Below, one piece after another: positions 1 to 64,000 of a stretch of 64,000 bases of DNA. The stretch is from Enterobacter sp. 10-1 (GTDB taxonomy: Bacteria > Pseudomonadota > Gammaproteobacteria > Enterobacterales > Enterobacteriaceae): positions 372,001-436,000 of the forward strand of contig NISF01000003.1 in assembly GCA_002270295.1 (NCBI GenBank), read 5' to 3'. Below the pieces are notes generated by a model. That model had not been told where the DNA came from. It saw only the letters and a list, made by a program, of their open reading frames with translations, and did no database searches. The stretch's first letter is position 1, and the number at the start of each line of letters is the position of its first letter. The translations under genes were made by a program, and so were the position numbers.

Positions 1-95
1 TAACAATGTAATGGGAATCTAGTGTACGGGCGGTGATGGCCTGTATATGTGATTAATGTCTCATTGTTTGTGCAACTCTATTACGTTGCATTGAT

Positions 96-118
96 AAATG
101 TGATTTAAATCACAATTT
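96..118. promoter_or_regulatory. CRP-type operator, probably of cdd (off-window)
   Basis: A perfect palindrome TGTGATTTAAATCACA lies at 99-114, matching the CRP consensus TGTGA-N6-TCACA. It sits just past the 3' end of yohK. In E. coli the gene after yohJK on the same strand is cdd (cytidine deaminase), which is controlled by CRP and CytR, so this site most likely serves a leftward cdd beyond position 1. The assignment to cdd is inferred from gene order. Positions 1-95 hold no gene. Confidence 0.6.
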
Positions 119-812
119 ATCCCGCCAGGGCTAAAATCACCGGGAACAAAAACGGCGCGACCAGGGAGGTAATAATTCCGCACAGCACCAGCGCCAGCGA
201 GCTGAAGGCCCCCTCCTGATAATCCATCTCCGCGCAGCGCGCGGTGCCCAGCGCGTGCGAGGCGGTACCCATCGACAGGCCGCGTGAGGCCTTGGTGTGG
301 ATGCGCATCAGGTTTAGCAGCGTATGCCCGAAAACCGCGCCGAGGATGCCGACGAAAATAACGCATACCGCGCTGATCGCCGGAATACCGCCAATGCTGC
401 CGCTGACCGCCATCGCAATCGGCGTCGTTACCGATTTCGGCATAATCGACGCGGCGATTTGCGGCGTCGCGCCCATTAGCAGCGCAACCGTCGTCCCGGT
501 CACCATCGCCACCACGCTGCCGATAAAGCAGATGGTAATAATCGATTTCCAGCGGGCGCGAATCTGGTGAAGCTGCTCGTATAAAGGAAAGGCCAGCGCC
601 ACGACCGCAGGCTGCAGCAGATCGTTGAGGATCTTACTGCCCTGAAAATAGCGGTCGTAAGAGATACCGCTCACCAGCAGAAAGGGGATGATGACCACCA
701 TCGCCACCAGCAGCGGGTTGAGCAGCGGAAATTTAAAGCGCGCTGCCAGCCTGCGGGCGAGGAAAAAGACAATCAGCGTCAGCGGCAGTGACCACCAGAT
801 CTCATGCATCAT
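117..812 (-). CDS. yohK: YohK, LrgB/CidB-family inner membrane protein
   Basis: 231 residues, the same length as E. coli YohK. The protein is almost entirely hydrophobic, with about seven predicted membrane segments. It contains the LrgB-family stretch around residues 115-150 ([20 protein letters not shown]). It overlaps the end of yohJ by 4 bp (ATGA arrangement), so the pair is probably translationally coupled and works as an LrgA/LrgB-type membrane couple. In other bacteria such pairs influence murein hydrolase export and cell death or metabolite transport; the role in enterics is not settled. No regulatory signal is obvious within the gene. Confidence 0.93.
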
Positions 813-1207
813 TTTTTACTTCCTTCTTGGCCGACCACTTTGCGTTCGCCGTGCACCAGGTGGGAGCTCCAGCTGACAACCAGAAAAACGACCAGCGTGC
901 TGATGGTGCAGGAGACGGCGACCGGGCCGAGCTGAGCGCGGAGCAAATCCCAGTACTGCATCACGCCCACGCCAATGGGCACAAACAGCAGCGCCATATA
1001 GCGGATCAGCACGTTACAGCCGGGGTTAACCCACTTCGGCGGCATAATCTGCAGCGCCAGCAGTACGAACAAAATCAGCATCCCGATAATGCTGCCGGGG
1101 ATGGTGATAGGCAGCAGGGAGGAGATAAAAATCCCGGCGTATAAACAGGCGTAGATCAGGACAAATGCCCGCAGGTACTGCCAGATAATAATCAGTGATT
1201 GACTCAT
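809..1207 (-). CDS. yohJ: YohJ, LrgA/CidA-family inner membrane protein
   Basis: 132 residues from the ATG at 1207, identical in length to E. coli YohJ; an upstream in-frame extension to 1243 looks untranslated. It shows four hydrophobic helices and the family signature near residues 30-45 ([15 protein letters not shown]). It is the small holin-like partner of yohK, which begins 4 bp before its stop. The 127 bp between this start and mhbR hold no gene; the promoter should lie there. Confidence 0.93.
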
Positions 1208-1334
1208 GGTAATAACCCTTGATGAACCGCATTCATCATACAATTAAACCCAAAAATGTGCTACCGGTCACAACATGAATTATACGCATAGCTGGAATAG
1301 AGCAATGGAACCCTGCGCGCGGGCAGCGTCACGG

Positions 1335-2246
1335 CTACGACTCCTGCGATAAATAATCAAGAAACCGGCTGAGGGCAAGCGATGGCGTTTCACTTTTTCG
1401 CCAGAATACCCCGACGCTACCTTTTTGTTCGATGCGCGGCAAATTAAGAATCGCCAGCTGCTGCTGTTCGGCAAAGCGCTGCGCCAGGCGTAAGGAAAGA
1501 ATAGAGATCATATCGCTGCTTTGCAGCAGATTGCTGGTGACGTTCATCGACGCCGACTCGATGGTATTTTCCGGCAGCATAACGCCGTTATCGACCAGGG
1601 CGTTGTCAATGCTCAGGCGGATCGGCGTGCCGGTTGGCCAGACTATCCAGCGCCAGTGGGCGAGGTCGGCCCAGCCGAGGCTCGGCATCTGCGCCAGCGG
1701 GTGATCGGGGCGGGCGACGAAGCACACCGGCTCGGTGTACAGCACCCGATAGTTAAGCGGCAGCTCCAGCGCTCGTCCGCCCACCCGTCCCACCACGACG
1801 TCCACCACCCCGGAGAGCAGATCGTGAAGCAGGGGAGTCATCACCTTTTCCTCAATGTTCAGATGCAGGCTCGGCATCTCCTTGAGCAGCGAGAGAATGG
1901 CCAGCGCAACGCAGTCGGTGGCCACCGGCGAACAGCCGATCATCAGGCTGCCCACCAGCCCGCCCTGTTTAAAGCGTTCGATCTCATACTGCGAGCGGGA
2001 CATATCGTTGATCAGGCGCTGGGCGTGCTGCAGCAGCAGCTTGCCGCCTTCGGAAGGGCGTAGGCCTTTGCTATGGCGTTCGAACAGCAGCATGCCGACC
2101 TCTTCTTCAAACTGAGTCAGCCATTTCGAGAGCGCGGGCTGGGTAATATTCATCATTTTGGCCACCTGCGTCAGGTTGCCCTGCTCGCCGAGCGCCACCA
2201 GCATTTGCAGATGATGCAGCTTCAGTTTTTGCGCCCAGTTTGCCAT
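1335..2246 (-). CDS. mhbR: LysR-type regulator of 3-hydroxybenzoate degradation
   Basis: 303 residues with a winged helix-turn-helix at about 23-42 (GNLTQVAKMMNITQPALSKWL region), then a LysR substrate-binding domain. It is transcribed divergently from mhbTDHIM with 126 bp between, the classical LysR arrangement, and the neighbours are exactly those of the Klebsiella mhbRTDHIM cluster. It is expected to activate the operon with 3-hydroxybenzoate or gentisate as inducer. Its ribosome-binding site lies inside an inverted repeat (2252-2267), suggesting autoregulation. The function follows from gene context; the ligand is inferred. Confidence 0.88.
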   Translation of the reverse strand: MANWAQKLKLHHLQMLVALGEQGNLTQVAKMMNITQPALSKWLTQFEEEVGMLLFERHSKGLRPSEGGKLLLQHAQRLINDMSRSQYEIERFKQGGLVGSLMIGCSPVATDCVALAILSLLKEMPSLHLNIEEKVMTPLLHDLLSGVVDVVVGRVGGRALELPLNYRVLYTEPVCFVARPDHPLAQMPSLGWADLAHWRWIVWPTGTPIRLSIDNALVDNGVMLPENTIESASMNVTSNLLQSSDMISILSLRLAQRFAEQQQLAILNLPRIEQKGSVGVFWRKSETPSLALSRFLDYLSQES

Positions 2247-2251
2247 TAGCT

Positions 2252-2267
2252 ATAACCTCCAGGTTAT
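2252..2267. promoter_or_regulatory. Inverted repeat in the mhbR-mhbT intergenic region
   Basis: ATAACC and GGTTAT flank a 4-bp spacer (TCCA), starting 6 bp before the mhbR start. On the minus strand the repeat includes GGAGGTT, the probable Shine-Dalgarno of mhbR. It could be an MhbR operator or an RNA hairpin that hides the RBS. The rest of the 126-bp intergenic region carries the divergent promoters. Confidence 0.45.
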
Positions 2268-2372
2268 GTCTGTGCCCGAGATACCATTGTACATTTCATC
2301 GCCTTGGTTACAAAATCGCAACATAAAAGAAATAAATACAACATCTCCTCCTCCCTACACTGAGGCATAACG

Positions 2373-3731
2373 ATGACTCAACGACGTGAATTGCAAACGC
2401 TGCTGGACGCCGCTCCGATAGGTGCCCGGCAGTGGCGCGTGATTATCTGCTGTTTTCTGGTGGTCATGCTCGACGGTTTTGATACCGCCGCCATTGGTTT
2501 TATCGCCCCCGATATTCGCGCCCACTGGCAGCTCAGCGCCAGCGAGCTCGCGCCGCTGTTTGGCGCCGGTCTGCTGGGCTTAACAGCCGGCGCTCTGCTG
2601 TGCGGTCCGCTTTCCGACCGCTTCGGGCGCAAGCGGGTCATTGAGTTCTGCGTCGCGCTATTTGGCCTGTTTAGCCTGCTTTCGGCCTTTTCCCCCGACC
2701 TTGAGACGCTGGTTGTTCTGCGCTTCCTCACCGGCCTCGGCCTCGGCGGGGCGATGCCGAACACCATTACCATGACCTCGGAGTATCTGCCCGCCCGGCG
2801 GCGCGGCGCGCTGGTGACCCTGATGTTTTGCGGCTTTACCCTCGGTTCGGCATTAGGCGGCGTGGTCAGCGCCCAGCTGGTGGCGCAGATTGGCTGGCAC
2901 GGCATCCTGGCGCTAGGCGGCGTTCTGCCTCTGCTGCTGGCCGCGGCGCTGCTGGGGGTGCTTCCGGAATCCCCGCGCTGGCAGATTCGCCGCCGGCTGC
3001 CGCAGCCTGTGATTGCGAAGACCGTCGGCGCCATTACCGGCGAGCGCTATGAGCACACCCATTTCTGGCTGGATGAACCGGCCACCGGCGCCAAAGGCAG
3101 CATCGGCCAGCTGTTCGTTGGCCGCCAGCTGCCCATTACCCTGATGCTGTGGGTGGTGTTCTTTATGAGCCTGCTGATTATCTACCTGCTTTCCAGCTGG
3201 ATGCCGACGCTGCTCAACCATCGCGGCATCGACCTGCAGCATGCCTCATGGGTCACCGCCGCTTTCCAGATTGGCGGCACCTTCGGCGCGCTTCTGCTCG
3301 GCGTGCTGATGGATCGCTTCAATCCGTATCGGGTGCTGGCTCTGAGCTACTGCCTGGGCGCGGCCTGTATCGTGATGATCGGCCTTAGCGAGAATGGCCT
3401 GTGGCTGATGGCGCTGGCCATTTTCGGCACCGGGATTGGCGTCAGCGGTTCACAGGTTGGGCTCAACGCGCTGACCGCCACGCTCTATCCGACCCAGAGC
3501 CGCGCCACCGGCGTCAGCTGGTCAAACGCCGTTGGCCGCTGCGGAGCCATCGTCGGCTCCCTCTCCGGCGGCATGATGATGGCCATGAACTTCTCATTCG
3601 ACACCCTGTTTTTCGTCATCGCCGTTCCGGCCGCGATTAGCGCAGGGATGCTGATTTTGCTGACGCTGGTCGTCCGCACCCCCGTTACCGTACCCGACGC
3701 GCTGCCCTCCGCGGGCATTGCGAATAAATAA
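2373..3731 (+). CDS. mhbT: Aromatic acid:H+ symporter (3-hydroxybenzoate uptake)
   Basis: 452 residues, twelve predicted membrane helices, major facilitator superfamily, AAHS type. The first helix carries DGFD (residues 34-37), the acidic motif of aromatic-acid symporters such as PcaK. The loop between helices 2 and 3 has SDRFGRK (around residues 80-90). It heads the catabolic operon and should import 3-hydroxybenzoate, and possibly gentisate, into the cytoplasm. A Shine-Dalgarno GAGG precedes the ATG. It is followed 11 bp later by mhbD. Confidence 0.9.
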
Positions 3732-3742
3732 GGAGAACAACT

Positions 3743-4780
3743 ATGTCTCAGCACGCTGCGGAAGCTTCCGCCGGTCGCCAGCAGTTTTACGAGCATATTT
3801 CGGGCCAGAACCTGACGCCTTTGTGGGAGTCGCTGCATCATCTGGTGCCGAAAACGCCGAACGCCAACTGCGCGCCGGCCTACTGGAATTATCAGGAAAT
3901 TCGCCCGCTGCTGCTGGAAAGCGGCCGGCTGATTGGCGCTAAAGAAGCGGTGCGTCGGGTGCTGGTGCTGGAGAACCCGGCCCTGCGCGGCCACTCCTCA
4001 ATCACCTCCTCGCTGTATGCGGGTTTGCAGCTGATCATGCCCGGCGAGGTGGCGCCGAGCCATCGACATAATCAGTCGGCGCTGCGTTTCGTCGTGGAAG
4101 GCGAAGGGGCCTTTACCGCCGTTGACGGCGAGCGGACGGCGATGCGCCCCGGCGACTTTATTCTCACCCCGCAGTGGCGCTGGCACGATCACGGCAATCC
4201 GGGAGATGAGCCGGTTATCTGGCTCGATGGCCTCGATTTGCCGCTGGTGAACTATCTGGGCTGCGGGTTTGCCGAAGATTACCCTGAGGATCAGCAGCCG
4301 GTCACCCGCAAAGAGGGCGACTATCTGCCGCGCTACGCCGCCAATATGCTGCCGCTGCGCCACCAGGTAGGCAACTCCTCGCCGATCTTTAACTATCGCT
4401 ATGACCGCAGCCGCGATGCGCTGCATGAATTGACAAAAATGGGCGCTGCCGACGAGTGGGACGGCTACAAAATGCGCTACGTCAACCCGGTCACCGGCGG
4501 CTACCCGATGCCGTCAATGGGCGCTTTCCTGCAGCTGCTGCCCAAAGGCTTTAGCTCGCGGACCGCGAAAACCACCGACAGCACTATCTACCACGTCGTC
4601 GAGGGGAGCGGGCGGGTCACCGTCGGCGGGCAAACCTTCAGCTTCCAGGCGAAAGATATCTTCGTGGTGCCGACCTGGCACGGCGTCTCTTTCAGCGCAA
4701 CGCAGGAGACGGTGTTATTCAGCTTCTCGGATCGCCCGGTTCAGGAAACCCTCGGCCTGTTCCGCGAAGCGCGCGACTAA
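3743..4780 (+). CDS. mhbD: Gentisate 1,2-dioxygenase
   Basis: 345 residues, two cupin domains. The N-terminal cupin has the metal-binding pair H107/H109 in [17 protein letters not shown]. The second cupin begins near residue 265 ([13 protein letters not shown]), with PTWHGV further on. This is the usual length and layout of the Fe(II) gentisate dioxygenases. It cleaves the ring of gentisate (2,5-dihydroxybenzoate) between C1 and C2 to give maleylpyruvate in the cytoplasm. AAGGAG lies 8 bp before the ATG. It lies in the operon between the transporter and fumarylpyruvate hydrolase. Confidence 0.93.
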
Positions 4781-4796
4781 TCATAAGGACTCGATC

Positions 4797-5495
4797 ATGA
4801 CTCAATACGTTTTTGCCCCCCAGGCCCCGGTCACCGTTCCCGTTGTCGGCAGCGATGAGCTGTTCCCCGTGCGCCGCGTCTACTGCGTGGGGCGTAACTA
4901 TGCCGCTCACGCGCGTGAAATGGGCTTCGACCCGGACCGTGAGCCGCCGTTTTTCTTCTGCAAACCGGCCGATGCGGTGGTTGCGGTGGCCGCAGGCGAA
5001 ACCCTCGATTTAGCGTATCCGCCGCAAACGGATAACTACCACTACGAAATCGAGCTGGTGGTGGCGATCGGCAAGCGCGGCAGCGATATTCCGCTGGAGC
5101 AGGCCCATGAATATATCTGGGGCTACGCGACCGGCCTGGATATGACCCGCCGCGACCGCCAGATGGAAATGCGCCAGATGGGGCGTCCGTGGGAAATCGG
5201 CAAGGCGTTCGATCTTTCCGCGCCGGTGGCGCCGCTGCACAAAGCGGATAGCGTGGCGGTCAATCAGGCGGAGATTTGGCTGCAGGTGAACGGTGAAGAC
5301 CACCAGCGTAGCGACATTCGCCATCTGATCTGGTCGGTTAACGAAACCATCAGCTACCTGTCAGGCTTTTTCGAACTGCAGCCCGGCGACCTGATCTTCA
5401 CCGGCACCCCGGAAGGCGTTGGCGCGGTGGTCAAAGGGGATGTGATTAGCGGCGGCGTGGATGGACTGACGCCCATCGCCGTGCGCGTGGTATGA
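4797..5495 (+). CDS. mhbH: Fumarylpyruvate hydrolase
   Basis: 232 residues, FAH superfamily. It has the [11 protein letters not shown] start of the fold (about residues 32-42), an E-x-E metal-binding stretch in [12 protein letters not shown] near residue 82, and the C-terminal GTPEGVGAV. It hydrolyses 3-fumarylpyruvate to fumarate and pyruvate, the last step of the gentisate route. The start follows mhbD by 16 bp with AAGGA as the ribosome-binding site. Maleylpyruvate could also be a substrate, but the presence of mhbI argues for fumarylpyruvate. Confidence 0.9.
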
Positions 5496-5503
5496 GGTGA
5501 GTG

Positions 5504-6148
5504 ATGAAGCTGTACAGTTTTTTCAATAGCTCCGCTTCATACCGGGTGCGTATCGCCCTGGCGCTGAAGGGGATCGACTACCAGAGCGTGGGCGTCAATA
5601 TTCGTATCGGCCAGCAAAACGCCCTCGAATACCGGCGGCTGAATCCGGTGGGGCTGGTGCCTACGCTGATGACCGACGAGGGCGAATCCCTGGGCCAGTC
5701 GCTGGCGATCGCCGACTGGCTCGACCGGCGCTATCCGCAGGCGCCGCTGTTGCCCCTGCAGGACCCCGCGCGGATGCGGGTGCTGGAGATCGTCTACGCT
5801 ATCGCCTGCGATATTCATCCGATTAATAACATGCGCGTTTTGCGCTACCTTAGCGATGAGCTGAAGGTGAGCGAAGAGGACAAACAGCGCTGGTATGCGC
5901 ACTGGGTCCAGCAGGGGCTCAGCGCGGTGGAGCAACTGCTGCGGCACTCCCGGTCCGGCGCCTTTTGCGTAGGCGAGACGCCGACGCTGGCCGACTGCTG
6001 CCTGGTGCCGCAGTGGGCCAACGCCCAGCGCATGGGCTGCGATCTGAGCCACTATCCGCGCTGCCAGGCGGTCTATGACGCCTGTACCCGGCTTCCGGCG
6101 TTTATCGCCGCCGCGCCGGAAAATCAACAAGACAAAATTCCGGCCTAG
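5504..6148 (+). CDS. mhbI: Maleylpyruvate isomerase, GST zeta type
   Basis: 214 residues from the ATG at 5504 (a GTG three bases upstream is less likely). It is a glutathione S-transferase fold of the zeta class: the N-terminal thioredoxin-like domain carries SSASYRVRIALALKG (residues about 9-23), the active-site signature of maleylacetoacetate/maleylpyruvate isomerases, followed by an all-alpha domain. It converts maleylpyruvate to fumarylpyruvate, presumably with glutathione. It lies 8 bp after mhbH and 10 bp before mhbM, so the operon is compact. Confidence 0.91.
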   Translation: MKLYSFFNSSASYRVRIALALKGIDYQSVGVNIRIGQQNALEYRRLNPVGLVPTLMTDEGESLGQSLAIADWLDRRYPQAPLLPLQDPARMRVLEIVYAIACDIHPINNMRVLRYLSDELKVSEEDKQRWYAHWVQQGLSAVEQLLRHSRSGAFCVGETPTLADCCLVPQWANAQRMGCDLSHYPRCQAVYDACTRLPAFIAAAPENQQDKIPA

Positions 6149-6158
6149 GGGGCTGAGT

Positions 6159-7352
6159 ATGGCGAAAGTAACGCGAGCAATCATTGTCGGTGGCGGAATT
6201 GGCGGCGCGGCGACCGCGCTCTCGCTGGCGCGCCAGGGCATCAAGGTGATGCTGCTGGAGAAGGCCCATGAAATTGGCGAAATTGGCGCCGGCATCCAGC
6301 TTGGCCCCAACGCCTTTTCTGCGCTGGATAGCCTGGGCGTGGGCGAAATAGCCCGCCAGCGCGCCGTCTTCACCGATCACATCACCATGATGGATGCGGT
6401 GAATGGCGAAGAGGTGGTGCAGATTAAAACCGGGCAGGCTTTCCGCGATCATTTTGGCGGCCCCTACGCGGTTATCCATCGGGCAGATATTCATGCCACC
6501 GTCTGGGAAGCGGCGTTAACCCATCCCGACGTGGAGTACCGCACCTCAACGCAGGTGGTCGATATCCGCCAGAGCGCCGACGAGGTGACGGTATTTGACG
6601 ATCGCGGCAACGGCTGGAGTGCGGATATCCTGATTGGCTGCGACGGCGTGAAGTCGGTGGTCCGCCAGAGCCTGCTGGATGACGCGCCGCGGGTCACCGG
6701 CCACGTGGTTTACCGGGCGGTGGTTGAAGCGGCGGATATGCCGGATGATTTGCGCATCAACGCGCCGGTGCTGTGGGCCGGGCCGCACTGCCATCTGGTG
6801 CACTACCCGCTGCGCGGCGGCAAACAGTACAACCTGGTGGTGACGTTCCACAGCTGCCAGGAGGAGGAGTGGGGCGTACGCGACGGCAGCAAAGAGGAGG
6901 TGCTCTCCTATTTTCAGGGGATCCATCCGCGCCCGAGGCAGATGCTGGACAAACCCACGTCGTGGCGCCGCTGGTCCACCGCCGATCGCGAGCCGGTCGA
7001 TAAATGGGGCAATGAACGTATCACCCTGGTAGGCGACGCGGCCCATCCGGTGGCGCAGTATATGGCCCAGGGCGCCTGCATGGCGCTGGAGGATGCGGTC
7101 ACGCTTGGCAAGGCGCTGGCGCACTGCGACGGCGATGCCGCCCGCGCGTTTGCGCTGTATGAGTCGGTTCGAATTCCGCGCACCGCGCGCATCGTCTGGT
7201 CAACCCGCGAAATGGGGCGGATCTACCATGCCGCAGGCGTCGAACGCCAGGTACGCAACCTGCTGTGGAAGGGCAAAACCCAGGCTGAGTTCTATCGCGG
7301 CATCGAGTGGCTGTACGGCTGGAAGGAGGATAACTGCCTGCAGCCGCGCTAG
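6159..7352 (+). CDS. mhbM: 3-Hydroxybenzoate 6-monooxygenase
   Basis: 397 residues from the ATG at 6159, the same size as the characterised Klebsiella MhbM. It is a class A flavoprotein hydroxylase: the Rossmann motif GGGIGG is at 11-16, DG motif CDGVKSVVR near 157-166, and the second FAD motif GDAAHPVAQYMAQGACMALEDA lies near 290-310. It uses NADH, FAD and O2 to para-hydroxylate 3-hydroxybenzoate to gentisate, the entry step of the pathway. It is the last gene of mhbTDHIM and is followed by a strong terminator at 7425. Confidence 0.93.
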   Translation: MAKVTRAIIVGGGIGGAATALSLARQGIKVMLLEKAHEIGEIGAGIQLGPNAFSALDSLGVGEIARQRAVFTDHITMMDAVNGEEVVQIKTGQAFRDHFGGPYAVIHRADIHATVWEAALTHPDVEYRTSTQVVDIRQSADEVTVFDDRGNGWSADILIGCDGVKSVVRQSLLDDAPRVTGHVVYRAVVEAADMPDDLRINAPVLWAGPHCHLVHYPLRGGKQYNLVVTFHSCQEEEWGVRDGSKEEVLSYFQGIHPRPRQMLDKPTSWRRWSTADREPVDKWGNERITLVGDAAHPVAQYMAQGACMALEDAVTLGKALAHCDGDAARAFALYESVRIPRTARIVWSTREMGRIYHAAGVERQVRNLLWKGKTQAEFYRGIEWLYGWKEDNCLQPR

Positions 7353-7424
7353 CGCAGGCCGCGGGCCGTAGCCTGCGCAACGAGGGGCGGGAAAACCCGC
7401 ACGGGGCCCTTTCAACCGGCACGT

Positions 7425-7453
7425 AGAGGCGCTAACATAGCGCCTCTTTTTTT
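7425..7453 (+). terminator. Rho-independent terminator of the mhb operon
   Basis: A perfect 10-bp stem (AGAGGCGCTA / TAGCGCCTCT) with a 3-nt loop is followed by a run of T. It ends the mhb transcript. It lies only about 20 bp before dusC, leaving almost no room for a separate dusC promoter downstream of it. Confidence 0.9.
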
Positions 7454-7472
7454 CCGGGCAATGAATAACAAT

Positions 7473-8405
7473 ATGCGGGTATTACTGGCGCCGATGGAAG
7501 GCGTGCTCGATTCGCTGGTGCGCGAGCTGCTGACCGAAGTCAACGATTACGATCTTTGCATCACCGAGTTTTTGCGCGTGGTGGACCAGCTGCTGCCGGC
7601 AAAATCGTTTTACAGGCTCTGCCCGGAGCTGCATCACCACAGCCGGACGCCTTCCGGAACCCGCGTGCGCGTGCAGCTGCTCGGGCAATATCCACAGTGG
7701 CTGGCGGAGAACGCCGCCCGGGCGGTGGAGCTCGGCTCGTGGGGCGTTGACCTGAACTGCGGCTGCCCGTCAAAGCTGGTTAACGGCAGCGGCGGCGGCG
7801 CGACGCTGCTGAAGGACCCGGAGCTGATTTATCGCGGCGCGAAGGCAATGCGTGAAGCGGTGCCTGACCACCTGCCGGTGACGGTAAAAGTGCGCCTCGG
7901 CTGGGACAGCTCCGGGCGGCGGTTTGAAATTGCCGATGCCGTGCAGCAGGCGGGAGCCAGCGAGCTGGTGGTTCACGGGCGAACCAAAGAAGAGGGCTAT
8001 AAGGCGGAGAGCATCAACTGGCAGGCGATCGGCGAAATCCGCCGCCGCCTGACGATCCCGGTGGTGGCCAACGGCGAAATCTGGGACTGGCAAAGCGCGC
8101 AGGAGTGCCTGGCGGCCACCGGCTGCGACTCGGTGATGATTGGCCGGGGAGCGCTTAACGTGCCGAATTTGAGCCGGGTGATAAAATACAACGAACCGCG
8201 GATGCCGTGGCCGCAGGTCGTGCTGCTGCTCCAGAAATATACCCGTCTGGAAAAGCAGGGCGATACCGGCCTGTATCACGTGGCGCGTATCAAGCAGTGG
8301 CTCAGCTATTTACGTAAAGAATATACTGAAGCGCTGGAGGTATTTAATGAGATTCGCACCCTAAAAACCTCTGCTGAGATTGCCGCCGCTATTGCCCGTT
8401 ATTAA
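7473..8405 (+). CDS. dusC: tRNA-dihydrouridine(16) synthase
   Basis: 310 residues from [10 protein letters not shown], the start used by E. coli DusC; an ATG at 7461 would add four residues. It is an FMN-binding TIM barrel with the Dus signature DLNCGCPSK; the catalytic Cys is C98, and [15 protein letters not shown] follows. HGRTKEEGY and ANGEIWDW are further FMN/tRNA motifs. It reduces U16 in the tRNA D-loop with NADPH. Neither ATG has a clear Shine-Dalgarno, and the mhb terminator lies just upstream, so its promoter must overlap the end of the mhb operon. Confidence 0.94.
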
Positions 8406-8502
8406 TCTCAGGATTGTTAATTCGCTCACAAATTATTACTCAGGAAGTTTCTGCTGATGGGAATTTCATAAAGAGAGTGATAGTGTACAGTTCTAATATT
8501 CA

Positions 8503-8575
8503 GGGTTGCTACTGATTACAGGCAAAACCTAAGCACTTCCGCCATCCGTGGTGGGGAGTGCTTAGGTTTTTTTTT
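8503..8575 (+). promoter_or_regulatory. BglG-type antiterminator (RAT) and terminator before the porin
   Basis: The segment 8503-8530 matches the ribonucleic antiterminator target of BglG/LicT proteins (GGGTTGCTACTGATTACAGG then CAAAACCT). It overlaps the 5' arm of a terminator (AAACCTAAGCACT ... AGTGCTTAGGTTT) with nine Ts. When phosphotransfer allows BglG to bind the RAT, the terminator cannot form. The remaining leader, 8406-8502 and 8576-8763, holds the promoter region and an AT-rich untranslated stretch without a gene. Confidence 0.88.
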
Positions 8576-8763
8576 GCCTTCAATTTATGGGGAGTTTAAT
8601 TATTAAATAAAACAATGAGTTGTAAATAAAGGTGCGATGCGGCTAAGCGGTTTAATGACCGACAACGCCCCTTTCTCCAAAAAATAAAAAAATAAAATAA
8701 AAACGGGCAAAGTTATTGCCTGCGGACAGCTATTACTCCTACTCAGTCAGGTTGGATATATCT

Positions 8764-10128
8764 ATGAATGACCAAAAAATAAATCGCCTGCTATCTTTAC
8801 TGGCATTTTCACTATTGACGCCGGCGGCGTTGGCTGCCGAAACGCCGCCGTGGAACGGTACCGTATTAGGTTTTGAAAGCCCGCAAAAAGGCCTGCTCGG
8901 TGATATGTTTGGGATTCGCCCGATACTTGAGGATCGTGGGTTTAATTATAACCTCGGTTATCTCAATGAAATGGGCTATAACGCCGGCGGCGGCTACAAC
9001 CATGATAAGCATCTGGCCTATATCGACCAGGTTGCGCTGACCTTTAACCAGGATCTTGAGCGCTGGACCGGGATCCCGGACGCACGCATCGAAGGTAATA
9101 TCGTGAACCGCAACCACAACGATAATCTGACCACCAAACGGCTGCAGGATCCGCGGGTTAACTTTAACGATCTCTCCCAGGAGAGCTGGGGCGGGCAGTC
9201 CATTACCCGCCTCGGCTGGCTAACCTTTGCCCGCAGCTTTGACGACCGGCGCCTGACCTGGCGAATTGGCATGATGAACAAAGTGCAAACGTTCGATCAG
9301 ATCATTCCCTGCGACTTCCAGCTTCTCTCGCAGTGCGGCGGTAAATCCGCCAACTCGCTGACGTGGAATAACTGGAACGTGCATACCTGGGGGACCACCT
9401 TCGAATATAAGCTGATGCCGACGCTCACCCTGAAAGGGGGAGTGATGGAGCAGAACCCGCAGGCAGCTTCCCGCAGCCATGCGTGGAGCTGGTCTACGAA
9501 GGGCAGTAAAGGCGTGCTGCTGCCGCTGGAGATTGAGGCTCGTCCGACGATTAACGGTCTGTCGGGCGCGTATAACCTCGGCGTGCTGTTCACCAACGCG
9601 CCGCAGAGCGATTTATATTACGGGAAATCCGGCGGCCCCGGCGCGACGGACCCCGAAGGCTACGCGCAGCATAACCGGACCTGGTTCCTGTATGGCGGCA
9701 TGAACCAACAGGTAACCCGGCACGCCGACGATCCTGACCGCGGGATGAGCCTGTCGCTGAGCGGCAGCTATAGCGACCAGCGCAGCAACTACATCCATAC
9801 CGCCGTGGCCGCCTCGATGCGCTATCGCGGCCTGTTTGACGCCCGACCGGCGGACTGGATCGGCTTTGGCCTGACATGGATGGATATGAGCGATAGCTAC
9901 GCGCGCAATCAGCGCTATATGAACCAAATCAGCGGCGCCACGGACTACTATGATGCCAGCTATCAGCCGGTTGCCGGACATTCGCTGAACGCCGAACTCT
10001 ATTACCGCTTCCGCCCGGTTTCCTGGCTTGAGCTGCAGCCCGGCCTGCAGTACTGGCACCGTCCCGGCGGCGTCGCCGAGACCCAGGATGCGTGGGTGGT
10101 GGAGTGGAAAACGGTGGTGACCTTCTAA
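8764..10128 (+). CDS. OprB-family carbohydrate-selective outer membrane porin
   Basis: 454 residues from the ATG at 8764. A signal peptide is clear (residues 1-24, hydrophobic core LLSLLAFSLLTPAALA, cleavage near AAE). The mature part is rich in alternating Tyr/Trp beta-strand patterns and ends in an aromatic residue (VVTF), as expected of an outer membrane beta-barrel; the layout matches OprB porins. Downstream bglGFB and the RAT switch in its leader indicate uptake of aryl-beta-glucosides or cellobiose-type sugars across the outer membrane. It is functionally comparable to E. coli BglH but of a different porin family. The substrate is inferred. Confidence 0.83.
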   Translation: MNDQKINRLLSLLAFSLLTPAALAAETPPWNGTVLGFESPQKGLLGDMFGIRPILEDRGFNYNLGYLNEMGYNAGGGYNHDKHLAYIDQVALTFNQDLERWTGIPDARIEGNIVNRNHNDNLTTKRLQDPRVNFNDLSQESWGGQSITRLGWLTFARSFDDRRLTWRIGMMNKVQTFDQIIPCDFQLLSQCGGKSANSLTWNNWNVHTWGTTFEYKLMPTLTLKGGVMEQNPQAASRSHAWSWSTKGSKGVLLPLEIEARPTINGLSGAYNLGVLFTNAPQSDLYYGKSGGPGATDPEGYAQHNRTWFLYGGMNQQVTRHADDPDRGMSLSLSGSYSDQRSNYIHTAVAASMRYRGLFDARPADWIGFGLTWMDMSDSYARNQRYMNQISGATDYYDASYQPVAGHSLNAELYYRFRPVSWLELQPGLQYWHRPGGVAETQDAWVVEWKTVVTF

Positions 10129-10225
10129 AAAACGCCGCGGCGATACGCTATTAGTCGCGATCTGTATCACGTTTTTCCGCCTGGGCAGTTGAGACAAAGA
10201 AAGAAGTTGCTACAGTGCGGGAGTT

Positions 10226-11139
<914 letters not shown>

Positions 11140-11158
11140 CCCCCAGCGACCAAAAATT

Positions 11159-11229
11159 GGATTGTTACTGCATAACGCAGGCAAAACCTGAGCGCGACGC
11201 CATCCGGCGTTGTTCTCGGGTTTTTTTTA
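11159..11229 (+). promoter_or_regulatory. BglG-type antiterminator and terminator before bglF
   Basis: The RAT at 11159-11190 (GGATTGTTACTGCATAACGC then AGGCAAAACCTG) closely matches the E. coli bgl sites. It overlaps a terminator with arms AACCTGAG and CTCGGGTT and eight Ts. It lies between the end of bglG and the start of bglF. Confidence 0.9.
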
Positions 11230-11235
11230 TTTTAA

Positions 11236-14553
<3,318 letters not shown>

Positions 14554-14560
14554 GCCGCTC

Positions 14561-14583
14561 GCGGCCCGCATGCGCCGGGCCGC
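14561..14583. terminator. Stem-loop between bglB and the convergent methyltransferase gene
   Basis: A perfect 8-bp GC stem (GCGGCCCG / CGGGCCGC) with a 7-nt loop lies between two convergent genes. There is no T run, so termination here is plausible but not certain. Confidence 0.5.
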
Positions 14584-14590
14584 CTGCCGG

Positions 14591-15325
14591 TTACGCCGGT
14601 TTACGCGCGCGCAGTAAAAAGATCATCGGCCGTTCTTTTTCTTCATCGAGGCCCGGCTGGGCGGCAATTTGCTCCGCCGTCGGCCCCCACTCATCGAGAT
14701 GCTCAATCACGAAGCCGGCGGCAATCAGCAGGTTTATCCAGCTGGCGAGCTTGCGGTGCTGTTTTTTTACCCCATCGGCAAACCAGTTGCTGATGCGCTC
14801 ACCTTCCTGCTGATAGTGGCTGACCGGCCAGCTTTTTTGCCCATCTTCATCTTCCTGCCAGCCCTGACGCAGTGGCGCGGTATAGACCGGATGTTCGGCG
14901 GAAAACACCAGCGTGCCGCCGGCGGTTAACGCCTGATAAACGGTGGCGAACAGCGGGGCCACCTCAGGAAGATAGTGCAGGGCCAGCGAGCTATAGACCA
15001 GTTCGCAGCTGTTGGCGGGCAGCGTCAGCGTTTGCAGATCGGCGCAGCGGTAGTCAATATCCTGACCCACGCTCATTTCGCGCGCGCGGTCGAGCATGCG
15101 GTTGGATAAATCCAGTCCGCTCACCTGCGCCGCCCCGCGATCGCGAGCCCAGCGGCAGAACCAGCCGTAGCCACAGCCGAGATCGACGACCCGCAGGCCG
15201 GATAAAGGCGGCAGCATCTGCTGAATGGCGGCCCACTCGGGCGCGCCGTCAAGGCCCTTTACCGAACGGTCGAGGGTCGCGTATCCGGCGAAAAAGCGCG
15301 GATCGTCGTAAATATTCTGGCTCAT
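14591..15325 (-). CDS. Class I SAM-dependent methyltransferase
   Basis: 244 residues from the ATG at 15325, which has CGGAG upstream; a GTG two codons earlier is less likely. Motif I for S-adenosylmethionine is VVDLGCGYGWFCRWA (about 47-61), followed by the acidic motif II (SGLDLS) and ADLQTLTLP. It belongs to the Methyltransf_11/25 group of small-molecule methyltransferases; the substrate cannot be read from the sequence. It is monocistronic, convergent with bglB and divergent from mdtQ. Confidence 0.82.
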   Translation of the reverse strand: MSQNIYDDPRFFAGYATLDRSVKGLDGAPEWAAIQQMLPPLSGLRVVDLGCGYGWFCRWARDRGAAQVSGLDLSNRMLDRAREMSVGQDIDYRCADLQTLTLPANSCELVYSSLALHYLPEVAPLFATVYQALTAGGTLVFSAEHPVYTAPLRQGWQEDEDGQKSWPVSHYQQEGERISNWFADGVKKQHRKLASWINLLIAAGFVIEHLDEWGPTAEQIAAQPGLDEEKERPMIFLLRARKPA

Positions 15326-15450
15326 GTTCACTCCGTGAATTCATTTATCTATTTTTAACCATCTGATTTGGCTGGCCACACGCTTTACTTAACGGCGCGA
15401 GGGCGATTAACTTATTATAACCGACCCTATTAAGTCATCTGACCTATCTC

Positions 15451-16890
15451 ATGAACCTGAATCCGAGCAAACGTGTCCTCGCCGGGCTGCCCCTGGTCAT
15501 TGCGCTGGCTGGCTGCGCGCCGTCACACGATACCGGCGCCCCGCAGCAGCAGCAGACTCCTGCATCCCATGTGGCTACGGAGCTGCCTGCCAGCGTGAAA
15601 AACGGCTGGCCGCAGGAGAACTGGTGGCAGGATTACCGCGATCCGCAGCTGAACGGCCTGATTCAGCGAGCCTTAGCCAACGCGCCGGATATGCAAATAG
15701 CCGATCGGCGCATCAGGCTGGCGGAAGCTCAGGCGCGTATGTCGCAGGCCAACCTTGGCCCGGAGATGGATTTTTCCGCCAACGTTGAGCGGCAGAAAAT
15801 GTCCTCAGAGGGGCTGATGGGCCCTTTTGCTACCGATACCGATGGCAATACCGGGCCGTGGTACACCAACGGCACCTTCGGCCTGACGGCGGGCTGGGAC
15901 CTGGATCTGTGGGGTAAAAATCGCGCGCTGGTAAAGGCCCGCATCGGCGAAGTGAAGGCTCAGATGGCCGAGCAGGCGCAAACCCGGGAGCTGCTGGCCA
16001 GCAGCGTGGCGCGGCTCTACTGGCAGTGGCAGACCGAGGCGGCGGTGAAGGAGGTGCTGCGGCAGCTGAAGGATGAGCAGAACAATATCGTCAGCGTCGA
16101 TCGGTCGCTGTACCAGCGCGGGATCACCAACTCGGTCGAAGGGGCGCAGAACGATATCAACGTCAGTAAAAACGATCAGCATCTGGCCGATGTGGCCGGC
16201 AGCATGAAGGAGATTGAGGCGCGTCTGATGGCCTTGACCAACGGCCAGAGCCAGGGGCTGAACCTCCGCCCGGCCCCTTTGCCCGCCGTCAGCACGCAAA
16301 TGCCGGGCGAGCTGGGCTACGAGCTGCTGGCGCGCCGCCCGGACCTGCAGGAGGCGCACTGGTATATCGAAGCCTCTTTAAGCGAGGTGGATGCGGCGAA
16401 AGCGGCATTCTATCCGGATATTAACCTGATGGGCTTCCTGCAGCAGGATGCCCTGCACTTAAGCGATCTGTTCCGCCATTCGGCGCAGCAGATGGGGCTC
16501 TCAGCGGGCCTGACGCTGCCGATCTTTGATAGCGGTCGCCTGAACGCCAGCCTGGATATCGTCAGCGAGCAGAACAAGCTGTCGGTGGCAAAGTACAATA
16601 AAGCGGTCGTTGACGCGGTGAACCAGGTGGCGAAGGCGGCAAGCCAGGTTGAGACCCTGATGGAGAAAAACCAGCAGCAGCAGCAGGTCGAAAAAGACGC
16701 CCGGCGGATGGTGGATCTGGCGCAGGAGCGGATGAATGCCGGGCTTCTGCCGGGTTCGAAAGTGAGCATGGCGAAGCTGCCGGCGCTCGAAGAGCGGATT
16801 TCCGCGCTTCGCCTGCACGGCCAGTGGCTCGACGCCAGCATTCAGCTGACCTCCGCGCTGGGCGGCGGCTATCGCCAGGCCGCGAAGTAA
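15451..16890 (+). CDS. mdtQ: Outer membrane efflux lipoprotein, TolC/NodT family
   Basis: 479 residues, intact; in E. coli K-12 the orthologous locus is broken. A lipoprotein signal ends in LAGC, so C22 would be the acylated residue. Two outer-membrane-efflux repeats follow (about 65-260 and 290-475), each with long coiled-coil stretches. It should form the outer membrane channel of a tripartite pump, but no adjacent membrane-fusion protein or inner membrane transporter is present, so its partners must be elsewhere. Assigned as MdtQ from gene order and family. Confidence 0.85.
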   Translation: MNLNPSKRVLAGLPLVIALAGCAPSHDTGAPQQQQTPASHVATELPASVKNGWPQENWWQDYRDPQLNGLIQRALANAPDMQIADRRIRLAEAQARMSQANLGPEMDFSANVERQKMSSEGLMGPFATDTDGNTGPWYTNGTFGLTAGWDLDLWGKNRALVKARIGEVKAQMAEQAQTRELLASSVARLYWQWQTEAAVKEVLRQLKDEQNNIVSVDRSLYQRGITNSVEGAQNDINVSKNDQHLADVAGSMKEIEARLMALTNGQSQGLNLRPAPLPAVSTQMPGELGYELLARRPDLQEAHWYIEASLSEVDAAKAAFYPDINLMGFLQQDALHLSDLFRHSAQQMGLSAGLTLPIFDSGRLNASLDIVSEQNKLSVAKYNKAVVDAVNQVAKAASQVETLMEKNQQQQQVEKDARRMVDLAQERMNAGLLPGSKVSMAKLPALEERISALRLHGQWLDASIQLTSALGGGYRQAAK

Positions 16891-16930
16891 TCCTCTTTTC
16901 CCCGGCGACGACGCTGGCCGAGGTGGCCGC

Positions 16931-17500
16931 TTACTCTTTCCTTTGCGCCTCGCGGCGCTTTAGCCACCAGTGCGCGGCGATCGCCAGCACAACCGCGAGA
17001 ATCAGCCAGATCGCATGCTTGAGATGGCCGTCAAGATGATGCAGCCACGGGCCAATGGCTTCTCCCCCCAGATAGCCGAGCGTGGTAAATAGCAGCGCCC
17101 AGACAATCGCTCCCAGGATATTGAGCGGCAGAAAGACCTTCGGCGGCAGGCGGCTGGCGCCGATCAGCAGCGGCCCGATGATGCGAAAACCGTACATAAA
17201 GCGCGTCCCGATGACGAACAGATAGGGGCGGCGCTGGATCATGCGCTGCGCCTTACGGATCCGCGCCTGCTGGCGGGAAAAGCGTCGCAGCAGCCGGCCG
17301 CCAAAGCGCCTGCCCAGCAGATACAGCAGCTGATCGCCGATCATCCCGCCAAGCGCTACGGAGATGACCACTAGCGGAAACTTCAATAAGCCCTGATGCG
17401 CCGCCACTCCGCCAAGGAGGGTGATAGTTTCGCCTTCCGCTATGCTGCCGATGACCAGCGCAGCGTAACCATAATGGGAAATCAGGTTATTGATATCCAT
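16931..17500 (-). CDS. yohD: YohD, DedA-family membrane protein
   Basis: 189 residues from the ATG at 17500, with a strong GGAGGGAG site 12 bp upstream. It is a DedA/SNARE-associated family protein: five or so hydrophobic segments, with the conserved EGE motif near residue 26 and GTRFMYGFRIIGPLLIGAS around 106-124. DedA proteins act in lipid-carrier or phospholipid flipping and membrane homeostasis. It ends convergently with mdtQ, separated by 40 bp. Confidence 0.9.
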   Translation of the reverse strand: MDINNLISHYGYAALVIGSIAEGETITLLGGVAAHQGLLKFPLVVISVALGGMIGDQLLYLLGRRFGGRLLRRFSRQQARIRKAQRMIQRRPYLFVIGTRFMYGFRIIGPLLIGASRLPPKVFLPLNILGAIVWALLFTTLGYLGGEAIGPWLHHLDGHLKHAIWLILAVVLAIAAHWWLKRREAQRKE

Positions 17501-17738
17501 ACAAAAAATTCTCCCTCCGCGCGGCATCCTTCAGCTAACGCTGGCGCGTGGCCTTGCCAGACCCGGCCGCCAGTCTTAACCATCCTGAATGACGCGACGT
17601 ATTTATCCTAAAGCCTAAGCATACACCCTGGCGCTTAAAATAAGGTTAAGTGCCTTTTTATCGCTGTACATAAAATAATCTCTCAGGGTGAATTATACTT
17701 GTATCACTGCTGTACGAGGCCGTGACAAGGGGGACGCT

Positions 17739-18326
17739 ATGAACCATGTCTGGGGACTTTTCTCTCATCCGAATCAAGAGATGAGCGTTATCAAGAGCGA
17801 AAACGAAACGATTTCGCATCACTACACGCACCACGTGCTGATCATGGCGGCGGTTCCGGTTATCTGCGCGTTTATTGGTACCACGCAGCTGGGCTGGAAC
17901 TTCGGCGATGGCACCGTGATAAAACCGTCGTTGTTCACCGGGCTGGCCTTAGCGGTGCTGTTTTATGCCGTGATGCTGGCCGGGGTGGCGGTGATGGGGC
18001 GGGTTATCTGGTGGATGGCGAGAAGCTATCCGCAGCGACCTTCGCTAAAACGCTGCATGGTGTTTGCCGGCTATGTCGCTACGCCGCTGTTTCTAAGCGG
18101 GATCGTGGCGCTCTATCCGCTGGTGTGGCTATGCGCGTTTGTCGGCACGGTGGCGCTGTTCTACACCGGCTATCTGCTCTATCTCGGGATCCCAACCTTC
18201 CTGAGTATTAATCGTGAAGAGGGGCTAAGCTTTGCCAGCTCCACCCTCGCAATCGGGGTGCTGGTGCTGGAAGTGCTGCTGGCGATAACCGTTATCCTCT
18301 GGGGCTACGGTTACCGGCTTTTCTAA
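17739..18326 (+). CDS. yohC: YohC, Yip1-family inner membrane protein
   Basis: 195 residues, the same length as E. coli YohC, from the ATG at 17739 (AAGGGG upstream). It shows five predicted helices and the conserved N-terminus NHVWGLFSHP, with HHYTHHV near residue 28. The function is not established. It is monocistronic and followed by a perfect 15-bp inverted repeat at 18334. Confidence 0.92.
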   Translation: MNHVWGLFSHPNQEMSVIKSENETISHHYTHHVLIMAAVPVICAFIGTTQLGWNFGDGTVIKPSLFTGLALAVLFYAVMLAGVAVMGRVIWWMARSYPQRPSLKRCMVFAGYVATPLFLSGIVALYPLVWLCAFVGTVALFYTGYLLYLGIPTFLSINREEGLSFASSTLAIGVLVLEVLLAITVILWGYGYRLF

Positions 18327-18333
18327 CAACATA

Positions 18334-18369
18334 CATTGCCAGCATAAATGGATTTTTATGCTGGCAATG
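18334..18369. repeat. Perfect 15-bp inverted repeat after yohC
   Basis: The arms CATTGCCAGCATAAA and its complement are separated by six bases. It starts 8 bp after the yohC stop. There is no T run at the end, so it may be a bidirectional processing or weak termination hairpin. Confidence 0.6.
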
Positions 18370-18502
18370 CAGCATTTGCTCACTATTCTTATTAGCCAGG
18401 CGCGGCTGTGGCGCGGTATGATGGCTTTTGCCAGCGTCGTTTTTGATTCAGCGTCGCAGCGTACGTGTATAACGTGCAAAAATACTTTTCAGAATGCTCA
18501 CC

Positions 18503-19450
18503 ATGCCGAAATTTCGAGTTTCTTTGCTCAGCCTGACTTTGCTACTGGCTGTTCCTTTTGCGCCCCAGGCGATAGCAAAAACCCCCGCGACCGTTCACGC
18601 CATGCAGCCGGATATCGCTTCCGGTAGCGCGATGATTGTCGATCTTGCGAGTAAAAAAATTGTCTACCAGAGCCAGCCGGATCTGGTTCGCCCGATGGCC
18701 TCCATCACCAAAGTGATGACCGCCATGGTGGTACTTGATGCCCATCTGCCGCTGGACGAGATGCTGAGCGTGGACATCAGCCACACCCCCGAAATGAAGG
18801 GCATCTATTCACGCGTGCGCCTGAACAGCCAAATCAGCCGCCGTAACATGCTGCTGCTGGCGCTGATGTCTTCGGAAAACCGAGCCGCCGCGAGCCTCGC
18901 TCACCATTACCCCGGCGGCTATGACGCCTTTATTCGCGCGATGAACGCCAAGGCGCAGGCGCTGGGCATGACCCATACCCGCTACGTCGAGCCGACCGGC
19001 CTGTCGATCCATAACGTCTCGACCGCGCGCGATCTGACTAAGCTGCTGATTGCGACCGAGCAGTATCCGCTGATTGGCCAGCTGAGCACCACCAAAGAGG
19101 ATATGGCCACTTTCGCCCAGCCGGCCTACACGCTGCCGTTCCGTAACACCAACCATCTGGTGTATCGCGATAACTGGAATATTCAGCTGACCAAAACCGG
19201 CTTTACCAACGCTGCGGGCCACTGCCTGATCATGCGCACGGTGATTAATCAGCGCCCGGTGGCGCTGGTGGTGATGGACGCCTTTGGCAAATATACGCAC
19301 TTTGCCGACGCCAGCCGTCTGCGGACGTGGATTGAAACCGGGAAGGTGATGCCGGTGCCGGCTTCTGCTCTGAGCTATAAAAAGCAGCGCGAAGCGCAGA
19401 TGGCGGATGCGATGCTGAAAGGCGGCGCGCAGACCGCGCAGAACGACTAA
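18503..19450 (+). CDS. pbpG: D-alanyl-D-alanine endopeptidase PBP7
   Basis: 315 residues from MPKFRVS, the conserved start; an ATG at 18494 would add three residues. A signal peptide occupies about 1-24 (cleavage near AIA-K). Serine-protease-type penicillin-binding motifs are SITK (near 67), SSEN (near 116) and KTG (near 231), family S11. It cuts D-Ala-DAP cross-links in periplasmic murein during remodelling. A strong bidirectional terminator follows. Confidence 0.94.
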
Positions 19451-19497
19451 TCGGCCCCCAAACTCGGCCATAATAAGCGGCCAGTTCGGGGAATTGC

Positions 19498-19544
19498 CCG
19501 GACTGGCGCTTTTGCGCGCTCTGCGCAAGCGCCAGTCCGGTTTT
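19498..19544. terminator. Bidirectional terminator between pbpG and an acetyltransferase gene
   Basis: Perfect 14-bp arms (CCGGACTGGCGCTT and AAGCGCCAGTCCGG) enclose a second GCGC stem. T runs occur on both strands, serving both convergent genes. Confidence 0.88.
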
Positions 19545-19553
19545 CGCCAGAAG

Positions 19554-20108
19554 CTACTCCGGGATCGTCAGGTCGCCGTCGCCAAGCCGACGCTGCATAA
19601 TTAAGGTATCCCGCCAGTCGCCCATCTTGTAGCCCACGCTGCGCAGCTGGCCCGCCACGCTAAAGCCAAATTTTTTGTGGATCGCCAGCGAGCCGGCGTT
19701 ATTGTGCCCGTCGCCGATAATAGCCAGCATTTGCCGCCACGGACCCTGTTCGCACTTCGCGATCAACTGTGACAGCAGGGCGCTGCCGATACCGCGCCCG
19801 CCCATGCCCGACTCGACGTAAATCGACTCTTCGAGGGTGTAGCGATAGGCGGGGCGAGGGCGGTAAAAGGTGGCGTAGCAGTAGCCGACAATGCTCCCAC
19901 GCCACAGCGCCACCAGCCACGGCAGCCCGTTGTCGCGTACGGTTTTAATCCGCTTGCGCATTTCGTCGACGGTGGGGGGAATATCCTCAAAGGAGGCGCG
20001 TCCGTTCAGCACGTGCCAGACGTACAGCGCGGCGATGGCGTGAGCATCATCGGGCAGGGCTTCGCGGATTTCTAATTCAGCGCTGTGTAACATATCCGCT
20101 TCGGACAT
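19554..20108 (-). CDS. GNAT acetyltransferase, phosphinothricin N-acetyltransferase-like
   Basis: 184 residues from the ATG at 20108, preceded by AAGGAG. The GNAT fold is evident: acceptor-side WHVLNGRASFEDIPPT near residue 31, the acetyl-CoA pyrophosphate loop SGMGGRGIGSALL (about 114-126) and NAGSLAIHKKFGF near 144-156. The closest known type is phosphinothricin acetyltransferase/YncA (methionine sulfoximine or sulfone detoxification). The physiological substrate is unknown. Confidence 0.83.
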   Translation of the reverse strand: MSEADMLHSAELEIREALPDDAHAIAALYVWHVLNGRASFEDIPPTVDEMRKRIKTVRDNGLPWLVALWRGSIVGYCYATFYRPRPAYRYTLEESIYVESGMGGRGIGSALLSQLIAKCEQGPWRQMLAIIGDGHNNAGSLAIHKKFGFSVAGQLRSVGYKMGDWRDTLIMQRRLGDGDLTIPE

Positions 20109-20261
20109 GGTGGGGCTCCTTAAGCCAGGTTTACCGGAGACGCGTTTTCTTCGGCATGCAGCGTAATACATAACCCCGGTAGATGAATAGCCCTTCGGCC
20201 CACCCGCCCGCTGGCGACGGATAAGCCGAATGGGTTCGGCGGTTGGCCTCTGCTGCTGCGC

Positions 20262-21998
20262 CTACGAGGCGCTGCCGTCGCTCTCCTGGCGCTCGCCCCA
20301 GTATTTTTGCTTGCTGGTTTTGCCGATCCCCGGGTTCATGCTGTTGGTCGGGTCGTTCTGGCGGTAGAACTGCTTTAAGCTCTCCGGCGCTTCGTAAAGA
20401 TGCCCGACGTTGTGCTCGGCGGGATACTGCGCGCCGCGCTCTTTTAACAGCGCCAGCATTTTCTCCTTCAGCTCGTGGGCATCCACGCCTTTCTTGACGA
20501 TGTAATCCTGGTGGAAGACGTGGCACATAAAGTGGCCGTAGTAGAGCTTATAGACCAGCTGGTCGTCGATGTCGGGCGGCAGATGCTCAAACCACTCGGT
20601 GTCGTTGCGGCGCAGCGCGATATCCAGCGCCAGAATATCCTCCACCTCGTCGGCGTGAACGGCCTGGTAGCGAATGGCGGCCCCCGCCGCGGCGAAGCGG
20701 TGCAGGAACGCCTTGCTGCCTTCTTCCGCCGTACAGACAAAGAAATCGCCCTCGGCCTGTTTAAAGTACTCCGTCAGCCACGCCTGGGCTTCCTCGACGC
20801 CGTCGCCCGCCATCTTCAGCAGCAGGTGATGCTCATATTTATCGCGCCAGGTTTTCATTCGCTCCGGCAGGTGCGCCGGGAAAACGTGACCGATCTTTTG
20901 CATAAAGCGGTCGGTGAAGTGCGGTTTAAACAGCGATACCTTCTCCAGAAGCGCATCGGTGCGGCCCTTCATGGTGAAGAAGAACGGCATTTTGTCGGTG
21001 CCGAGCTTGTCGATCATCAGGAAGGTGTCTTTGCCGTAGCGCTCGGCGATATCGTAGATATCGCGGTGCATATATTCCCCCGCCACCGGCAGATTTTTAA
21101 ATTCAGCAAGAATATGACGACGGATTTCGGTCAGCACTTCAGGCCTGTTGCTGCCGATGTAAAACACCTGCTGGCGCTTTTCCGCCGGGAAGGTGTCCAG
21201 ACGGGCGGCAAAGACCGCCAGCTTGCCGGCGCAGCCCGAAGACTCAAACAGGCGATCGGGGTCGGCGTTGTAGCGCGCCGGCGTGTCGGCGGTGACGTCG
21301 CGTACGCGGGTGACGTAATCATGATCGTGGGCGTGGCGGCCGTCGTGAAGGACGTCTTCATCTTTAATTCGATCGTCGTCGAGGCTGCTGAGGATCTGCT
21401 CCGGGGTGCTGCCGAGGTCGATGCCCAGATGGTTAACGAGGCGCAGCTTGCCCTGCTCATCAATCTGCGCAAACAGCGACATCTCGGTATAGGCCGGGCC
21501 GCGCTGGACCAGCGAGCCGCCGGAGTTATTGCAGATGCCGCCGATAACCGATGCGCCGATGCAGGAGGAGCCAATCACCGAGTGCGGCTCGCGGCCAAAC
21601 GGCTTCAGCGCTTTCTCCAGCGAATAGAGCGTGGTGCCCGGGAATGCCAGCACCTGCTCGCCTTTACCCAGCAGATGCAGCTTGTCCAGGCGCAGGGTGC
21701 TGATAATCACGATGTCGCGATCGTAATCGTTGCCGTTCGGGGTGGAGCCTTCGGTGAGGCCGGTATTCGCAGCCTGCATTAAAATAATTTTATCGGCTTC
21801 CACGCAGGCGCTCAGCACCCGCCAGAGTTCCAGCAGCGTTCCGGGAAAGACCACGGCCAGCGCATCGCCGTGGCCGGAACGAAACCCTTTGCGATAGCGC
21901 TGGGTTTTTGCCGGGTCGGTTAGCAGGTGCGAGGAGCCAACCAGTCTCGCCAGCTCGGTCAGAAAAGCGTTGTTATGTGGTGTTGCTGCAGATGACAT
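20262..21998 (-). CDS. dld: Quinone-dependent D-lactate dehydrogenase
   Basis: 578 residues from the ATG at 21998 (MSSAATPHNN), close to the 571 of E. coli Dld; the long in-frame upstream extension is not protein-like. It has an FAD-binding PCMH domain at about 35-215 (ANTGLTEGSTPNG, SSCIGASVIGGICNNSGGSLVQRGPAYTEM), then the Dld-specific membrane-binding and C-terminal domains. It oxidises D-lactate to pyruvate at the inner face of the membrane, passing electrons to quinone. It is divergent from bglX. Confidence 0.94.
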   Translation of the reverse strand: MSSAATPHNNAFLTELARLVGSSHLLTDPAKTQRYRKGFRSGHGDALAVVFPGTLLELWRVLSACVEADKIILMQAANTGLTEGSTPNGNDYDRDIVIISTLRLDKLHLLGKGEQVLAFPGTTLYSLEKALKPFGREPHSVIGSSCIGASVIGGICNNSGGSLVQRGPAYTEMSLFAQIDEQGKLRLVNHLGIDLGSTPEQILSSLDDDRIKDEDVLHDGRHAHDHDYVTRVRDVTADTPARYNADPDRLFESSGCAGKLAVFAARLDTFPAEKRQQVFYIGSNRPEVLTEIRRHILAEFKNLPVAGEYMHRDIYDIAERYGKDTFLMIDKLGTDKMPFFFTMKGRTDALLEKVSLFKPHFTDRFMQKIGHVFPAHLPERMKTWRDKYEHHLLLKMAGDGVEEAQAWLTEYFKQAEGDFFVCTAEEGSKAFLHRFAAAGAAIRYQAVHADEVEDILALDIALRRNDTEWFEHLPPDIDDQLVYKLYYGHFMCHVFHQDYIVKKGVDAHELKEKMLALLKERGAQYPAEHNVGHLYEAPESLKQFYRQNDPTNSMNPGIGKTSKQKYWGERQESDGSAS

Positions 21999-22290
21999 GA
22001 TCCACTCCTTGTGGTGGGACAAAAAACTCTGCACTAAGAATAGCGCTTTGTATGACAATTTGGTGTATGAATGTTTCGAAAAATCAGAGCAGAAGCCGAG
22101 CTTTCTACAGGCGTCTCGCCTATGTTTATGGCAAACTGCGGTTTTTATTATACTTGTCGTCTTACAAGCTGCGCGCGCCGCCAGCCTCGCCCTGTGCGGG
22201 CCGGCGCCGGGACGATGAGTCCCCCGGCTCGAAATTGATAGAGTATAGGTTTCGCCAAAATCCTCGCTACTGGAAGAAAGAGAGATAACC
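21999..22290. promoter_or_regulatory. Divergent dld-bglX promoter region with a GntR-type dyad
   Basis: The 292-bp gap contains no gene. TTGTATGACAA at 22048-22058 resembles FCD/GntR-type sites (TTGT-N3-ACAA), and CTTGTCGTCTTACAAG lies about 100 bp downstream. They may control dld; this is a motif-level suggestion only. Confidence 0.35.
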
Positions 22291-24588
22291 ATGAAATGGC
22301 TCTGTACTGTAGGCCTCGCCGTTAGCCTGGCGCTGCAACCCGCGCTGGCGGATGAACTGTTCGGCAACCATCCTTTGACTCCGCAGGCGCGGGATGCCTT
22401 CGTCAGCGAACTGCTGAAAAAAATGACGGTAGACGAAAAGATCGGCCAGCTGCGGCTGATCAGCGTCGGCCCGGATAACCCGAAAGAGGCGATCCGCGAG
22501 ATGATCAAAGAGAGCCAGGTCGGGGCGATCTTCAACACCGTGACCCGTTCGGATATCCGCGTGATGCAGGACCAGGTGATGCAGCTCAGCCGGCTGAAAA
22601 TTCCGCTGTTCTTTGCCTACGACGTGCTTCACGGCCAGCGCACCGTCTTCCCGATAAGCCTCGGCCTGGCCTCCTCCTTTAACCTCGACGCGGTGAATAC
22701 CGTCGGGCGCATTTCGGCCTATGAGGCCGCCGACGATGGCCTCAACATGACCTGGGCGCCGATGGTGGACGTCTCCCGCGATCCGCGCTGGGGACGCGCC
22801 TCGGAAGGCTTTGGCGAAGATACCTATTTAACCACCATGATGGGCAAAGCGATGGTTGAGTCGATGCAGGGCAAAAGCCCGGCGGACCGCTACTCGGTGA
22901 TGACCAGCGTGAAGCACTTCGCCGCCTACGGCGCGGTGGAGGGCGGTAAAGAGTACAACACCGTCGATATGAGCCCGCAGCGCCTGTTCAACGACTATAT
23001 GCCGCCGTACAAAGCGGGGCTGGATGCCGGCAGCGGCGCGGTAATGGTGGCGCTTAACTCGCTCAACGGCACGCCGGCCACCTCCGATGCGTGGCTGCTA
23101 AAAGAGGTGCTGCGCGACGACTGGGGCTTTAAGGGCATTACCGTTTCCGACCACGGCGCGATTAAAGAGCTGATCAAACACGGCGTTGCTTCCGACCCGG
23201 AAGACGCGGTGCGCGTGGCGCTGAAGTCCGGCATCAATATGAGCATGAGCGACGAGTACTACAGCAAATACCTGCCGGATCTGGTGAAGTCCGGCAAGGT
23301 CACCATGGCGGAGCTGGATGACGCGACGCGCCACGTGCTTAACGTCAAATACGATATGGGGCTGTTTAACGATCCGTACAGCCACCTGGGACCGAAGGAG
23401 TCAGACCCGCAGGACACCAACGCCGAAAGCCGCCTGCATCGTAAAGAGGCCCGGGAAGTGGCGCGCGAAAGCCTGGTACTGCTGAAAAACCGTCTTGAGA
23501 CGCTGCCGCTGAAAAAATCGGGCACCGTTGCGGTTATCGGGCCGCTGGCTGACAGCAAGCGGGACATGATGGGCAGCTGGTCGGCGGCAGGCGTTGCCGA
23601 TCAGTCGGTTACCGTGCTCACCGGGATTAAAACGGCGCTCGGCGATCGCGGTAAGGTGGTATACGCCCGCGGCGCCAACGTGACTGACGATAAAGGCATC
23701 GTTGATTTCCTCAACCTGTATGAGAAAGCGGTGCAGATCGATCCGCGCTCGCCGCAGGCGATGATCGACGAGGCGGTCGCCGCCGCGAAGCAGTCTGACG
23801 TGGTCGTCGCGGTTGTCGGCGAAGCGCAGGGGATGGCGCACGAAGCCTCCAGCCGCACCGATATCACGCTGCCCCAGAGCCAGCGCGATTTAATCAGCGC
23901 CCTCAAAGCCACCGGTAAACCGCTGGTGCTGGTGCTGATGAACGGCCGCCCGCTGGCGCTGGTCAAAGAGGATCAGCAGGCTGACGCGATTCTGGAGACC
24001 TGGTTCGCCGGCACCGAAGGCGGCAACGCCATCGCCGACGTCCTGTTCGGCGACGCGAATCCGTCCGGCAAGCTGCCGATGTCGTTCCCGCGCTCGGTAG
24101 GGCAGATCCCGGTCTACTACAGCCACCTCAATACCGGTCGTCCCTACAACGCCGACAAGCCGAATAAGTACACCTCGCGCTACTTTGATGAGGCCAACGG
24201 TCCGCTGTACCCGTTTGGCTACGGCCTGAGCTACACCACCTTTAGCGTCTCTGACGTCAAAATGTCGGCTCCGACCATGCGGGCGGACGGCAGCGTGACG
24301 GCCAGCGTGCAGGTAACCAATACCGGCAAGCGCGAAGGGGCGACGGTGATCCAGCTGTACCTGCAGGACGTTACCGCCTCGATGAGCCGCCCGGTGAAAA
24401 TGCTGCGCGGCTTCAAGCGCGTGACCCTCAAGCCGGGCGAGACCCAGACCGTCAGCTTCCCGATTGAGGTCGACGCGCTGAAGTTCTGGAACCAGAAAAT
24501 GAAATACGCCGCCGAGCCGGGTAAATTCAACGTCTTTATCGGCGTAGATTCTGCCCGCGTGAAGCAGGGTGAGTTTGAATTGCTGTAG
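22291..24588 (+). CDS. bglX: Periplasmic beta-glucosidase, glycoside hydrolase family 3
   Basis: 765 residues, equal to E. coli BglX. A signal peptide covers residues 1-20 (cleavage after ALA before DELFG). The GH3 N-terminal barrel carries the nucleophile region TVSDHGAIKEL (near residue 287) and KHFAAYG (near 210). The alpha/beta sandwich follows from about 390, and a fibronectin III-like domain from about 650. It hydrolyses beta-linked glucosides in the periplasm. It is unrelated in mechanism to the PTS bgl operon upstream, since its substrates need not be phosphorylated. Confidence 0.95.
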   Translation: MKWLCTVGLAVSLALQPALADELFGNHPLTPQARDAFVSELLKKMTVDEKIGQLRLISVGPDNPKEAIREMIKESQVGAIFNTVTRSDIRVMQDQVMQLSRLKIPLFFAYDVLHGQRTVFPISLGLASSFNLDAVNTVGRISAYEAADDGLNMTWAPMVDVSRDPRWGRASEGFGEDTYLTTMMGKAMVESMQGKSPADRYSVMTSVKHFAAYGAVEGGKEYNTVDMSPQRLFNDYMPPYKAGLDAGSGAVMVALNSLNGTPATSDAWLLKEVLRDDWGFKGITVSDHGAIKELIKHGVASDPEDAVRVALKSGINMSMSDEYYSKYLPDLVKSGKVTMAELDDATRHVLNVKYDMGLFNDPYSHLGPKESDPQDTNAESRLHRKEAREVARESLVLLKNRLETLPLKKSGTVAVIGPLADSKRDMMGSWSAAGVADQSVTVLTGIKTALGDRGKVVYARGANVTDDKGIVDFLNLYEKAVQIDPRSPQAMIDEAVAAAKQSDVVVAVVGEAQGMAHEASSRTDITLPQSQRDLISALKATGKPLVLVLMNGRPLALVKEDQQADAILETWFAGTEGGNAIADVLFGDANPSGKLPMSFPRSVGQIPVYYSHLNTGRPYNADKPNKYTSRYFDEANGPLYPFGYGLSYTTFSVSDVKMSAPTMRADGSVTASVQVTNTGKREGATVIQLYLQDVTASMSRPVKMLRGFKRVTLKPGETQTVSFPIEVDALKFWNQKMKYAAEPGKFNVFIGVDSARVKQGEFELL

Positions 24589-24626
24589 TTCAGGCGGGCG
24601 CGACGCGCTGACGTTGACTCTCTATC

Positions 24627-24650
24627 AGGCCGGGTAACCGGCCTTTTCTT
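24627..24650 (+). terminator. Rho-independent terminator of bglX
   Basis: AGGCCGG-GTAA-CCGGCCT followed by TTTCTTTT lies 38 bp after the bglX stop. Confidence 0.9.
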
Positions 24651-24728
24651 TTCCTCTCACTGCGCATTTGGGCTACTCTTTTCTCTTAAGCTTCTGTAAA
24701 TGGAGCGCAAATTAAAGAGGGAAGCGGG

Positions 24729-25646
24729 ATGATGATTGCAAGCAAATGGTCGGGCGCCCTCGCGCTGGCGGCCCTGGTGAGCCTGCCGCTGCAGGCGGCG
24801 GAGCCGGTCAAAGTTGGCTCAAAAATTGATACCGAAGGGGCGCTGCTGGGCAATATTATTTTGCAGGTTCTGGAAAGCCACGGCGTGAAGACGGTGAATA
24901 AAATTCAGCTTGGCACCACGCCGGTGGTACGCGGCGCCATTACCGCGGGTGAATTAGATATTTACCCCGAGTATACCGGCAACGGGGCCTTCTTCTTTAA
25001 GCAGGAGAACGACCCGGCGTGGAAAAACGCGCAGCAGGGTTATGAGAAGGTCAAAACCCTGGACGGCGAGAAGAATAAGCTGATCTGGCTAACGCCTGCG
25101 CCGGCCAACAATACCTGGACCATCGCCGTGCGTCAGGATCTGGCGGAAAAAAACCACCTCACTTCGCTGGCCGATTTGAGCAGCTATCTGCAAAAGGGCG
25201 GTGAATTCAAGCTGGCGGCTTCCGCCGAGTTTATCGAACGCCCGGATGCGCTCCCGGCCTTTGAAAAGGCCTACGATTTCAAGCTTAATCAAAACCAGCT
25301 GCTGTCGCTGGCGGGCGGCGACACGGCGGTGACCATCAAGGCGGCGGCGCAGCAGACCTCCGGCGTCAACGCGGCGATGGCCTATGGTACCGACGGGCCG
25401 GTGGCCGCGCTCGGGCTGCAAACGCTGAGCGACCCGAAAGGCGTGCAGCCGATCTATGCCCCGGCGCCGGTGGTGCGCGAAGCGGTGCTGAAGGCCTATC
25501 CGCAGATGGCGCAGTGGCTGCAGCCGGTCTTCGCCAGCCTTGACGAAAAAACGCTGCAGCAGCTCAACGCCAGCATTGCGGTGGAAGGGCTGGATGCGAA
25601 GAAAGTTGCCGCAGACTATCTGCAGCAAAAAGGGCTGTTGAAGTAG
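24729..25646 (+). CDS. osmF: Osmoprotectant ABC transporter substrate-binding protein
   Basis: 305 residues, OpuAC/ProX-like, with a signal peptide of about 23 residues (cleavage near LQAAEP). The conserved body VGSKIDTEGALLGNIILQVLESHG and DIYPEYTGNGAFFF are typical of the YehZ group. It binds glycine betaine-type solutes with low affinity in the periplasm and delivers them to YehY/YehW. It heads the osmF-yehYXW operon, which is RpoS- and osmotically induced in E. coli. The upstream AT-rich stretch (24651-24728) holds the promoter. Confidence 0.94.
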   Translation: MMIASKWSGALALAALVSLPLQAAEPVKVGSKIDTEGALLGNIILQVLESHGVKTVNKIQLGTTPVVRGAITAGELDIYPEYTGNGAFFFKQENDPAWKNAQQGYEKVKTLDGEKNKLIWLTPAPANNTWTIAVRQDLAEKNHLTSLADLSSYLQKGGEFKLAASAEFIERPDALPAFEKAYDFKLNQNQLLSLAGGDTAVTIKAAAQQTSGVNAAMAYGTDGPVAALGLQTLSDPKGVQPIYAPAPVVREAVLKAYPQMAQWLQPVFASLDEKTLQQLNASIAVEGLDAKKVAADYLQQKGLLK

Positions 25647-25652
25647 GTTTTG

Positions 25653-26810
25653 GTGGCTATTCGTTGCTATAACCGCGTTTCGCTGCTGCTGGCGCTTTTA
25701 CTGCTGATGATGGTGGCTCTGCCGTTTGTGAACTATGCGCCGAACCGGCTACTCTCCGGAGAGGCGCGCTGGCTGTGGCAGAGCTGGCCGTGGCTGGCCG
25801 CCGCGCAGCTGGGCATGGCGATGGCCGTACTGCTGCTTTGCGCGCTGCCCGGGCGCTTACCGCTGCTGTTAACCTTCCTGATAGCCGATGCGCTGCTGCC
25901 GCTGCTGTGGTTCGGGGCCGGGCAGGCGGCGCTACAGCTGGCGCAAAGCGGGTCGTCGCTGGCGCGCACTTCGCCGGGCAGCGGGCTGTGGTTTTCGCTG
26001 GCGCTGTGCCTGCTGCTGGCCAGCGATGCGATACGGCGCCTGACCGCCCGGGCGCTGTGGCGCTGGCTGCTCAATGCGCAAATCTGGCTAATTCCCTGCA
26101 TCCTGCTGGCGACGGGGATGCTTGACTCGCTATCGCTGCTAAAAGAGTACGCCAACCGCCAGGATATCTTTGACGATGCCCTGCGCCAGCATGTGCTCCT
26201 GCTGCTCGGCACGCTGCTGCCCGCTCTGCTCATCGGAGTCCCGGTGGGCGTGTGGCTCTGGCGGCAGCCGCGGTGGCAGGCGTCGGTGTTTACCTGCCTC
26301 AACGTCATTCAAACGATCCCTTCGGTGGCGCTATTTGGCCTGCTGATCGCGCCGCTTGCCGGCCTGACGCGCCGCTTTCCCGCGCTGGCTGAGGCCGGTA
26401 TCTCCGGCACCGGAACGGCGCCCGCGCTGATTGCGCTGGTGCTCTACGCTCTGCTGCCGCTGGTGCGCGGGGTGGTCACCGGCCTGCAGCAGGTGCCGCG
26501 CGAAGCGTTGGAAAGCGCGGCGGGGATGGGCATGAGCGGCGGCCAGCGCTTCTGGCACGTACAGCTGCCGCTGGCGCTGCCGATACTGCTGCGCAGCCTG
26601 CGGGTGGTAAGCGTACAAACCGTCGGCATGGCGGTGGTGGCCGCGCTGATCGGCGCCGGGGGATTCGGCGCTCTGGTGTTCCAGGGCCTGCTCAGCAGCG
26701 CCCTGGATCTGGTGCTGCTTGGGGTGATCCCGACGATTGCGCTGGCGGTGGTGGTGGATGCGCTTTTTGCGCTGTGGGGCGCGTTGCTAAAAGGAGAGGC
26801 GGGTGATTGA
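25653..26810 (+). CDS. yehY: Osmoprotectant ABC transporter permease YehY
   Basis: 385 residues from a GTG at 25653 (TTG at 25650 is an alternative); E. coli YehY is also 385. The N-terminal third carries four extra hydrophobic segments. The C-terminal half is a binding-protein-dependent permease domain with the EAA-like loop [25 protein letters not shown] (near 285-309). It forms the inner membrane channel with YehW. It starts 6 bp after osmF and overlaps yehX by 8 bp. Confidence 0.93.
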
Positions 26811-27750
26811 ATTTGACGGCGTAAACAAATCTTTTGCCGGGCAGCCGGCGGTGAAAAACCTCAATCTGCACCTGCGCGAGGGGGCGTTCTCGGTGCTGAT
26901 CGGCACCTCCGGTTCGGGCAAGTCGACGACGCTGAAGATGATCAACCGGCTGGTTGAGCACGACAGCGGCACTATCCGCTTCGCCGGCCAGGATATCCGC
27001 GAGCAGCCGGTGCTGGCGCTGCGTCGGCGGATGGGCTACGCCATCCAGTCGATCGGCCTGTTTCCCCACTGGACGGTGGCGCAGAATATCGCCACCGTCC
27101 CGCAGCTGCAGAAGTGGCCGCGGCGGAAAGTGGCGGAGCGGGTTGATGAACTGATGGCGCTGCTGGGGCTGGAGGCCACGCTGCGGGCGCGCTATCCGCA
27201 TCAGCTTTCCGGCGGCCAGCAGCAGCGGGTCGGCGTGGCGCGGGCGCTGGCGGCAAATCCTGAGGTTCTGCTGATGGACGAGCCCTTTGGCGCGCTCGAT
27301 CCGGTGACCCGCGAGGCGCTCCAGCAGGAGATGATCCGTATTCACCGGCTGCTGGGGCGCACGATCGTGCTGGTCACCCACGATATTGACGAAGCGCTGC
27401 GGCTGGCGGATCACCTGGTGCTGATGGACGGCGGTGAAGTCGTGCAGCAGGGGGAGCCGCTGCAGATGCTGCTGCAGCCGAAGAATGACTTTGTCGAGAC
27501 CTTTTTTGGCCGCAGCGAGCTTGGCGTTCGCCTGCTGTCGCTGCGCGGCGTCGCCGACTATCTGCGCCGCGATGAACGTCTCGCCGGAGATACCCTGAAC
27601 GTGGCGATGACGCTGCGCGAGGCGCTGTCGCTGTTTGTGGCCCACCGTCGCGAGGTGCTGCCGGTGGTGGATGAACGGGGGGCCGCGTGCGGGACGCTGC
27701 ATTTTGCCGATCTGCTGCGCGAGGAGGTACGGCATGAAGGTTCTGCGTGA
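26803..27750 (+). CDS. yehX: Osmoprotectant ABC transporter ATP-binding protein YehX
   Basis: 315 residues from a GTG start. Walker [10 protein letters not shown] (residues about 33-41), signature [15 protein letters not shown] (near 134-148), Walker [13 protein letters not shown] (near 154-165) and the switch histidine in LVTHDIDEA are all present. The C-terminal part (about 240-315) is a CBS-like tail that is partly degenerate. It energises YehYW. The end overlaps yehW by 17 bp, so the operon is translationally coupled. Confidence 0.94.
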
Positions 27751-28471
27751 TCCGCTGCTGTGGCTGCTGGCGCTGTTTATCGCCATTCTGCTGGCGCTCC
27801 CCTACAGCGCGCCGCTGTTTAGCGCTCTGTTTCCGGAACTGCCGCGCCCGGTCTATCAGCAGCAGAGCTTTCTTTCGCTGACCCTCGCCCACTGCTGGCT
27901 GGTGGCGCTCTCCAGCCTCGCGGCAACCCTTATCGGCGTTGGGGCGGGGATTGCGGTAACGCGCCCCGCGGGCCGCGAATTTCGCCCGCTGGTGGAGACC
28001 ATTGCCGCAATGGGGCAGACCTTTCCACCGGTGGCGGTTCTGGCGATTGCCGTTCCGGTTATGGGGTTTGGCTGGGAACCGGCGCTGATTGCGCTGGCGC
28101 TGTACGGCATACTGCCGGTGCTGCAGGGCACGCTGGCGGGCCTGAGCGCTGTGCCCTCGGGGGTTCTTGAGGTTGCGCAGGGAATGGGAATGACCCGCTG
28201 GCAGAGGCTGGTAAAAGTCGAGCTGCCGCTGGCGGCGCCGGTGATGCTGGCCGGTATTCGTACTTCGACGATCGTCAATATAGGGACGGCGACGATTGCC
28301 TCAACGGTCGGGGCCAATACCCTCGGCACGCCGATTGTTATCGGCCTGAGCGGGTTTAATACCGCCTATGTGCTGCAAGGGGCGCTGCTGGTGGCGCTGG
28401 CGGCGATCGTGGTCGATCGTGGGTTTGAGCGGCTGAATCAGCGAATCAGCCGACACCGCCGCGAACGATAA
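27734..28471 (+). CDS. yehW: Osmoprotectant ABC transporter permease YehW
   Basis: 245 residues from the ATG at 27734, with GAGGAGGT 5 bp upstream inside yehX; a longer upstream frame is an artefact. It has six hydrophobic segments and the permease loop [25 protein letters not shown] (near residue 146). It is the second permease of the osmF-yehYXW importer. Its last 26 bp overlap the end of the convergent small gene yohO. Confidence 0.93.
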
Positions 28472-28559
28472 AGGAGTAACCGGCAAGCATAACGCCGCTG
28501 ATCCCGCCGATAGCCATAAATAAGAACAGGGTAATAACCGCAATTTTTGCTGGCTTCAT
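28446..28559 (-). CDS. yohO: YohO, small membrane protein
   Basis: 37 residues, one predicted transmembrane helix (residues about 6-27, [20 protein letters not shown]). It closely resembles E. coli YohO and lies in the same place between yehW and mlrA. AGGAG lies upstream of the ATG. Its 3' end overlaps the 3' end of yehW on the opposite strand by 26 bp. The function is unknown. Confidence 0.85.
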
Positions 28560-28618
28560 AATAGGCTCCTGATGTTAACGGGGCGATTATACGGTGAAGC
28601 GCAGGTGTTAATGAAACA

Positions 28619-29350
28619 TTAATTGCTATTTAGCCAGATCGCGCGCCCTTGCTGCTGCCACTCCAGCAGCTGTTCCTGCTCGGCGGGAGCGGGCGTTTCG
28701 CCGCACCACACCAGCAGGGTGCTCTCGGGGAACAGCTCCGGGCGAATCTGCGTCAGCGAGTGGGCGACGACGTCGACCCGCCAGCCCTGTTCGCTGGCCA
28801 CCCAGCCCTCCAGCCACAGCCGGGCGATATCGCCGGTGTTCCAGCCCACGACCAGCGCGTGGCTGCCGGGGTGCTTCCAGGCGCTGGCCAGGCTTTGCGC
28901 AATGTGGCTGATGAGGACCCCGTCGAGAATGCCGCGCAGCGCGATAAGCGTCGGCTGGGGGCTAAGCAGGCGATGGCGTAAAGGAACAAACAGGTGGTTG
29001 ACCAGGGTGTGCGCCGGATAGCTGTGGCTGCGCTCTTTAATCCACGACCGCAGACGACGGTAGCTGCCGTCGTGCAGCAGCGTCAGTACGATCTCCTGCT
29101 GTTCGCGCCAGCCGCCTTCCTCCTGCGGGTCGCTGTCGGCGAGCAGCGTTTTGACCTTTCCTACCTGAACGCCGGAGTCAATCCAGCGCTTAATTTCGCG
29201 GATGCGGTCAATCTCCTGCTCGTTGAACAGGCGGTGGCCGCCGTCGGTACGCTGAGGTTTGAGCAGACCGTAGCGCCGTTGCCAGGCGCGAAGCGTTACC
29301 GGGTTAACGTCACAAAGCTGCGCCACTTCACCAATCGTATAAAGCGTCAT
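28619..29350 (-). CDS. mlrA: MerR-family regulator of curli and cellulose, MlrA
   Basis: 243 residues, the same length as E. coli MlrA. The N-terminal MerR winged helix (about 3-70) starts LYTIGEVAQLCDVNPVTLRAWQRRYGLLKPQR. The C-terminal two-thirds resembles a cobalamin-binding-like domain without its cofactor motif. MlrA activates csgD as the output of the YciR-YdaM c-di-GMP module. It is divergent from btsS across 213 bp, in which I see no further gene. Confidence 0.94.
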   Translation of the reverse strand: MTLYTIGEVAQLCDVNPVTLRAWQRRYGLLKPQRTDGGHRLFNEQEIDRIREIKRWIDSGVQVGKVKTLLADSDPQEEGGWREQQEIVLTLLHDGSYRRLRSWIKERSHSYPAHTLVNHLFVPLRHRLLSPQPTLIALRGILDGVLISHIAQSLASAWKHPGSHALVVGWNTGDIARLWLEGWVASEQGWRVDVVAHSLTQIRPELFPESTLLVWCGETPAPAEQEQLLEWQQQGRAIWLNSN

Positions 29351-29563
29351 CTCTTCCCCTCCCGCAGAATTCTCCTCCTTATAACTGTAGAAGCTGTTTG
29401 GGGAAGGGGAAATATTTGCTTATTTTTTGTTCTTTTCGCCGAGGGCGAGGCGCTAAGAAGTGTGATCGCGGCCATGAATGTTCATTTTCTTGTAGCGCTT
29501 CAAAGAAAGATTTGCCGGGGCGGTGTATGTTACGCGCTTTCAGGTGATGTGTGGTCTGCGGGT

Positions 29564-31252
29564 ATGTACGAGTTCGATCTGGTGTTGCTGCTGCTCCAGC
29601 AGATGTGCGTCTTTTTAGTTATCGCGTGGCTGATGAGCAAGACGCGGCTGTTCATTCCCCTGATGCAGGTCACAGTCCGTCTGCCGCACAAGCTGCTGTG
29701 CTACGTTACCTTCTCAATTTTCTGCATTATGGGGACCTACTTCGGTCTGCATATTGAAGACTCTATCGCCAATACCCGGGCCATCGGCGCGGTAATGGGC
29801 GGCCTGCTCGGCGGGCCGGTGGTCGGTGGCCTCGTGGGGCTGACCGGCGGGCTGCATCGCTACTCCCTTGGCGGAATGACCGCGCTAAGCTGCATGGTTT
29901 CGACCATTGTCGAAGGGCTGCTTGGCGGGCTGGTGCACAGCATCCTCGTGAAGCGCGGGCGGCCGGATAAGGTCTTTAGCCCGCTGACCGCCGGAGCGAT
30001 CACCTTCTTTGCCGAACTGGTGCAGATGATGATTATCCTGCTGATCGCGCGCCCGTTTCAGGACGCCCTCCATCTGGTTCAGAGCATTGCCGCGCCGATG
30101 ATGGTCACTAACACCGTTGGCGCCGCGCTGTTTATGCGTATCCTGCTCGATAAGCGGGCGATGTTTGAAAAATACACCTCGGCGTTTTCCGCTACCGCGC
30201 TGAAGGTCGCGGCCTCGACGGAGGGGATCCTGCGCCAGGGGTTTAACGAAGAGAACAGCATGCGGGTGGCGCAGGTGCTTATCCAGGAGCTGGATATCGG
30301 CGCGGTGGCGATTACCGATCGCGACCGGCTGCTGGCCTTCACCGGCATCGGCGACGATCATCATCTTCCCGGCAAGCCTATCTCCTCCCTCTACACCCAA
30401 AAGGCGATCGAAAGCGGCGAAGTGGTATACGCCGACGGCAACGAGGTTCCCTACCGCTGCTCCATCCACCCGCACTGCAAGCTCGGCTCAACGCTGGTGA
30501 TCCCGCTGCGCGGCGAGAACCAGCGGGTGATTGGCACCATCAAACTGTATGAGGCGAAGAACCGTTTGTTCAGCTCAATCAACCGTACGCTGGGCGAGGG
30601 GATTGCCCAGCTGCTGTCGGCGCAAATTCTTGCCGGGCAGTATGAACGACAGAAGGCGCTGTTAACCCAGTCGGAAATTAAGCTGCTGCATGCCCAGGTT
30701 AATCCACACTTTCTGTTCAACGCCCTGAATACCCTCAAGGCGGTGATTCGCCGCGACAGCGATCAGGCCGGCCAGCTGGTGCAGTATCTGTCGACCTTCT
30801 TTCGCAAAAACCTGAAGCGGCCGTCGGAAATTGTCACCCTGGCGGATGAGATTGAGCATGTGAATGCCTATCTGCAGATTGAAAAAGCGCGTTTTCAGGC
30901 CAATCTACAGATTCAGATGCTGGTGCCCGACGCGCTGGCGCATCACCAGCTACCGGCGTTTACGCTGCAGCCGATCGTGGAAAACGCCATTAAGCACGGC
31001 ACCTCGCAGCATCTTGGCGTGGGCGAGATTATCATTCGCGCCAGCCAGGACGCGCGTTGGCTGCAGCTGGATATCGAAGATAACGCCGGGCTGTATCAGG
31101 CCAATCCGGACGCCAGCGGACTCGGCATGAGCCTGGTGGACCGGCGGCTGCGGGCGCGATTTGGCGCTGAGTGTGGAATTACCGTGACCTGTGAAGCCGA
31201 GCGCTTTACCCGAGTTACGCTGCGACTGCCCGTGGAGGAGAGCGCGTGTTAA
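29564..31252 (+). CDS. btsS: Pyruvate-sensing histidine kinase BtsS, LytS family
   Basis: 562 residues from the ATG at 29564 ([14 protein letters not shown]); the in-frame extension upstream runs antisense to mlrA and is not used. The order is: 5TMR-LYT membrane domain (about 1-200), GAF-like domain (about 225-345), kinase core with the phosphorylated H382 in [10 protein letters not shown], and the ATP-binding domain with [10 protein letters not shown]. It senses extracellular pyruvate in E. coli and passes phosphate to BtsR. It overlaps btsR by 7 bp. Confidence 0.94.
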
Positions 31253-31965
31253 AAGTATTAATCGTTGATGATGAGCCGCTGGCGCGTGAAAACCTGCGTA
31301 TTTTGCTGGAAGCGCAGAGCGATATTGAGGTCGTGGGGGAGTGCGGTAACGCCGTTGAGGCGATTGGCGCGGTGCACAAGCTGCGCCCGGACGTGCTGTT
31401 CCTCGATATCCAGATGCCGCGCATCAGCGGGCTGGAGATGGTCGGCATGCTCGACCCCGAGCACCGGCCCTATATCGTGTTCCTTACCGCCTTCGACGAA
31501 TATGCGGTTAAGGCGTTCGAAGAGCACGCGTTTGACTATCTGCTCAAGCCGATTGAGGCCGCCAGGCTGGATAAAACTCTGGCTCGCCTGCGCCAGGAGC
31601 GCAGCCTGCAGGACATTTCGCTACTCGACGGCGCTCAGCAGGCGCTGAAATATATCCCCTGCAGCGGCCATAGCCGGATCTGGCTGCTGCAGATGGAGGA
31701 CGTGGCGTTTGTCAGCAGCCGGATGAGCGGTATTTACGTCACCGACAGCGAAGGGAAGGAGGGCTTCACCGAGCTGACCCTGCGCACCCTCGAGAGCCGA
31801 ACGCCGCTGCTGCGCTGCCACCGTCAGTATCTGGTCAATATGGCCCACCTGAAGGAGATTCGTCTGGAGGAGAACGGCCAGGCCGAGCTGCTGATGCGCG
31901 CCGGGCATACGGTGCCGGTTAGCCGCCGCTACTTAAAAAGCCTGAAAGAGGCGATTGGTCTGTAA
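31246..31965 (+). CDS. btsR: LytTR response regulator BtsR
   Basis: 239 residues from a GTG start within the end of btsS, with GGAGGAG upstream. The receiver domain (about 1-120) has the acidic pair DDE at residues 8-10 and the phosphoacceptor Asp in LFLDIQMPR (near 54). The LytTR DNA-binding domain covers about 135-239. It activates the pyruvate transporter gene btsT, which is not in this window. Length and order match E. coli yehUT. Confidence 0.94.
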
Positions 31966-32018
31966 AACGGCAGAATCGTGGTAGACTTAGCGCCAGTATT
32001 TTTCATCATGAAGGCATT

Positions 32019-32489
32019 ATGATCAGCAACGATATCCTACGTAGCCTGCGCTACACCTTGAAAACCAATAATAATGGCCTGGTGCGTATTTTTGCGCTCG
32101 GCGATTCCGTCGTCAGCGCAGAGCAGCTGGTACCGTGGCTGAAAAAAGAGGACGAGGACGGCTTCCAGCGCTGTCCGGATATCGTCCTGTCGATCTTCCT
32201 GAATGGTCTGATTTACGACAAACGCGGTAAAGATGAGTCCGCGCCGCCGCTGGCGGTTGAGCGTCGGGTGAATAACAATGTCGTGCTGAAAAAGCTGCGC
32301 ATTGCCTTCTCTCTGAAGACCGACGATATTCTCGCCATTTTGACCCAGCAGCAGTTCCGCGTCTCAATGCCGGAAATTACCGCCATGATGCGCGCGCCGG
32401 AGCATAAAAACTTCCGCGAGTGCGGCGACCAGTTCCTGCGCTATTTCCTGCGCGGTCTGACCGAGCGCGTGCACGCCGCCAAACCCTGA
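32019..32489 (+). CDS. yehS: YehS, DUF1456 protein
   Basis: 156 residues built of two similar DUF1456 repeats, one starting DILRSLRYTLKTNNNGLVRIF and the other VLKKLRIAFSLKTDDILAIL. It is cytoplasmic, and its function is unknown. Its position after btsR is conserved in enterics. Confidence 0.92.
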   Translation: MISNDILRSLRYTLKTNNNGLVRIFALGDSVVSAEQLVPWLKKEDEDGFQRCPDIVLSIFLNGLIYDKRGKDESAPPLAVERRVNNNVVLKKLRIAFSLKTDDILAILTQQQFRVSMPEITAMMRAPEHKNFRECGDQFLRYFLRGLTERVHAAKP

Positions 32490-32539
32490 GTTTCTGCATC
32501 AGGCGGCCCGGCTGGCGCAGCGCTTAGCCGGGCTACGGC

Positions 32540-33001
32540 CTACTTCACTTCCTGAAAACCCTGCTCTTCGAGTAGTTTTTTCGACACGGACATCGAAACA
32601 AACTGCCGCGAGCAGTCGGTGAACATCGATCCCGGTAGCTTGCACAGTTCGCTGATTTTCGCCTCGTTAAAATCGACGCTCAGGTGTTCCTGCGCATAGC
32701 TGTCTTTATAGTCGATGGTTTGCTCCACCCCCTTTATGCTGCGATAAACGCTGCTCATCGGTTCAATAATGGCCCGCGCCTGCTCTTCATTGCTGGCGCC
32801 GATGGTTTTATAGGGGATGATGTTGTTGGCGTCCTGACGCAGGACTTTGTCGCCCTCATAATAATAGGTAAAACTGAGTTCGACGCCTTCGGCCGCGCGG
32901 TTAAAGGTTTTGCTCTGCTCTTTTTTATTGTCGCAGGCGGTCAGCGCCGTGGTCAGCAGAGCGACGACGGCAAGCGCGGTGAGCTTGTGTGTATATTTCA
33001 T
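32540..33001 (-). CDS. yehR: YehR, DUF1307 lipoprotein
   Basis: 153 residues. The signal ends in the lipobox LTAC (C23), so this is an outer or inner membrane lipoprotein facing the periplasm. The DUF1307 body follows, with GVELSFTYYYEGDKVLRQDANN. It has no established role. It is convergent with yehS, with about 50 bp between. Confidence 0.9.
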   Translation of the reverse strand: MKYTHKLTALAVVALLTTALTACDNKKEQSKTFNRAAEGVELSFTYYYEGDKVLRQDANNIIPYKTIGASNEEQARAIIEPMSSVYRSIKGVEQTIDYKDSYAQEHLSVDFNEAKISELCKLPGSMFTDCSRQFVSMSVSKKLLEEQGFQEVK

Positions 33002-33112
33002 CCCGGTTCCCTGTGTTGATATTAATACCGTTCCGTTGTCAGAATAGCGTATTGATTATTGTTCTTATTAGCAGGGCGTGCAAATTAAAGAGCCTGCCGG
33101 GAGAGGCTTCAG

Positions 33113-33143
33113 GCAAAAAAAACGCTGCCGGGGCAGCGTTTTA
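33113..33143 (-). terminator. Rho-independent terminator of metG
   Basis: On the minus strand AACGCTGCC pairs with GGCAGCGTT across two bases and is followed by eight Ts. It lies 8 bp beyond the metG stop. Confidence 0.88.
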
Positions 33144-33151
33144 CGCGGAGA

Positions 33152-35185
33152 TTATTTGACCTGTTGACCAGGCTGGGCGCCGCTGTCCGGGCTGAGCAGG
33201 AAGATATCTTTCCCGCCAGGGCCCGCCGCCATCACCATTCCTTCGGAGATGCCGAAGCGCATCTTGCGCGGCGCGAGGTTAGCGACCATCACCGTCAGAC
33301 GACCAATCAGCGCCTGCGGATCGGGGTAGGCGCTACGGATGCCGGAGAAGACGTTGCGCTTCTCGCCGCCGATATCCAGCGTCAGGCGCAGCAGCTTGTC
33401 GGAACCGTCGACGAATTCGGCGTTTTCGATCAGCGCAATGCGCATATCCACTTTGGCAAAATCATCAAAGCTGATGGTTTCCTGCAGCGGATCGTCCGCC
33501 AGCGGGCCGGTGGCCGGAGCCGAGAGCGCCTTCACCTCTTCCTTCGATGCCTCTACCAGCGCCTCAACCTGCTTCATTTCGATGCGGTTATACAGCGCTT
33601 TGAAGGTGTTGACCTTATGCGCCAGCAGCGGCTGCTGGATCGCATCCCAGCTCAGCTCGCTGTTGAGGAACGCTTCGGCGCGGGCGGTCAGCTGCGGCAG
33701 GACCGGCTTGAGCCAGGTCATCAGTACGCGGAACAGGTTGATGCCCATGGAGCAGATAGCCTGCAGATCGGCATCGCGGCCTTCCTGTTTGGCGACTACC
33801 CACGGAGCCTGCTCGTCAACGTAGCGGTTAGCCACGTCGGCCAGCGCCATGATTTCACGGATGGCTTTACCGAACTCGCGGCTGTCCCACGCTTCGCCAA
33901 TGCTTGCTGCCGCATCGGTGAAGGTTTTGTACAGCGCCGGATCGGCCAGCTCAGCGGCCAGCACGCCGTCGAAGCGTTTGGCGATAAAGCCGGCGTTGCG
34001 CGACGCGAGGTTAACCAGCTTGTTGACGATGTCGGCGTTGACGCGCTGAATGAAGTCTTCGAGGTTGAGGTCGATATCGTCGATGCGCGAAGAGAGCTTG
34101 GCGGCGTAGTAGTAGCGCAGGCTGTCGGCGTCAAAGTGGTTCAGCCAGGTGCTGGCTTTAATGAAGGTTCCGCGCGATTTAGACATCTTCGCGCCGTTGA
34201 CCGTCACGTAGCCGTGAACGAACAGGTTGGTCGGCTTGCGGAAGCCGCTGCCTTCCAGCATCGCCGGCCAGAACAGGCTGTGGAAGTAGACGATATCCTT
34301 GCCGATAAAGTGATACAGCTCGGCGGCGGAATCTTTCTTCCAGTAGGCGTCAAAGCTTTCGCTATCGCCGCGTTTGTCGCACAGGTTTTTGAATGAACCC
34401 ATGTAGCCGATCGGCGCGTCCAGCCAGACGTAGAAGTATTTGCCCGGCGCGTTGGGAATTTCGAAACCGAAGTACGGCGCATCGCGGGAGATGTCCCACT
34501 GCTGCAGACCAGACTCGAACCACTCCTGCATCTTATTCGCCACCTGCTCCTGCAGCGCGCCGCTGCGGGTCCACGCCTGCAGCATTTCGCTAAACGACGG
34601 CAGGTCGAAGAAGAAGTGCTCGGATTCACGCATCACCGGCGTCGCGCCGGAAACCACCGATTTCGGCTCGATCAGCTCGGTCGGGCTGTAGGTCGCGCCG
34701 CACACTTCGCAGTTATCGCCGTACTGATCCGGTGATTTACATTTCGGGCAGGTCCCCTTCACGAAACGGTCAGGGAGGAACATCCCTTTTTCCGGATCGT
34801 AGAGCTGAGAGATGGTGCGGTTTTTAATAAAACCGTTCTCTTTCAGGCGCGAGTAGATAAGCTCCGACAGCTCGCGGTTTTCGTCGCTGTGCGTGGAGTG
34901 GTAGTTATCGTAGCTAATGTCGAAGCCGGCAAAATCGGCCTGGTGCTCCTGACTCATCTCGCCAATCATCTGCTCCGGAGAGACGCCAAGCTGCTGGGCT
35001 TTCAGCATGATCGGCGTGCCGTGGGCGTCGTCGGCGCAGATGAAGTTGACCTCGTGGCCGCGCATTCGCTGGTAACGGACCCAGACATCAGCCTGGATGT
35101 GCTCCAGCATGTGGCCGAGGTGGATTGAGCCGTTGGCGTACGGCAGCGCGCACGTTACCAGAATTTTCTTCGCGACTTGAGTCAT
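33152..35185 (-). CDS. metG: Methionyl-tRNA synthetase
   Basis: 677 residues from the ATG at 35185 (MTQVAKK), identical in length to E. coli MetG. The class I HIGH-type motif is HLGH (near 23) and the second signature KMSKS is near 333. A zinc knuckle [17 protein letters not shown] lies at about 146-162. A C-terminal OB-fold tRNA-binding/dimerisation domain follows from about 575. It charges initiator and elongator tRNA-Met. It is divergent from mrp. Confidence 0.97.
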
Positions 35186-35338
35186 AGTGAGCATTACATC
35201 TTCTGTTGTAAAAAGGGCTTTTGATATTACCAAAAGGGCACTGGGTGCGCCATAAATGGCTGACCATATATGGATAATCCCCAGCTGTGATAAACTCAAT
35301 CATTACTGAAAGCATCTCATAACAACAAAGGAGTCGGG

Positions 35339-36448
35339 ATGAATTCGCAATCCCAGGCCAAATCCCCCGAACGTCTACGCGCGATGGTCGCCGGAACGCT
35401 GGCTAATTTTCAGCACCCCACTTTGAAGCACAATCTCACCGCGCTGAAGGCGCTGCACCACGTCGCCTGGCTGGACGACACCGTGCATATCGAGATTCAG
35501 ATGCCGTTCGTCTGGCACAGCGCTTTTGAAGCCCTGAAAGAGCAGTGCAGCGCCGATCTGCTGCGCATTACCGGCGCCCAGGCTATCGACTGGAAGCTGA
35601 CGCACAGCATCGCCACCCTGAAGCGGGTGAAAAACCAGCCGGGCGTCAACGGCGTGAAGAATATTATTGCCGTGAGCTCCGGTAAGGGCGGGGTCGGGAA
35701 ATCGTCTACGGCGGTTAACCTCGCGCTGGCGCTGGCGGCGGAAGGGGCCAAGGTCGGGATTCTCGACGCCGATATTTACGGCCCGTCGATTCCTACCATG
35801 CTGGGCGCGGAAGATCAGCGCCCCACCTCGCCGGACGGCACCCATATGGCGCCGATTATGAAATTCGGCCTCGCCACCAACTCGATCGGCTATCTGGTGA
35901 CTGACGACAACGCTATGGTGTGGCGCGGCCCGATGGCCAGCAAGGCGCTGATGCAGATGCTGCAGGAGACGCTGTGGCCGGATCTCGACTACCTGGTGCT
36001 GGATATGCCGCCAGGCACCGGCGACATTCAGCTGACGCTGGCGCAGAACATCCCGGTGACCGGCGCGGTTGTGGTCACCACGCCGCAGGACATCGCGCTG
36101 ATCGATGCCAAAAAGGGCATTGTGATGTTCGAAAAAGTGGAGGTGCCGGTGCTGGGTATCGTGGAGAACATGAGCATGCATATTTGCAGCAACTGTGGTC
36201 ACCATGAGCCTATCTTTGGCACCGGCGGCGCGCAGAAGCTGGCGGAGCAATATCATACCCAGCTGCTGGCCCAGCTGCCGCTGCACATTCATCTGCGTGA
36301 GGACCTGGATAACGGTACCCCGACGGTGATCGCCCGCCCGGAAAGCGAGTTTACCGATATCTATCGCCAGCTGGCAGGGCGCGTGGCGGCCCAGCTCTAC
36401 TGGCAAGGTGAGGTTATTCCCAGCGAGATCGCCTTCCGCGCGGTTTAA
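35339..36448 (+). CDS. mrp: Iron-sulfur cluster carrier ATPase Mrp/ApbC
   Basis: 369 residues. The N-terminal MIP18-like domain is followed by a deviant Walker A, SSGKGGVGKSSTAVNLA (near 109-125), and a C-terminal CSNC (near 283) that binds a bridging [4Fe-4S] cluster. It is a Mrp/Nbp35-type scaffold that delivers iron-sulfur clusters. AAGGAG lies 8 bp upstream. It is divergent from metG, as in E. coli. Confidence 0.95.
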   Translation: MNSQSQAKSPERLRAMVAGTLANFQHPTLKHNLTALKALHHVAWLDDTVHIEIQMPFVWHSAFEALKEQCSADLLRITGAQAIDWKLTHSIATLKRVKNQPGVNGVKNIIAVSSGKGGVGKSSTAVNLALALAAEGAKVGILDADIYGPSIPTMLGAEDQRPTSPDGTHMAPIMKFGLATNSIGYLVTDDNAMVWRGPMASKALMQMLQETLWPDLDYLVLDMPPGTGDIQLTLAQNIPVTGAVVVTTPQDIALIDAKKGIVMFEKVEVPVLGIVENMSMHICSNCGHHEPIFGTGGAQKLAEQYHTQLLAQLPLHIHLREDLDNGTPTVIARPESEFTDIYRQLAGRVAAQLYWQGEVIPSEIAFRAV

Positions 36449-36465
36449 CCGCCGCGCGTAAAACA

Positions 36466-36519
36466 ACGCCCGGGACTTCGCTGCGCCATGCGGGAGCAGC
36501 AGAAGGACCGGGCGTTTTT
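36466..36519 (+). terminator. Rho-independent terminator of mrp
   Basis: ACGCCCGG and CCGGGCGT form the base of a long stem and are followed by five Ts. It starts 18 bp after the mrp stop. Confidence 0.8.
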
Positions 36520-36561
36520 CGTTGCGGCTAGCGGCCGCTGCGCGCTGCGTGAGCCTTGCAA

Positions 36562-36879
36562 TCAGTGCTGGTAGAAAATCTCGCCGTCGTAAATTTTGAC
36601 AATTTTACCTTCAGGCTCGGTGACCAGCACATAGCTGCCGCCCATGTAGGTCCAGTGGGTGTTAACGTCTGGCGCAGGCAGGTGGCGCTGCTGCCACTGC
36701 TTAATGGTGTACTCCGGGGTCATATACAGCGCCGGTACGGTATCGCCTACGCGAAACTGCTGGAAGTCGGAGGTAACGCCGTCCAGCTCATATTTCTGCA
36801 GATCGGCGGCGGAAACCGACCCAACGACGCCGGCGCTCGCCAGCAGTACGCCCAGAAGCAGCATTTTTGTTTTACGCAT
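36562..36879 (-). CDS. rcnB: RcnB-like periplasmic nickel/cobalt homeostasis protein
   Basis: 105 residues from the ATG at 36879. A signal peptide occupies about residues 1-23 (cleavage near VSA-A). The mature part matches RcnB/YohN: FRVGDTVPALY, IKQWQQRHLPAPDVNTHWTYMGGSYVL and the end KIYDGEIFY. RcnB modulates the RcnA efflux of Ni(II)/Co(II). Neither rcnA nor rcnR is adjacent here, so it is either an orphan copy or acts with rcnA elsewhere. Confidence 0.85.
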   Translation of the reverse strand: MRKTKMLLLGVLLASAGVVGSVSAADLQKYELDGVTSDFQQFRVGDTVPALYMTPEYTIKQWQQRHLPAPDVNTHWTYMGGSYVLVTEPEGKIVKIYDGEIFYQH

Positions 36880-37055
36880 AAATTCCTCATTATTATCCTG
36901 GACACAAAATCGCAGCCTCGTATCATTCCGAAGCATGACGGCGATGGCAAGTACTGGTTGATTAAAAATGTAAGCAAACGATGGTGCCGGTTACGCGATT
37001 CAGCGAACTGCGCCAGTTTTAGGAAAAGTCCGGCGATTCGGAGGTGGGAGTTAAT

Positions 37056-37970
37056 ATGTTCAGGCTGGAAGATCTGACGTTATTTGTCCGCGCGGCGGCG
37101 CTCGGCAGCTTTAGCGGCGCGGCGCGGGAGGTCGGGCAGCAGCCGGCGCAGGTGAGCGCGGCGATTAAGCGTCTGGAGACCACGCTGAATATCCGTCTTT
37201 TTGCCCGCTCAACCCGCAGCCTGCGCCTGACCCCCGAAGGGGAGACCTGGCTGCCCTATGCGACGCAGATGCTCGACACCCTGCACGCCGGGCTGCAAAA
37301 AATCCAGCTGCCGGATGACGAAATCCGCGGCACGCTGCAAATTGCGGTGCCCTCCGACCTTGGGCGCAATCTGCTGCTGACGGTGTTTCGCGCCTTTCGC
37401 CAGCGCTACCCGGAGCTCAGGCTGCGCATCCTGTTCTCCGATCATCGCACCGACGTGTTTAAAGATCCGGTAGACGTGGCGTTTCGCTATGGCGATAACG
37501 ACGACGCCTCGTTTATCTCGCTGCCCGTCGCCCCGGAAAACCGCCGGGTGCTGGTGGCCTCCCCGGCGTGGATCGCCGAACACGGCGAACCGCAGACCCT
37601 GGAGGAGCTGGCGCAGCGTAACGCTCTGCTGTACGTGCTGCGCGGCAGGCAGTTCGATCGCTGGTCATTAAGCCTGGCGGGGGAGGTTCAGCACGTGCAG
37701 GTTTCTGGCGTTATCGTCAGCGACGATGCGGAAGTGATTCGCCGTCTGGCGATTGCCGGGGAGGGGTTTGCCTACAAATCCTGGCTCGACGTCAGCGACG
37801 ATATTCGCGCCGGGCGGCTGAAGGTTCTCCTGCCGCAGTATCAGGGCGACCGGGTGCCGCTGAATATGATTTGCCCGCACCGCAAGCAGCTCTCTGCCGC
37901 GGTGCGTTTGCTGTATGAAGAGGTGAAGGCCCGCTGCGAGGCGCTGCAGAACCAGCGCCCGGCGCCTTAG
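37056..37970 (+). CDS. LysR-family regulator
   Basis: 304 residues from the ATG at 37056, which has GAGGTGGGAG upstream. The winged helix (about 1-60) reads FRLEDLTLFVRAAALGSFSGAAREVGQQPAQVSAAIKRLE, and the substrate-binding domain follows. It is of the group often annotated as DsdC/YafC-like. It ends 4 bp into the 3' end of the convergent NCS2 permease. Its target is not evident; it could be its own neighbours. Confidence 0.85.
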   Translation: MFRLEDLTLFVRAAALGSFSGAAREVGQQPAQVSAAIKRLETTLNIRLFARSTRSLRLTPEGETWLPYATQMLDTLHAGLQKIQLPDDEIRGTLQIAVPSDLGRNLLLTVFRAFRQRYPELRLRILFSDHRTDVFKDPVDVAFRYGDNDDASFISLPVAPENRRVLVASPAWIAEHGEPQTLEELAQRNALLYVLRGRQFDRWSLSLAGEVQHVQVSGVIVSDDAEVIRRLAIAGEGFAYKSWLDVSDDIRAGRLKVLLPQYQGDRVPLNMICPHRKQLSAAVRLLYEEVKARCEALQNQRPAP

Positions 37971-39310
37971 TGCCTTACCAGCGTCGCGAAGTAGTAGACC
38001 AGCGGAATCGCGAGGATCCACAGCCCTAACGGGATCTCGCGCCACTTTCCGGCAACGGCCTTAATCACGATATAGAACAGCAGCCCGCCGGCGATGCCGG
38101 TACCAAAGCTGTTGGCAATAAGGGTGATCATCACCATCATTAACACCGGCAGCCCGTCGGTAAAGTTGGCTAAATCGACCTTGCGCAGACCGCTGAACAT
38201 ATTCAGACCAATCAGGATCAGCGCCGGCGCGGTGGCCTCTTTAGGGATCATCAGCGCAATCGGGGTAAACAGCAGCATCAGCAGGAACATCACCGCCGCC
38301 GCCAGCGCCGTCAGCCCGGTTTTGCCGCCCGCTTCGGCCGCCGCGGAGGACTCAATCAGCGCGGTGGCTGCCGGAATACCGACCCACGGCCCGATAGCTG
38401 CGGCGATGGAGTCGACCATAAACGGCCGGTTGATGTGCACCATATTGCCCTCCTCATCCAGCAGGCCCGCCTCGCCGCCTACCGCCAGAGTTGTCCCCAT
38501 GGTGGAGAAGAACTCAGAGGCGAAAAAGATAAACAGAAACGGCAGAAAGGCGATATTCAGCGCGCCGAGCATATCGACGTGACCGAGCACCGGCGTCAGC
38601 GAGTGCGGCATGGCGATAAAGCTGGTCGGCAGCCGGGTGACGCCGGCCGGGATCCCCACGAGGGTGGCAACGAGGATGGCCCACAGAATCGCGCCCGGAA
38701 TGCGCCGTGCCTGCAGCGCAATGGCGAGAAACAGGCCGCACAGCGCCACCAGCGCGCCGGGGGCCAGGAAATCGCCGAGCATCAGGGCGTTGGTTTTCGC
38801 ATTCGCCAGCACCAGGCCGGCGTTGCGAAAGCCGAGAACCGCCACGAACAGCCCGATGGAGGCCGTTAGCCCCAGCTTGATCGACTGCGGCACCGAGCGG
38901 GTCACTACCTCGCGCAGGCCGAATTTGGTCAACAGGAAAAACAGAATTCCGGACCAGCAGGCGATGCCGAGGCCGATTTGCCAGCCGATACCTTCGCTAC
39001 CGGCCAGGGTGACGCCCACCAGCACCGATCCGCCGATGCCGGGGCCGACGATAAACGGCAGGTTAGCGTAGAACGCCATCAGCAGCGTTCCGGCGACGAA
39101 GACCAGAATCGTTCCGGTGGTAACCGCGCCTTTATCCATCCCGCCTACCGCCAGCAGGCCGGGAATAACCACCAGCAGATAGGCGGCGGCGAGAAAGCCG
39201 GTGACCCCCGCCAGGCACTCGGTACGCAGCGTACTGCCGCGTGAGTAGAGGGAAAATCGCCGTTCCAGCCAGCTGCCCCGGGTTGATGCAGGAAGTGTGT
39301 TGTCAGCCAT
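37967..39310 (-). CDS. NCS2/AzgA-type purine permease, probable adenine transporter
   Basis: 447 residues with 12-13 hydrophobic segments. The AzgA-subfamily motifs are TECLAGVTGFLAAAYLLVVIP near 29-49, FVGPGIGGS-type glycine stretch near 86, and ATALIESSAAAEAGGKTGLTAL near 320. It lies 2 bp downstream of adenine deaminase in one operon, so the natural substrate is adenine or a related purine. It is comparable to E. coli AdeP/AdeQ. The fine specificity is inferred from context. Confidence 0.85.
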   Translation of the reverse strand: MADNTLPASTRGSWLERRFSLYSRGSTLRTECLAGVTGFLAAAYLLVVIPGLLAVGGMDKGAVTTGTILVFVAGTLLMAFYANLPFIVGPGIGGSVLVGVTLAGSEGIGWQIGLGIACWSGILFFLLTKFGLREVVTRSVPQSIKLGLTASIGLFVAVLGFRNAGLVLANAKTNALMLGDFLAPGALVALCGLFLAIALQARRIPGAILWAILVATLVGIPAGVTRLPTSFIAMPHSLTPVLGHVDMLGALNIAFLPFLFIFFASEFFSTMGTTLAVGGEAGLLDEEGNMVHINRPFMVDSIAAAIGPWVGIPAATALIESSAAAEAGGKTGLTALAAAVMFLLMLLFTPIALMIPKEATAPALILIGLNMFSGLRKVDLANFTDGLPVLMMVMITLIANSFGTGIAGGLLFYIVIKAVAGKWREIPLGLWILAIPLVYYFATLVRH

Positions 39311-39312
39311 TA

Positions 39313-41121
39313 TCAGGCTCCGTGGTGATTATTGTTGTTGGTATGCTCCGGGGTTTCCCGGCAGGCTATCAGCGGGTCGACGATCCGGCGGGTGGTGCCG
39401 TCGGTCAAACCCAAATCGGTCAAATGCGGCCCGGCGTTACAGGCGAGGCAGGTCCCCTCGATGGCCTTAAACACCCGATACGGCGGCTCCCAGTCGGCAA
39501 TTTCGGCGCTCAGATCGCGCAGCTCGCGGAACTGGCGCGCAAGCTCCGGCGCCGGCAGGTCGGAAAGCATCCCGGCAATCGGCATGGCGACGTGGGCCAG
39601 AATCTCTCCCCGCTGCGCCAGCGCCATGCCGCCGCCGGAGGCGATCAGCCGGTTGGCGGCCCGCGCCATCTCTTCGGCGTCTCGCCCGAGCACCACGAGG
39701 TTGTGCGAGTCGTGGGAGTAGCTGGTGGCAATCGCCCCGCGCAGCTCGCCCCAGCCCTCAAGCAGGGCAATCTGCGGCGTCGCCTGATGGCGCCCGTGGC
39801 GGTGCTTGACCCAAATCAGGCTGAAGCCGTCGGGCAGCTGGACGCTGCCGTCGCGGATCTGCACCTCAACTTCCCCCCACTGCGTAAAACGCGCGCCGCG
39901 AATATGCCGCAGGCGGGCGACGCCGTGGCGAATACCGCCGACCTTGAGGATAAAGTCGTCGGCGCTCAGCGGCGCAAGCTGCAGGGTATCGCGCGGCGGC
40001 GTGACGTCGGTGGCCGCAGGAATGGGCTGGTGCAGCTGTCCGTCCCGGGCAATTAGCTTCCCGGCGACATAGACCTCGCGCGCCTGCAGCTCATCCAGAT
40101 CGGGAAACACCACCAGGTCCGCGCGGCGGCCGGCGGCAATCAGGCCTAAGTCATGGCGCTGCAGGCGGATCGCCGCGTTCAGCGTGGCGAAACGCAGGGC
40201 ATCGGTGGCCGGCAGGCCGTGCCCAATCAGCAGGTTTAGCAGGGCGATAATGCCGCCTTTTTCCAGCAGCATATCCGGCGGCACATCGTCGGTGCAGACG
40301 GTGATTTGCGAGGAGAGATGCGGCAGGGTTTTCAGCGCCTTGACGATATCCTCCAGCAGATAGGGGTGCGAGCCGCGAATCTGCAGCGTCAGGCCGGCGC
40401 GCAGCTTTTCCAGCGCATCCTCCGCCGAGGTAAGCTCATGATCGGAGGTGACGCCGGCGGCCAGATAGGCCTGCAGATCCGCGCCGTTCAGCCCGCGGGC
40501 GTGGCCTTCAATCAGCTTGCCGCTGTTGAGACCCGCCTGGACTATCTCCTGCATCCGCTCGCTGGCGTGCAGCACGCCGTGCATATCCATCACTTCCGCC
40601 ACGCCGCGCACTTCCGGCCACGCCAGCATGGTGGTCATCTCTTCTCCGGCAAAATCGGCGCCGGACATCTCCAGCCCAGGCGTGGACGGGACGCTGGAGG
40701 GGGCGGCGACCATCACCTCCAGCGGCAGATTGCGGCTGGCGGCAACGGCGTAGCGCACGCCCTCCACGCCGAGAACGTTGGCCAGCTCGTGCGGATCCCA
40801 AAATACCGCCGTCGTTCCCTGGGCGAGGACGATTTCCGCGTAGCGCTCGGGAGGCAGATGGGAGCTTTCGAGGTGGACGTGGGTATCCATCAGCCCCGGA
40901 GAGAGGTATGCGCCCCGCAGGTCGTGGGATTCCGCGGCATCGCTGCGGCTACCGCGCGGGTGGACGCTGGCAATCATCTCTCCGACGATGCCGACGTCGG
41001 CGGCGCGGATTTCCCCGGTGACCATATCAACGATCTGTCCCCCGGTGAGTAAGAGGTCGAACGGCAATTCGCCCCGGGCGGCCTGCACGGCGCGGCGGCG
41101 GTTTTCAGCACTGCTGGACAT
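39313..41121 (-). CDS. ade: Adenine deaminase
   Basis: 602 residues from the ATG at 41121, close to the 588 of E. coli Ade. It is an amidohydrolase: the metal motif is DTHVHLESSH (near 92-101), then the HELANVLG region and a conserved CTDDVPPDML, all typical of class 2 adenine deaminases. It converts adenine to hypoxanthine and ammonia. It is co-transcribed with the purine permease and divergent from a LysR gene, forming a small adenine-salvage module. Confidence 0.92.
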   Translation of the reverse strand: MSSSAENRRRAVQAARGELPFDLLLTGGQIVDMVTGEIRAADVGIVGEMIASVHPRGSRSDAAESHDLRGAYLSPGLMDTHVHLESSHLPPERYAEIVLAQGTTAVFWDPHELANVLGVEGVRYAVAASRNLPLEVMVAAPSSVPSTPGLEMSGADFAGEEMTTMLAWPEVRGVAEVMDMHGVLHASERMQEIVQAGLNSGKLIEGHARGLNGADLQAYLAAGVTSDHELTSAEDALEKLRAGLTLQIRGSHPYLLEDIVKALKTLPHLSSQITVCTDDVPPDMLLEKGGIIALLNLLIGHGLPATDALRFATLNAAIRLQRHDLGLIAAGRRADLVVFPDLDELQAREVYVAGKLIARDGQLHQPIPAATDVTPPRDTLQLAPLSADDFILKVGGIRHGVARLRHIRGARFTQWGEVEVQIRDGSVQLPDGFSLIWVKHRHGRHQATPQIALLEGWGELRGAIATSYSHDSHNLVVLGRDAEEMARAANRLIASGGGMALAQRGEILAHVAMPIAGMLSDLPAPELARQFRELRDLSAEIADWEPPYRVFKAIEGTCLACNAGPHLTDLGLTDGTTRRIVDPLIACRETPEHTNNNNHHGA

Positions 41122-41236
41122 AACAACTCCGGCACAAGGATAATGGCGATACTCTAGGGGCACAGCAAACGTTTGCCCAGATGAATAAATTTATCGCCCG
41201 ATAAGCTCGGGTTATTCTGCCTGCTCACTCTCAGCG

Positions 41237-42169
41237 ATGGATAACATGACCGAACCGTGGCAGCGGCTGCCCGCGCTTTCTCTCAAGCAGCTACAGTATT
41301 TTGTTACCCTGGCGCAGCTGCGTCATTTTACCGATACCGCCAACCGGCTGGCCATCAGCCAACCGGCGCTGAGCAGCGCGCTGCGGCAGGTGGAGGCGGT
41401 GCTCGGCGGCAAGCTGGTGAACCGCACCGCCTCTTCGGTCACGCTAACCGAACTGGGCGCGGCGATCCTGCCCCACGCGCAGCGCGTGCTGAGCGTGGCC
41501 CAACTGGCGTTTGATGATATGCGGCAGATTGTCGAAGCCGGCGGCGACGGTACGGTGCGCATTGGGCTGATGCCGTCGGTCAGCTCGCTGCTTTTTCCCC
41601 TGCTGCCGCAGACCCTGGCCGAGACCTTTCCGCGCCTGCGGGTCGAGTTTCACGATCGGGCCAACGACGCGCTGGTGCGCGAACTGCTGAGCGGGCAGAT
41701 TGATTTCGCCGTGGGCGCCATCGACAGCTCGTTGCCCGCAGAGCTGCAGGTTTATCCGCTGCGTGAGGACCCGTTTGTGGCGGTGCTGCACGGCGACGAT
41801 CCGCTCGCCAGCCAGCCGCATCTGCCGTGGAAGCTGCTGGCCGGTCGCGAAATCGCGGTGTTCTCGAAAGGCAATATCCAGCGGCTGGTGGGGGCGCTGG
41901 CGGAGAGCCATCGCCTGACGCTGAATACGCGCTATCAGGTGGACTATATCGAAACGCTGTATGGCCTGGTGCGGTCGCGCCTGGCGATAGCCATTCTGCC
42001 CGAGCTCTATACCACTCATTTATGCGATCCGCAGCTGAAGATAGCCCAGTTGCAGCAGCCCGCGCTGAGCCGCACCGTGGCGCTAATGCGCGGGCCGCAG
42101 CCGCTACCGCCGCTGATTGAGTCCAGCTTCGCGTTGCTGCTGAGTTCGCTGCGGGAAGTGAATCCGTAA
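41237..42169 (+). CDS. LysR-family regulator, probably of the ade operon
   Basis: 310 residues with a LysR helix-turn-helix (about 18-40, LKQLQYFVTLAQLRHFTDTANRLAISQPALSSAL) and a substrate-binding domain. It is divergent from ade across about 115 bp, the usual layout of a LysR regulator and its target. Regulation of adenine use is inferred from position alone. Confidence 0.85.
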   Translation: MDNMTEPWQRLPALSLKQLQYFVTLAQLRHFTDTANRLAISQPALSSALRQVEAVLGGKLVNRTASSVTLTELGAAILPHAQRVLSVAQLAFDDMRQIVEAGGDGTVRIGLMPSVSSLLFPLLPQTLAETFPRLRVEFHDRANDALVRELLSGQIDFAVGAIDSSLPAELQVYPLREDPFVAVLHGDDPLASQPHLPWKLLAGREIAVFSKGNIQRLVGALAESHRLTLNTRYQVDYIETLYGLVRSRLAIAILPELYTTHLCDPQLKIAQLQQPALSRTVALMRGPQPLPPLIESSFALLLSSLREVNP

Positions 42170-42206
42170 TCAGCCGCCACTCTTTCGGGGAGGCCGCAGC
42201 GCTGGG

Positions 42207-42629
42207 TCAGGGCAGGTGCTTAATCAGCACGTCCACGCTGAGGTGATTGATGTACTCGAGCGAGCGGGAAGCCATCACCCCCAGCAGGCGGTTGCGGTGG
42301 CCGGCAATAATCAAATCGATATTGCGCTGGCGCACGCACTCCTCGACGTCGGCAAAGCGGCGGGCGGTGACCAGCGCCAGCGTCTGCACCGGCAGAGCGA
42401 CGGTGGTAGCCAGTTCGTTGAGCAGGGCTTTGGCCTGGATCACCTCCTGCGAGACGTCATCATCCATCAGGCTGTCGGAAACATAGTTCAGCGCCCGATA
42501 GTCGGTACTGATATGGGCGATGGTTATCTTCATGGCGTTCTCTTCGGCCATTTTAGCCGCGTGCTGAAGCAGCGGAACCCCGTCAGTGCTGCTGTTAATC
42601 AGCACCAGCGCATGGTGATAAACGGACAT
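42207..42629 (-). CDS. Universal stress protein, UspA family
   Basis: 140 residues from the ATG at 42629 with GAGGTGGG upstream. It has a single Usp domain: the N-terminal strand HHALVLINSSTDG and a degenerate nucleotide loop GHRNRLLGVMASRSLEYINHL near 110-130, close to the UspC/UspD pattern. It is cytoplasmic. Which Usp it corresponds to cannot be settled from the sequence alone. Confidence 0.82.
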   Translation of the reverse strand: MSVYHHALVLINSSTDGVPLLQHAAKMAEENAMKITIAHISTDYRALNYVSDSLMDDDVSQEVIQAKALLNELATTVALPVQTLALVTARRFADVEECVRQRNIDLIIAGHRNRLLGVMASRSLEYINHLSVDVLIKHLP

Positions 42630-43028
42630 AGCCCACCTCGGTTGGTTATCTGCGCAAAACATTATTCCCACTGCTAATCTTGTGCCCGGGTAGCGGCGAA
42701 AGCAAATCGATATGTGCGTAAAAAGGGCAGGGAAATCAGGGCGGGAAGCGCATGTTCCGGGGGCTGGAAAACGGTAAAGCATCCCCCACGAGCGGCGGCG
42801 GGGTCAGTCCACTGGCAACCTGCCGTTGATGCAGTGGATTTTAGACGGTACAAACGACGACGCGATTATTAATGTCGGCCTGATTGTCGTCGTTCCAGCC
42901 TGCTTGATCGTATTCAAAATTACGGATTCGATAGCGCTATTCGGCATTATCTTAATGAGAAAAGAACGAATAAGATCAACTAAACCGGGCGGTTTCCCGT
43001 CCGGTTTTTTTATGCCTGTGTTTTAGAT
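42630..43028. other. Intergenic stretch with a terminator and no supported gene
   Basis: A 66-codon frame at 42829-43026 reads through a terminator stem and has no ribosome-binding site, so I do not call it. The terminator at 42984-43011 has arms AACCGG/CCGGTT and seven Ts, then TATGCCT. The same terminal hexamer-plus-tail pattern recurs twice inside the mobile element at 47114 and 53757. Confidence 0.5.
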
Positions 43029-43199
43029 TCAGCCCGGACCATGACCTCCACCAAATCCACCGCCACCGCCACCACCAGGCCCTTGCATCGGACCTCCGCC
43101 ACCGCCGCCTCCGCCACCTGGTCCCCACCAGGGCATGATACATCCGGATAAACTGGAGACACTTGCTACTACAAGCACGAAAAGGATTATTTTTTTCAT
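43029..43199 (-). CDS. Small glycine-rich lipoprotein
   Basis: 56 residues. The N-terminus MKKIILFVLVVASVSSLSGC is a textbook lipoprotein signal with lipobox LSGC, so C20 would be lipidated. The mature part is only 37 residues: IMPWWGP, a run of nine glycines, PMQGP, seven glycines, then FGGGHGPG. AGGAG-like bases precede the ATG. The function is unknown; the His and Met residues are too few to argue for metal binding. It lies just left of the thiM promoter region and the element. It is conserved in form with small Gly-rich lipoproteins of Klebsiella, as far as I recall. Confidence 0.72.
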   Translation of the reverse strand: MKKIILFVLVVASVSSLSGCIMPWWGPGGGGGGGGGPMQGPGGGGGGGFGGGHGPG

Positions 43200-43464
43200 C
43201 TTCAACTCCTGAACTGGAGTAGACAGATTATCATTCCGTTATGAATTTCTATTCAGCGTTTTCCTAAATCCCGAGTTGTCAATGACAATCTTCACATTTT
43301 CTACATTTTGTAGCTCATTATCTCGACATATCGCGATAGCGCCACCGGGGATGCCGCGTGTTTTGGTTTGCTCTTGTGGTCCCCAACATGGGTCACTGGC
43401 GGGACGTATGCTGTTTTTAGAAAGGTTGTGTCTTTGACTTCCCGATGGCATTATCCTGATCAGA

Positions 43465-43483
43465 GATTAACGGAATGTTAATC
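43465..43483. repeat. Inverted repeat upstream of the left TPP aptamer
   Basis: GATTAAC and GTTAATC flank GGAAT. The right-hand copy at 53900-53920 has GATTAATG and CATTAATC around AGGAG. The bases differ but pairing is kept, so the dyad is conserved by structure. Confidence 0.6.
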
Positions 43484-43508
43484 GCAAGTTTTTGATTTTG
43501 AATTAAAT

Positions 43509-43582
43509 GACTCGGGGTGCCCTTCTTCGTTGAAGGCTGAGAAATACCCGTACCACCTGATCTGGATAATGCCAGCGTAGTC
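43509..43582 (+). ncRNA. TPP riboswitch aptamer, left copy (upstream of the integrase)
   Basis: The THI-element core is intact: ACTCGGGGTGCCC, CTGAGA at 43537-43542, and TGATCTGGATAATGCCAGCG at 43558-43577. With the flanking promoter-like region it matches the thiM leader, not its neighbours. Past CGTAG the sequence departs from the thiM leader: GTC follows at once, where the right copy has GGGAAGTC. The downstream gene is now the integrase at 43642. Whether it still switches is untested. Confidence 0.85.
43546..43580. repeat. attL direct repeat of the integrated element
   Basis: These 35 bases are identical to 53982-54016 and end in CGTAG. They are the last shared bases before the two copies of the thiM leader diverge, so the crossover lies in or near them. 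Confidence 0.8.
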
Positions 43583-43595
43583 CTGGCGATTATCC
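43564..43595. other. Symmetric recombinase core at attL
   Basis: GGATAATGCCAG, a 7-bp centre CGTAGTC, then CTGGCGATTATCC. The arms are complementary except for one extra base. This is the size and shape of a tyrosine-recombinase core site (two binding arms around a 6-8 bp overlap). The left arm is riboswitch sequence, the right arm is element sequence; attR lacks a matching right arm. Confidence 0.65.
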
Positions 43596-43641
43596 AAGAT
43601 ATAAATCAAAGACTTGTCAGTTTTTTTCTCCTCATTTTGTT

Positions 43642-45027
43642 ATGTTGTCACTCGCTGAGACAAACAAAATGGCACACACATCTATCAATCACACCATCAT
43701 CCGTAACGGGATCTACTACGTCAGCTTTCGCCTGTCTGGTAATAAATATTTCCGTCGGTCGTTAGAGACGGATAGCTATAGCCAGGCGCAACTGCTGATG
43801 TCTTTTGCCTCTCCGGTTATTCCATTAGTCAAGCGTGGAACCATCCACCCGGATCAGTTCGGTGATCGTCTTTCAGATTTCAGTAACCACTTAAAGCAGC
43901 AGAATGAACAGTGGCTGACACAACGATTTCTTATTGGCGAGTGCCGTGATACTCAACCGATTGTAATGCAGGAATATCGGGAGGTTGTCGCGCCTGGGGT
44001 AGTTCTTGGCTCTCAGAAGCAAGCAGAACAAAAGGAAGTGCTAACGCTGGCTGGCGCCTGGAACATGTACAAAAAGGAGAAGGGCAGCAACTGGACTAAA
44101 GCAATTGCCCAAGCCAATGAGCGTTTTATGGAAGTGCTGCTTGTTGTCCTGGGGTCATCAACAGACGTAATGACAATCACTAAGCAAGATATTAAGCAGG
44201 TGATGGAAGTAGTAGAGAACCTGCCTAAGCGTGTTGTTCAGCCGTACCGCGCAATGACTATCCAGCAACTGATTGAATGCGATGATGTTCCACCAGATGA
44301 TTTAGTGGGAGCTGAGGCGATTCATAAGCATCTCAAAATATACAAATCTTTGTTCAAGACCTTTCTCACTGACAGCAAGGATATTCTGGAGAAGTCTCCG
44401 ACTGATGGCGTAGTTGCTGCACCATCTAAGGCGAGATTTGGCGCATACAGCGCAGCAGAAATGAGAAAATTTGTGGGGTGGGCACTCAAGCAGCCGGATG
44501 GCTGGCAGAAGTGGGTTACATTGTTGTTGGCGTACACTGGAGCCAGGAGAGGCGAGATCGCTAAGCTGGAGAAGTCACAGATCAAGTATGATGAAGACAG
44601 CCAGCGGCACTATCTTCTGATCGCTGAAGGCGGGCAGGGCAAAACGGAAAATGCCACACGGCAGGTGGCGATCCATCCCAAGCTGATCGAGTGGGGCTTC
44701 CTCGATTTCGTTAACCGCCAATGGAAGGAAAAAATCTTTTCGCCTGTATCTGGTAAGAACATGCCGAAGATCGGTAAGGTTTTAGCGGATGTCCGTGATC
44801 AACTTGGAATTCCTTATCTTGATGATTATGGGCAGCGGCGGTTGGTTCATAGCTTTCGGCATACAATGATCTCAACCTGTTTAGCTGGCTGGGTTGGAAA
44901 CTTGGCACACCTGCAACAGGTGGTCGGCCATGAGAAAAGCGGCTCAGGAATTACTCGGCGGTATCTGCATACGTTCCCGCTATCCACGGTCTGCTATGTA
45001 ATAGATGGGTTACGTTGGGAATCCTAA
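43642..45027 (+). CDS. int: Tyrosine recombinase/integrase of the element
   Basis: 461 residues (an ATG at 43669 would give 452; neither has a good Shine-Dalgarno). The N-terminal part resembles the arm/SAM-like domains of phage integrases. The catalytic domain has R in GARRGEIAKLE (near 296-306), H-x-x-R in HSFRHTMIST (near 412), VVGHE (near 431) and the nucleophile tyrosine in TRRYLHTF (near 444). It should integrate and excise the element at the thiM leader. The start overlaps a TGTCACTC motif that recurs at the right end. The upstream promoter is apparently that of native thiM with its aptamer. Confidence 0.93.
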   Translation: MLSLAETNKMAHTSINHTIIRNGIYYVSFRLSGNKYFRRSLETDSYSQAQLLMSFASPVIPLVKRGTIHPDQFGDRLSDFSNHLKQQNEQWLTQRFLIGECRDTQPIVMQEYREVVAPGVVLGSQKQAEQKEVLTLAGAWNMYKKEKGSNWTKAIAQANERFMEVLLVVLGSSTDVMTITKQDIKQVMEVVENLPKRVVQPYRAMTIQQLIECDDVPPDDLVGAEAIHKHLKIYKSLFKTFLTDSKDILEKSPTDGVVAAPSKARFGAYSAAEMRKFVGWALKQPDGWQKWVTLLLAYTGARRGEIAKLEKSQIKYDEDSQRHYLLIAEGGQGKTENATRQVAIHPKLIEWGFLDFVNRQWKEKIFSPVSGKNMPKIGKVLADVRDQLGIPYLDDYGQRRLVHSFRHTMISTCLAGWVGNLAHLQQVVGHEKSGSGITRRYLHTFPLSTVCYVIDGLRWES

Positions 45028-45041
45028 CTAGTCTGGGAAAG

Positions 45042-45749
45042 ATGATTATGCCAAGTTTATTATTAAAAACAGATACGAGACGCTATATCCGACACGGCAA
45101 ACACCAGGGCGGTTCAGATGCATGGCGCACCAATCCCAGAATGTTTAAAAACCTCGCCCGTGAGTTCGGCGGGTTTACTCTGGATGCGGCAGCGAGCGCG
45201 GATAACACACTCTGTGAGCGGTATTGGTCGGAATATGATGACGCTCTTACACAGGACTGGTCTATTGAGGATCGCGTCTTCTGCAATCCTCCGTTCTCCC
45301 TGGCGGCTGAGTTCCTGGCTCACGCTCATAAACCTGAGCTATCTGTTTTTATGATTCCGTGTCGCCCTCAGACCTCGTGGTGGTTGCGGTACGTCTGGGG
45401 CAATCCCCACTGTCACGAAATCCGCTTCCTGCATCGTGGTCCCAAATTCTTACATCCAGAGACAGGGAATAGCTCAATCAGAGCACCGCTTCCGGTTGCC
45501 GTGGTGATATACAGAAGCATCCCGTGTAACGGTGATAAGCGGATCACTGTGAACTGTGCGGATACGTTACTTCCACTGGAAGTGGTCTGTAGGGGAAGTA
45601 AGCCGGGGAGGCCCAATGTGTACGACTGGCAGACCCTCGATAGCGTGATCAATCTCTGGGACAACAAACGGCAGACAGCCAAACAGATAGCGGAGGCATT
45701 GTCGATCCCCCTACGAACAGTCCAGCGGGTAGTGCAAAGATTGGTCTAA
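45042..45749 (+). CDS. Phage-type adenine-N6 DNA methyltransferase with C-terminal helix-turn-helix
   Basis: 235 residues from the ATG at 45042. The N-terminal 180 residues match the phage Dam family (PF05869 type): WRTNPRMFKNLAREFGGFTLDAAAS (substrate and SAM-binding) and the catalytic motif NPPF in FCNPPFSLAAEF (near 80-90). The last 45 residues form a likely helix-turn-helix, NKRQTAKQIAEALSIPLRTVQRVVQRL. It starts 14 bp after int. Possible roles are self-modification against host restriction or control of its own promoters; the target site is unknown. Confidence 0.78.
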   Translation: MIMPSLLLKTDTRRYIRHGKHQGGSDAWRTNPRMFKNLAREFGGFTLDAAASADNTLCERYWSEYDDALTQDWSIEDRVFCNPPFSLAAEFLAHAHKPELSVFMIPCRPQTSWWLRYVWGNPHCHEIRFLHRGPKFLHPETGNSSIRAPLPVAVVIYRSIPCNGDKRITVNCADTLLPLEVVCRGSKPGRPNVYDWQTLDSVINLWDNKRQTAKQIAEALSIPLRTVQRVVQRLV

Positions 45750-45811
45750 CTGCGCCATAATATCCATGCAATATGGCGTAAAGTGAATGATTTTTATGCG
45801 GTAAAGAATCG

Positions 45812-45967
45812 ATGGATGTACCCACCACGGCACTTATTGACTTGTATTGTCTGAAATCAGATAGTTGCACAAAATATGCACCAAAAATAACCTTTGTATT
45901 GTTCGGCTTACTCTCCATGCTTTGGGGGAGTATCATCACAACAGCAATGAAAGTATTAAGAGGTTGA
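45812..45967 (+). CDS. 51-residue putative membrane protein
   Basis: The frame encodes 51 residues with one strong hydrophobic segment (about 26-45, TFVLFGLLSMLWGSIITTAM) and ends 5 bp before the DUF4145 gene. Its last codons AGA GGT supply that gene's ribosome-binding site. There are two cysteines in the N-terminal half. No family is recognised. The tight spacing argues for a real two-gene unit; coding status is otherwise unproven. Confidence 0.45.
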   Translation: MDVPTTALIDLYCLKSDSCTKYAPKITFVLFGLLSMLWGSIITTAMKVLRG

Positions 45968-45972
45968 TGTAA

Positions 45973-46593
45973 ATGACTGATTATTTTCCGGCTACATATG
46001 ATAGCAATGCTTTCAATTGCCCCCATTGCGGAGTTTACGCGAGACAAAATTGGGAGATATTCTGGGTAAACAATGAAAGGTCGGGAATGCGTTCATCTCA
46101 ATGTTATCAATGTAATGAATTAGCCTTTTGGCATTGCGGTAATCTAATAATCCCAGCCTCAGCTAACATTGAGATGCCCAACCAAGATATGCCAGAGGAC
46201 TGTAAGGCCGACTACATGGAAGCCAGAAGCATCGTTAACCTGTCCCCTAAAGGAGCTGCGGCGCTTCTCCGTTTATGTCTCCAGAAACTCATGCTCCATC
46301 TCGGAGAACCTGGGAATAACATTAACGCTGACATTAAGTCTCTCGTCGAGAAAGGATTGCCTCCTCGTATCCAGCAGGCAGCGGACATCTGCCGCATCGT
46401 CGGAAATCAGGCTGTGCACCCCGGAGAAATCAACCTTGATGATGACCCACAGTTAACGCATAGTCTATTTAAGCTATTGAATATTATTGTGGACGATCGT
46501 ATCACAAGACCTAAAGAGATTGAGACGATGTTCCAGAGCATGCCAGTTAACGCATTGAAAGGCATTGAAGGAAGAGACAAAACTCCAGGATAA
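45973..46593 (+). CDS. DUF4145 protein with N-terminal zinc ribbon
   Basis: 206 residues. The N-terminus has CPHC (near residues 16-19) and CYQC (near 44-47), a zinc-ribbon pair. The rest is a DUF4145 domain (about 75-190) with [17 protein letters not shown] and [18 protein letters not shown]4145 occurs fused to or beside restriction enzymes and in phage and defence-linked proteins, so an anti-phage or anti-restriction role is possible. That is inference. Confidence 0.75.
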
Positions 46594-46696
46594 AAGTGCA
46601 CCACCTTTCTATAGGCAATGATCGCAGGCATAAACCGTTTGATCAAAAATCACGATAGAAAGGGAGAGGAGGGAGACCCTCCTCTAGTGTTACAGC

Positions 46697-46981
46697 TTAG
46701 CTTGCCTTTTTGTACGAATCACGAACGCCATCGCGATAGCCCTCAGCAAATGCAGCTTGCGGGCTTTTATGGCGAACAGTACCAGCTTGGCTATTAGGAA
46801 GAATCTCCAAATCAGGAAGCGTAGTCAAATCAACCCTAGTTTGCCCTGTGCGGGCAAAGCCAGCGCGATACCCCTGCTCATAAGCGCACCCACAACATTT
46901 GTGGCGTCCTTCACCACCTTGGTCGTCAGGTAGACTATCGAAAAGGATATTGTATCGATGCGGTTTTTTACACGTTGTCAT
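46697..46981 (-). CDS. Small protein with two RHK...GYR repeats
   Basis: 94 residues, the only leftward gene of the element with good coding character. Two related units occur: GRHKCCGCAYEQGYRAGF (about 25-42) and VRHKSPQAAFAEGYRDGV (about 69-86). The first unit has a CCGC cluster. TAGGT lies upstream of the ATG. I do not recognise a family. It may be a small regulator or phage-interaction protein. Confidence 0.55.
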   Translation of the reverse strand: MTTCKKPHRYNILFDSLPDDQGGEGRHKCCGCAYEQGYRAGFARTGQTRVDLTTLPDLEILPNSQAGTVRHKSPQAAFAEGYRDGVRDSYKKAS

Positions 46982-47113
46982 CTATAAATACCTACGTCAA
47001 TTTAAGTTGAGTATTTACATGACCAACCAAGCCTGGCACAATCAAGAAATCAAAACTGATGTAGAGGCTAACAATCGTTATGAGTTTGCAGACTCATGGC
47101 GGTCATGCTTCAT

Positions 47114-47143
47114 AAACCGGATGGGAAACCTTCCGGTTTTTTT
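47114..47143 (+). terminator. Rho-independent terminator inside the element
   Basis: The arms AAACCGGA and TCCGGTTT enclose a short loop, and a T run plus ATGCCTA follow. It is nearly the same as the terminator at 53757. A short rightward frame from 47020 reads into it and is not called. Confidence 0.8.
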
Positions 47144-47788
47144 ATGCCTATAATTCAGGCACCAATACTACATATAGGTTTATCAAAATCCCTACCCCCT
47201 ATATGATGAGTATTCTAGTAAGGATTATCTTTAGTACAAGAGTTGATTTTGACGTTAGATTGAGGTTGTGGAAGGGGAATAATCGCGAAGTCCACGTCGC
47301 ATAAGGCCTGGCGAAGATGTCAATAAATCAGAAAAAAAAATGAAAATTTGATCGAGTGCTGAAGAATTCAGCAGATGTATAGATTGCGTGGTCTGATGCT
47401 ACTCAATTCTCAACATTGCCTCCCCGCCGGAGGCACATTCCAGCATCCCCCTAACATCGTACTCGGATGGGCGGGAAATATCTTAGGCGCAATCGCAGCA
47501 GTGCCTAGCAGGGCTGATGGCCCCCTCAATTTTCACACCGATCCTGCTCAAATATCGTACAGGCATCAAGGTCATGCACAGATGTTAAATTTGTTAAATT
47601 TCGGCCCTATTTAACATAATGTACGTTACCCGCACCACGCGATCGGCACTCACCATGCAATCAATCTGGAAGGGCTGTTACGAGGGTTTATGCGTGGGAA
47701 TTGGCAGAAACTTACTGCATAACTCGTGAATAAAAGAGGGCTGTTTTTGCATAGAGATTTTTCGGGTCTAACGGCTCGTTTTGATACA

Positions 47789-48027
47789 TTTTCCCACAAT
47801 CTGGGTGGCGTCTGACTGCGTGTAAAGTTGATGCGGCGCGACAGCCTCATTTTACCTTCTGCCTGCCGCAATTCCCACAAGATGCCGCCAGCGGCTGACC
47901 ATATGGCCCGGCTCCCGGCCCTGGTCTTTGCCTCATCCAACAATGTAAACAGCAGAACCACATCCAGACCCCTCCACGCCCTCTATAACGCGATGTAACG
48001 CGTTCTGCGACGTTTTCCCACAATCTG
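47789..48027. repeat. Two copies of TTTTCCCACAATCTG
   Basis: Identical 15-bp copies at 47789-47803 and 48013-48027, both preceded by a partly similar AACG-containing stretch. They are spaced 224 bp apart. The role is unknown. Confidence 0.5.
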
Positions 48028-48547
48028 CATCTCAATATGACCGTGATTGCTGCGCCACTCACAGAGGCATACAGGCCCCTCAAAAGCGATGATTTTTCGA
48101 TGTCTTTTGAGAATTAAATGGTTTTTATTGTTTTTCGACAAAAAGGGAGGGGAGATCGTGATTGTTGTTTAGCCCCTATCTGAAGGGGCAAGCCACGATA
48201 CCGGCAGACAGAATTGACGAAGCCCCGGCTTGCGCGGCGCTCAGACTTGATCGTTGTTGTAATTACTTTCCTCCACACCATAGCGAGTTCACTTCCACGC
48301 GCGGAGAGTGTCCTAAGTAGGGCCTGAAAGGTCGAAATACGGTAGGTTTTTGGGCTATTTGGTGGCATTTGTTTTGAGAAAAGATCGCAAGGTGGCGGGG
48401 TGATATGGCAGGAGTAACCCAGGTGATTTTCACCGGGGGTAGGGACAAGATAGTGTCCCCATAGTCTCCCGGTAATTTCCACATCCATTGGTTAAGATCC
48501 TTTACTAATGGAATCCACCACTGAAGAAAGGTAAGCGGTAACAGATT

Positions 48548-48610
48548 AACCATGTCCCAAAATGGTACATGAACCATGTCCCAAAATGGTACATGAACCA
48601 TGTCCCAAAA
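48548..48610. repeat. Tandem 24-bp repeats (possible iterons)
   Basis: Two complete copies (48548-48571, 48572-48595) and the first 15 bp of a third. Each copy contains the interrupted dyad TGGTACATGAACCA spanning the junctions. The exact 24-bp period is near two helical turns, as for iterons or clustered operators. Confidence 0.7.
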
Positions 48611-48620
48611 AAGGACACTA

Positions 48621-48664
48621 ATAAGATCAATATTAAAATAAGATCAAAAACACCAATAAGATCA
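48621..48664. repeat. Three ATAAGATCA boxes
   Basis: Copies at 48621-48629, 48638-48646 and 48656-48664 are spaced 17 and 18 bp and lie in an AT-rich stretch directly after the 24-bp repeats. Together they resemble a small replication origin or a multi-site operator. Confidence 0.6.
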
Positions 48665-49178
48665 GTAAAACCTTATGCGGTCTTCCCTGGCCGTGAAGAC
48701 CTTACACAAGGTCAACACCAACACCTTTTCAGATCGCCATTGTGATGGCTATCGTTCTTTCTGACCTTGTTCAGTCGCTACGCTCGAAGCTTCGCGATAT
48801 GCATCGCCCATACGGTGACTCGTTATCCTGTTCTGACCGAACAGGCTCGCCACCTTTTGGGCAGCAAGGGCGACAGCCCGCGCAGTAATTTGGAAACAAT
48901 GTCACGAGACCGTAGGTCGAGAGTCTATGGGCCGCGAGGGTGTGGGGGTCGGGTATGGCAACCAAAGACCGTGCCAACCCAACCGAGGCTTCACAGGTGG
49001 CCCGTATAGCGATTTAAATGCATCAGGTAATACGATGGTAGCGGGTGTTAGTTAGAAGGCCGTAGAATCGCTTACAGAGCCTTACAGCTCGTTTTAGCGT
49101 TAATTAAAATGATCTTGACATTGAAATCAGGATTATGTCATGGTATGATAACGAAATCAATGTATTCTATAGTTTTTC

Positions 49179-49207
49179 TTGCTATTTGCAGGGATTACTG
49201 ATACAAT
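49179..49207 (+). promoter_or_regulatory. Probable sigma-70 promoter for the rightward gene block
   Basis: TTGCTA and TACAAT are separated by exactly 17 bp. It lies 103 bp upstream of the 147-residue gene at 49310 and has no competing gene between. Confidence 0.55.
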
Positions 49208-49309
49208 GGTTTTAAATCAAATAAGGTGCGTCGCCGCCCGGTGATGGCTCCTGACAAATGGGTACAAATGACCTCCGAGAATAATTTCAATAACTCAACG
49301 GAGAACCCA

Positions 49310-49753
49310 ATGAACAAACCAAAATCCCAACGCATCACCCCAGCCACCATGACTGGCGAGCAGATCGCAGACGCCATCATGTACGGCACATACACCAAAA
49401 CCGCACTTTGGTCTTTCATTAGCCGTAGTGGTGGCGCTGACGCAGCACACGCGAAGTACCCGCAACTGGCTGTTGCACTTCATATCCTGAAACAGGAAAA
49501 GAAAAAGGCAAAGAGCGCTCGTGCTATTAAGGCGATCCTGAAACCGCTATCCCGCCAGTTTGCTGATGGTCAATCCCTGACTGAGATTCTGGCCCCGGTG
49601 CTCCAGACTTACCGCCGCCTGTATCGTGAGAAACTGAATCTCGATGTGACGCTGGAGCAGGTGATCCTGTTCCTGATTGCCACTGATGGTGTGGAAAACC
49701 TGGAAAACTACGGTTACGCCATCACTGGCGACTTTCCTACCGCCGCCCTTTAA
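49310..49753 (+). CDS. Hypothetical element protein, 147 residues
   Basis: The ATG at 49310 has CGGAG 7 bp upstream, so it is preferred over in-frame starts at 49226 and 49268. The protein is helical and rich in Lys in the middle (EKKKAKSARAIKAI). The C-terminal half has LAPVLQTYRRLYREKLNLDVTLEQVILFLIATDGVENL. No membrane segment or catalytic motif is visible. It is the first gene of a rightward block ending near 51429. I do not recognise it. Confidence 0.6.
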   Translation: MNKPKSQRITPATMTGEQIADAIMYGTYTKTALWSFISRSGGADAAHAKYPQLAVALHILKQEKKKAKSARAIKAILKPLSRQFADGQSLTEILAPVLQTYRRLYREKLNLDVTLEQVILFLIATDGVENLENYGYAITGDFPTAAL

Positions 49754-49835
49754 ATAATTGCTGACAACCTGAGCCGGTTCGCCTTCTGGGCGACCACTGG
49801 CGAGGCTTGTTTGTGCCTATACAAGGAGAGCAATC

Positions 49836-50010
49836 ATGAAAATCCATCTTGATGATGAAACATTCGAGATATTCCGTCAGCTACGCTGACGCGAGGAACG
49901 TTCCGCTGCCCGGTCTGATTAGCACCATGTGCCGCAACATGGCCCGCCAGCTACAAGAGCGCGAGCAGGAGCGCGAGATGAAAAAATCTTCATCTGTCCT
50001 GTGTAAATAA
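49836..50010 (+). pseudogene. Ribbon-helix-helix protein with a +1 frameshift
   Basis: AAGGAGAG precedes the ATG at 49836. Seventeen codons (MKIHLDDETFEIFRQLR) end at TGA at 49887. If one base (the T of that TGA) is skipped, the frame continues to 50010 and the joined product aligns without gaps with the next gene's product, both with Pro at position 23. This is a one-base insertion in an RHH paralogue, or a +1 recoding site (CGC TGA C). Confidence 0.6.
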
Positions 50011-50024
50011 GAGGAGAAGCATAA

Positions 50025-50213
50025 TTGAATATTTCATTTCCAGATGAAACGTACCGAACGTTGCTGAAAGAGGCTAACCGCCGCGACATGCCAATGGCGA
50101 AAATGTGCAGCGAACTGCTTCAAACAGCAGCAAAGATCATCGAAAAAACAAACTCAGACAATCAAACAGACGACCAGCGAGGGAAGAGTGACCACAGAGA
50201 CAGAAAAAACTAA
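50025..50213 (+). CDS. Ribbon-helix-helix DNA-binding protein
   Basis: 62 residues from a TTG start with GAGGAG upstream. The N-terminal strand and two helices (NISFPDETYRTLLKEANRRDMPMAKMCSELLQ) fit the RHH/CopG fold. The tail is hydrophilic. It is a tandem paralogue of the frameshifted gene before it, and overlaps the start of the next gene. It is likely a repressor acting on the element's own promoters or origin. Confidence 0.65.
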   Translation: MNISFPDETYRTLLKEANRRDMPMAKMCSELLQTAAKIIEKTNSDNQTDDQRGKSDHRDRKN

Positions 50214-51027
50214 CAATCAGCGTACACCAGGCGAGGGATACGGCGTAATAGAGATGCGTTATCTCTGTGCTAAACAACTGATCATCCGATCTACGGGTGA
50301 GATTGTGGATGTAACGGACGCAATGCGCCTCCTGTACATTTACATGCTGAACCAGTTTCTGGGCTTCTCAAGCCGAGGGATGTCATTTTATAAAGATCAA
50401 CGGGAAATGGCGGCGGCGCTGGGCTGGGACAGAAAAAAGGTGATGCGCTCTTTGGATGGGCTGAAAAAGATCGGCCTAGTCGAATAGGCCGGGAAAATCG
50501 GTAACAGCGAAGCGTACACGGTCTACTTTTTCAGTGACATAGCGGAGTCTTTGGCGGTTGTCCACGGGGAGTGGAAGGGTGCCCCGGCTTGGGATCACGA
50601 CCGTGCAAGCGGGAAGAAAACACGCAGGAAAACGAAGACCAAAAAATCCGAGGAGATTAAAGGAGATGGCAAATCCGATGACGGGGCTATACCGCAGGCA
50701 GAAACACAGGCAGAGCAGGCCGCAAAACAGGCAGAACCCACTAACCAACCCGCTGCTACACCCACTAATCAGAATCCTGGTGTGGCCTCTGGCAGTGCCC
50801 CGGATGCTTCTGAACAACAATCTAGCGTGGCATCTAACGACGACAGCGGCGGCAATGATGGCGCCGATGGTGATCATGAGGTGAACCAGGAGGCGCAGCC
50901 CGTTGTTGTGGAAACCGGCTATAAAATACCAACAATCAACCGTAAATCCACTGGGCTGACAGCCGCGCAGATCGCTATTTATAGGGCTGAGGCGGCTGCG
51001 GCTGACCCAGACGATCCGCCTTTTTAA
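50188..51027 (+). pseudogene. Putative winged-helix replication protein interrupted by an amber codon
   Basis: From a GTG at 50188 the frame runs 99 codons to TAG at 50485-50487 and then stays open to 51027 (279 residues if read through). The first part has a winged-helix look (FYKDQREMAAALGWDRKKVMRSLDGLKKIGLVE), like initiator or RepO-type N-terminal domains. The linker is charged and Ala/Pro/Gln-rich. The end RKSTGLTAAQIAIYRAEA is compact. A CAG to TAG change would explain the stop. Replication is an inference from the fold and position. Confidence 0.6.
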
Positions 51028-51039
51028 TGTAGAGGAATA

Positions 51040-51429
51040 ATGATTGATGACCGTAACGGCGTAAACGCCGCACCAGAAAAGATCGACCCAGAAAACCTTC
51101 CCAACCTGACCCGCTCCAGAAAACTCCGTGCCAGAACTGAATCTCTAATTGCTACTGCAAAAAAACTTTTGGTGTCCGGTATCGGGCCAAACGAGGTTGC
51201 TTGCAGACTCAGATTAGATCCGGCTGTAGTGCTCGACCTCTATCAATCGTGGAATCCGCGTTACCGGAAGGTGACTCCCCCCAATGCCTGGACATGCCAA
51301 AAGCTGGCGATCCAGTGCTTCGGGACTGGTGCTCCTCTAAATGTGATGATAAAAAATAAACCCAACAAATTTAACGTCATATTTGATTGCCTAAGTTATA
51401 GTTTCATGTTAAAATTATATACAAGGTGA
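51040..51429 (+). CDS. Hypothetical element protein with an HTH-like segment
   Basis: 129 residues; AGAGGA lies just upstream of the ATG. Residues about 35-65 (SLIATAKKLLVSGIGPNEVACRLRLDPAVVLDLY) look like a helix-turn-helix of the kind that senses spacing in small phage regulators or terminase-small-subunit-like proteins. The C-terminal 30 residues are poorly conserved in composition. It follows the broken replication gene by 12 bp. No family is recognised. Confidence 0.5.
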   Translation: MIDDRNGVNAAPEKIDPENLPNLTRSRKLRARTESLIATAKKLLVSGIGPNEVACRLRLDPAVVLDLYQSWNPRYRKVTPPNAWTCQKLAIQCFGTGAPLNVMIKNKPNKFNVIFDCLSYSFMLKLYTR

Positions 51430-52048
51430 TTAATAGATTCGAAAGAGTCTGCGTACTACTGCCATTGTATGTCACCTCTCAGGCGGGCTGGTTCCCGAGA
51501 TTTGCCTCTTTGCACCAGTCCGCCACCTTATTCATTCAGCAGGGCAACAATCCCGCTGAACACGAAATAATTCTGCCGTGGTCCTAGCCCGCCGCGATGG
51601 GATTTGCCAGCGGTCTAACAACCGCACTACGTCCCTCTCCTCAGTGGGCCGTCTGCCGGACGTAAAACGGCACGAGCGCGGCTAAACCGCGCTCCCTTAT
51701 TCCCAGCCCGGTTTAGCCGGGTTATCGGTTTCCGATAACGCCCGTAAAGGGCGCTGCACCCTTTCCCAGATCAGAAAAATAACAAAGATAAATGCTCATT
51801 CCTTTGTCCTCCGGGGCGGTATCTCCTGCCGCCCGGTCTTTTTTCTGATGCAGCGGGGAGAACCCCCGTTAACCAAAGGTTAACCCCGTCTCGCGGGGGT
51901 ACAGTTCCCTTATCCACGCCTTCCGACGGCGTGATGCAGATAAGGGAATGAAAGCGACGCTTTCACCGCAAAGCGGCTTCGGGCTGGACTGATGCAGCAA
52001 CAAATAAATGAAGGTCGCCACCGCGCGACCTCTTTTGTGCCTGCACGT
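51430..52048. other. Hairpin-rich non-coding block before the capsid genes
   Basis: No gene is seen. At least seven perfect or near-perfect stems follow each other, including GAGCGCGG/CCGCGCTC near 51670, AGCCCGG/CCGGGTT near 51706, TTATCGG/CCGATAA near 51722, GGGCGG/CCGCCC plus Ts near 51813-51841, a long TTCCCTTATC/GATAAGGGAA stem near 51904-51949, and AGGTCGC/GCGACCT plus Ts near 52013. Some are terminators; the array could also be a packaging site or structured RNA. Confidence 0.6.
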
Positions 52049-52104
52049 CGTCAATTTTGACGGCTGGCATATGAATCAAAAACACAACACCGTCAAATCT
52101 GACG
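52049..52104. promoter_or_regulatory. Paired dyads CGTCA-N4-TGACG upstream of the capsid genes
   Basis: The first dyad is at 52049-52062 and the second at 52091-52104, with centres 42 bp apart (four helical turns). Both have the same five-base arms. They lie just before the decoration gene start at 52128 and look like a pair of regulator sites. Confidence 0.55.
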
Positions 52105-52127
52105 TTAACCAATTATGGAGTGACTCA

Positions 52128-52457
52128 ATGTTAACTGATATCGAAGATCGCAGTTTCCGGGATGTCTGCATTTATCGGGATGACCCGATCTTCTCGCACT
52201 ACACAAAAACTTTTGCCACCCTGGCTGTGGACACCGTGCCGGGCACGCTATTAGCCAGCGATGGCACGGCATACGCCAGCGGCAGCGATATTCTAATCGC
52301 GCTGGACTCCCACAAGGCTGGCGCTAACGTCCCAGTAATTGTTGTGGATCGTGGTGTGGTTCTTAACCGCGCCGGACTGATTGGCACCAATGCAACCGCC
52401 GTTGCAAACGCAATCGCAGCAATCAAGGCCGCTGGCCTGAACCGTGTTTCAGAATAA
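52128..52457 (+). CDS. Lambda gpD-like head decoration protein
   Basis: 109 residues from the ATG at 52128 (GGAG 8 bp upstream); lambda gpD has 110. The beta-rich body KTFATLAVDTVPGTLLASDGTAYASGSDILIALDSH and the end VVLNRAGLIGTNATAVANAIAAIKAAGLNRV fit the decoration-protein family. Such trimers clamp the expanded capsid. The capsid gene follows 11 bp later in the lambda D-E order. Confidence 0.82.
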   Translation: MLTDIEDRSFRDVCIYRDDPIFSHYTKTFATLAVDTVPGTLLASDGTAYASGSDILIALDSHKAGANVPVIVVDRGVVLNRAGLIGTNATAVANAIAAIKAAGLNRVSE

Positions 52458-52468
52458 GGAAAGAGAAA

Positions 52469-53491
52469 ATGGATTTTAAATATAATGATTTTACCGGAAG
52501 TTTCGTTAAACCTTTCGGGAATAATTTCCTGCTGCAAGAGCTTGGCCTCTTCAAAGAAAAGCATTCGGATACACCTAAGATCGAAAGCGACGACCTTCGT
52601 GACGGCGCAATTGAGGTAGCTGGTTCCATAAACCGTTACGGCAGCGAGCTAATTGCGACAGAACGCCCCCTATCTCGTTCACGCCTGCTAGAAATCCCCC
52701 ATTGGGCTCTAAGCGGTGAGGTTAGTGCGGCCGATTTCCAGGGTATTCGCCGCCCAGGAACTCAACGCCAGCAAACAATGGATCAGCTGGTCAGTGATGA
52801 GGCTATCCGTCAATTCCTGAAATATCGAACCATAAAAGAGGATGTTCTAGCCACCTGCCTTTTTAAAGGCATTGTCAACGCGCCGTACACCCAGCAAAAA
52901 GTTATCGATATGGAGGAAGAATTCGGCGAAGGATTCTCCAGCGCTGTTATCAGTGTCAACCTGCCATCCGCTATTCTGGAAACGCTGGATACTGCCGCTA
53001 CCGATCTGCGCGTGAGCCTGGGTGGTTGGGTTAAAGCACTTTCAGGGATGTTGGTTCTGTGCTCCCCCGAGTTCTACAAAAAGATTAAATACTCAGAAGA
53101 GATCAGGGTCCTCGTACAACATGGTGTGCTCCCCGATTCTACGCTGTTCAATGCGTCTGTACGGGCCAATCTGCCTGCTTATCAGGCATTCGAGTTGGAC
53201 GGTCTGACCTTTGTGAACTGTGTTGGATACGAGAAGTACATCTCAACCGGGGAAGCATTCATGGTGCCCGTGTTCGCTGATAATATCGTACAGTCTGACC
53301 ACAGCCCACGCGAAGTCATTTCCGGTCCGGCATCGCGTAACGCGAGGGTCGCCGCGAGTGGTGTACAAGCTCCATTCTATGCCTACGGCTTCGAGGATAG
53401 ACTAGGCAACAGAACCGTTATGTCAGAATTTGGGGTATTACCCCTACAGTACGATCTATCGATGACCAAAAAACTGACATTCGACGTGTAA
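52469..53491 (+). CDS. Lambda gpE-like major capsid protein
   Basis: 340 residues; lambda gpE has 341. GGAAAGAG precedes the ATG. The major capsid protein E family pattern is visible: an N-terminal LLQELGLFKEKHSDTPKIESDDLRDG, the middle VNLPSAILETLDTAATDLRV and the C-terminal GEAFMVPVFADN region of the P-domain and axial part. It would build an HK97-fold shell with the upstream decoration protein. No protease, portal, scaffold or terminase gene is present. Either the element makes its own shell using helper parts, or these genes are remnants. Confidence 0.82.
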   Translation: MDFKYNDFTGSFVKPFGNNFLLQELGLFKEKHSDTPKIESDDLRDGAIEVAGSINRYGSELIATERPLSRSRLLEIPHWALSGEVSAADFQGIRRPGTQRQQTMDQLVSDEAIRQFLKYRTIKEDVLATCLFKGIVNAPYTQQKVIDMEEEFGEGFSSAVISVNLPSAILETLDTAATDLRVSLGGWVKALSGMLVLCSPEFYKKIKYSEEIRVLVQHGVLPDSTLFNASVRANLPAYQAFELDGLTFVNCVGYEKYISTGEAFMVPVFADNIVQSDHSPREVISGPASRNARVAASGVQAPFYAYGFEDRLGNRTVMSEFGVLPLQYDLSMTKKLTFDV

Positions 53492-53544
53492 GCGGATTTA
53501 GGAGCGGCGATTGCCGCTCCCCGTATTTGGAGAGGTAAAAAACC

Positions 53545-53754
53545 ATGAGGTTAAATCTATTAGGTGTCGGCAACGCGCCTTTGCTATCGGTCAAGGTAAA
53601 GACGCTGGACGATGCCGGACTGCTGAACGTATCTGCGCTCGCCAGATCGCTGGGCACACCCCGGAGCACCTTTTTATCGCGCGTGGCGACGCATGGCCTT
53701 GAAGCTGCGATCTTGTATTATGCAACTGAACAGAAATTGAAAAATGTAAGCTAA
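53545..53754 (+). CDS. Small protein with a putative helix-turn-helix
   Basis: 69 residues from the ATG at 53545 with GGAGAGG upstream. The segment NVSALARSLGTPRSTFLSRVATHG (about 27-50) looks like a helix-turn-helix. It ends just before a terminator and the attR region, so a role as a directionality factor or regulator is possible. No family is certain. Confidence 0.5.
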   Translation: MRLNLLGVGNAPLLSVKVKTLDDAGLLNVSALARSLGTPRSTFLSRVATHGLEAAILYYATEQKLKNVS

Positions 53755-53756
53755 TG

Positions 53757-53783
53757 CCGGATGGGAAACCATCCGGTTTTTTT
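53757..53783 (+). terminator. Rho-independent terminator after the capsid block
   Basis: CCGGATGG-GAAA-CCATCCGG: a perfect 8-bp stem with a GNRA tetraloop, then seven Ts. Confidence 0.9.
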
Positions 53784-53801
53784 ATGCCTAGAGAAAATGT
53801 T

Positions 53802-53834
53802 CTGTCACACAAACTGTCACTCATCCTGTCACAC
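53802..53834. repeat. Three CTGTCAC repeats with 12-bp period near attR
   Basis: CTGTCACAC, CTGTCACTC and CTGTCACAC lie at 53802, 53814 and 53826. TGTCACTC recurs at 43646 at the left end. This fits arm-type integrase or excisionase sites. Confidence 0.65.
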
Positions 53835-53899
53835 ATGGCCCAAAAGGGCCGCTTTTGCCGTTTACAAGACTTCCCGCTGGCATTACTATCCTGATCAGG

Positions 53900-53920
53900 G
53901 ATTAATGAGGAGCATTAATC
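53900..53920. repeat. Inverted repeat upstream of the right TPP aptamer
   Basis: GATTAATG and CATTAATC flank AGGAG. It is the counterpart of the dyad at 43465 with compensatory changes. Confidence 0.6.
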
Positions 53921-53945
53921 GCAAGTTTTTGATTTTGAATTAAAT

Positions 53946-54023
53946 GACTCGGGGTGCCCTTCTTTGTGAAGGCTGAGAAAAACCCGTACCACCTGATCTG
54001 GATAATGCCAGCGTAGGGAAGTC
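53946..54023 (+). ncRNA. TPP riboswitch (thiM leader), right copy
   Basis: The complete aptamer runs from GACTCGGGG to GCGTAGGGAAGTC, with CTGAGA and GATAATGCCAGCG conserved. GACT at the start can pair with AGTC at the end (P1). The thiM ribosome-binding site GGAG lies 37 bp downstream, so TPP should hide it and lower thiM-thiD translation, as in E. coli. The 5' part is apparently element-borne. Confidence 0.93.
53982..54016. repeat. attR direct repeat of the integrated element
   Basis: Thirty-five bases identical to 43546-43580, inside the right riboswitch copy, ending in CGTAG. Confidence 0.8.
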
Positions 54024-54070
54024 AGAGACCGCAAGGTCGTTGCTTCTTCATCGCCTGGCTGGAGCAAACG

Positions 54071-54847
54071 ATGCAAGCTGAGCCACTGAACCCCGCGCAT
54101 ATCGCGCATCTGCGACATCTTTTTCGCCGCCATTCCCCCCTTATTCACTGCATGACCAACGACGTGGTGCAGACTTTCACCGCCAACGTCCTGCTGGCGA
54201 TTGGCGCTTCCCCCGCGATGGTGATTGACCCGCAGGAGGCAGGCCAGTTTGCCGCCATTGCCGATGCGCTGTTAATTAACGTCGGAACCTTAACCGTCGA
54301 CCGCGCCGACGCCATGCGGGCGGCTGTCCGCAGCGTGCAGCAGGCCGGCAAGCCGTGGGCGCTGGACCCTGTTGCGGTCGGCGCGCTCACTCTGCGCAGC
54401 GAATTCTGTCGCGATCTGTTAACCCTGCAGCCGGCCGCCATTCGCGGCAATGCCTCGGAGATTATGGCCCTGGCGGGGATGAGCGGCGGCGGGCGCGGGG
54501 TCGATACCACCGATACCGCGGCGGCGGCGCTGCCGGCCGCCCAGGCGCTGGCGCGTCAGCTGAATACGGTGGTTGCGGTGACCGGTGAGGTGGATTACGT
54601 CACCGACGGCCAGCGCACGCGCGCCGTAAGCGGCGGGGATCGCCTGATGACCCGCGTTGTTGGCACCGGCTGCGCCCTGTCTGCGGTAGTTGCCGCCAGT
54701 ACGGCGCTTCCCGGCGACCGGCTGGAAAACGTCGCGGCGGCCTGCGGCCTGATGAAGCTGGCGGGCGGGCTGGCGGCCCGTCAGGGCGGCCCGGGCAGCT
54801 TTACCCCGGCGTTCCTTGATGCGCTGTACGAGGAGGACCATCAATGA
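54071..54847 (+). CDS. thiM: Hydroxyethylthiazole kinase
   Basis: 258 residues, close to the 262 of E. coli ThiM. CTGGAG lies upstream of the ATG within the riboswitch expression platform. The ribokinase-like fold has [25 protein letters not shown] near 26-50 and the anion hole/catalytic motif GTGCALSAV near 197. It phosphorylates the thiazole alcohol for thiamine salvage. It overlaps thiD by 4 bp (ATGA). The mobile element lies immediately upstream yet leaves a complete leader. Confidence 0.95.
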
Positions 54848-55644
54848 AGCGGATTAACGCCTTAACGATTGCCGGCACCGACCCCAGCGGCGGCGCGGGG
54901 ATTCAGGCCGATCTTAAAACCTTTTCCGCCCTCGGCGCCTACGGCTGCTCGGTGATCACCGCGCTGGTGGCGCAAAACACCCGGGGCGTGCAGTCGGTGT
55001 ACCGCATCGAGCCTGATTTTGTTGCCGCCCAGCTGGACTCGGTGTTCAGCGACGTCCGTATCGATACCACCAAAATTGGCATGCTGGCGGAAACGGATAT
55101 TGTCGAAGCCGTGGCCGAGCGGCTGGCGCGCTACCGGATCGCCAACGTGGTGCTGGATACGGTGATGCTGGCGAAAAGCGGCGATCCGCTGCTGTCAGCC
55201 TCGGCGGTGGCGACGCTACGCACCCGGCTATTGCCGCAGGTTTCGCTGATAACGCCCAACCTGCCGGAGGCCGCGGCGCTGCTGGATGCTCCCCACGCGC
55301 AGAATGAAAAAGAGATGCTTGAGCAGGGCCGGGCGCTGCTGGCGCTGGGCTGCGGCGCGGTGCTGCTGAAGGGCGGTCATCTGGACGATGCCGAAAGTCC
55401 GGACTGGCTCTTTAGCGCCGAAGGCGAGCAGCGCTTCACCGCCCCGCGGATCAGGACCAAAAATACCCACGGCACTGGCTGTACGCTCTCCGCCGCGCTG
55501 GCCGCGCTGCGTCCGCGCTACCACGATTGGGGACAAACGGTTGCCGAGGCCAAGGGTTGGCTCTCAGCGGCGCTGGCGCAGGCGGATTCGCTGGAAGTGG
55601 GGCAGGGGATTGGTCCGGTGCACCATTTCCACGCCTGGTGGTAA
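54844..55644 (+). CDS. thiD: HMP kinase / HMP-phosphate kinase
   Basis: 266 residues. The N-terminal [26 protein letters not shown] binds the pyrimidine, and [15 protein letters not shown] near 207-221 holds the catalytic Cys/anion hole. It phosphorylates hydroxymethylpyrimidine twice for thiamine synthesis. It is translationally coupled to thiM, so both genes depend on the TPP riboswitch. Confidence 0.95.
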
Positions 55645-55685
55645 GCCTGATATACTGACGCCAGATTTCAGTCAGGAAAAGACAA

Positions 55686-56432
55686 ATGGAACAGGCGCAT
55701 ACCCGGTTGATTAACCAGCTCGTTGAACGCATGGCCGCGACGGATAACGCGCCGCTGTATATCAGGTTTGCCGACACCATCAAGGATGCCGTGCGCAGCG
55801 GCTGGCTGGAGAACGGCAATATCCTTCCCGGCGAGCGCGATCTGAGCCAGCTCACCGGCGTATCGCGTATCACCGTGCGCAAGGCGCTGCGGACGCTGGA
55901 AGATGAGGGCGTGGTCACCCGCGCCCAGGGCTACGGCACCCGGGTTAACAATATTTTCGAGTATTCGCTGAAAGAGGCGCGCGGCTTTACCCAGCAGGTT
56001 GTGCTGCGCGGCAAAAAGCCCGACACCCTGTGGGTCAATAAGCGGATCGTCAAATGCCCGGAGGAGGTCGCGCAGCAGCTGGCGATTGCCGCAGGCAGCG
56101 ACGTGTTTATGCTCAAGCGCATCCGCTACGTGGATGAAGCGGCGGTATCGCTTGAGGAGTCGTGGGTTCCCGCGCATCTTATCCACGACGTCGATGCGAT
56201 CAGCGTCTCGCTGTACGACTACTTCCGCAGCCGGCAGATCCTTCCCCAGCGCACCCGCTCCCGGGTCAGCGCCAGGATGCCGGACGCCGAGTTTCAGTCG
56301 CATATTCAGATGGATAGCGCGATCCCGGTGCTGGTGATTAAGCAGGTTGCCCTCGATCAGCACCAGCACCCTATCGAATACAGCATTAGCTACTGCCGCA
56401 GCGATCTATACGTCTTTGTGTGCGAGGAGTAG
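55686..56432 (+). CDS. yegW: GntR/HutC-family regulator YegW
   Basis: 248 residues. The winged helix (about 20-85) has PLYIRFADTIKDAVRSGWLENGNILPGERDLSQLTGVSRITVRKALRTLEDEG, and a UTRA ligand-binding domain follows (about 100-240). AGGAAAAG precedes the ATG. It stands tail-to-tail with yegV (27-bp overlap), and by E. coli context it probably regulates yegTUV. The ligand is unknown. Confidence 0.88.
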   Translation: MEQAHTRLINQLVERMAATDNAPLYIRFADTIKDAVRSGWLENGNILPGERDLSQLTGVSRITVRKALRTLEDEGVVTRAQGYGTRVNNIFEYSLKEARGFTQQVVLRGKKPDTLWVNKRIVKCPEEVAQQLAIAAGSDVFMLKRIRYVDEAAVSLEESWVPAHLIHDVDAISVSLYDYFRSRQILPQRTRSRVSARMPDAEFQSHIQMDSAIPVLVIKQVALDQHQHPIEYSISYCRSDLYVFVCEE

Positions 56433-57371
56433 GGTTTCGCGATCCGGGGCGCAATCGCCGCCCCGATGACCCACCACCCACGCCGCCACGGCATTCCCCA
56501 GCGTCACCGCTTCTTCCAGGCTCCAGCCGGCGGCTAATCCGGCCAGGGTGCCCCCCGCGTGGCTGTCCCCGGCGCCGATGGTATCGACGACCGTCGCCGG
56601 GAAGGCTCGGGCCTGTCCGCTCGCCTGCGGGCTGAAAAACCACGCGCCTTCTTTATCCAGGCGGACGATCAGCGGGGCGCGGTACTTTTTCAGCCACCCG
56701 GCGCCGAACTCGCTCACCTCAGCGGAGAAGCCGTTAGCCTCGGCGGCAATCTGCGCCTCCTGACGGTTAACGGAAACCAGCGGCTTCAGCGCCATCAGGC
56801 GCGCCATTAGCGCCTCGGGGATATCGGCGATTCGCGGACCAAAATCGATAAACGGCGTGACGTCACTCTGCTTCTCCAGCCACGCCACCAGCCGCTCGCC
56901 GCTGGGGGAGGCCAGCTGGTAGCCGGAAAGATACACCAGGCCGTTGAGCCCGACATTGAGCGGTATGAGCCAGTCGTCGCACCAGCGGTTTTCGACGCCG
57001 CTGAAGGACATAAACGTGCGCTCTCCGTCCGGCTCCACCAGCGCCAGGCACCAGCCGTTGTCGCCGCTGGCGTGGGTTATCACGCTGGTTATCCCCTCCT
57101 GCGCCAGGCGATTGCGGATAATTTCCGCCCACACGCCTTCGCCGATGGGCAGCGCGTTTTGCGCCGCGATGCCCAGCCTTTTTAGCGCCACCGCAATATT
57201 CAGGGCGCAGCCGCCGACGTTCACGCTCTGCTGCTGCAGTTCGATATCGCAGCCGCGCCACGGCAGGGCGTAAGCGTCGGCAATCACGTCGATCACCGCG
57301 GCCCCGATAACCGTCACCGGCCTGACGGCGGTGAGGGTCGCGAGCTTATCGCTCAGCTGACGGCTATTCAT
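56406..57371 (-). CDS. yegV: PfkB-family sugar/nucleoside kinase YegV
   Basis: 321 residues, as in E. coli. PfkB signatures: GGCALNIAVALKRLGI near 53-68 and the C-terminal DTIGAGDSHAGGTLAGL near 258-274 with the catalytic Asp. It probably phosphorylates a ribosyl or nucleoside-like compound brought in by YegT. The start overlaps yegU by 4 bp. Confidence 0.92.
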   Translation of the reverse strand: MNSRQLSDKLATLTAVRPVTVIGAAVIDVIADAYALPWRGCDIELQQQSVNVGGCALNIAVALKRLGIAAQNALPIGEGVWAEIIRNRLAQEGITSVITHASGDNGWCLALVEPDGERTFMSFSGVENRWCDDWLIPLNVGLNGLVYLSGYQLASPSGERLVAWLEKQSDVTPFIDFGPRIADIPEALMARLMALKPLVSVNRQEAQIAAEANGFSAEVSEFGAGWLKKYRAPLIVRLDKEGAWFFSPQASGQARAFPATVVDTIGAGDSHAGGTLAGLAAGWSLEEAVTLGNAVAAWVVGHRGGDCAPDRETLLLAHKDV

Positions 57372-58372
57372 TGCGCCTCCCGCTGCCGGCGGTAGCGGCC
57401 GAGGGCGTCGGCGTAGCGCGTGAAGTCCAGCTTATTGACCTCGTCCAGACGCGCTTTGAGCCGGCTATCGATGGCCGATATGCCGTTTATCGCCCCGCAA
57501 ATGGCGGTGGCCATCGCGCCGATGGTGTCGGTATCGCCGCCAAGGTTCGCGCAAAGTACGGCGCAGCGGTTAGGGTCGGCTGCGGCCAGCTCAACCATCG
57601 CCACGGCGCAGGGCACGGATTCGATGGTGCTGGTTCCGGCCCCCACCAGCTGATAAAGCTGCTCGCAGGCGGACTCTACTCCGCCCGCGCTGCGTACGGT
57701 GCGTAATGCCAGCTCAATGCGCAGGGCCAGCGAGGCGCTAAAGGTCGTGGTGCGCTGCTGCTGGGCATGATGGGCGATGGCAGGAAGCGCATCGGCGATG
57801 GCGGACCAGCTTGCGCCGTCGACGGCGCGCGAGATGGCCCAGGCGATGACCGCGGCGCCGGCGATGGCTAAATCAGATTTATGCGTCGGGCTGGAGGCGG
57901 CGGCAACCTCGTCAATAAAGGCGTCGAGGTCGCCGGTCGGCAGCAGGCATCCCAGCGGCGAGGCGCGCATGGCCGCGCCGTTGGTCACCCCGTTATTCTC
58001 CAGCTCGCTCACCGGCGTGCCGCTGCGAATGGCCTTTAAGGCGATTTTTGACGTTGGCCCGAGGACGTTCTTATTAAAGGCGTCAAACTCCTCCGCCCAG
58101 CGGAGGATGTGGCGGCCGATGGTATCAGGAACAATCCGGCCGTCGCATTCGATGATGGCATCGGCGAGGCACAGGGCCATCGAGGTGTCGTCGGTGAACT
58201 CGGCCTCGGCAAAGTAACAGGCGGCATTATTTTCCGCCGGTCCGGGCAGGAAACGGTCGATCCAGCCAAAGTGGGCCTTCACCCGCGATCTTGGCCAGAG
58301 CTCCGACGGCATGCCCATCGCATCCCCTAACGCCTGCCCGTAAAGGGCACCGAGAATACGTTCTGCTTTCAT
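57368..58372 (-). CDS. yegU: ADP-ribosylglycohydrolase-family protein YegU
   Basis: 334 residues, as in E. coli. The DraG-like fold carries GQALGDAMGMPSE (near 13-25), EFTDDTSMALCLADAI (near 56-71) and GGDTDTIGAMATAICGAINGI (near 278-298); the acidic residues bind two magnesium ions. It may remove ADP-ribose-type groups or cleave ribosyl glycosides. With YegT and YegV it suggests a nucleoside salvage route. Coupled by 4-bp overlaps at both ends. Confidence 0.92.
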   Translation of the reverse strand: MKAERILGALYGQALGDAMGMPSELWPRSRVKAHFGWIDRFLPGPAENNAACYFAEAEFTDDTSMALCLADAIIECDGRIVPDTIGRHILRWAEEFDAFNKNVLGPTSKIALKAIRSGTPVSELENNGVTNGAAMRASPLGCLLPTGDLDAFIDEVAAASSPTHKSDLAIAGAAVIAWAISRAVDGASWSAIADALPAIAHHAQQQRTTTFSASLALRIELALRTVRSAGGVESACEQLYQLVGAGTSTIESVPCAVAMVELAAADPNRCAVLCANLGGDTDTIGAMATAICGAINGISAIDSRLKARLDEVNKLDFTRYADALGRYRRQREAQ

Positions 58373-59646
58373 TTGACTTCCTCTTGTGTAAGCGCAGCAT
58401 TTTGCGCATCGATGTCAATGGTGGTGATGTCTTTATCCGACTCGCGGAAGAACACCATGAACAGAACGGCGATAACGGCAATCATTATGGCGCCGAACGT
58501 CCACATTCCCGCCCAGTTAAAGGTATGACCGTTAACCGGCGATGAGTAGGCAAACATTTTCTCCATCATCACCCCGCCGAGGCGGTAGCCCAGCAGGCTG
58601 CCGAACCCCTGGCAGCAGAGTGTGATTAGCCCCTGCGCGGCGTTGCGCATCGCCACCGGCGCCTTTTTATCGACGTAGATGTAGGCGGTGACGTAATAGA
58701 AGTCGTAGCTGACGCCGTGCAGCAGAATACCGAGGAACATCAGCGTATAGGTGAAATAGTTATCTGCCGCGCCGTAGACGAAAAAGCCGTAGCGAATGGC
58801 GGCGGTAATAAGACCAAGCAACAGAACCTTTTTAATACCAAAGCGCTTAGTGAAGAACGGCAGCGCCAGCATAAAGAAGATTTCAGAGAACTGGCCGAGG
58901 GTCATCCAGCCGGTGGCGTTTTTCATCCCCGATTCGCTGAGATAGCCGTTGGCAAAGATGTAATAGAAGGCCAGCGGCATGGCGAAGAGGAACGAGCAGA
59001 AGAAAAAGACGAGGAAGTTCCTGTCGCGCAGCATGATCAGCGCGTCCAGTCCCAGCATCACCTTGAGGCTCAGTTTGCCGGTACTCTTCGGCGGCGTATC
59101 CGGCAGGCACAGCGCAAAAATCCCCAGCACCAGCGAGCTGCCCGCGGCGATCAGCAGCGGTACGTTGGTGGGCGAGATGTCGCCCAGGCCGAGCATTCCC
59201 GGTAAGAAACCGCACACCAGCCCGGAGCCGATCCAGCCGATGGTCCCCATCACCCGAATGCGCGGGAAATCGCGTTCGACGTCGGCGACGTTGGAAAACG
59301 CGATGCTGTTAGTTAGGGCGATAGTCGGCATGTAGGTGAGGGAGTAGGCCAGCAGCAGCGGGAAGAAGCCGCTGAAGGTGGTCTGCTGAGCAGCGAAGTA
59401 CATCAGTATCGCCCCGGCAAACATCAGAATCGCCAGCACTTTTTGCGCAGAGAAAAAGCGATCCGTCAGCGAGCCAACCAGCACCGGAGAGAGAATGGCG
59501 GCAATGGCGGTACAGGCATAGGACCAGCCAATTTCGCCGGCGCTGAAGCCGCTTTTACTCAGCCACAGCCACAGAGGAACAAACCACGCTCCCCAGATAA
59601 ACCACTCAACGAACATCATGAACGACAGCTTTGCTGTAGTTTTCAT
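58369..59646 (-). CDS. yegT: Nucleoside:H+ symporter YegT, MFS
   Basis: 425 residues from the ATG at 59646, the E. coli length. It has twelve predicted helices, with the N-terminus KLSFMMFVEWFIWGAWFVPLWLWLSKSGF typical of the NHS (NupG/XapB) family. It imports a nucleoside or related compound. It is the first gene of yegTUV. Three direct repeats at 59686-59718 lie upstream. Confidence 0.92.
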   Translation of the reverse strand: MKTTAKLSFMMFVEWFIWGAWFVPLWLWLSKSGFSAGEIGWSYACTAIAAILSPVLVGSLTDRFFSAQKVLAILMFAGAILMYFAAQQTTFSGFFPLLLAYSLTYMPTIALTNSIAFSNVADVERDFPRIRVMGTIGWIGSGLVCGFLPGMLGLGDISPTNVPLLIAAGSSLVLGIFALCLPDTPPKSTGKLSLKVMLGLDALIMLRDRNFLVFFFCSFLFAMPLAFYYIFANGYLSESGMKNATGWMTLGQFSEIFFMLALPFFTKRFGIKKVLLLGLITAAIRYGFFVYGAADNYFTYTLMFLGILLHGVSYDFYYVTAYIYVDKKAPVAMRNAAQGLITLCCQGFGSLLGYRLGGVMMEKMFAYSSPVNGHTFNWAGMWTFGAIMIAVIAVLFMVFFRESDKDITTIDIDAQNAALTQEEVK

Positions 59647-59685
59647 TTGGAGATCCTTCATGACAGGTAAGGTACGCATTTAGAG

Positions 59686-59718
59686 TACCACTTGATAATA
59701 CCTTTGAAATACCATTGA
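59686..59718. promoter_or_regulatory. Direct repeats upstream of yegT
   Basis: TACCACTTGA, TACCTTTGA and TACCATTGA start at 59686, 59699 and 59710. The last two are spaced 11 bp. They may be YegW sites in the divergent yegT-fbaB region (59647-59896), which otherwise holds only promoters. Confidence 0.4.
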
Positions 59719-59896
59719 GCTGATTGTTTGAGCAAGCTAACACTTTTTCGTATCTGAATCGTGCCAGCAGAAGTTGCTGAAAAAATGCGATCCCGGCTGG
59801 AAAATATGCTAAGTCGGTACCAGGCTTAACCTGCCCAAAAAAGTTGGGTCAGGAACATTGACGCCGGCCGCGGCCGGCCTTACGGGAGTTATTGCT

Positions 59897-60949
59897 ATGA
59901 CTGATATTACGCAATTGCTTGGCAAAGATGCCGACAGCTTGTTACAGCACCGTTGTATGACTATTCCAGCCGATCAGCTCTATTTACCGGGATCGGATTA
60001 CGTCGACCGGGTGATGGTTGATAACAATCGTCCGCCGGCGGTGCTGCGTAATATGCAAACCCTGTACAACACGGGGCGCCTGGCCGGCACCGGCTACCTG
60101 TCGATCCTGCCGGTTGACCAGGGCGTGGAGCACTCGGCGGGCGCCTCTTTTGCCGCCAACCCGCTGTACTTCGATCCGAAAAATATCGTCGAGCTGGCGA
60201 TTGAGGCCGGCTGTAACTGCGTGGCGTCGACCTACGGCGTGCTGGCCTCGGTATCGCGCCGCTACGCGCACCGCATTCCGTTCCTCGTGAAGCTAAATCA
60301 CAACGAGACCCTGAGCTACCCGAACACCTTCGACCAGACGCTGTACGCCAGCGTTGAGCAGGCCTTTAATATGGGCGCGGTGGCGGTGGGCGCGACTATC
60401 TATTTCGGTTCAGAAGAGTCGCGCCGCCAGATCGAAGAGATCTCTGCGGCGTTCGAGCGCGCGCACGAGCTGGGGCTGGTCACCGTGCTGTGGGCCTATC
60501 TGCGCAATCCGGCATTTAAGAAAGATGGCGTCGACTATCACGTCTCCGCCGACCTGACCGGCCAGGCTAACCACCTGGCGGCGACCATTGGCGCGGATAT
60601 CGTGAAGCAGAAAATGGCGGAAAATAACGGCGGCTATAAGGCGGTTAACTTCGGTTATACCGACGACCGCGTCTACAGCAAGCTGACCACCGAGAACCCG
60701 ATCGATCTGGTTCGCTACCAGCTGGCGAACTGCTATATGGGGCGGGCGGGGCTGATTAACTCCGGCGGCGCGGCGGGAGGCGAGACCGACCTGACGGATG
60801 CCGTGCGTACGGCGGTAATCAACAAGCGCGCCGGCGGCATGGGGCTGATCCTCGGACGTAAAGCCTTCAAAAAATCGATGGCCGACGGCGTGAAGCTGAT
60901 CAACGCCGTGCAGGACGTCTATCTCGACGGCAAGGTAACCATAGCCTAG
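59897..60949 (+). CDS. fbaB: Class I fructose-bisphosphate aldolase
   Basis: 350 residues from the ATG at 59897, as in E. coli FbaB. It is of the DhnA/archaeal type: [10 protein letters not shown] near 75-84, and the Schiff-base lysine is expected in the barrel near [17 protein letters not shown] (about 236-252). It splits fructose 1,6-bisphosphate, favoured during gluconeogenic growth. It is divergent from yegT. Confidence 0.95.
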
Positions 60950-61195
60950 GCGTGTCTTTTGTGTCTCTGAACGTTTTTTATCGGACGTTCATTGCTGCGA
61001 AGATGTCGGCTGAAACTGCTGGTGTTGTCGGCCTCAAAATCGCTGAGACGCTGCCGGCAGGCCGGGGCAGCCCGCATGGATGCGGGCTGAGGGCCGTGAT
61101 TTACAGGGACGTTACCTCGGCCCGACCCGACAGCCTGACGGCATCGGTCGAAGGGACCGCGCAGCGGCGATTTTGGCTGGCCGGAGCCCGGGGGT

Positions 61196-61227
61196 ACAGG
61201 GGGCGGCGGCGATGGGCCGCCCCCTGT
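61196..61227. repeat. Perfect 12-bp inverted repeat between fbaB and rbtK
   Basis: ACAGGGGGCGGC and GCCGCCCCCTGT are separated by 8 bp. There is no T run. It lies in a 440-bp gap (60950-61390) without a supported gene. Confidence 0.65.
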
Positions 61228-61281
61228 GCGCTCCCTGCGCTACGGGGAACATAGGGCAGGGAAATCGCCGGGGAGCGCAAC

Positions 61282-61382
61282 ATCCTGCGGAGCAAGAAAA
61301 TATCCTCCGCCGCGGCGACCACCAAACCTCATGCGGCGGCGATGGGCCGCAATATCCTGCGGAGCAAGAAAATATCCTCCGC
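61282..61382. repeat. Two identical 29-bp repeats, 72 bp apart
   Basis: Copies at 61282-61310 and 61354-61382. Each contains GCGGAG and CTCCGC arms around an A-rich loop, so each can fold. GGCGGCGATGGGCCGC occurs both inside the nearby palindrome and between these copies. Confidence 0.75.
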
Positions 61383-61390
61383 GGTGGCCG

Positions 61391-62998
61391 CTACTCCCTT
61401 ATCAGCCTGGCCGCCTGCTGCAGAGCCAGATAAGCCTCATAGCGACGCTGGTGAACCGCCTGATGCTGCGTCGCGCTGAAATAGGTCTTATCCACCCGGG
61501 TAAACCGCTTCATCGCCTCCGGCAGCGACGCGCAAACCCCGCCGGCGACGGCGCCCAGAATCGCTGAACCTAACAGCACCGGCTCGCTGCACTCGGTGCT
61601 CATCACCGGAATGCCGCAGGTATCGGCCAGCAGCTGGCGAACCAGCGGATGCTGCCCCGCGCCGCCGCTAATCACGATATTCTCGCTGCGCACGCCGCAG
61701 ACCTCCTGGGCATCAAGGATCTGTCTCAGGCCGTAGCCAATGCCGCACAGTCCGGCCACGTACAGCGCCAGCAGATGATCGACATCCTCCTCCATCCCCA
61801 GCCCGGCAACGATCGCCCTGGCGTTAGGGTCCGCCAGCGGCGCGCGATTGCCTAAGAATTCAGGCACCACGTGCAGGCCGGCGGCGAGGCGTACCGCCTC
61901 GGAGGGGCTCTCCAGGCGGGCCAGCACCCGGTCCGCGAGATAGACCGGCAGCGGCAACCCGGCCTCCTGCGCCAGCTGACGGGCTTCATGCGCCGCCGGA
62001 TGGAAGCTCAGCAGCCGGTCGATAGCGGCGCCTGCCGCGCTCTGACCGCCTTCATTCAGCCAGAAGCCCGGCACCATCGCCGAGTAGTAAGGGCCCCAGA
62101 CGCCGGGCACGAAGATGGCCTCCTGCGAGGTGGTCATGGTGCAGGAGGAGGTGCCAAACACGTAGGCCATATTGCTGAGCGCGCCGTCGAGAACCCCAAC
62201 TGTGCCGATGCCGCCGGCGTGGGCGTCAATCATGCCAACCGCCACCGGCGTGCCGACCGGCAGGCCCATCTGCTGTGCGGCGACGGCGGTAAGGCCGCTG
62301 CCGCAGGGCGTTCCCGGATCGACAATGCGCTGGCCGATGCGCGCAAACCCCTCGTCCGCCAGCTCGGCAAGCCCAATCTGGCGGAAGTAGTCGGCATCCC
62401 AGCGCTGCTCGTGGGCCAGATAGGTCCATTTACAGGTGACGGTACAGACCGAGCGGGCCTCGTCGCCGGTGGCGCGCCAGGTCAGGTAGTCCGCGAGATC
62501 AAAAAAGTGTCGCGCCTGCTGATAAACCTGCGGGCGGTTCTCCTTAAGCCACAGTATTTTTGGCGTTTCCATCTCCGGCGAGATAATGCCGCCGACGTAC
62601 TGCAGCACCGGGTGACGGGTAGCGTTAATTTTTTCCGCCTGCCCGGTCGCGCGGTGATCCATCCAGACGATGATATCGCGGTTTGGGTCCTCTGAAGGAC
62701 CCACCGCCAGCGGCGCGTCGTTTTCACCGACCACCACCAGCGAACAGGTGGCGTCGAAGCCAATGCCCGCCACCGAGTCCGGCGCGGCGCCGGAGCGGGC
62801 GATCGCGGTTTTAATGCAGTCGCACACCGCCTGCCAAATCTCGCTGCTGGATTGTTCAACCATGCTTCCCGGGCTGCGAAAGAGGGTAATCTCCCGCGTC
62901 GCGTGGGCGAGCAGTTCACCATTGAGGTTGAAAATGCCCGCCCGCACGCTGCCCGAGCCGACATCGACGCCAATAATGGTTGGTGTATCGCAGTTCAT
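61391..62998 (-). CDS. rbtK: D-ribulokinase, FGGY family
   Basis: 535 residues. The N-terminal ATPase fold starts IIGVDVGSGSVRAGIFN (about 8-24), the substrate region has FDATCSLVVVG and GMIDAHAGGIG, and the C-terminal VISGGAGQHPLVRQLLADTCG is the FGGY signature area. It phosphorylates D-ribulose to D-ribulose 5-phosphate. It lies 32 bp downstream of rbtD in one operon for ribitol use. Confidence 0.9.
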   Translation of the reverse strand: MNCDTPTIIGVDVGSGSVRAGIFNLNGELLAHATREITLFRSPGSMVEQSSSEIWQAVCDCIKTAIARSGAAPDSVAGIGFDATCSLVVVGENDAPLAVGPSEDPNRDIIVWMDHRATGQAEKINATRHPVLQYVGGIISPEMETPKILWLKENRPQVYQQARHFFDLADYLTWRATGDEARSVCTVTCKWTYLAHEQRWDADYFRQIGLAELADEGFARIGQRIVDPGTPCGSGLTAVAAQQMGLPVGTPVAVGMIDAHAGGIGTVGVLDGALSNMAYVFGTSSCTMTTSQEAIFVPGVWGPYYSAMVPGFWLNEGGQSAAGAAIDRLLSFHPAAHEARQLAQEAGLPLPVYLADRVLARLESPSEAVRLAAGLHVVPEFLGNRAPLADPNARAIVAGLGMEEDVDHLLALYVAGLCGIGYGLRQILDAQEVCGVRSENIVISGGAGQHPLVRQLLADTCGIPVMSTECSEPVLLGSAILGAVAGGVCASLPEAMKRFTRVDKTYFSATQHQAVHQRRYEAYLALQQAARLIRE

Positions 62999-63030
62999 AG
63001 AGCCATCCTTTAGCCAGCCTGATTAAAGAG

Positions 63031-63780
63031 TTAGAGATCCACGCTGTTAGGCAGGATAACGAGGTCGCGTACGGTGACGTTTTTCGAGCGGGTCACCATA
63101 AACAGCACGGATTCAGCCACTTCAATCGGCTGCATCAGGCTGCCGTTGGCCAGCGCTTCCTCCATTTTTTCTTTCGGCCAGTCGTCAAGCAGGGCGGTAA
63201 CTACCGGGCCAGGCAGGACCGCGCCGACGCGCACGCCGTACTGCGACACCTGGCGACGGGTGGTGTGCACGAACGCCTGAACCGCAAATTTTGAGGCGGT
63301 GTAGATAGGTTCCCAGATAACCGGAACCACCCCGGCGATGGAGCTGGTAAAGATGATATCGCCGGACTTTTGCGCGATCAGGTGCGGCAGAACGCTGCGC
63401 ACGCAGCGGAAGGCGGCGTTGGTGTTAAGGTGGAGCACGCGATCCCACACGTCCGGATCGCCTTCGGCCACCGGCCCGCCGATATAGGCGCCGGCGTTGG
63501 CGTGGAAGATATCCAGCCCGCCCGCCAGCTTAAGAATACCGGCCAGAATATTATCGACCTGTTCGCCCTGCATCAGATCCACCTGCAGGGCGAAGGCGTT
63601 TTCGCCCAGTTCGGCCACAATCTTATTTAGCTTTTCGCCTTCGCGGTCGATCAGGACTACCTTTGCGCCCGCCGAGAGCAGGGTTTTGGCGCATTCGAGA
63701 CCGATACCGGAAGCCGCGCCGGTCACCGCAGCGACTTTACCATTGAGAGAAGTATTCATAGAGGATACGGAGTGGTTCAT
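63031..63780 (-). CDS. rbtD: Ribitol 2-dehydrogenase
   Basis: 249 residues from the ATG at 63780, the same length as the well-known Klebsiella enzyme, with AAGGAT upstream. It is a short-chain dehydrogenase with NAD motif TGAASGIG (about 20-27), HANAGAY near 91-97 and catalytic Y-x-x-x-K in YTASK (near 160). It oxidises ribitol to D-ribulose with NAD. The regulator and transporter of the operon are not in this window. Confidence 0.95.
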
Positions 63781-63954
63781 TTTATAATCCTTCACCGGGT
63801 CTGTTTTGGTAAATCGATCTGGCCCGTAATAAGCCGGGACCAGCGTTGGAGTCAGGTACTAAATCTTGCTAAGATTTTGAATATCAGCATCATTTATTTA
63901 TATACGCTGGATACTGAGCGGCGTGCGACCTGGCGCGCCGGGGAGCATAGTGGT

Positions 63955-64000
63955 TGCTCAATCGATGAAGCTAATGTGCGCCAGCTTCATCGATTGAGCA
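63955..64000. promoter_or_regulatory. Perfect 18-bp inverted repeat upstream of rbtD
   Basis: TGCTCAATCGATGAAGCT and its complement flank 10 bp; the right arm ends at the last base of the window, so pairing may continue. It is 175 bp upstream of rbtD and could be a repressor operator or a terminator of a gene beyond the window. Confidence 0.6.

Follow-up and report, generated by a model that had tools for sequence, protein, structure and literature searches.

An integrative element in the thiM TPP riboswitch of an Enterobacter genome that probably brings a replacement for part of the aptamer

Two TPP riboswitch aptamers lie 10.4 kb apart in Enterobacter sp. 10-1, the right one upstream of thiM and then thiD and the left one upstream of a gene for a tyrosine integrase. 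This arrangement raises the question of whether mobile DNA has entered a metabolite riboswitch and left the gene behind it under control. The window, a stretch of 64,000 nucleotides, was analyzed. We propose, with a probability of roughly 0.9, that a 10.4-kb element lies inside the thiM TPP riboswitch, that it likely entered by recombination in 26 bp of the P4-P5 arm, and that thiM now stands behind a predicted promoter and the 5' part of an aptamer from the right end of the element, which would leave the gene regulated by TPP. The integrase would catalyze insertion and excision. The element provides the sequence upstream and the 5' part of the aptamer, the host provides the P1 3' strand and thiM, and the hybrid riboswitch so formed at thiM would sense TPP.

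The two aptamer copies were compared using the Rfam covariance model RF00059. On the forward strand, the right copy scored 74.5 bits, above the gathering score of 54.3, and the left copy 51.6 bits, below it; no other Rfam match up to E=5 was found in positions 42700-54200. Aligned with each other, the copies show 1 mismatch in 53 nt (43478-43530 versus 53915-53967) and, after a one-base shift, 1 mismatch in 50 nt (43531-43580 versus 53967-54016), the latter block ending in an identical 35-bp repeat (43546-43580 and 53982-54016). The initial annotation had described this pair as two aptamers with a 35-bp identical end, which Rfam and the alignment recovered. The left copy is not a complete aptamer: the P1 3' strand and some 3' letters of P4 are missing. 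Its assignment of the right copy to thiM and the left to a tyrosine integrase was upheld, the latter matching the PHROG family "integrase" at E=6.8e-25. The GC content per kilobase was 0.47 to 0.52 in positions 43000-53999 versus 0.57 to 0.66 in 38000-42999 and 0.63 to 0.66 in 54000-57999. The predicted fold of the right copy was no more stable than those of shuffled sequences (z, 0.32). Because the thiM-side score is intact and the predicted fold has P1, P2, P4, and P5, thiM is likely still regulated by TPP after insertion. Both copies were present on one contig in 16 of 22 records, and in all 16 the thiM-side copy scored 71.7 to 78.4 bits and the integrase-side copy 35.6 to 62.8 bits. Roughly half of these integrase-side copies nevertheless score above the Rfam cut-off; not every element has therefore lost its left aptamer.

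Table 1. Features of the element and its flanks (positions are those of the window)
Feature	Position	Strand	Basis
Probable right-end remnant of older element, with terminator-like repeat (42981-43026)	42811..43014	+	Matches to L036, L022, L063
Inverted partial att core copy, reverse complement of GGATAATGCCAGC..GGGAAGTC, upstream of left aptamer	43436..43456	-	Score 33, 0/200 shuffles; blastn match too
Left TPP aptamer, integrase-side, attL	43503..43600	+	51.6 bits; broken after GCGTAG
Crossover interval in attL, ACCTGATCTGGATAATGCCAGCGTAG, P4-P5 arm	43555..43580	+	Mapped on E. coli attB/attL/attR; same letters in window
Element-side arm CTGGCGATTATCC, complementary to P5	43583..43595	+	Hairpin -16.5 kcal/mol, z -4.25
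Tyrosine integrase, 452 aa, TPP-riboswitch clade	43669..45027	+	Complete frame; PHROG, Pfam, tree
Dam-type adenine methyltransferase with helix-turn-helix	45015..45749	+	PF05869 E=2.4e-22
PD-T7-4 anti-phage defense protein (DUF4145)	45973..46593	+	PADLOC E=3.8e-97; PF13643
Phage-type protein, function unassigned	46697..46981	-	phrog_3941; family also in E. coli TC24 element
Open frame without family match	49226..49753	+	Pfam, PHROG
99-aa frame resembling start of replication-initiation-like protein (DUF6945)	50188..50487	+	PF22182, phrog_8102
Open frame in head decoration gene position, without family match	52008..52457	+	Pfam, PHROG
Major capsid protein (Phage_cap_E)	52469..53491	+	PF03864 E=2.9e-10; phrog_29
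Small protein after capsid gene	53545..53754	+	No family match
Terminator-like hairpin near element right end	53756..53777	+	1 found versus shuffle mean of 0.5
Predicted element-borne promoter for thiM, TTTACA-17-TACTAT	53861..53889	+	Overlaps inverted core copy 53868-53891; weak consensus match
Right TPP aptamer, thiM-side, attR, hybrid, intact	53940..54036	+	74.5 bits; predicted fold with P1, P2, P4, P5
Crossover interval in attR	53991..54016	+	Mapped in E. coli; same letters in window
thiM, hydroxyethylthiazole kinase	54071..54847	+	Open frame; gene name as in homologous E. coli loci
thiD	54844..55644	+	Open frame; homologous E. coli loci

The site of insertion was mapped against E. coli K-12, whose stretch has a single aptamer and which served as the empty site (attB). 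All 14 fetched integrase loci of E. coli lie between rcnR and thiM, and 12 were aligned with K-12. The attachment core is 21 nt long and lies in the P4-P5 arm. Over the 150 bases before the integrase-side core, 148 to 150 equaled K-12 in 10 of the 12 loci; in the remaining 2, which have a different element-type promoter there, 78 and 80 of 150 did. Exact identity to K-12 stopped 3 to 5 nt past this core in all 12. At the thiM-side core, 74 to 75 of the 75 downstream bases equaled K-12 in every locus, and just 59 to 77 of the 150 upstream bases did. Exact identity began 2 to 3 nt left of the thiM-side core in seven loci, and in these the crossover was narrowed to 26 to 27 bp of the P4-P5 arm, where the window alone resolves it only to 35 bp. 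The direct end repeats of the element correspond to the empty site in relatives. Read against K-12, the E. coli junctions place the host upstream region and aptamer 5' part before the integrase and the element's own set before thiM. The claims that the target is the TPP riboswitch and that the element brings its own upstream region and part of the aptamer were supported, with boundaries inside the riboswitch copies. A second inverted core copy was found at 53868-53891, with a score reached by 0 of 200 shuffles.

Segmental duplication, or homologous recombination between riboswitches, could also yield two aptamers, and the window copies are in fact nearly identical across ∼103 nt, which exceeds the core. 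We consider such an origin very improbable, since the E. coli junctions switch inside 26 to 27 bp in seven loci and the elements differ in cargo while the integrase and ends stay the same; set against the empty site, these junctions contradict duplication in place of integration. The likeness beyond the core is accounted for by an older scar with the same promoter type. From its sequence, the left copy of the window is likely itself this scar: the probable remnant in its flank showed 72%, 71%, and 75% matches to the elements L036, L022, and L063, in parts ∼1 kb before their right cores, and it shares repeat family D1 with positions 47113 and 53753. A pre-existing pair of aptamers at thiM in element-free relatives is likewise rejected. 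Each of 19 congeners gave one match spanning the riboswitch and thiM, and a close integrase of the TPP-riboswitch kind was found in none of them; the K-12 rcnR-thiM spacer was present in one place, at 80% or more, in 4,689 of 5,426 E. coli genomes. The broken left copy, the probable older scar at the left flank, and promoters that outlast their elements had not been visible at the first reading.

Relatives of the integrase occur at the same TPP switch in many enteric bacteria. Against Pfam Phage_integrase, the window protein scored 27.0 bits, 0.1 under the cut-off of 27.1. The core lay close upstream of the integrase in 20 of 21 Enterobacterales loci (34 genome loci had an integrase relative) and in 0 of 14 loci with poorly related integrases (L006 to L019). 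The proposed search of other genomes returned 30 aptamer-adjoining integrases, which together with L058, the single relative from a scan of viral contigs, form one branch of a tree with support of 100/100. Exceptions are L039, without a left copy, and L058, which has the core but little aptamer. In a class-wide draw, relatives at E values up to 1e-30 occurred in just 2 of 368 other genomes. Plasmid records gave 17 matches covering 1 to 3% of the query, at thiM wherever a feature was named; phage records gave no DNA match to the element region and two weak protein matches to the integrase.

Other related integrases lie beside the gene for RNase P RNA (rnpB), another conserved structured RNA, and because of this it is more plausible, although not proven, that an RNA fold may be a good attachment target. 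It is nevertheless a serious possibility, if somewhat short of an even one, that the integrase reads a DNA sequence conserved merely as aptamer coding, with RNA folding irrelevant to the choice of target. Recombination is a DNA process, an inverted core-like string recurs upstream of the promoter as binding sites would, and no above-cut-off Rfam match adjoins the integrase in a third clade (L143 to L146); in L143 and L145, a frame flanking the integrase reads like what we take to be the start of rluB. Conserved RNA genes do recur as targets, as rnpB indicates, but that recurrence fits conservation alone and is no proof of a role for folding. With moderate confidence, we suggest that this integrase family exploits conserved structured RNAs, that the RNase P RNA gene was the ancestral target, and that one clade switched to the enteric TPP riboswitch. 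The attachment site of its islands would be a portable promoter with the front half of the aptamer. These islands would use a hairpin arm to inactivate the aptamer on the integrase message, shuttle thiM control regions between species, and leave them behind upon decay.

In the main subgroup, the element arm beside the core, CTGGCGATTATCC in the window, would pair with P5 in a hairpin, and the integrase message could then not fold as an aptamer. Such pairing, at 11 to 12 of 12 positions, is kept by all 17 distinct arms of this kind and by none of the 9 arms of other kinds. That the integrase-side aptamer is instead a working switch, with integrase made only at low TPP, seems unlikely: in the window, P4 and P1 of the left copy lack 3' letters and the predicted fold hides P5 in the hairpin. 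About half of the integrase-side copies do exceed the Rfam cut-off, however, and PGAP annotates an integrase-side riboswitch in L022, L023, L059, L064, and L123. A working switch stands as an explanation for the other arm types, since these have no P5-pairing arm.

The cargo varies between elements at different loci, and the integrase and ends are common to them. Capsid-forming phage satellites (cfPICI) are islands of ∼10 to 15 kb with an integrase, a replication-like gene, and a major capsid gene, and by definition they encode a full head module that includes terminase, portal, and protease. The window element resembles them in its integrase, replication-like gene, and own capsid gene (Phage_cap_E; phrog_29 is also in the L022 element) but differs in lacking the full head module: no terminase, portal, or protease was found among its 11 proteins (longest frame besides integrase and capsid, 244 aa), nor among the 10 scanned of 15 L022 element genes. 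The L022 counterpart of the frame in head decoration position has a weak likeness to lambda gpD (20.6 bits, under the cut-off of 29.1). The window element looks partly decayed, because its DUF6945 frame is short and none of its frames reaches the length of a 2.1-kb gene in L022. Whether it is a fossil that has lost mobility we judge to be nearly an even question: these two features and long stretches without family matches suggest so, while the complete integrase frame and the two identical cores speak against it.

Integrative elements that split and restore a conserved RNA gene are known; what appears to be new is the riboswitch as target, and a literature search found no riboswitch attachment site for mobile DNA. 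Islander genomic islands, which lie in tRNA and tmRNA genes, likewise have a tyrosine integrase, split a conserved RNA gene, restore the target, and leave the displaced fragment at the other end (PMC4383910); here, by contrast, the RNA that is split is a cis-regulatory aptamer within an mRNA leader, and since the controlled gene lies at the far end, the element must supply the 5' half and a promoter. Phage PhiW104 attaches within a regulatory RNA locus too, ryeA/ryeB of Salmonella, and its lysogeny alters one of the RNAs in its 5' part and changes how that RNA is transcribed, but that target is a free sRNA rather than a ligand-binding riboswitch controlling a metabolic gene (PMC7380047). The dusA-associated islands also have an integrase family tied to one site, replace the target 5' end with island sequence, and have predicted promoters before and after insertion; their target is protein coding, without a riboswitch (PMC4482086). 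Riboswitches would be added to tRNA, tmRNA, and sRNA genes on the list of places where mobile DNA attaches, and the need for the element's promoter and half aptamer to work with the host's other half would create natural hybrid riboswitches, a possible route for moving metabolic control regions between species. Whether folding RNAs are targeted for their structure or just for conservation becomes a testable question.

The initial annotation had also placed promoter-like sequence upstream of both copies. A consensus scan supported the right one weakly (1 found versus a shuffle mean of 0.3) and found none upstream of the left. Element-type promoters remain after element loss. Three E. coli loci have such a promoter before thiM, no integrase in the stretch, and one aptamer core, and 555 of the 5,426 E. 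coli genomes have an element-type promoter of one particular type before thiM, versus 226 with any integrase match. The element-free congeners G001, G005, G008, G017, and G018 have element-type promoters and are candidate scars; only 32 to 68 nt beside their aptamers resemble elements, with a further 220-nt, 66% match in G018. The integrase was not found in the fetched O157:H7 locus, and element-type promoters would explain the differing thiM upstream sequences of O157:H7 and K-12.

A search with the RF00059 covariance model and sequence comparison bore out the initial annotation's two TPP aptamers, 10.4 kb apart with a 35-bp identical end; as to its claim of two aptamers, the right copy is a full aptamer, and the left copy scores under the gathering score (Table). 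Both copies terminate in the same 35-bp stretch without mismatch. Past this stretch, the right copy runs on into the P1 3' strand and then thiM, and an integrase leader follows the left copy. GC per kb is 0.47 to 0.52 across 43000-53999, compared with 0.57 to 0.66 over the five kb before it and 0.63 to 0.66 over the four kb after it. The 10.4-kb interior contains a complete tyrosine integrase gene, a Dam-type methyltransferase gene, a defence gene, a short replication-initiation-like frame (DUF6945), a major capsid protein gene of the Phage_cap_E family, and small frames with no family match.

Table. Features of the window and of one related locus.
Feature	Position	Evidence
Right (thiM-side) riboswitch, full RF00059 aptamer	53940-54036	covariance model, 74.5 bits
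Left (integrase-side) copy	43503-43600	RF00059 model, 51.6 bits (gathering score 54.3)
Near-identical stretches, left and right	43478-43580; 53915-54016	blocks of 53 and 50 nt, one mismatch each, one-base shift
Inverted partial att-core copies upstream of aptamers	43436-43456; 53868-53891	0/200 shuffles each as good
Stretch like right-end regions of elements	42811-43014	71-75%
PD-T7-4 anti-phage defence gene (DUF4145 protein)	45973-46593	PADLOC, E=3.8e-97
Capsid and decoration-like genes near replication-like gene	52008-53754	
The same in an E. coli element (L022), with tape-measure-like gene	24082-28539 of L022	
Peptidase-S11 cis-regulatory RNA (RF03039)	18415-18498	60.4 bits

Relatives without the element should not already have two aptamers, and all 19 other genomes of the genus gave a single match with riboswitch and thiM. 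Four of these congeners gave an extra short match, of 23 to 31 bases in three and, in the fourth (G005), at a 52-base riboswitch-like site elsewhere. No integrase closer than ∼44% identity over part of its length was found in the 19 congeners. A megablast search with the element region located the integrase in E. coli, there too before thiM. The K-12 rcnR-thiM spacer is present in one place over at least 80% of its length in 4,689 of 5,426 E. coli genomes; the two E. coli integrase types occur at 80% coverage in 26 and 120 of the 5,426, and with any match in 226 and 144.

All 14 E. coli integrase loci examined, some of them truncated, are located between rcnR and thiM (L021-L023, L059-L066, and L123-L125), and the junctions of 12 were compared with the empty site of K-12; L124 and L125, compared separately, agree with the other 12. 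In the 150-base stretch that precedes the 21-nt core CTGATCTGGATAATGCCAGCG on the integrase side, 148 to 150 positions are those of K-12 in 10 of the 12 loci, and exact identity stops 3 to 5 nt past the core in all 12. The exceptions, L021 and L061 (78 and 80 of 150 bases), carry a different element-type promoter in this stretch. On the thiM side, 74 to 75 of the 75 bases downstream of the core match K-12 in all 12 loci, and just 59 to 77 of the 150 bases upstream do so. Exact thiM-side identity starts 2 to 3 nt left of the core in seven loci (L022, L023, and L062-L066), which places the crossover within 26 to 27 bp (ACCTGATCTGGATAATGCCAGCGTAG in the 26-bp cases) of the aptamer P4-P5 arm; in the remaining five, identity extends 27 to 56 nt left of the core. 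The element boundaries thus fall within the riboswitch copies, as initially proposed, rather than outside them. The stem letters CTGG and CCAG lie on either side of the loop, similar to inverted repeats in a tyrosine-recombinase core, and such a crossover may resemble that in the tRNA anticodon arm.

The nearest known systems are dusA islands (PMC4482086), which swap the 5' end of the gene and have predicted promoters before and after, PhiW104 in ryeA/ryeB (PMC7380047), and tRNA/tmRNA islands (PMC4383910). In the literature, as far as its available text extends (PMC12884075 and PMC10111431 included), we found no report of attachment sites within riboswitches and likewise none of rnpB, the RNase P RNA gene, as an integration target; an earlier listing of the riboswitch site is possible.

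Insertion would leave the host upstream region and the 5' part of the aptamer with the integrase, and the element's predicted promoter (a weak consensus match) and its own aptamer 5' part would then precede thiM. The predicted fold of the thiM-side hybrid has P1, P2, P4, and P5 and is no stabler than shuffles (z = 0.32). In the predicted fold of the window's integrase-side RNA, P5 pairs with the element arm CTGGCGATTATCC in a hairpin of −16.5 kcal/mol (z = −4.25). All 17 distinct arms of the window type pair with P5 at 11 to 12 of 12 positions, G-U counted, a level reached by 0 of 50 shuffles of each arm; among arms of other types, none of nine exceeds 10 of 12. Three further rows, not integrase-side arms, are omitted from this count, the compared arms are related to one another, and the split by type is partly circular, since types were assigned from the nucleotides that follow the core. 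For rows on the integrase tree, the split matches the way in which the TPP clade divides. We read the arm as one that would stop the integrase message from adopting the aptamer fold. It may instead be an integrase-binding inverted repeat in DNA. The hairpin also appears in the lowest-energy fold of the E. coli TC24 leader, which has no overall excess stability (z = −0.37), and it is missing from the L059-type leader.

Most element-side promoters fall into two types by their letters, and both types have an inverted partial copy of the att core ∼90 to 125 bp upstream of the core. These copies may serve integrase binding, promoter control, or both; the right one in the window overlaps the predicted thiM promoter. 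Most right copies borne by elements show the inverted copy clearly; in L034, L039, L055/L112, and L106 it is faint or missing. In K-12 it is weak (11/200 shuffles as good), and in many element-free congeners it is indistinguishable from chance. Upstream of E. coli thiM, the second promoter type occurs in 555 of 5,426 genomes and the first in 36. Set against the 226 and 144 genomes with an integrase match, at least 185 have the second type with no detectable integrase even if the two lists are disjoint, and ∼330 if, as is likely, they overlap. Three such loci were examined. The stretch in O157:H7 strain 493/89 has no integrase and one core, with a 2.3-kb segment that is 97.8% identical to a portion of the GMF054 locus and, across up to 0.9 kb, 84 to 87% identical to right ends of other elements; strain 2EC1 is similar by annotation, with one core, and a B-strain derivative retains a remnant and one core. 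An element-type control region can therefore outlive its integrase. The window's left copy has an element-type promoter upstream, which, together with the right-end-like stretch (Table), makes it most likely that the element now present inserted into a scar left by an earlier element; such a scar would explain the likeness of left and right beyond the core.

Scanning a single genome from each species yielded 34 loci with an integrase relative. A TPP core lies close upstream of the integrase in 20 of the 21 Enterobacterales loci (by record title), the exception (L039) having a truncated integrase and a core copy downstream only; no TPP core was found near poorly related integrases in 14 control loci (L006-L019, flanks of ∼1.5 kb). 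RF00059 was searched in the records behind 22 loci. In all 16 with copies on one contig, the thiM-side copy scores 71.7 to 78.4 bits and the integrase-side copy 35.6 to 62.8; in the other six (G100, G106, G112, G114, G119, and G120), the copies sit on separate contigs or one of them did not turn up. About half of the integrase-side copies pass the gathering score. Among 246 genomes of the family, 19 have an integrase relative, the window's genome included: the core pattern occurs in L127-L138 (L128 being the window's own) and the fragment L147, and the rnpB end in L139-L142; L143-L146 have neither. Rfam matches above cut-off in these 19 loci were TPP in seven and rnpB in four. In a class-wide draw, 3 of 369 genomes, our own included, had integrase kin at E up to 1e-30; close kin are therefore uncommon elsewhere.

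More distant integrase relatives (22 to 36% identity) lie near rnpB in 11 of the 13 non-enterobacterial loci of the species scan (not L049 or L053; 2.6 kb off in L057), as do three of five mid-distant ones (L002, L003, and L005; not L004 or L020). Downstream repeats of the rnpB 3' sequence span 117 bp in L043, 141 in L045, 175 in L048, 168 in L050, and 113 in L057, with a short repeat (∼20 bp) in L044 and L052; no repeat of such length was found within the stretches compared for L046, L047, L051, and L056, or within the only ∼4 kb of L002, L003, and L005. In a 50-row integrase tree, the 30 TPP rows and L058, from a viral contig, form a single branch (100/100). Nearest to it is a third clade, followed by enterobacterial rnpB rows, with other rnpB rows outside. 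Target labels require four changes (minimum possible, three; mean of shuffles, 17.9). Since the tree has several long end branches, long branches that meet, and a midpoint root, a target switch from rnpB to TPP is a direction that we infer. No known RNA lies beside the third-clade integrases (L143, L145, L146, and L020). L143 and L145 lie near a GTCGCCTTCACAGGCGTC stem, and the frame following the integrase there presumably represents the start of rluB. The window's own genome has a third-clade member (L020/L146). L058 has, at 9700-10060, a core with just ∼40 nt of aptamer sequence, core included.

Eight proteins from elements at the site were tested for defence functions: besides PD-T7-4 in the window, the matches were an OLD-like nuclease (L060), DRT2 (L064), a type IV restriction-like protein (L123), and a cytosine methyltransferase (L021), with a weak match for L059 and none for L022 and L065. 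No terminase or portal was seen with the capsid genes of L022 or the window element (Table), and both resemble an unclassified satellite-like element. In Erwinia typographi (L040, record G115:C93), three TPP copies lie in a row at 30782, 42660, and 56156, probably representing two tandem elements.
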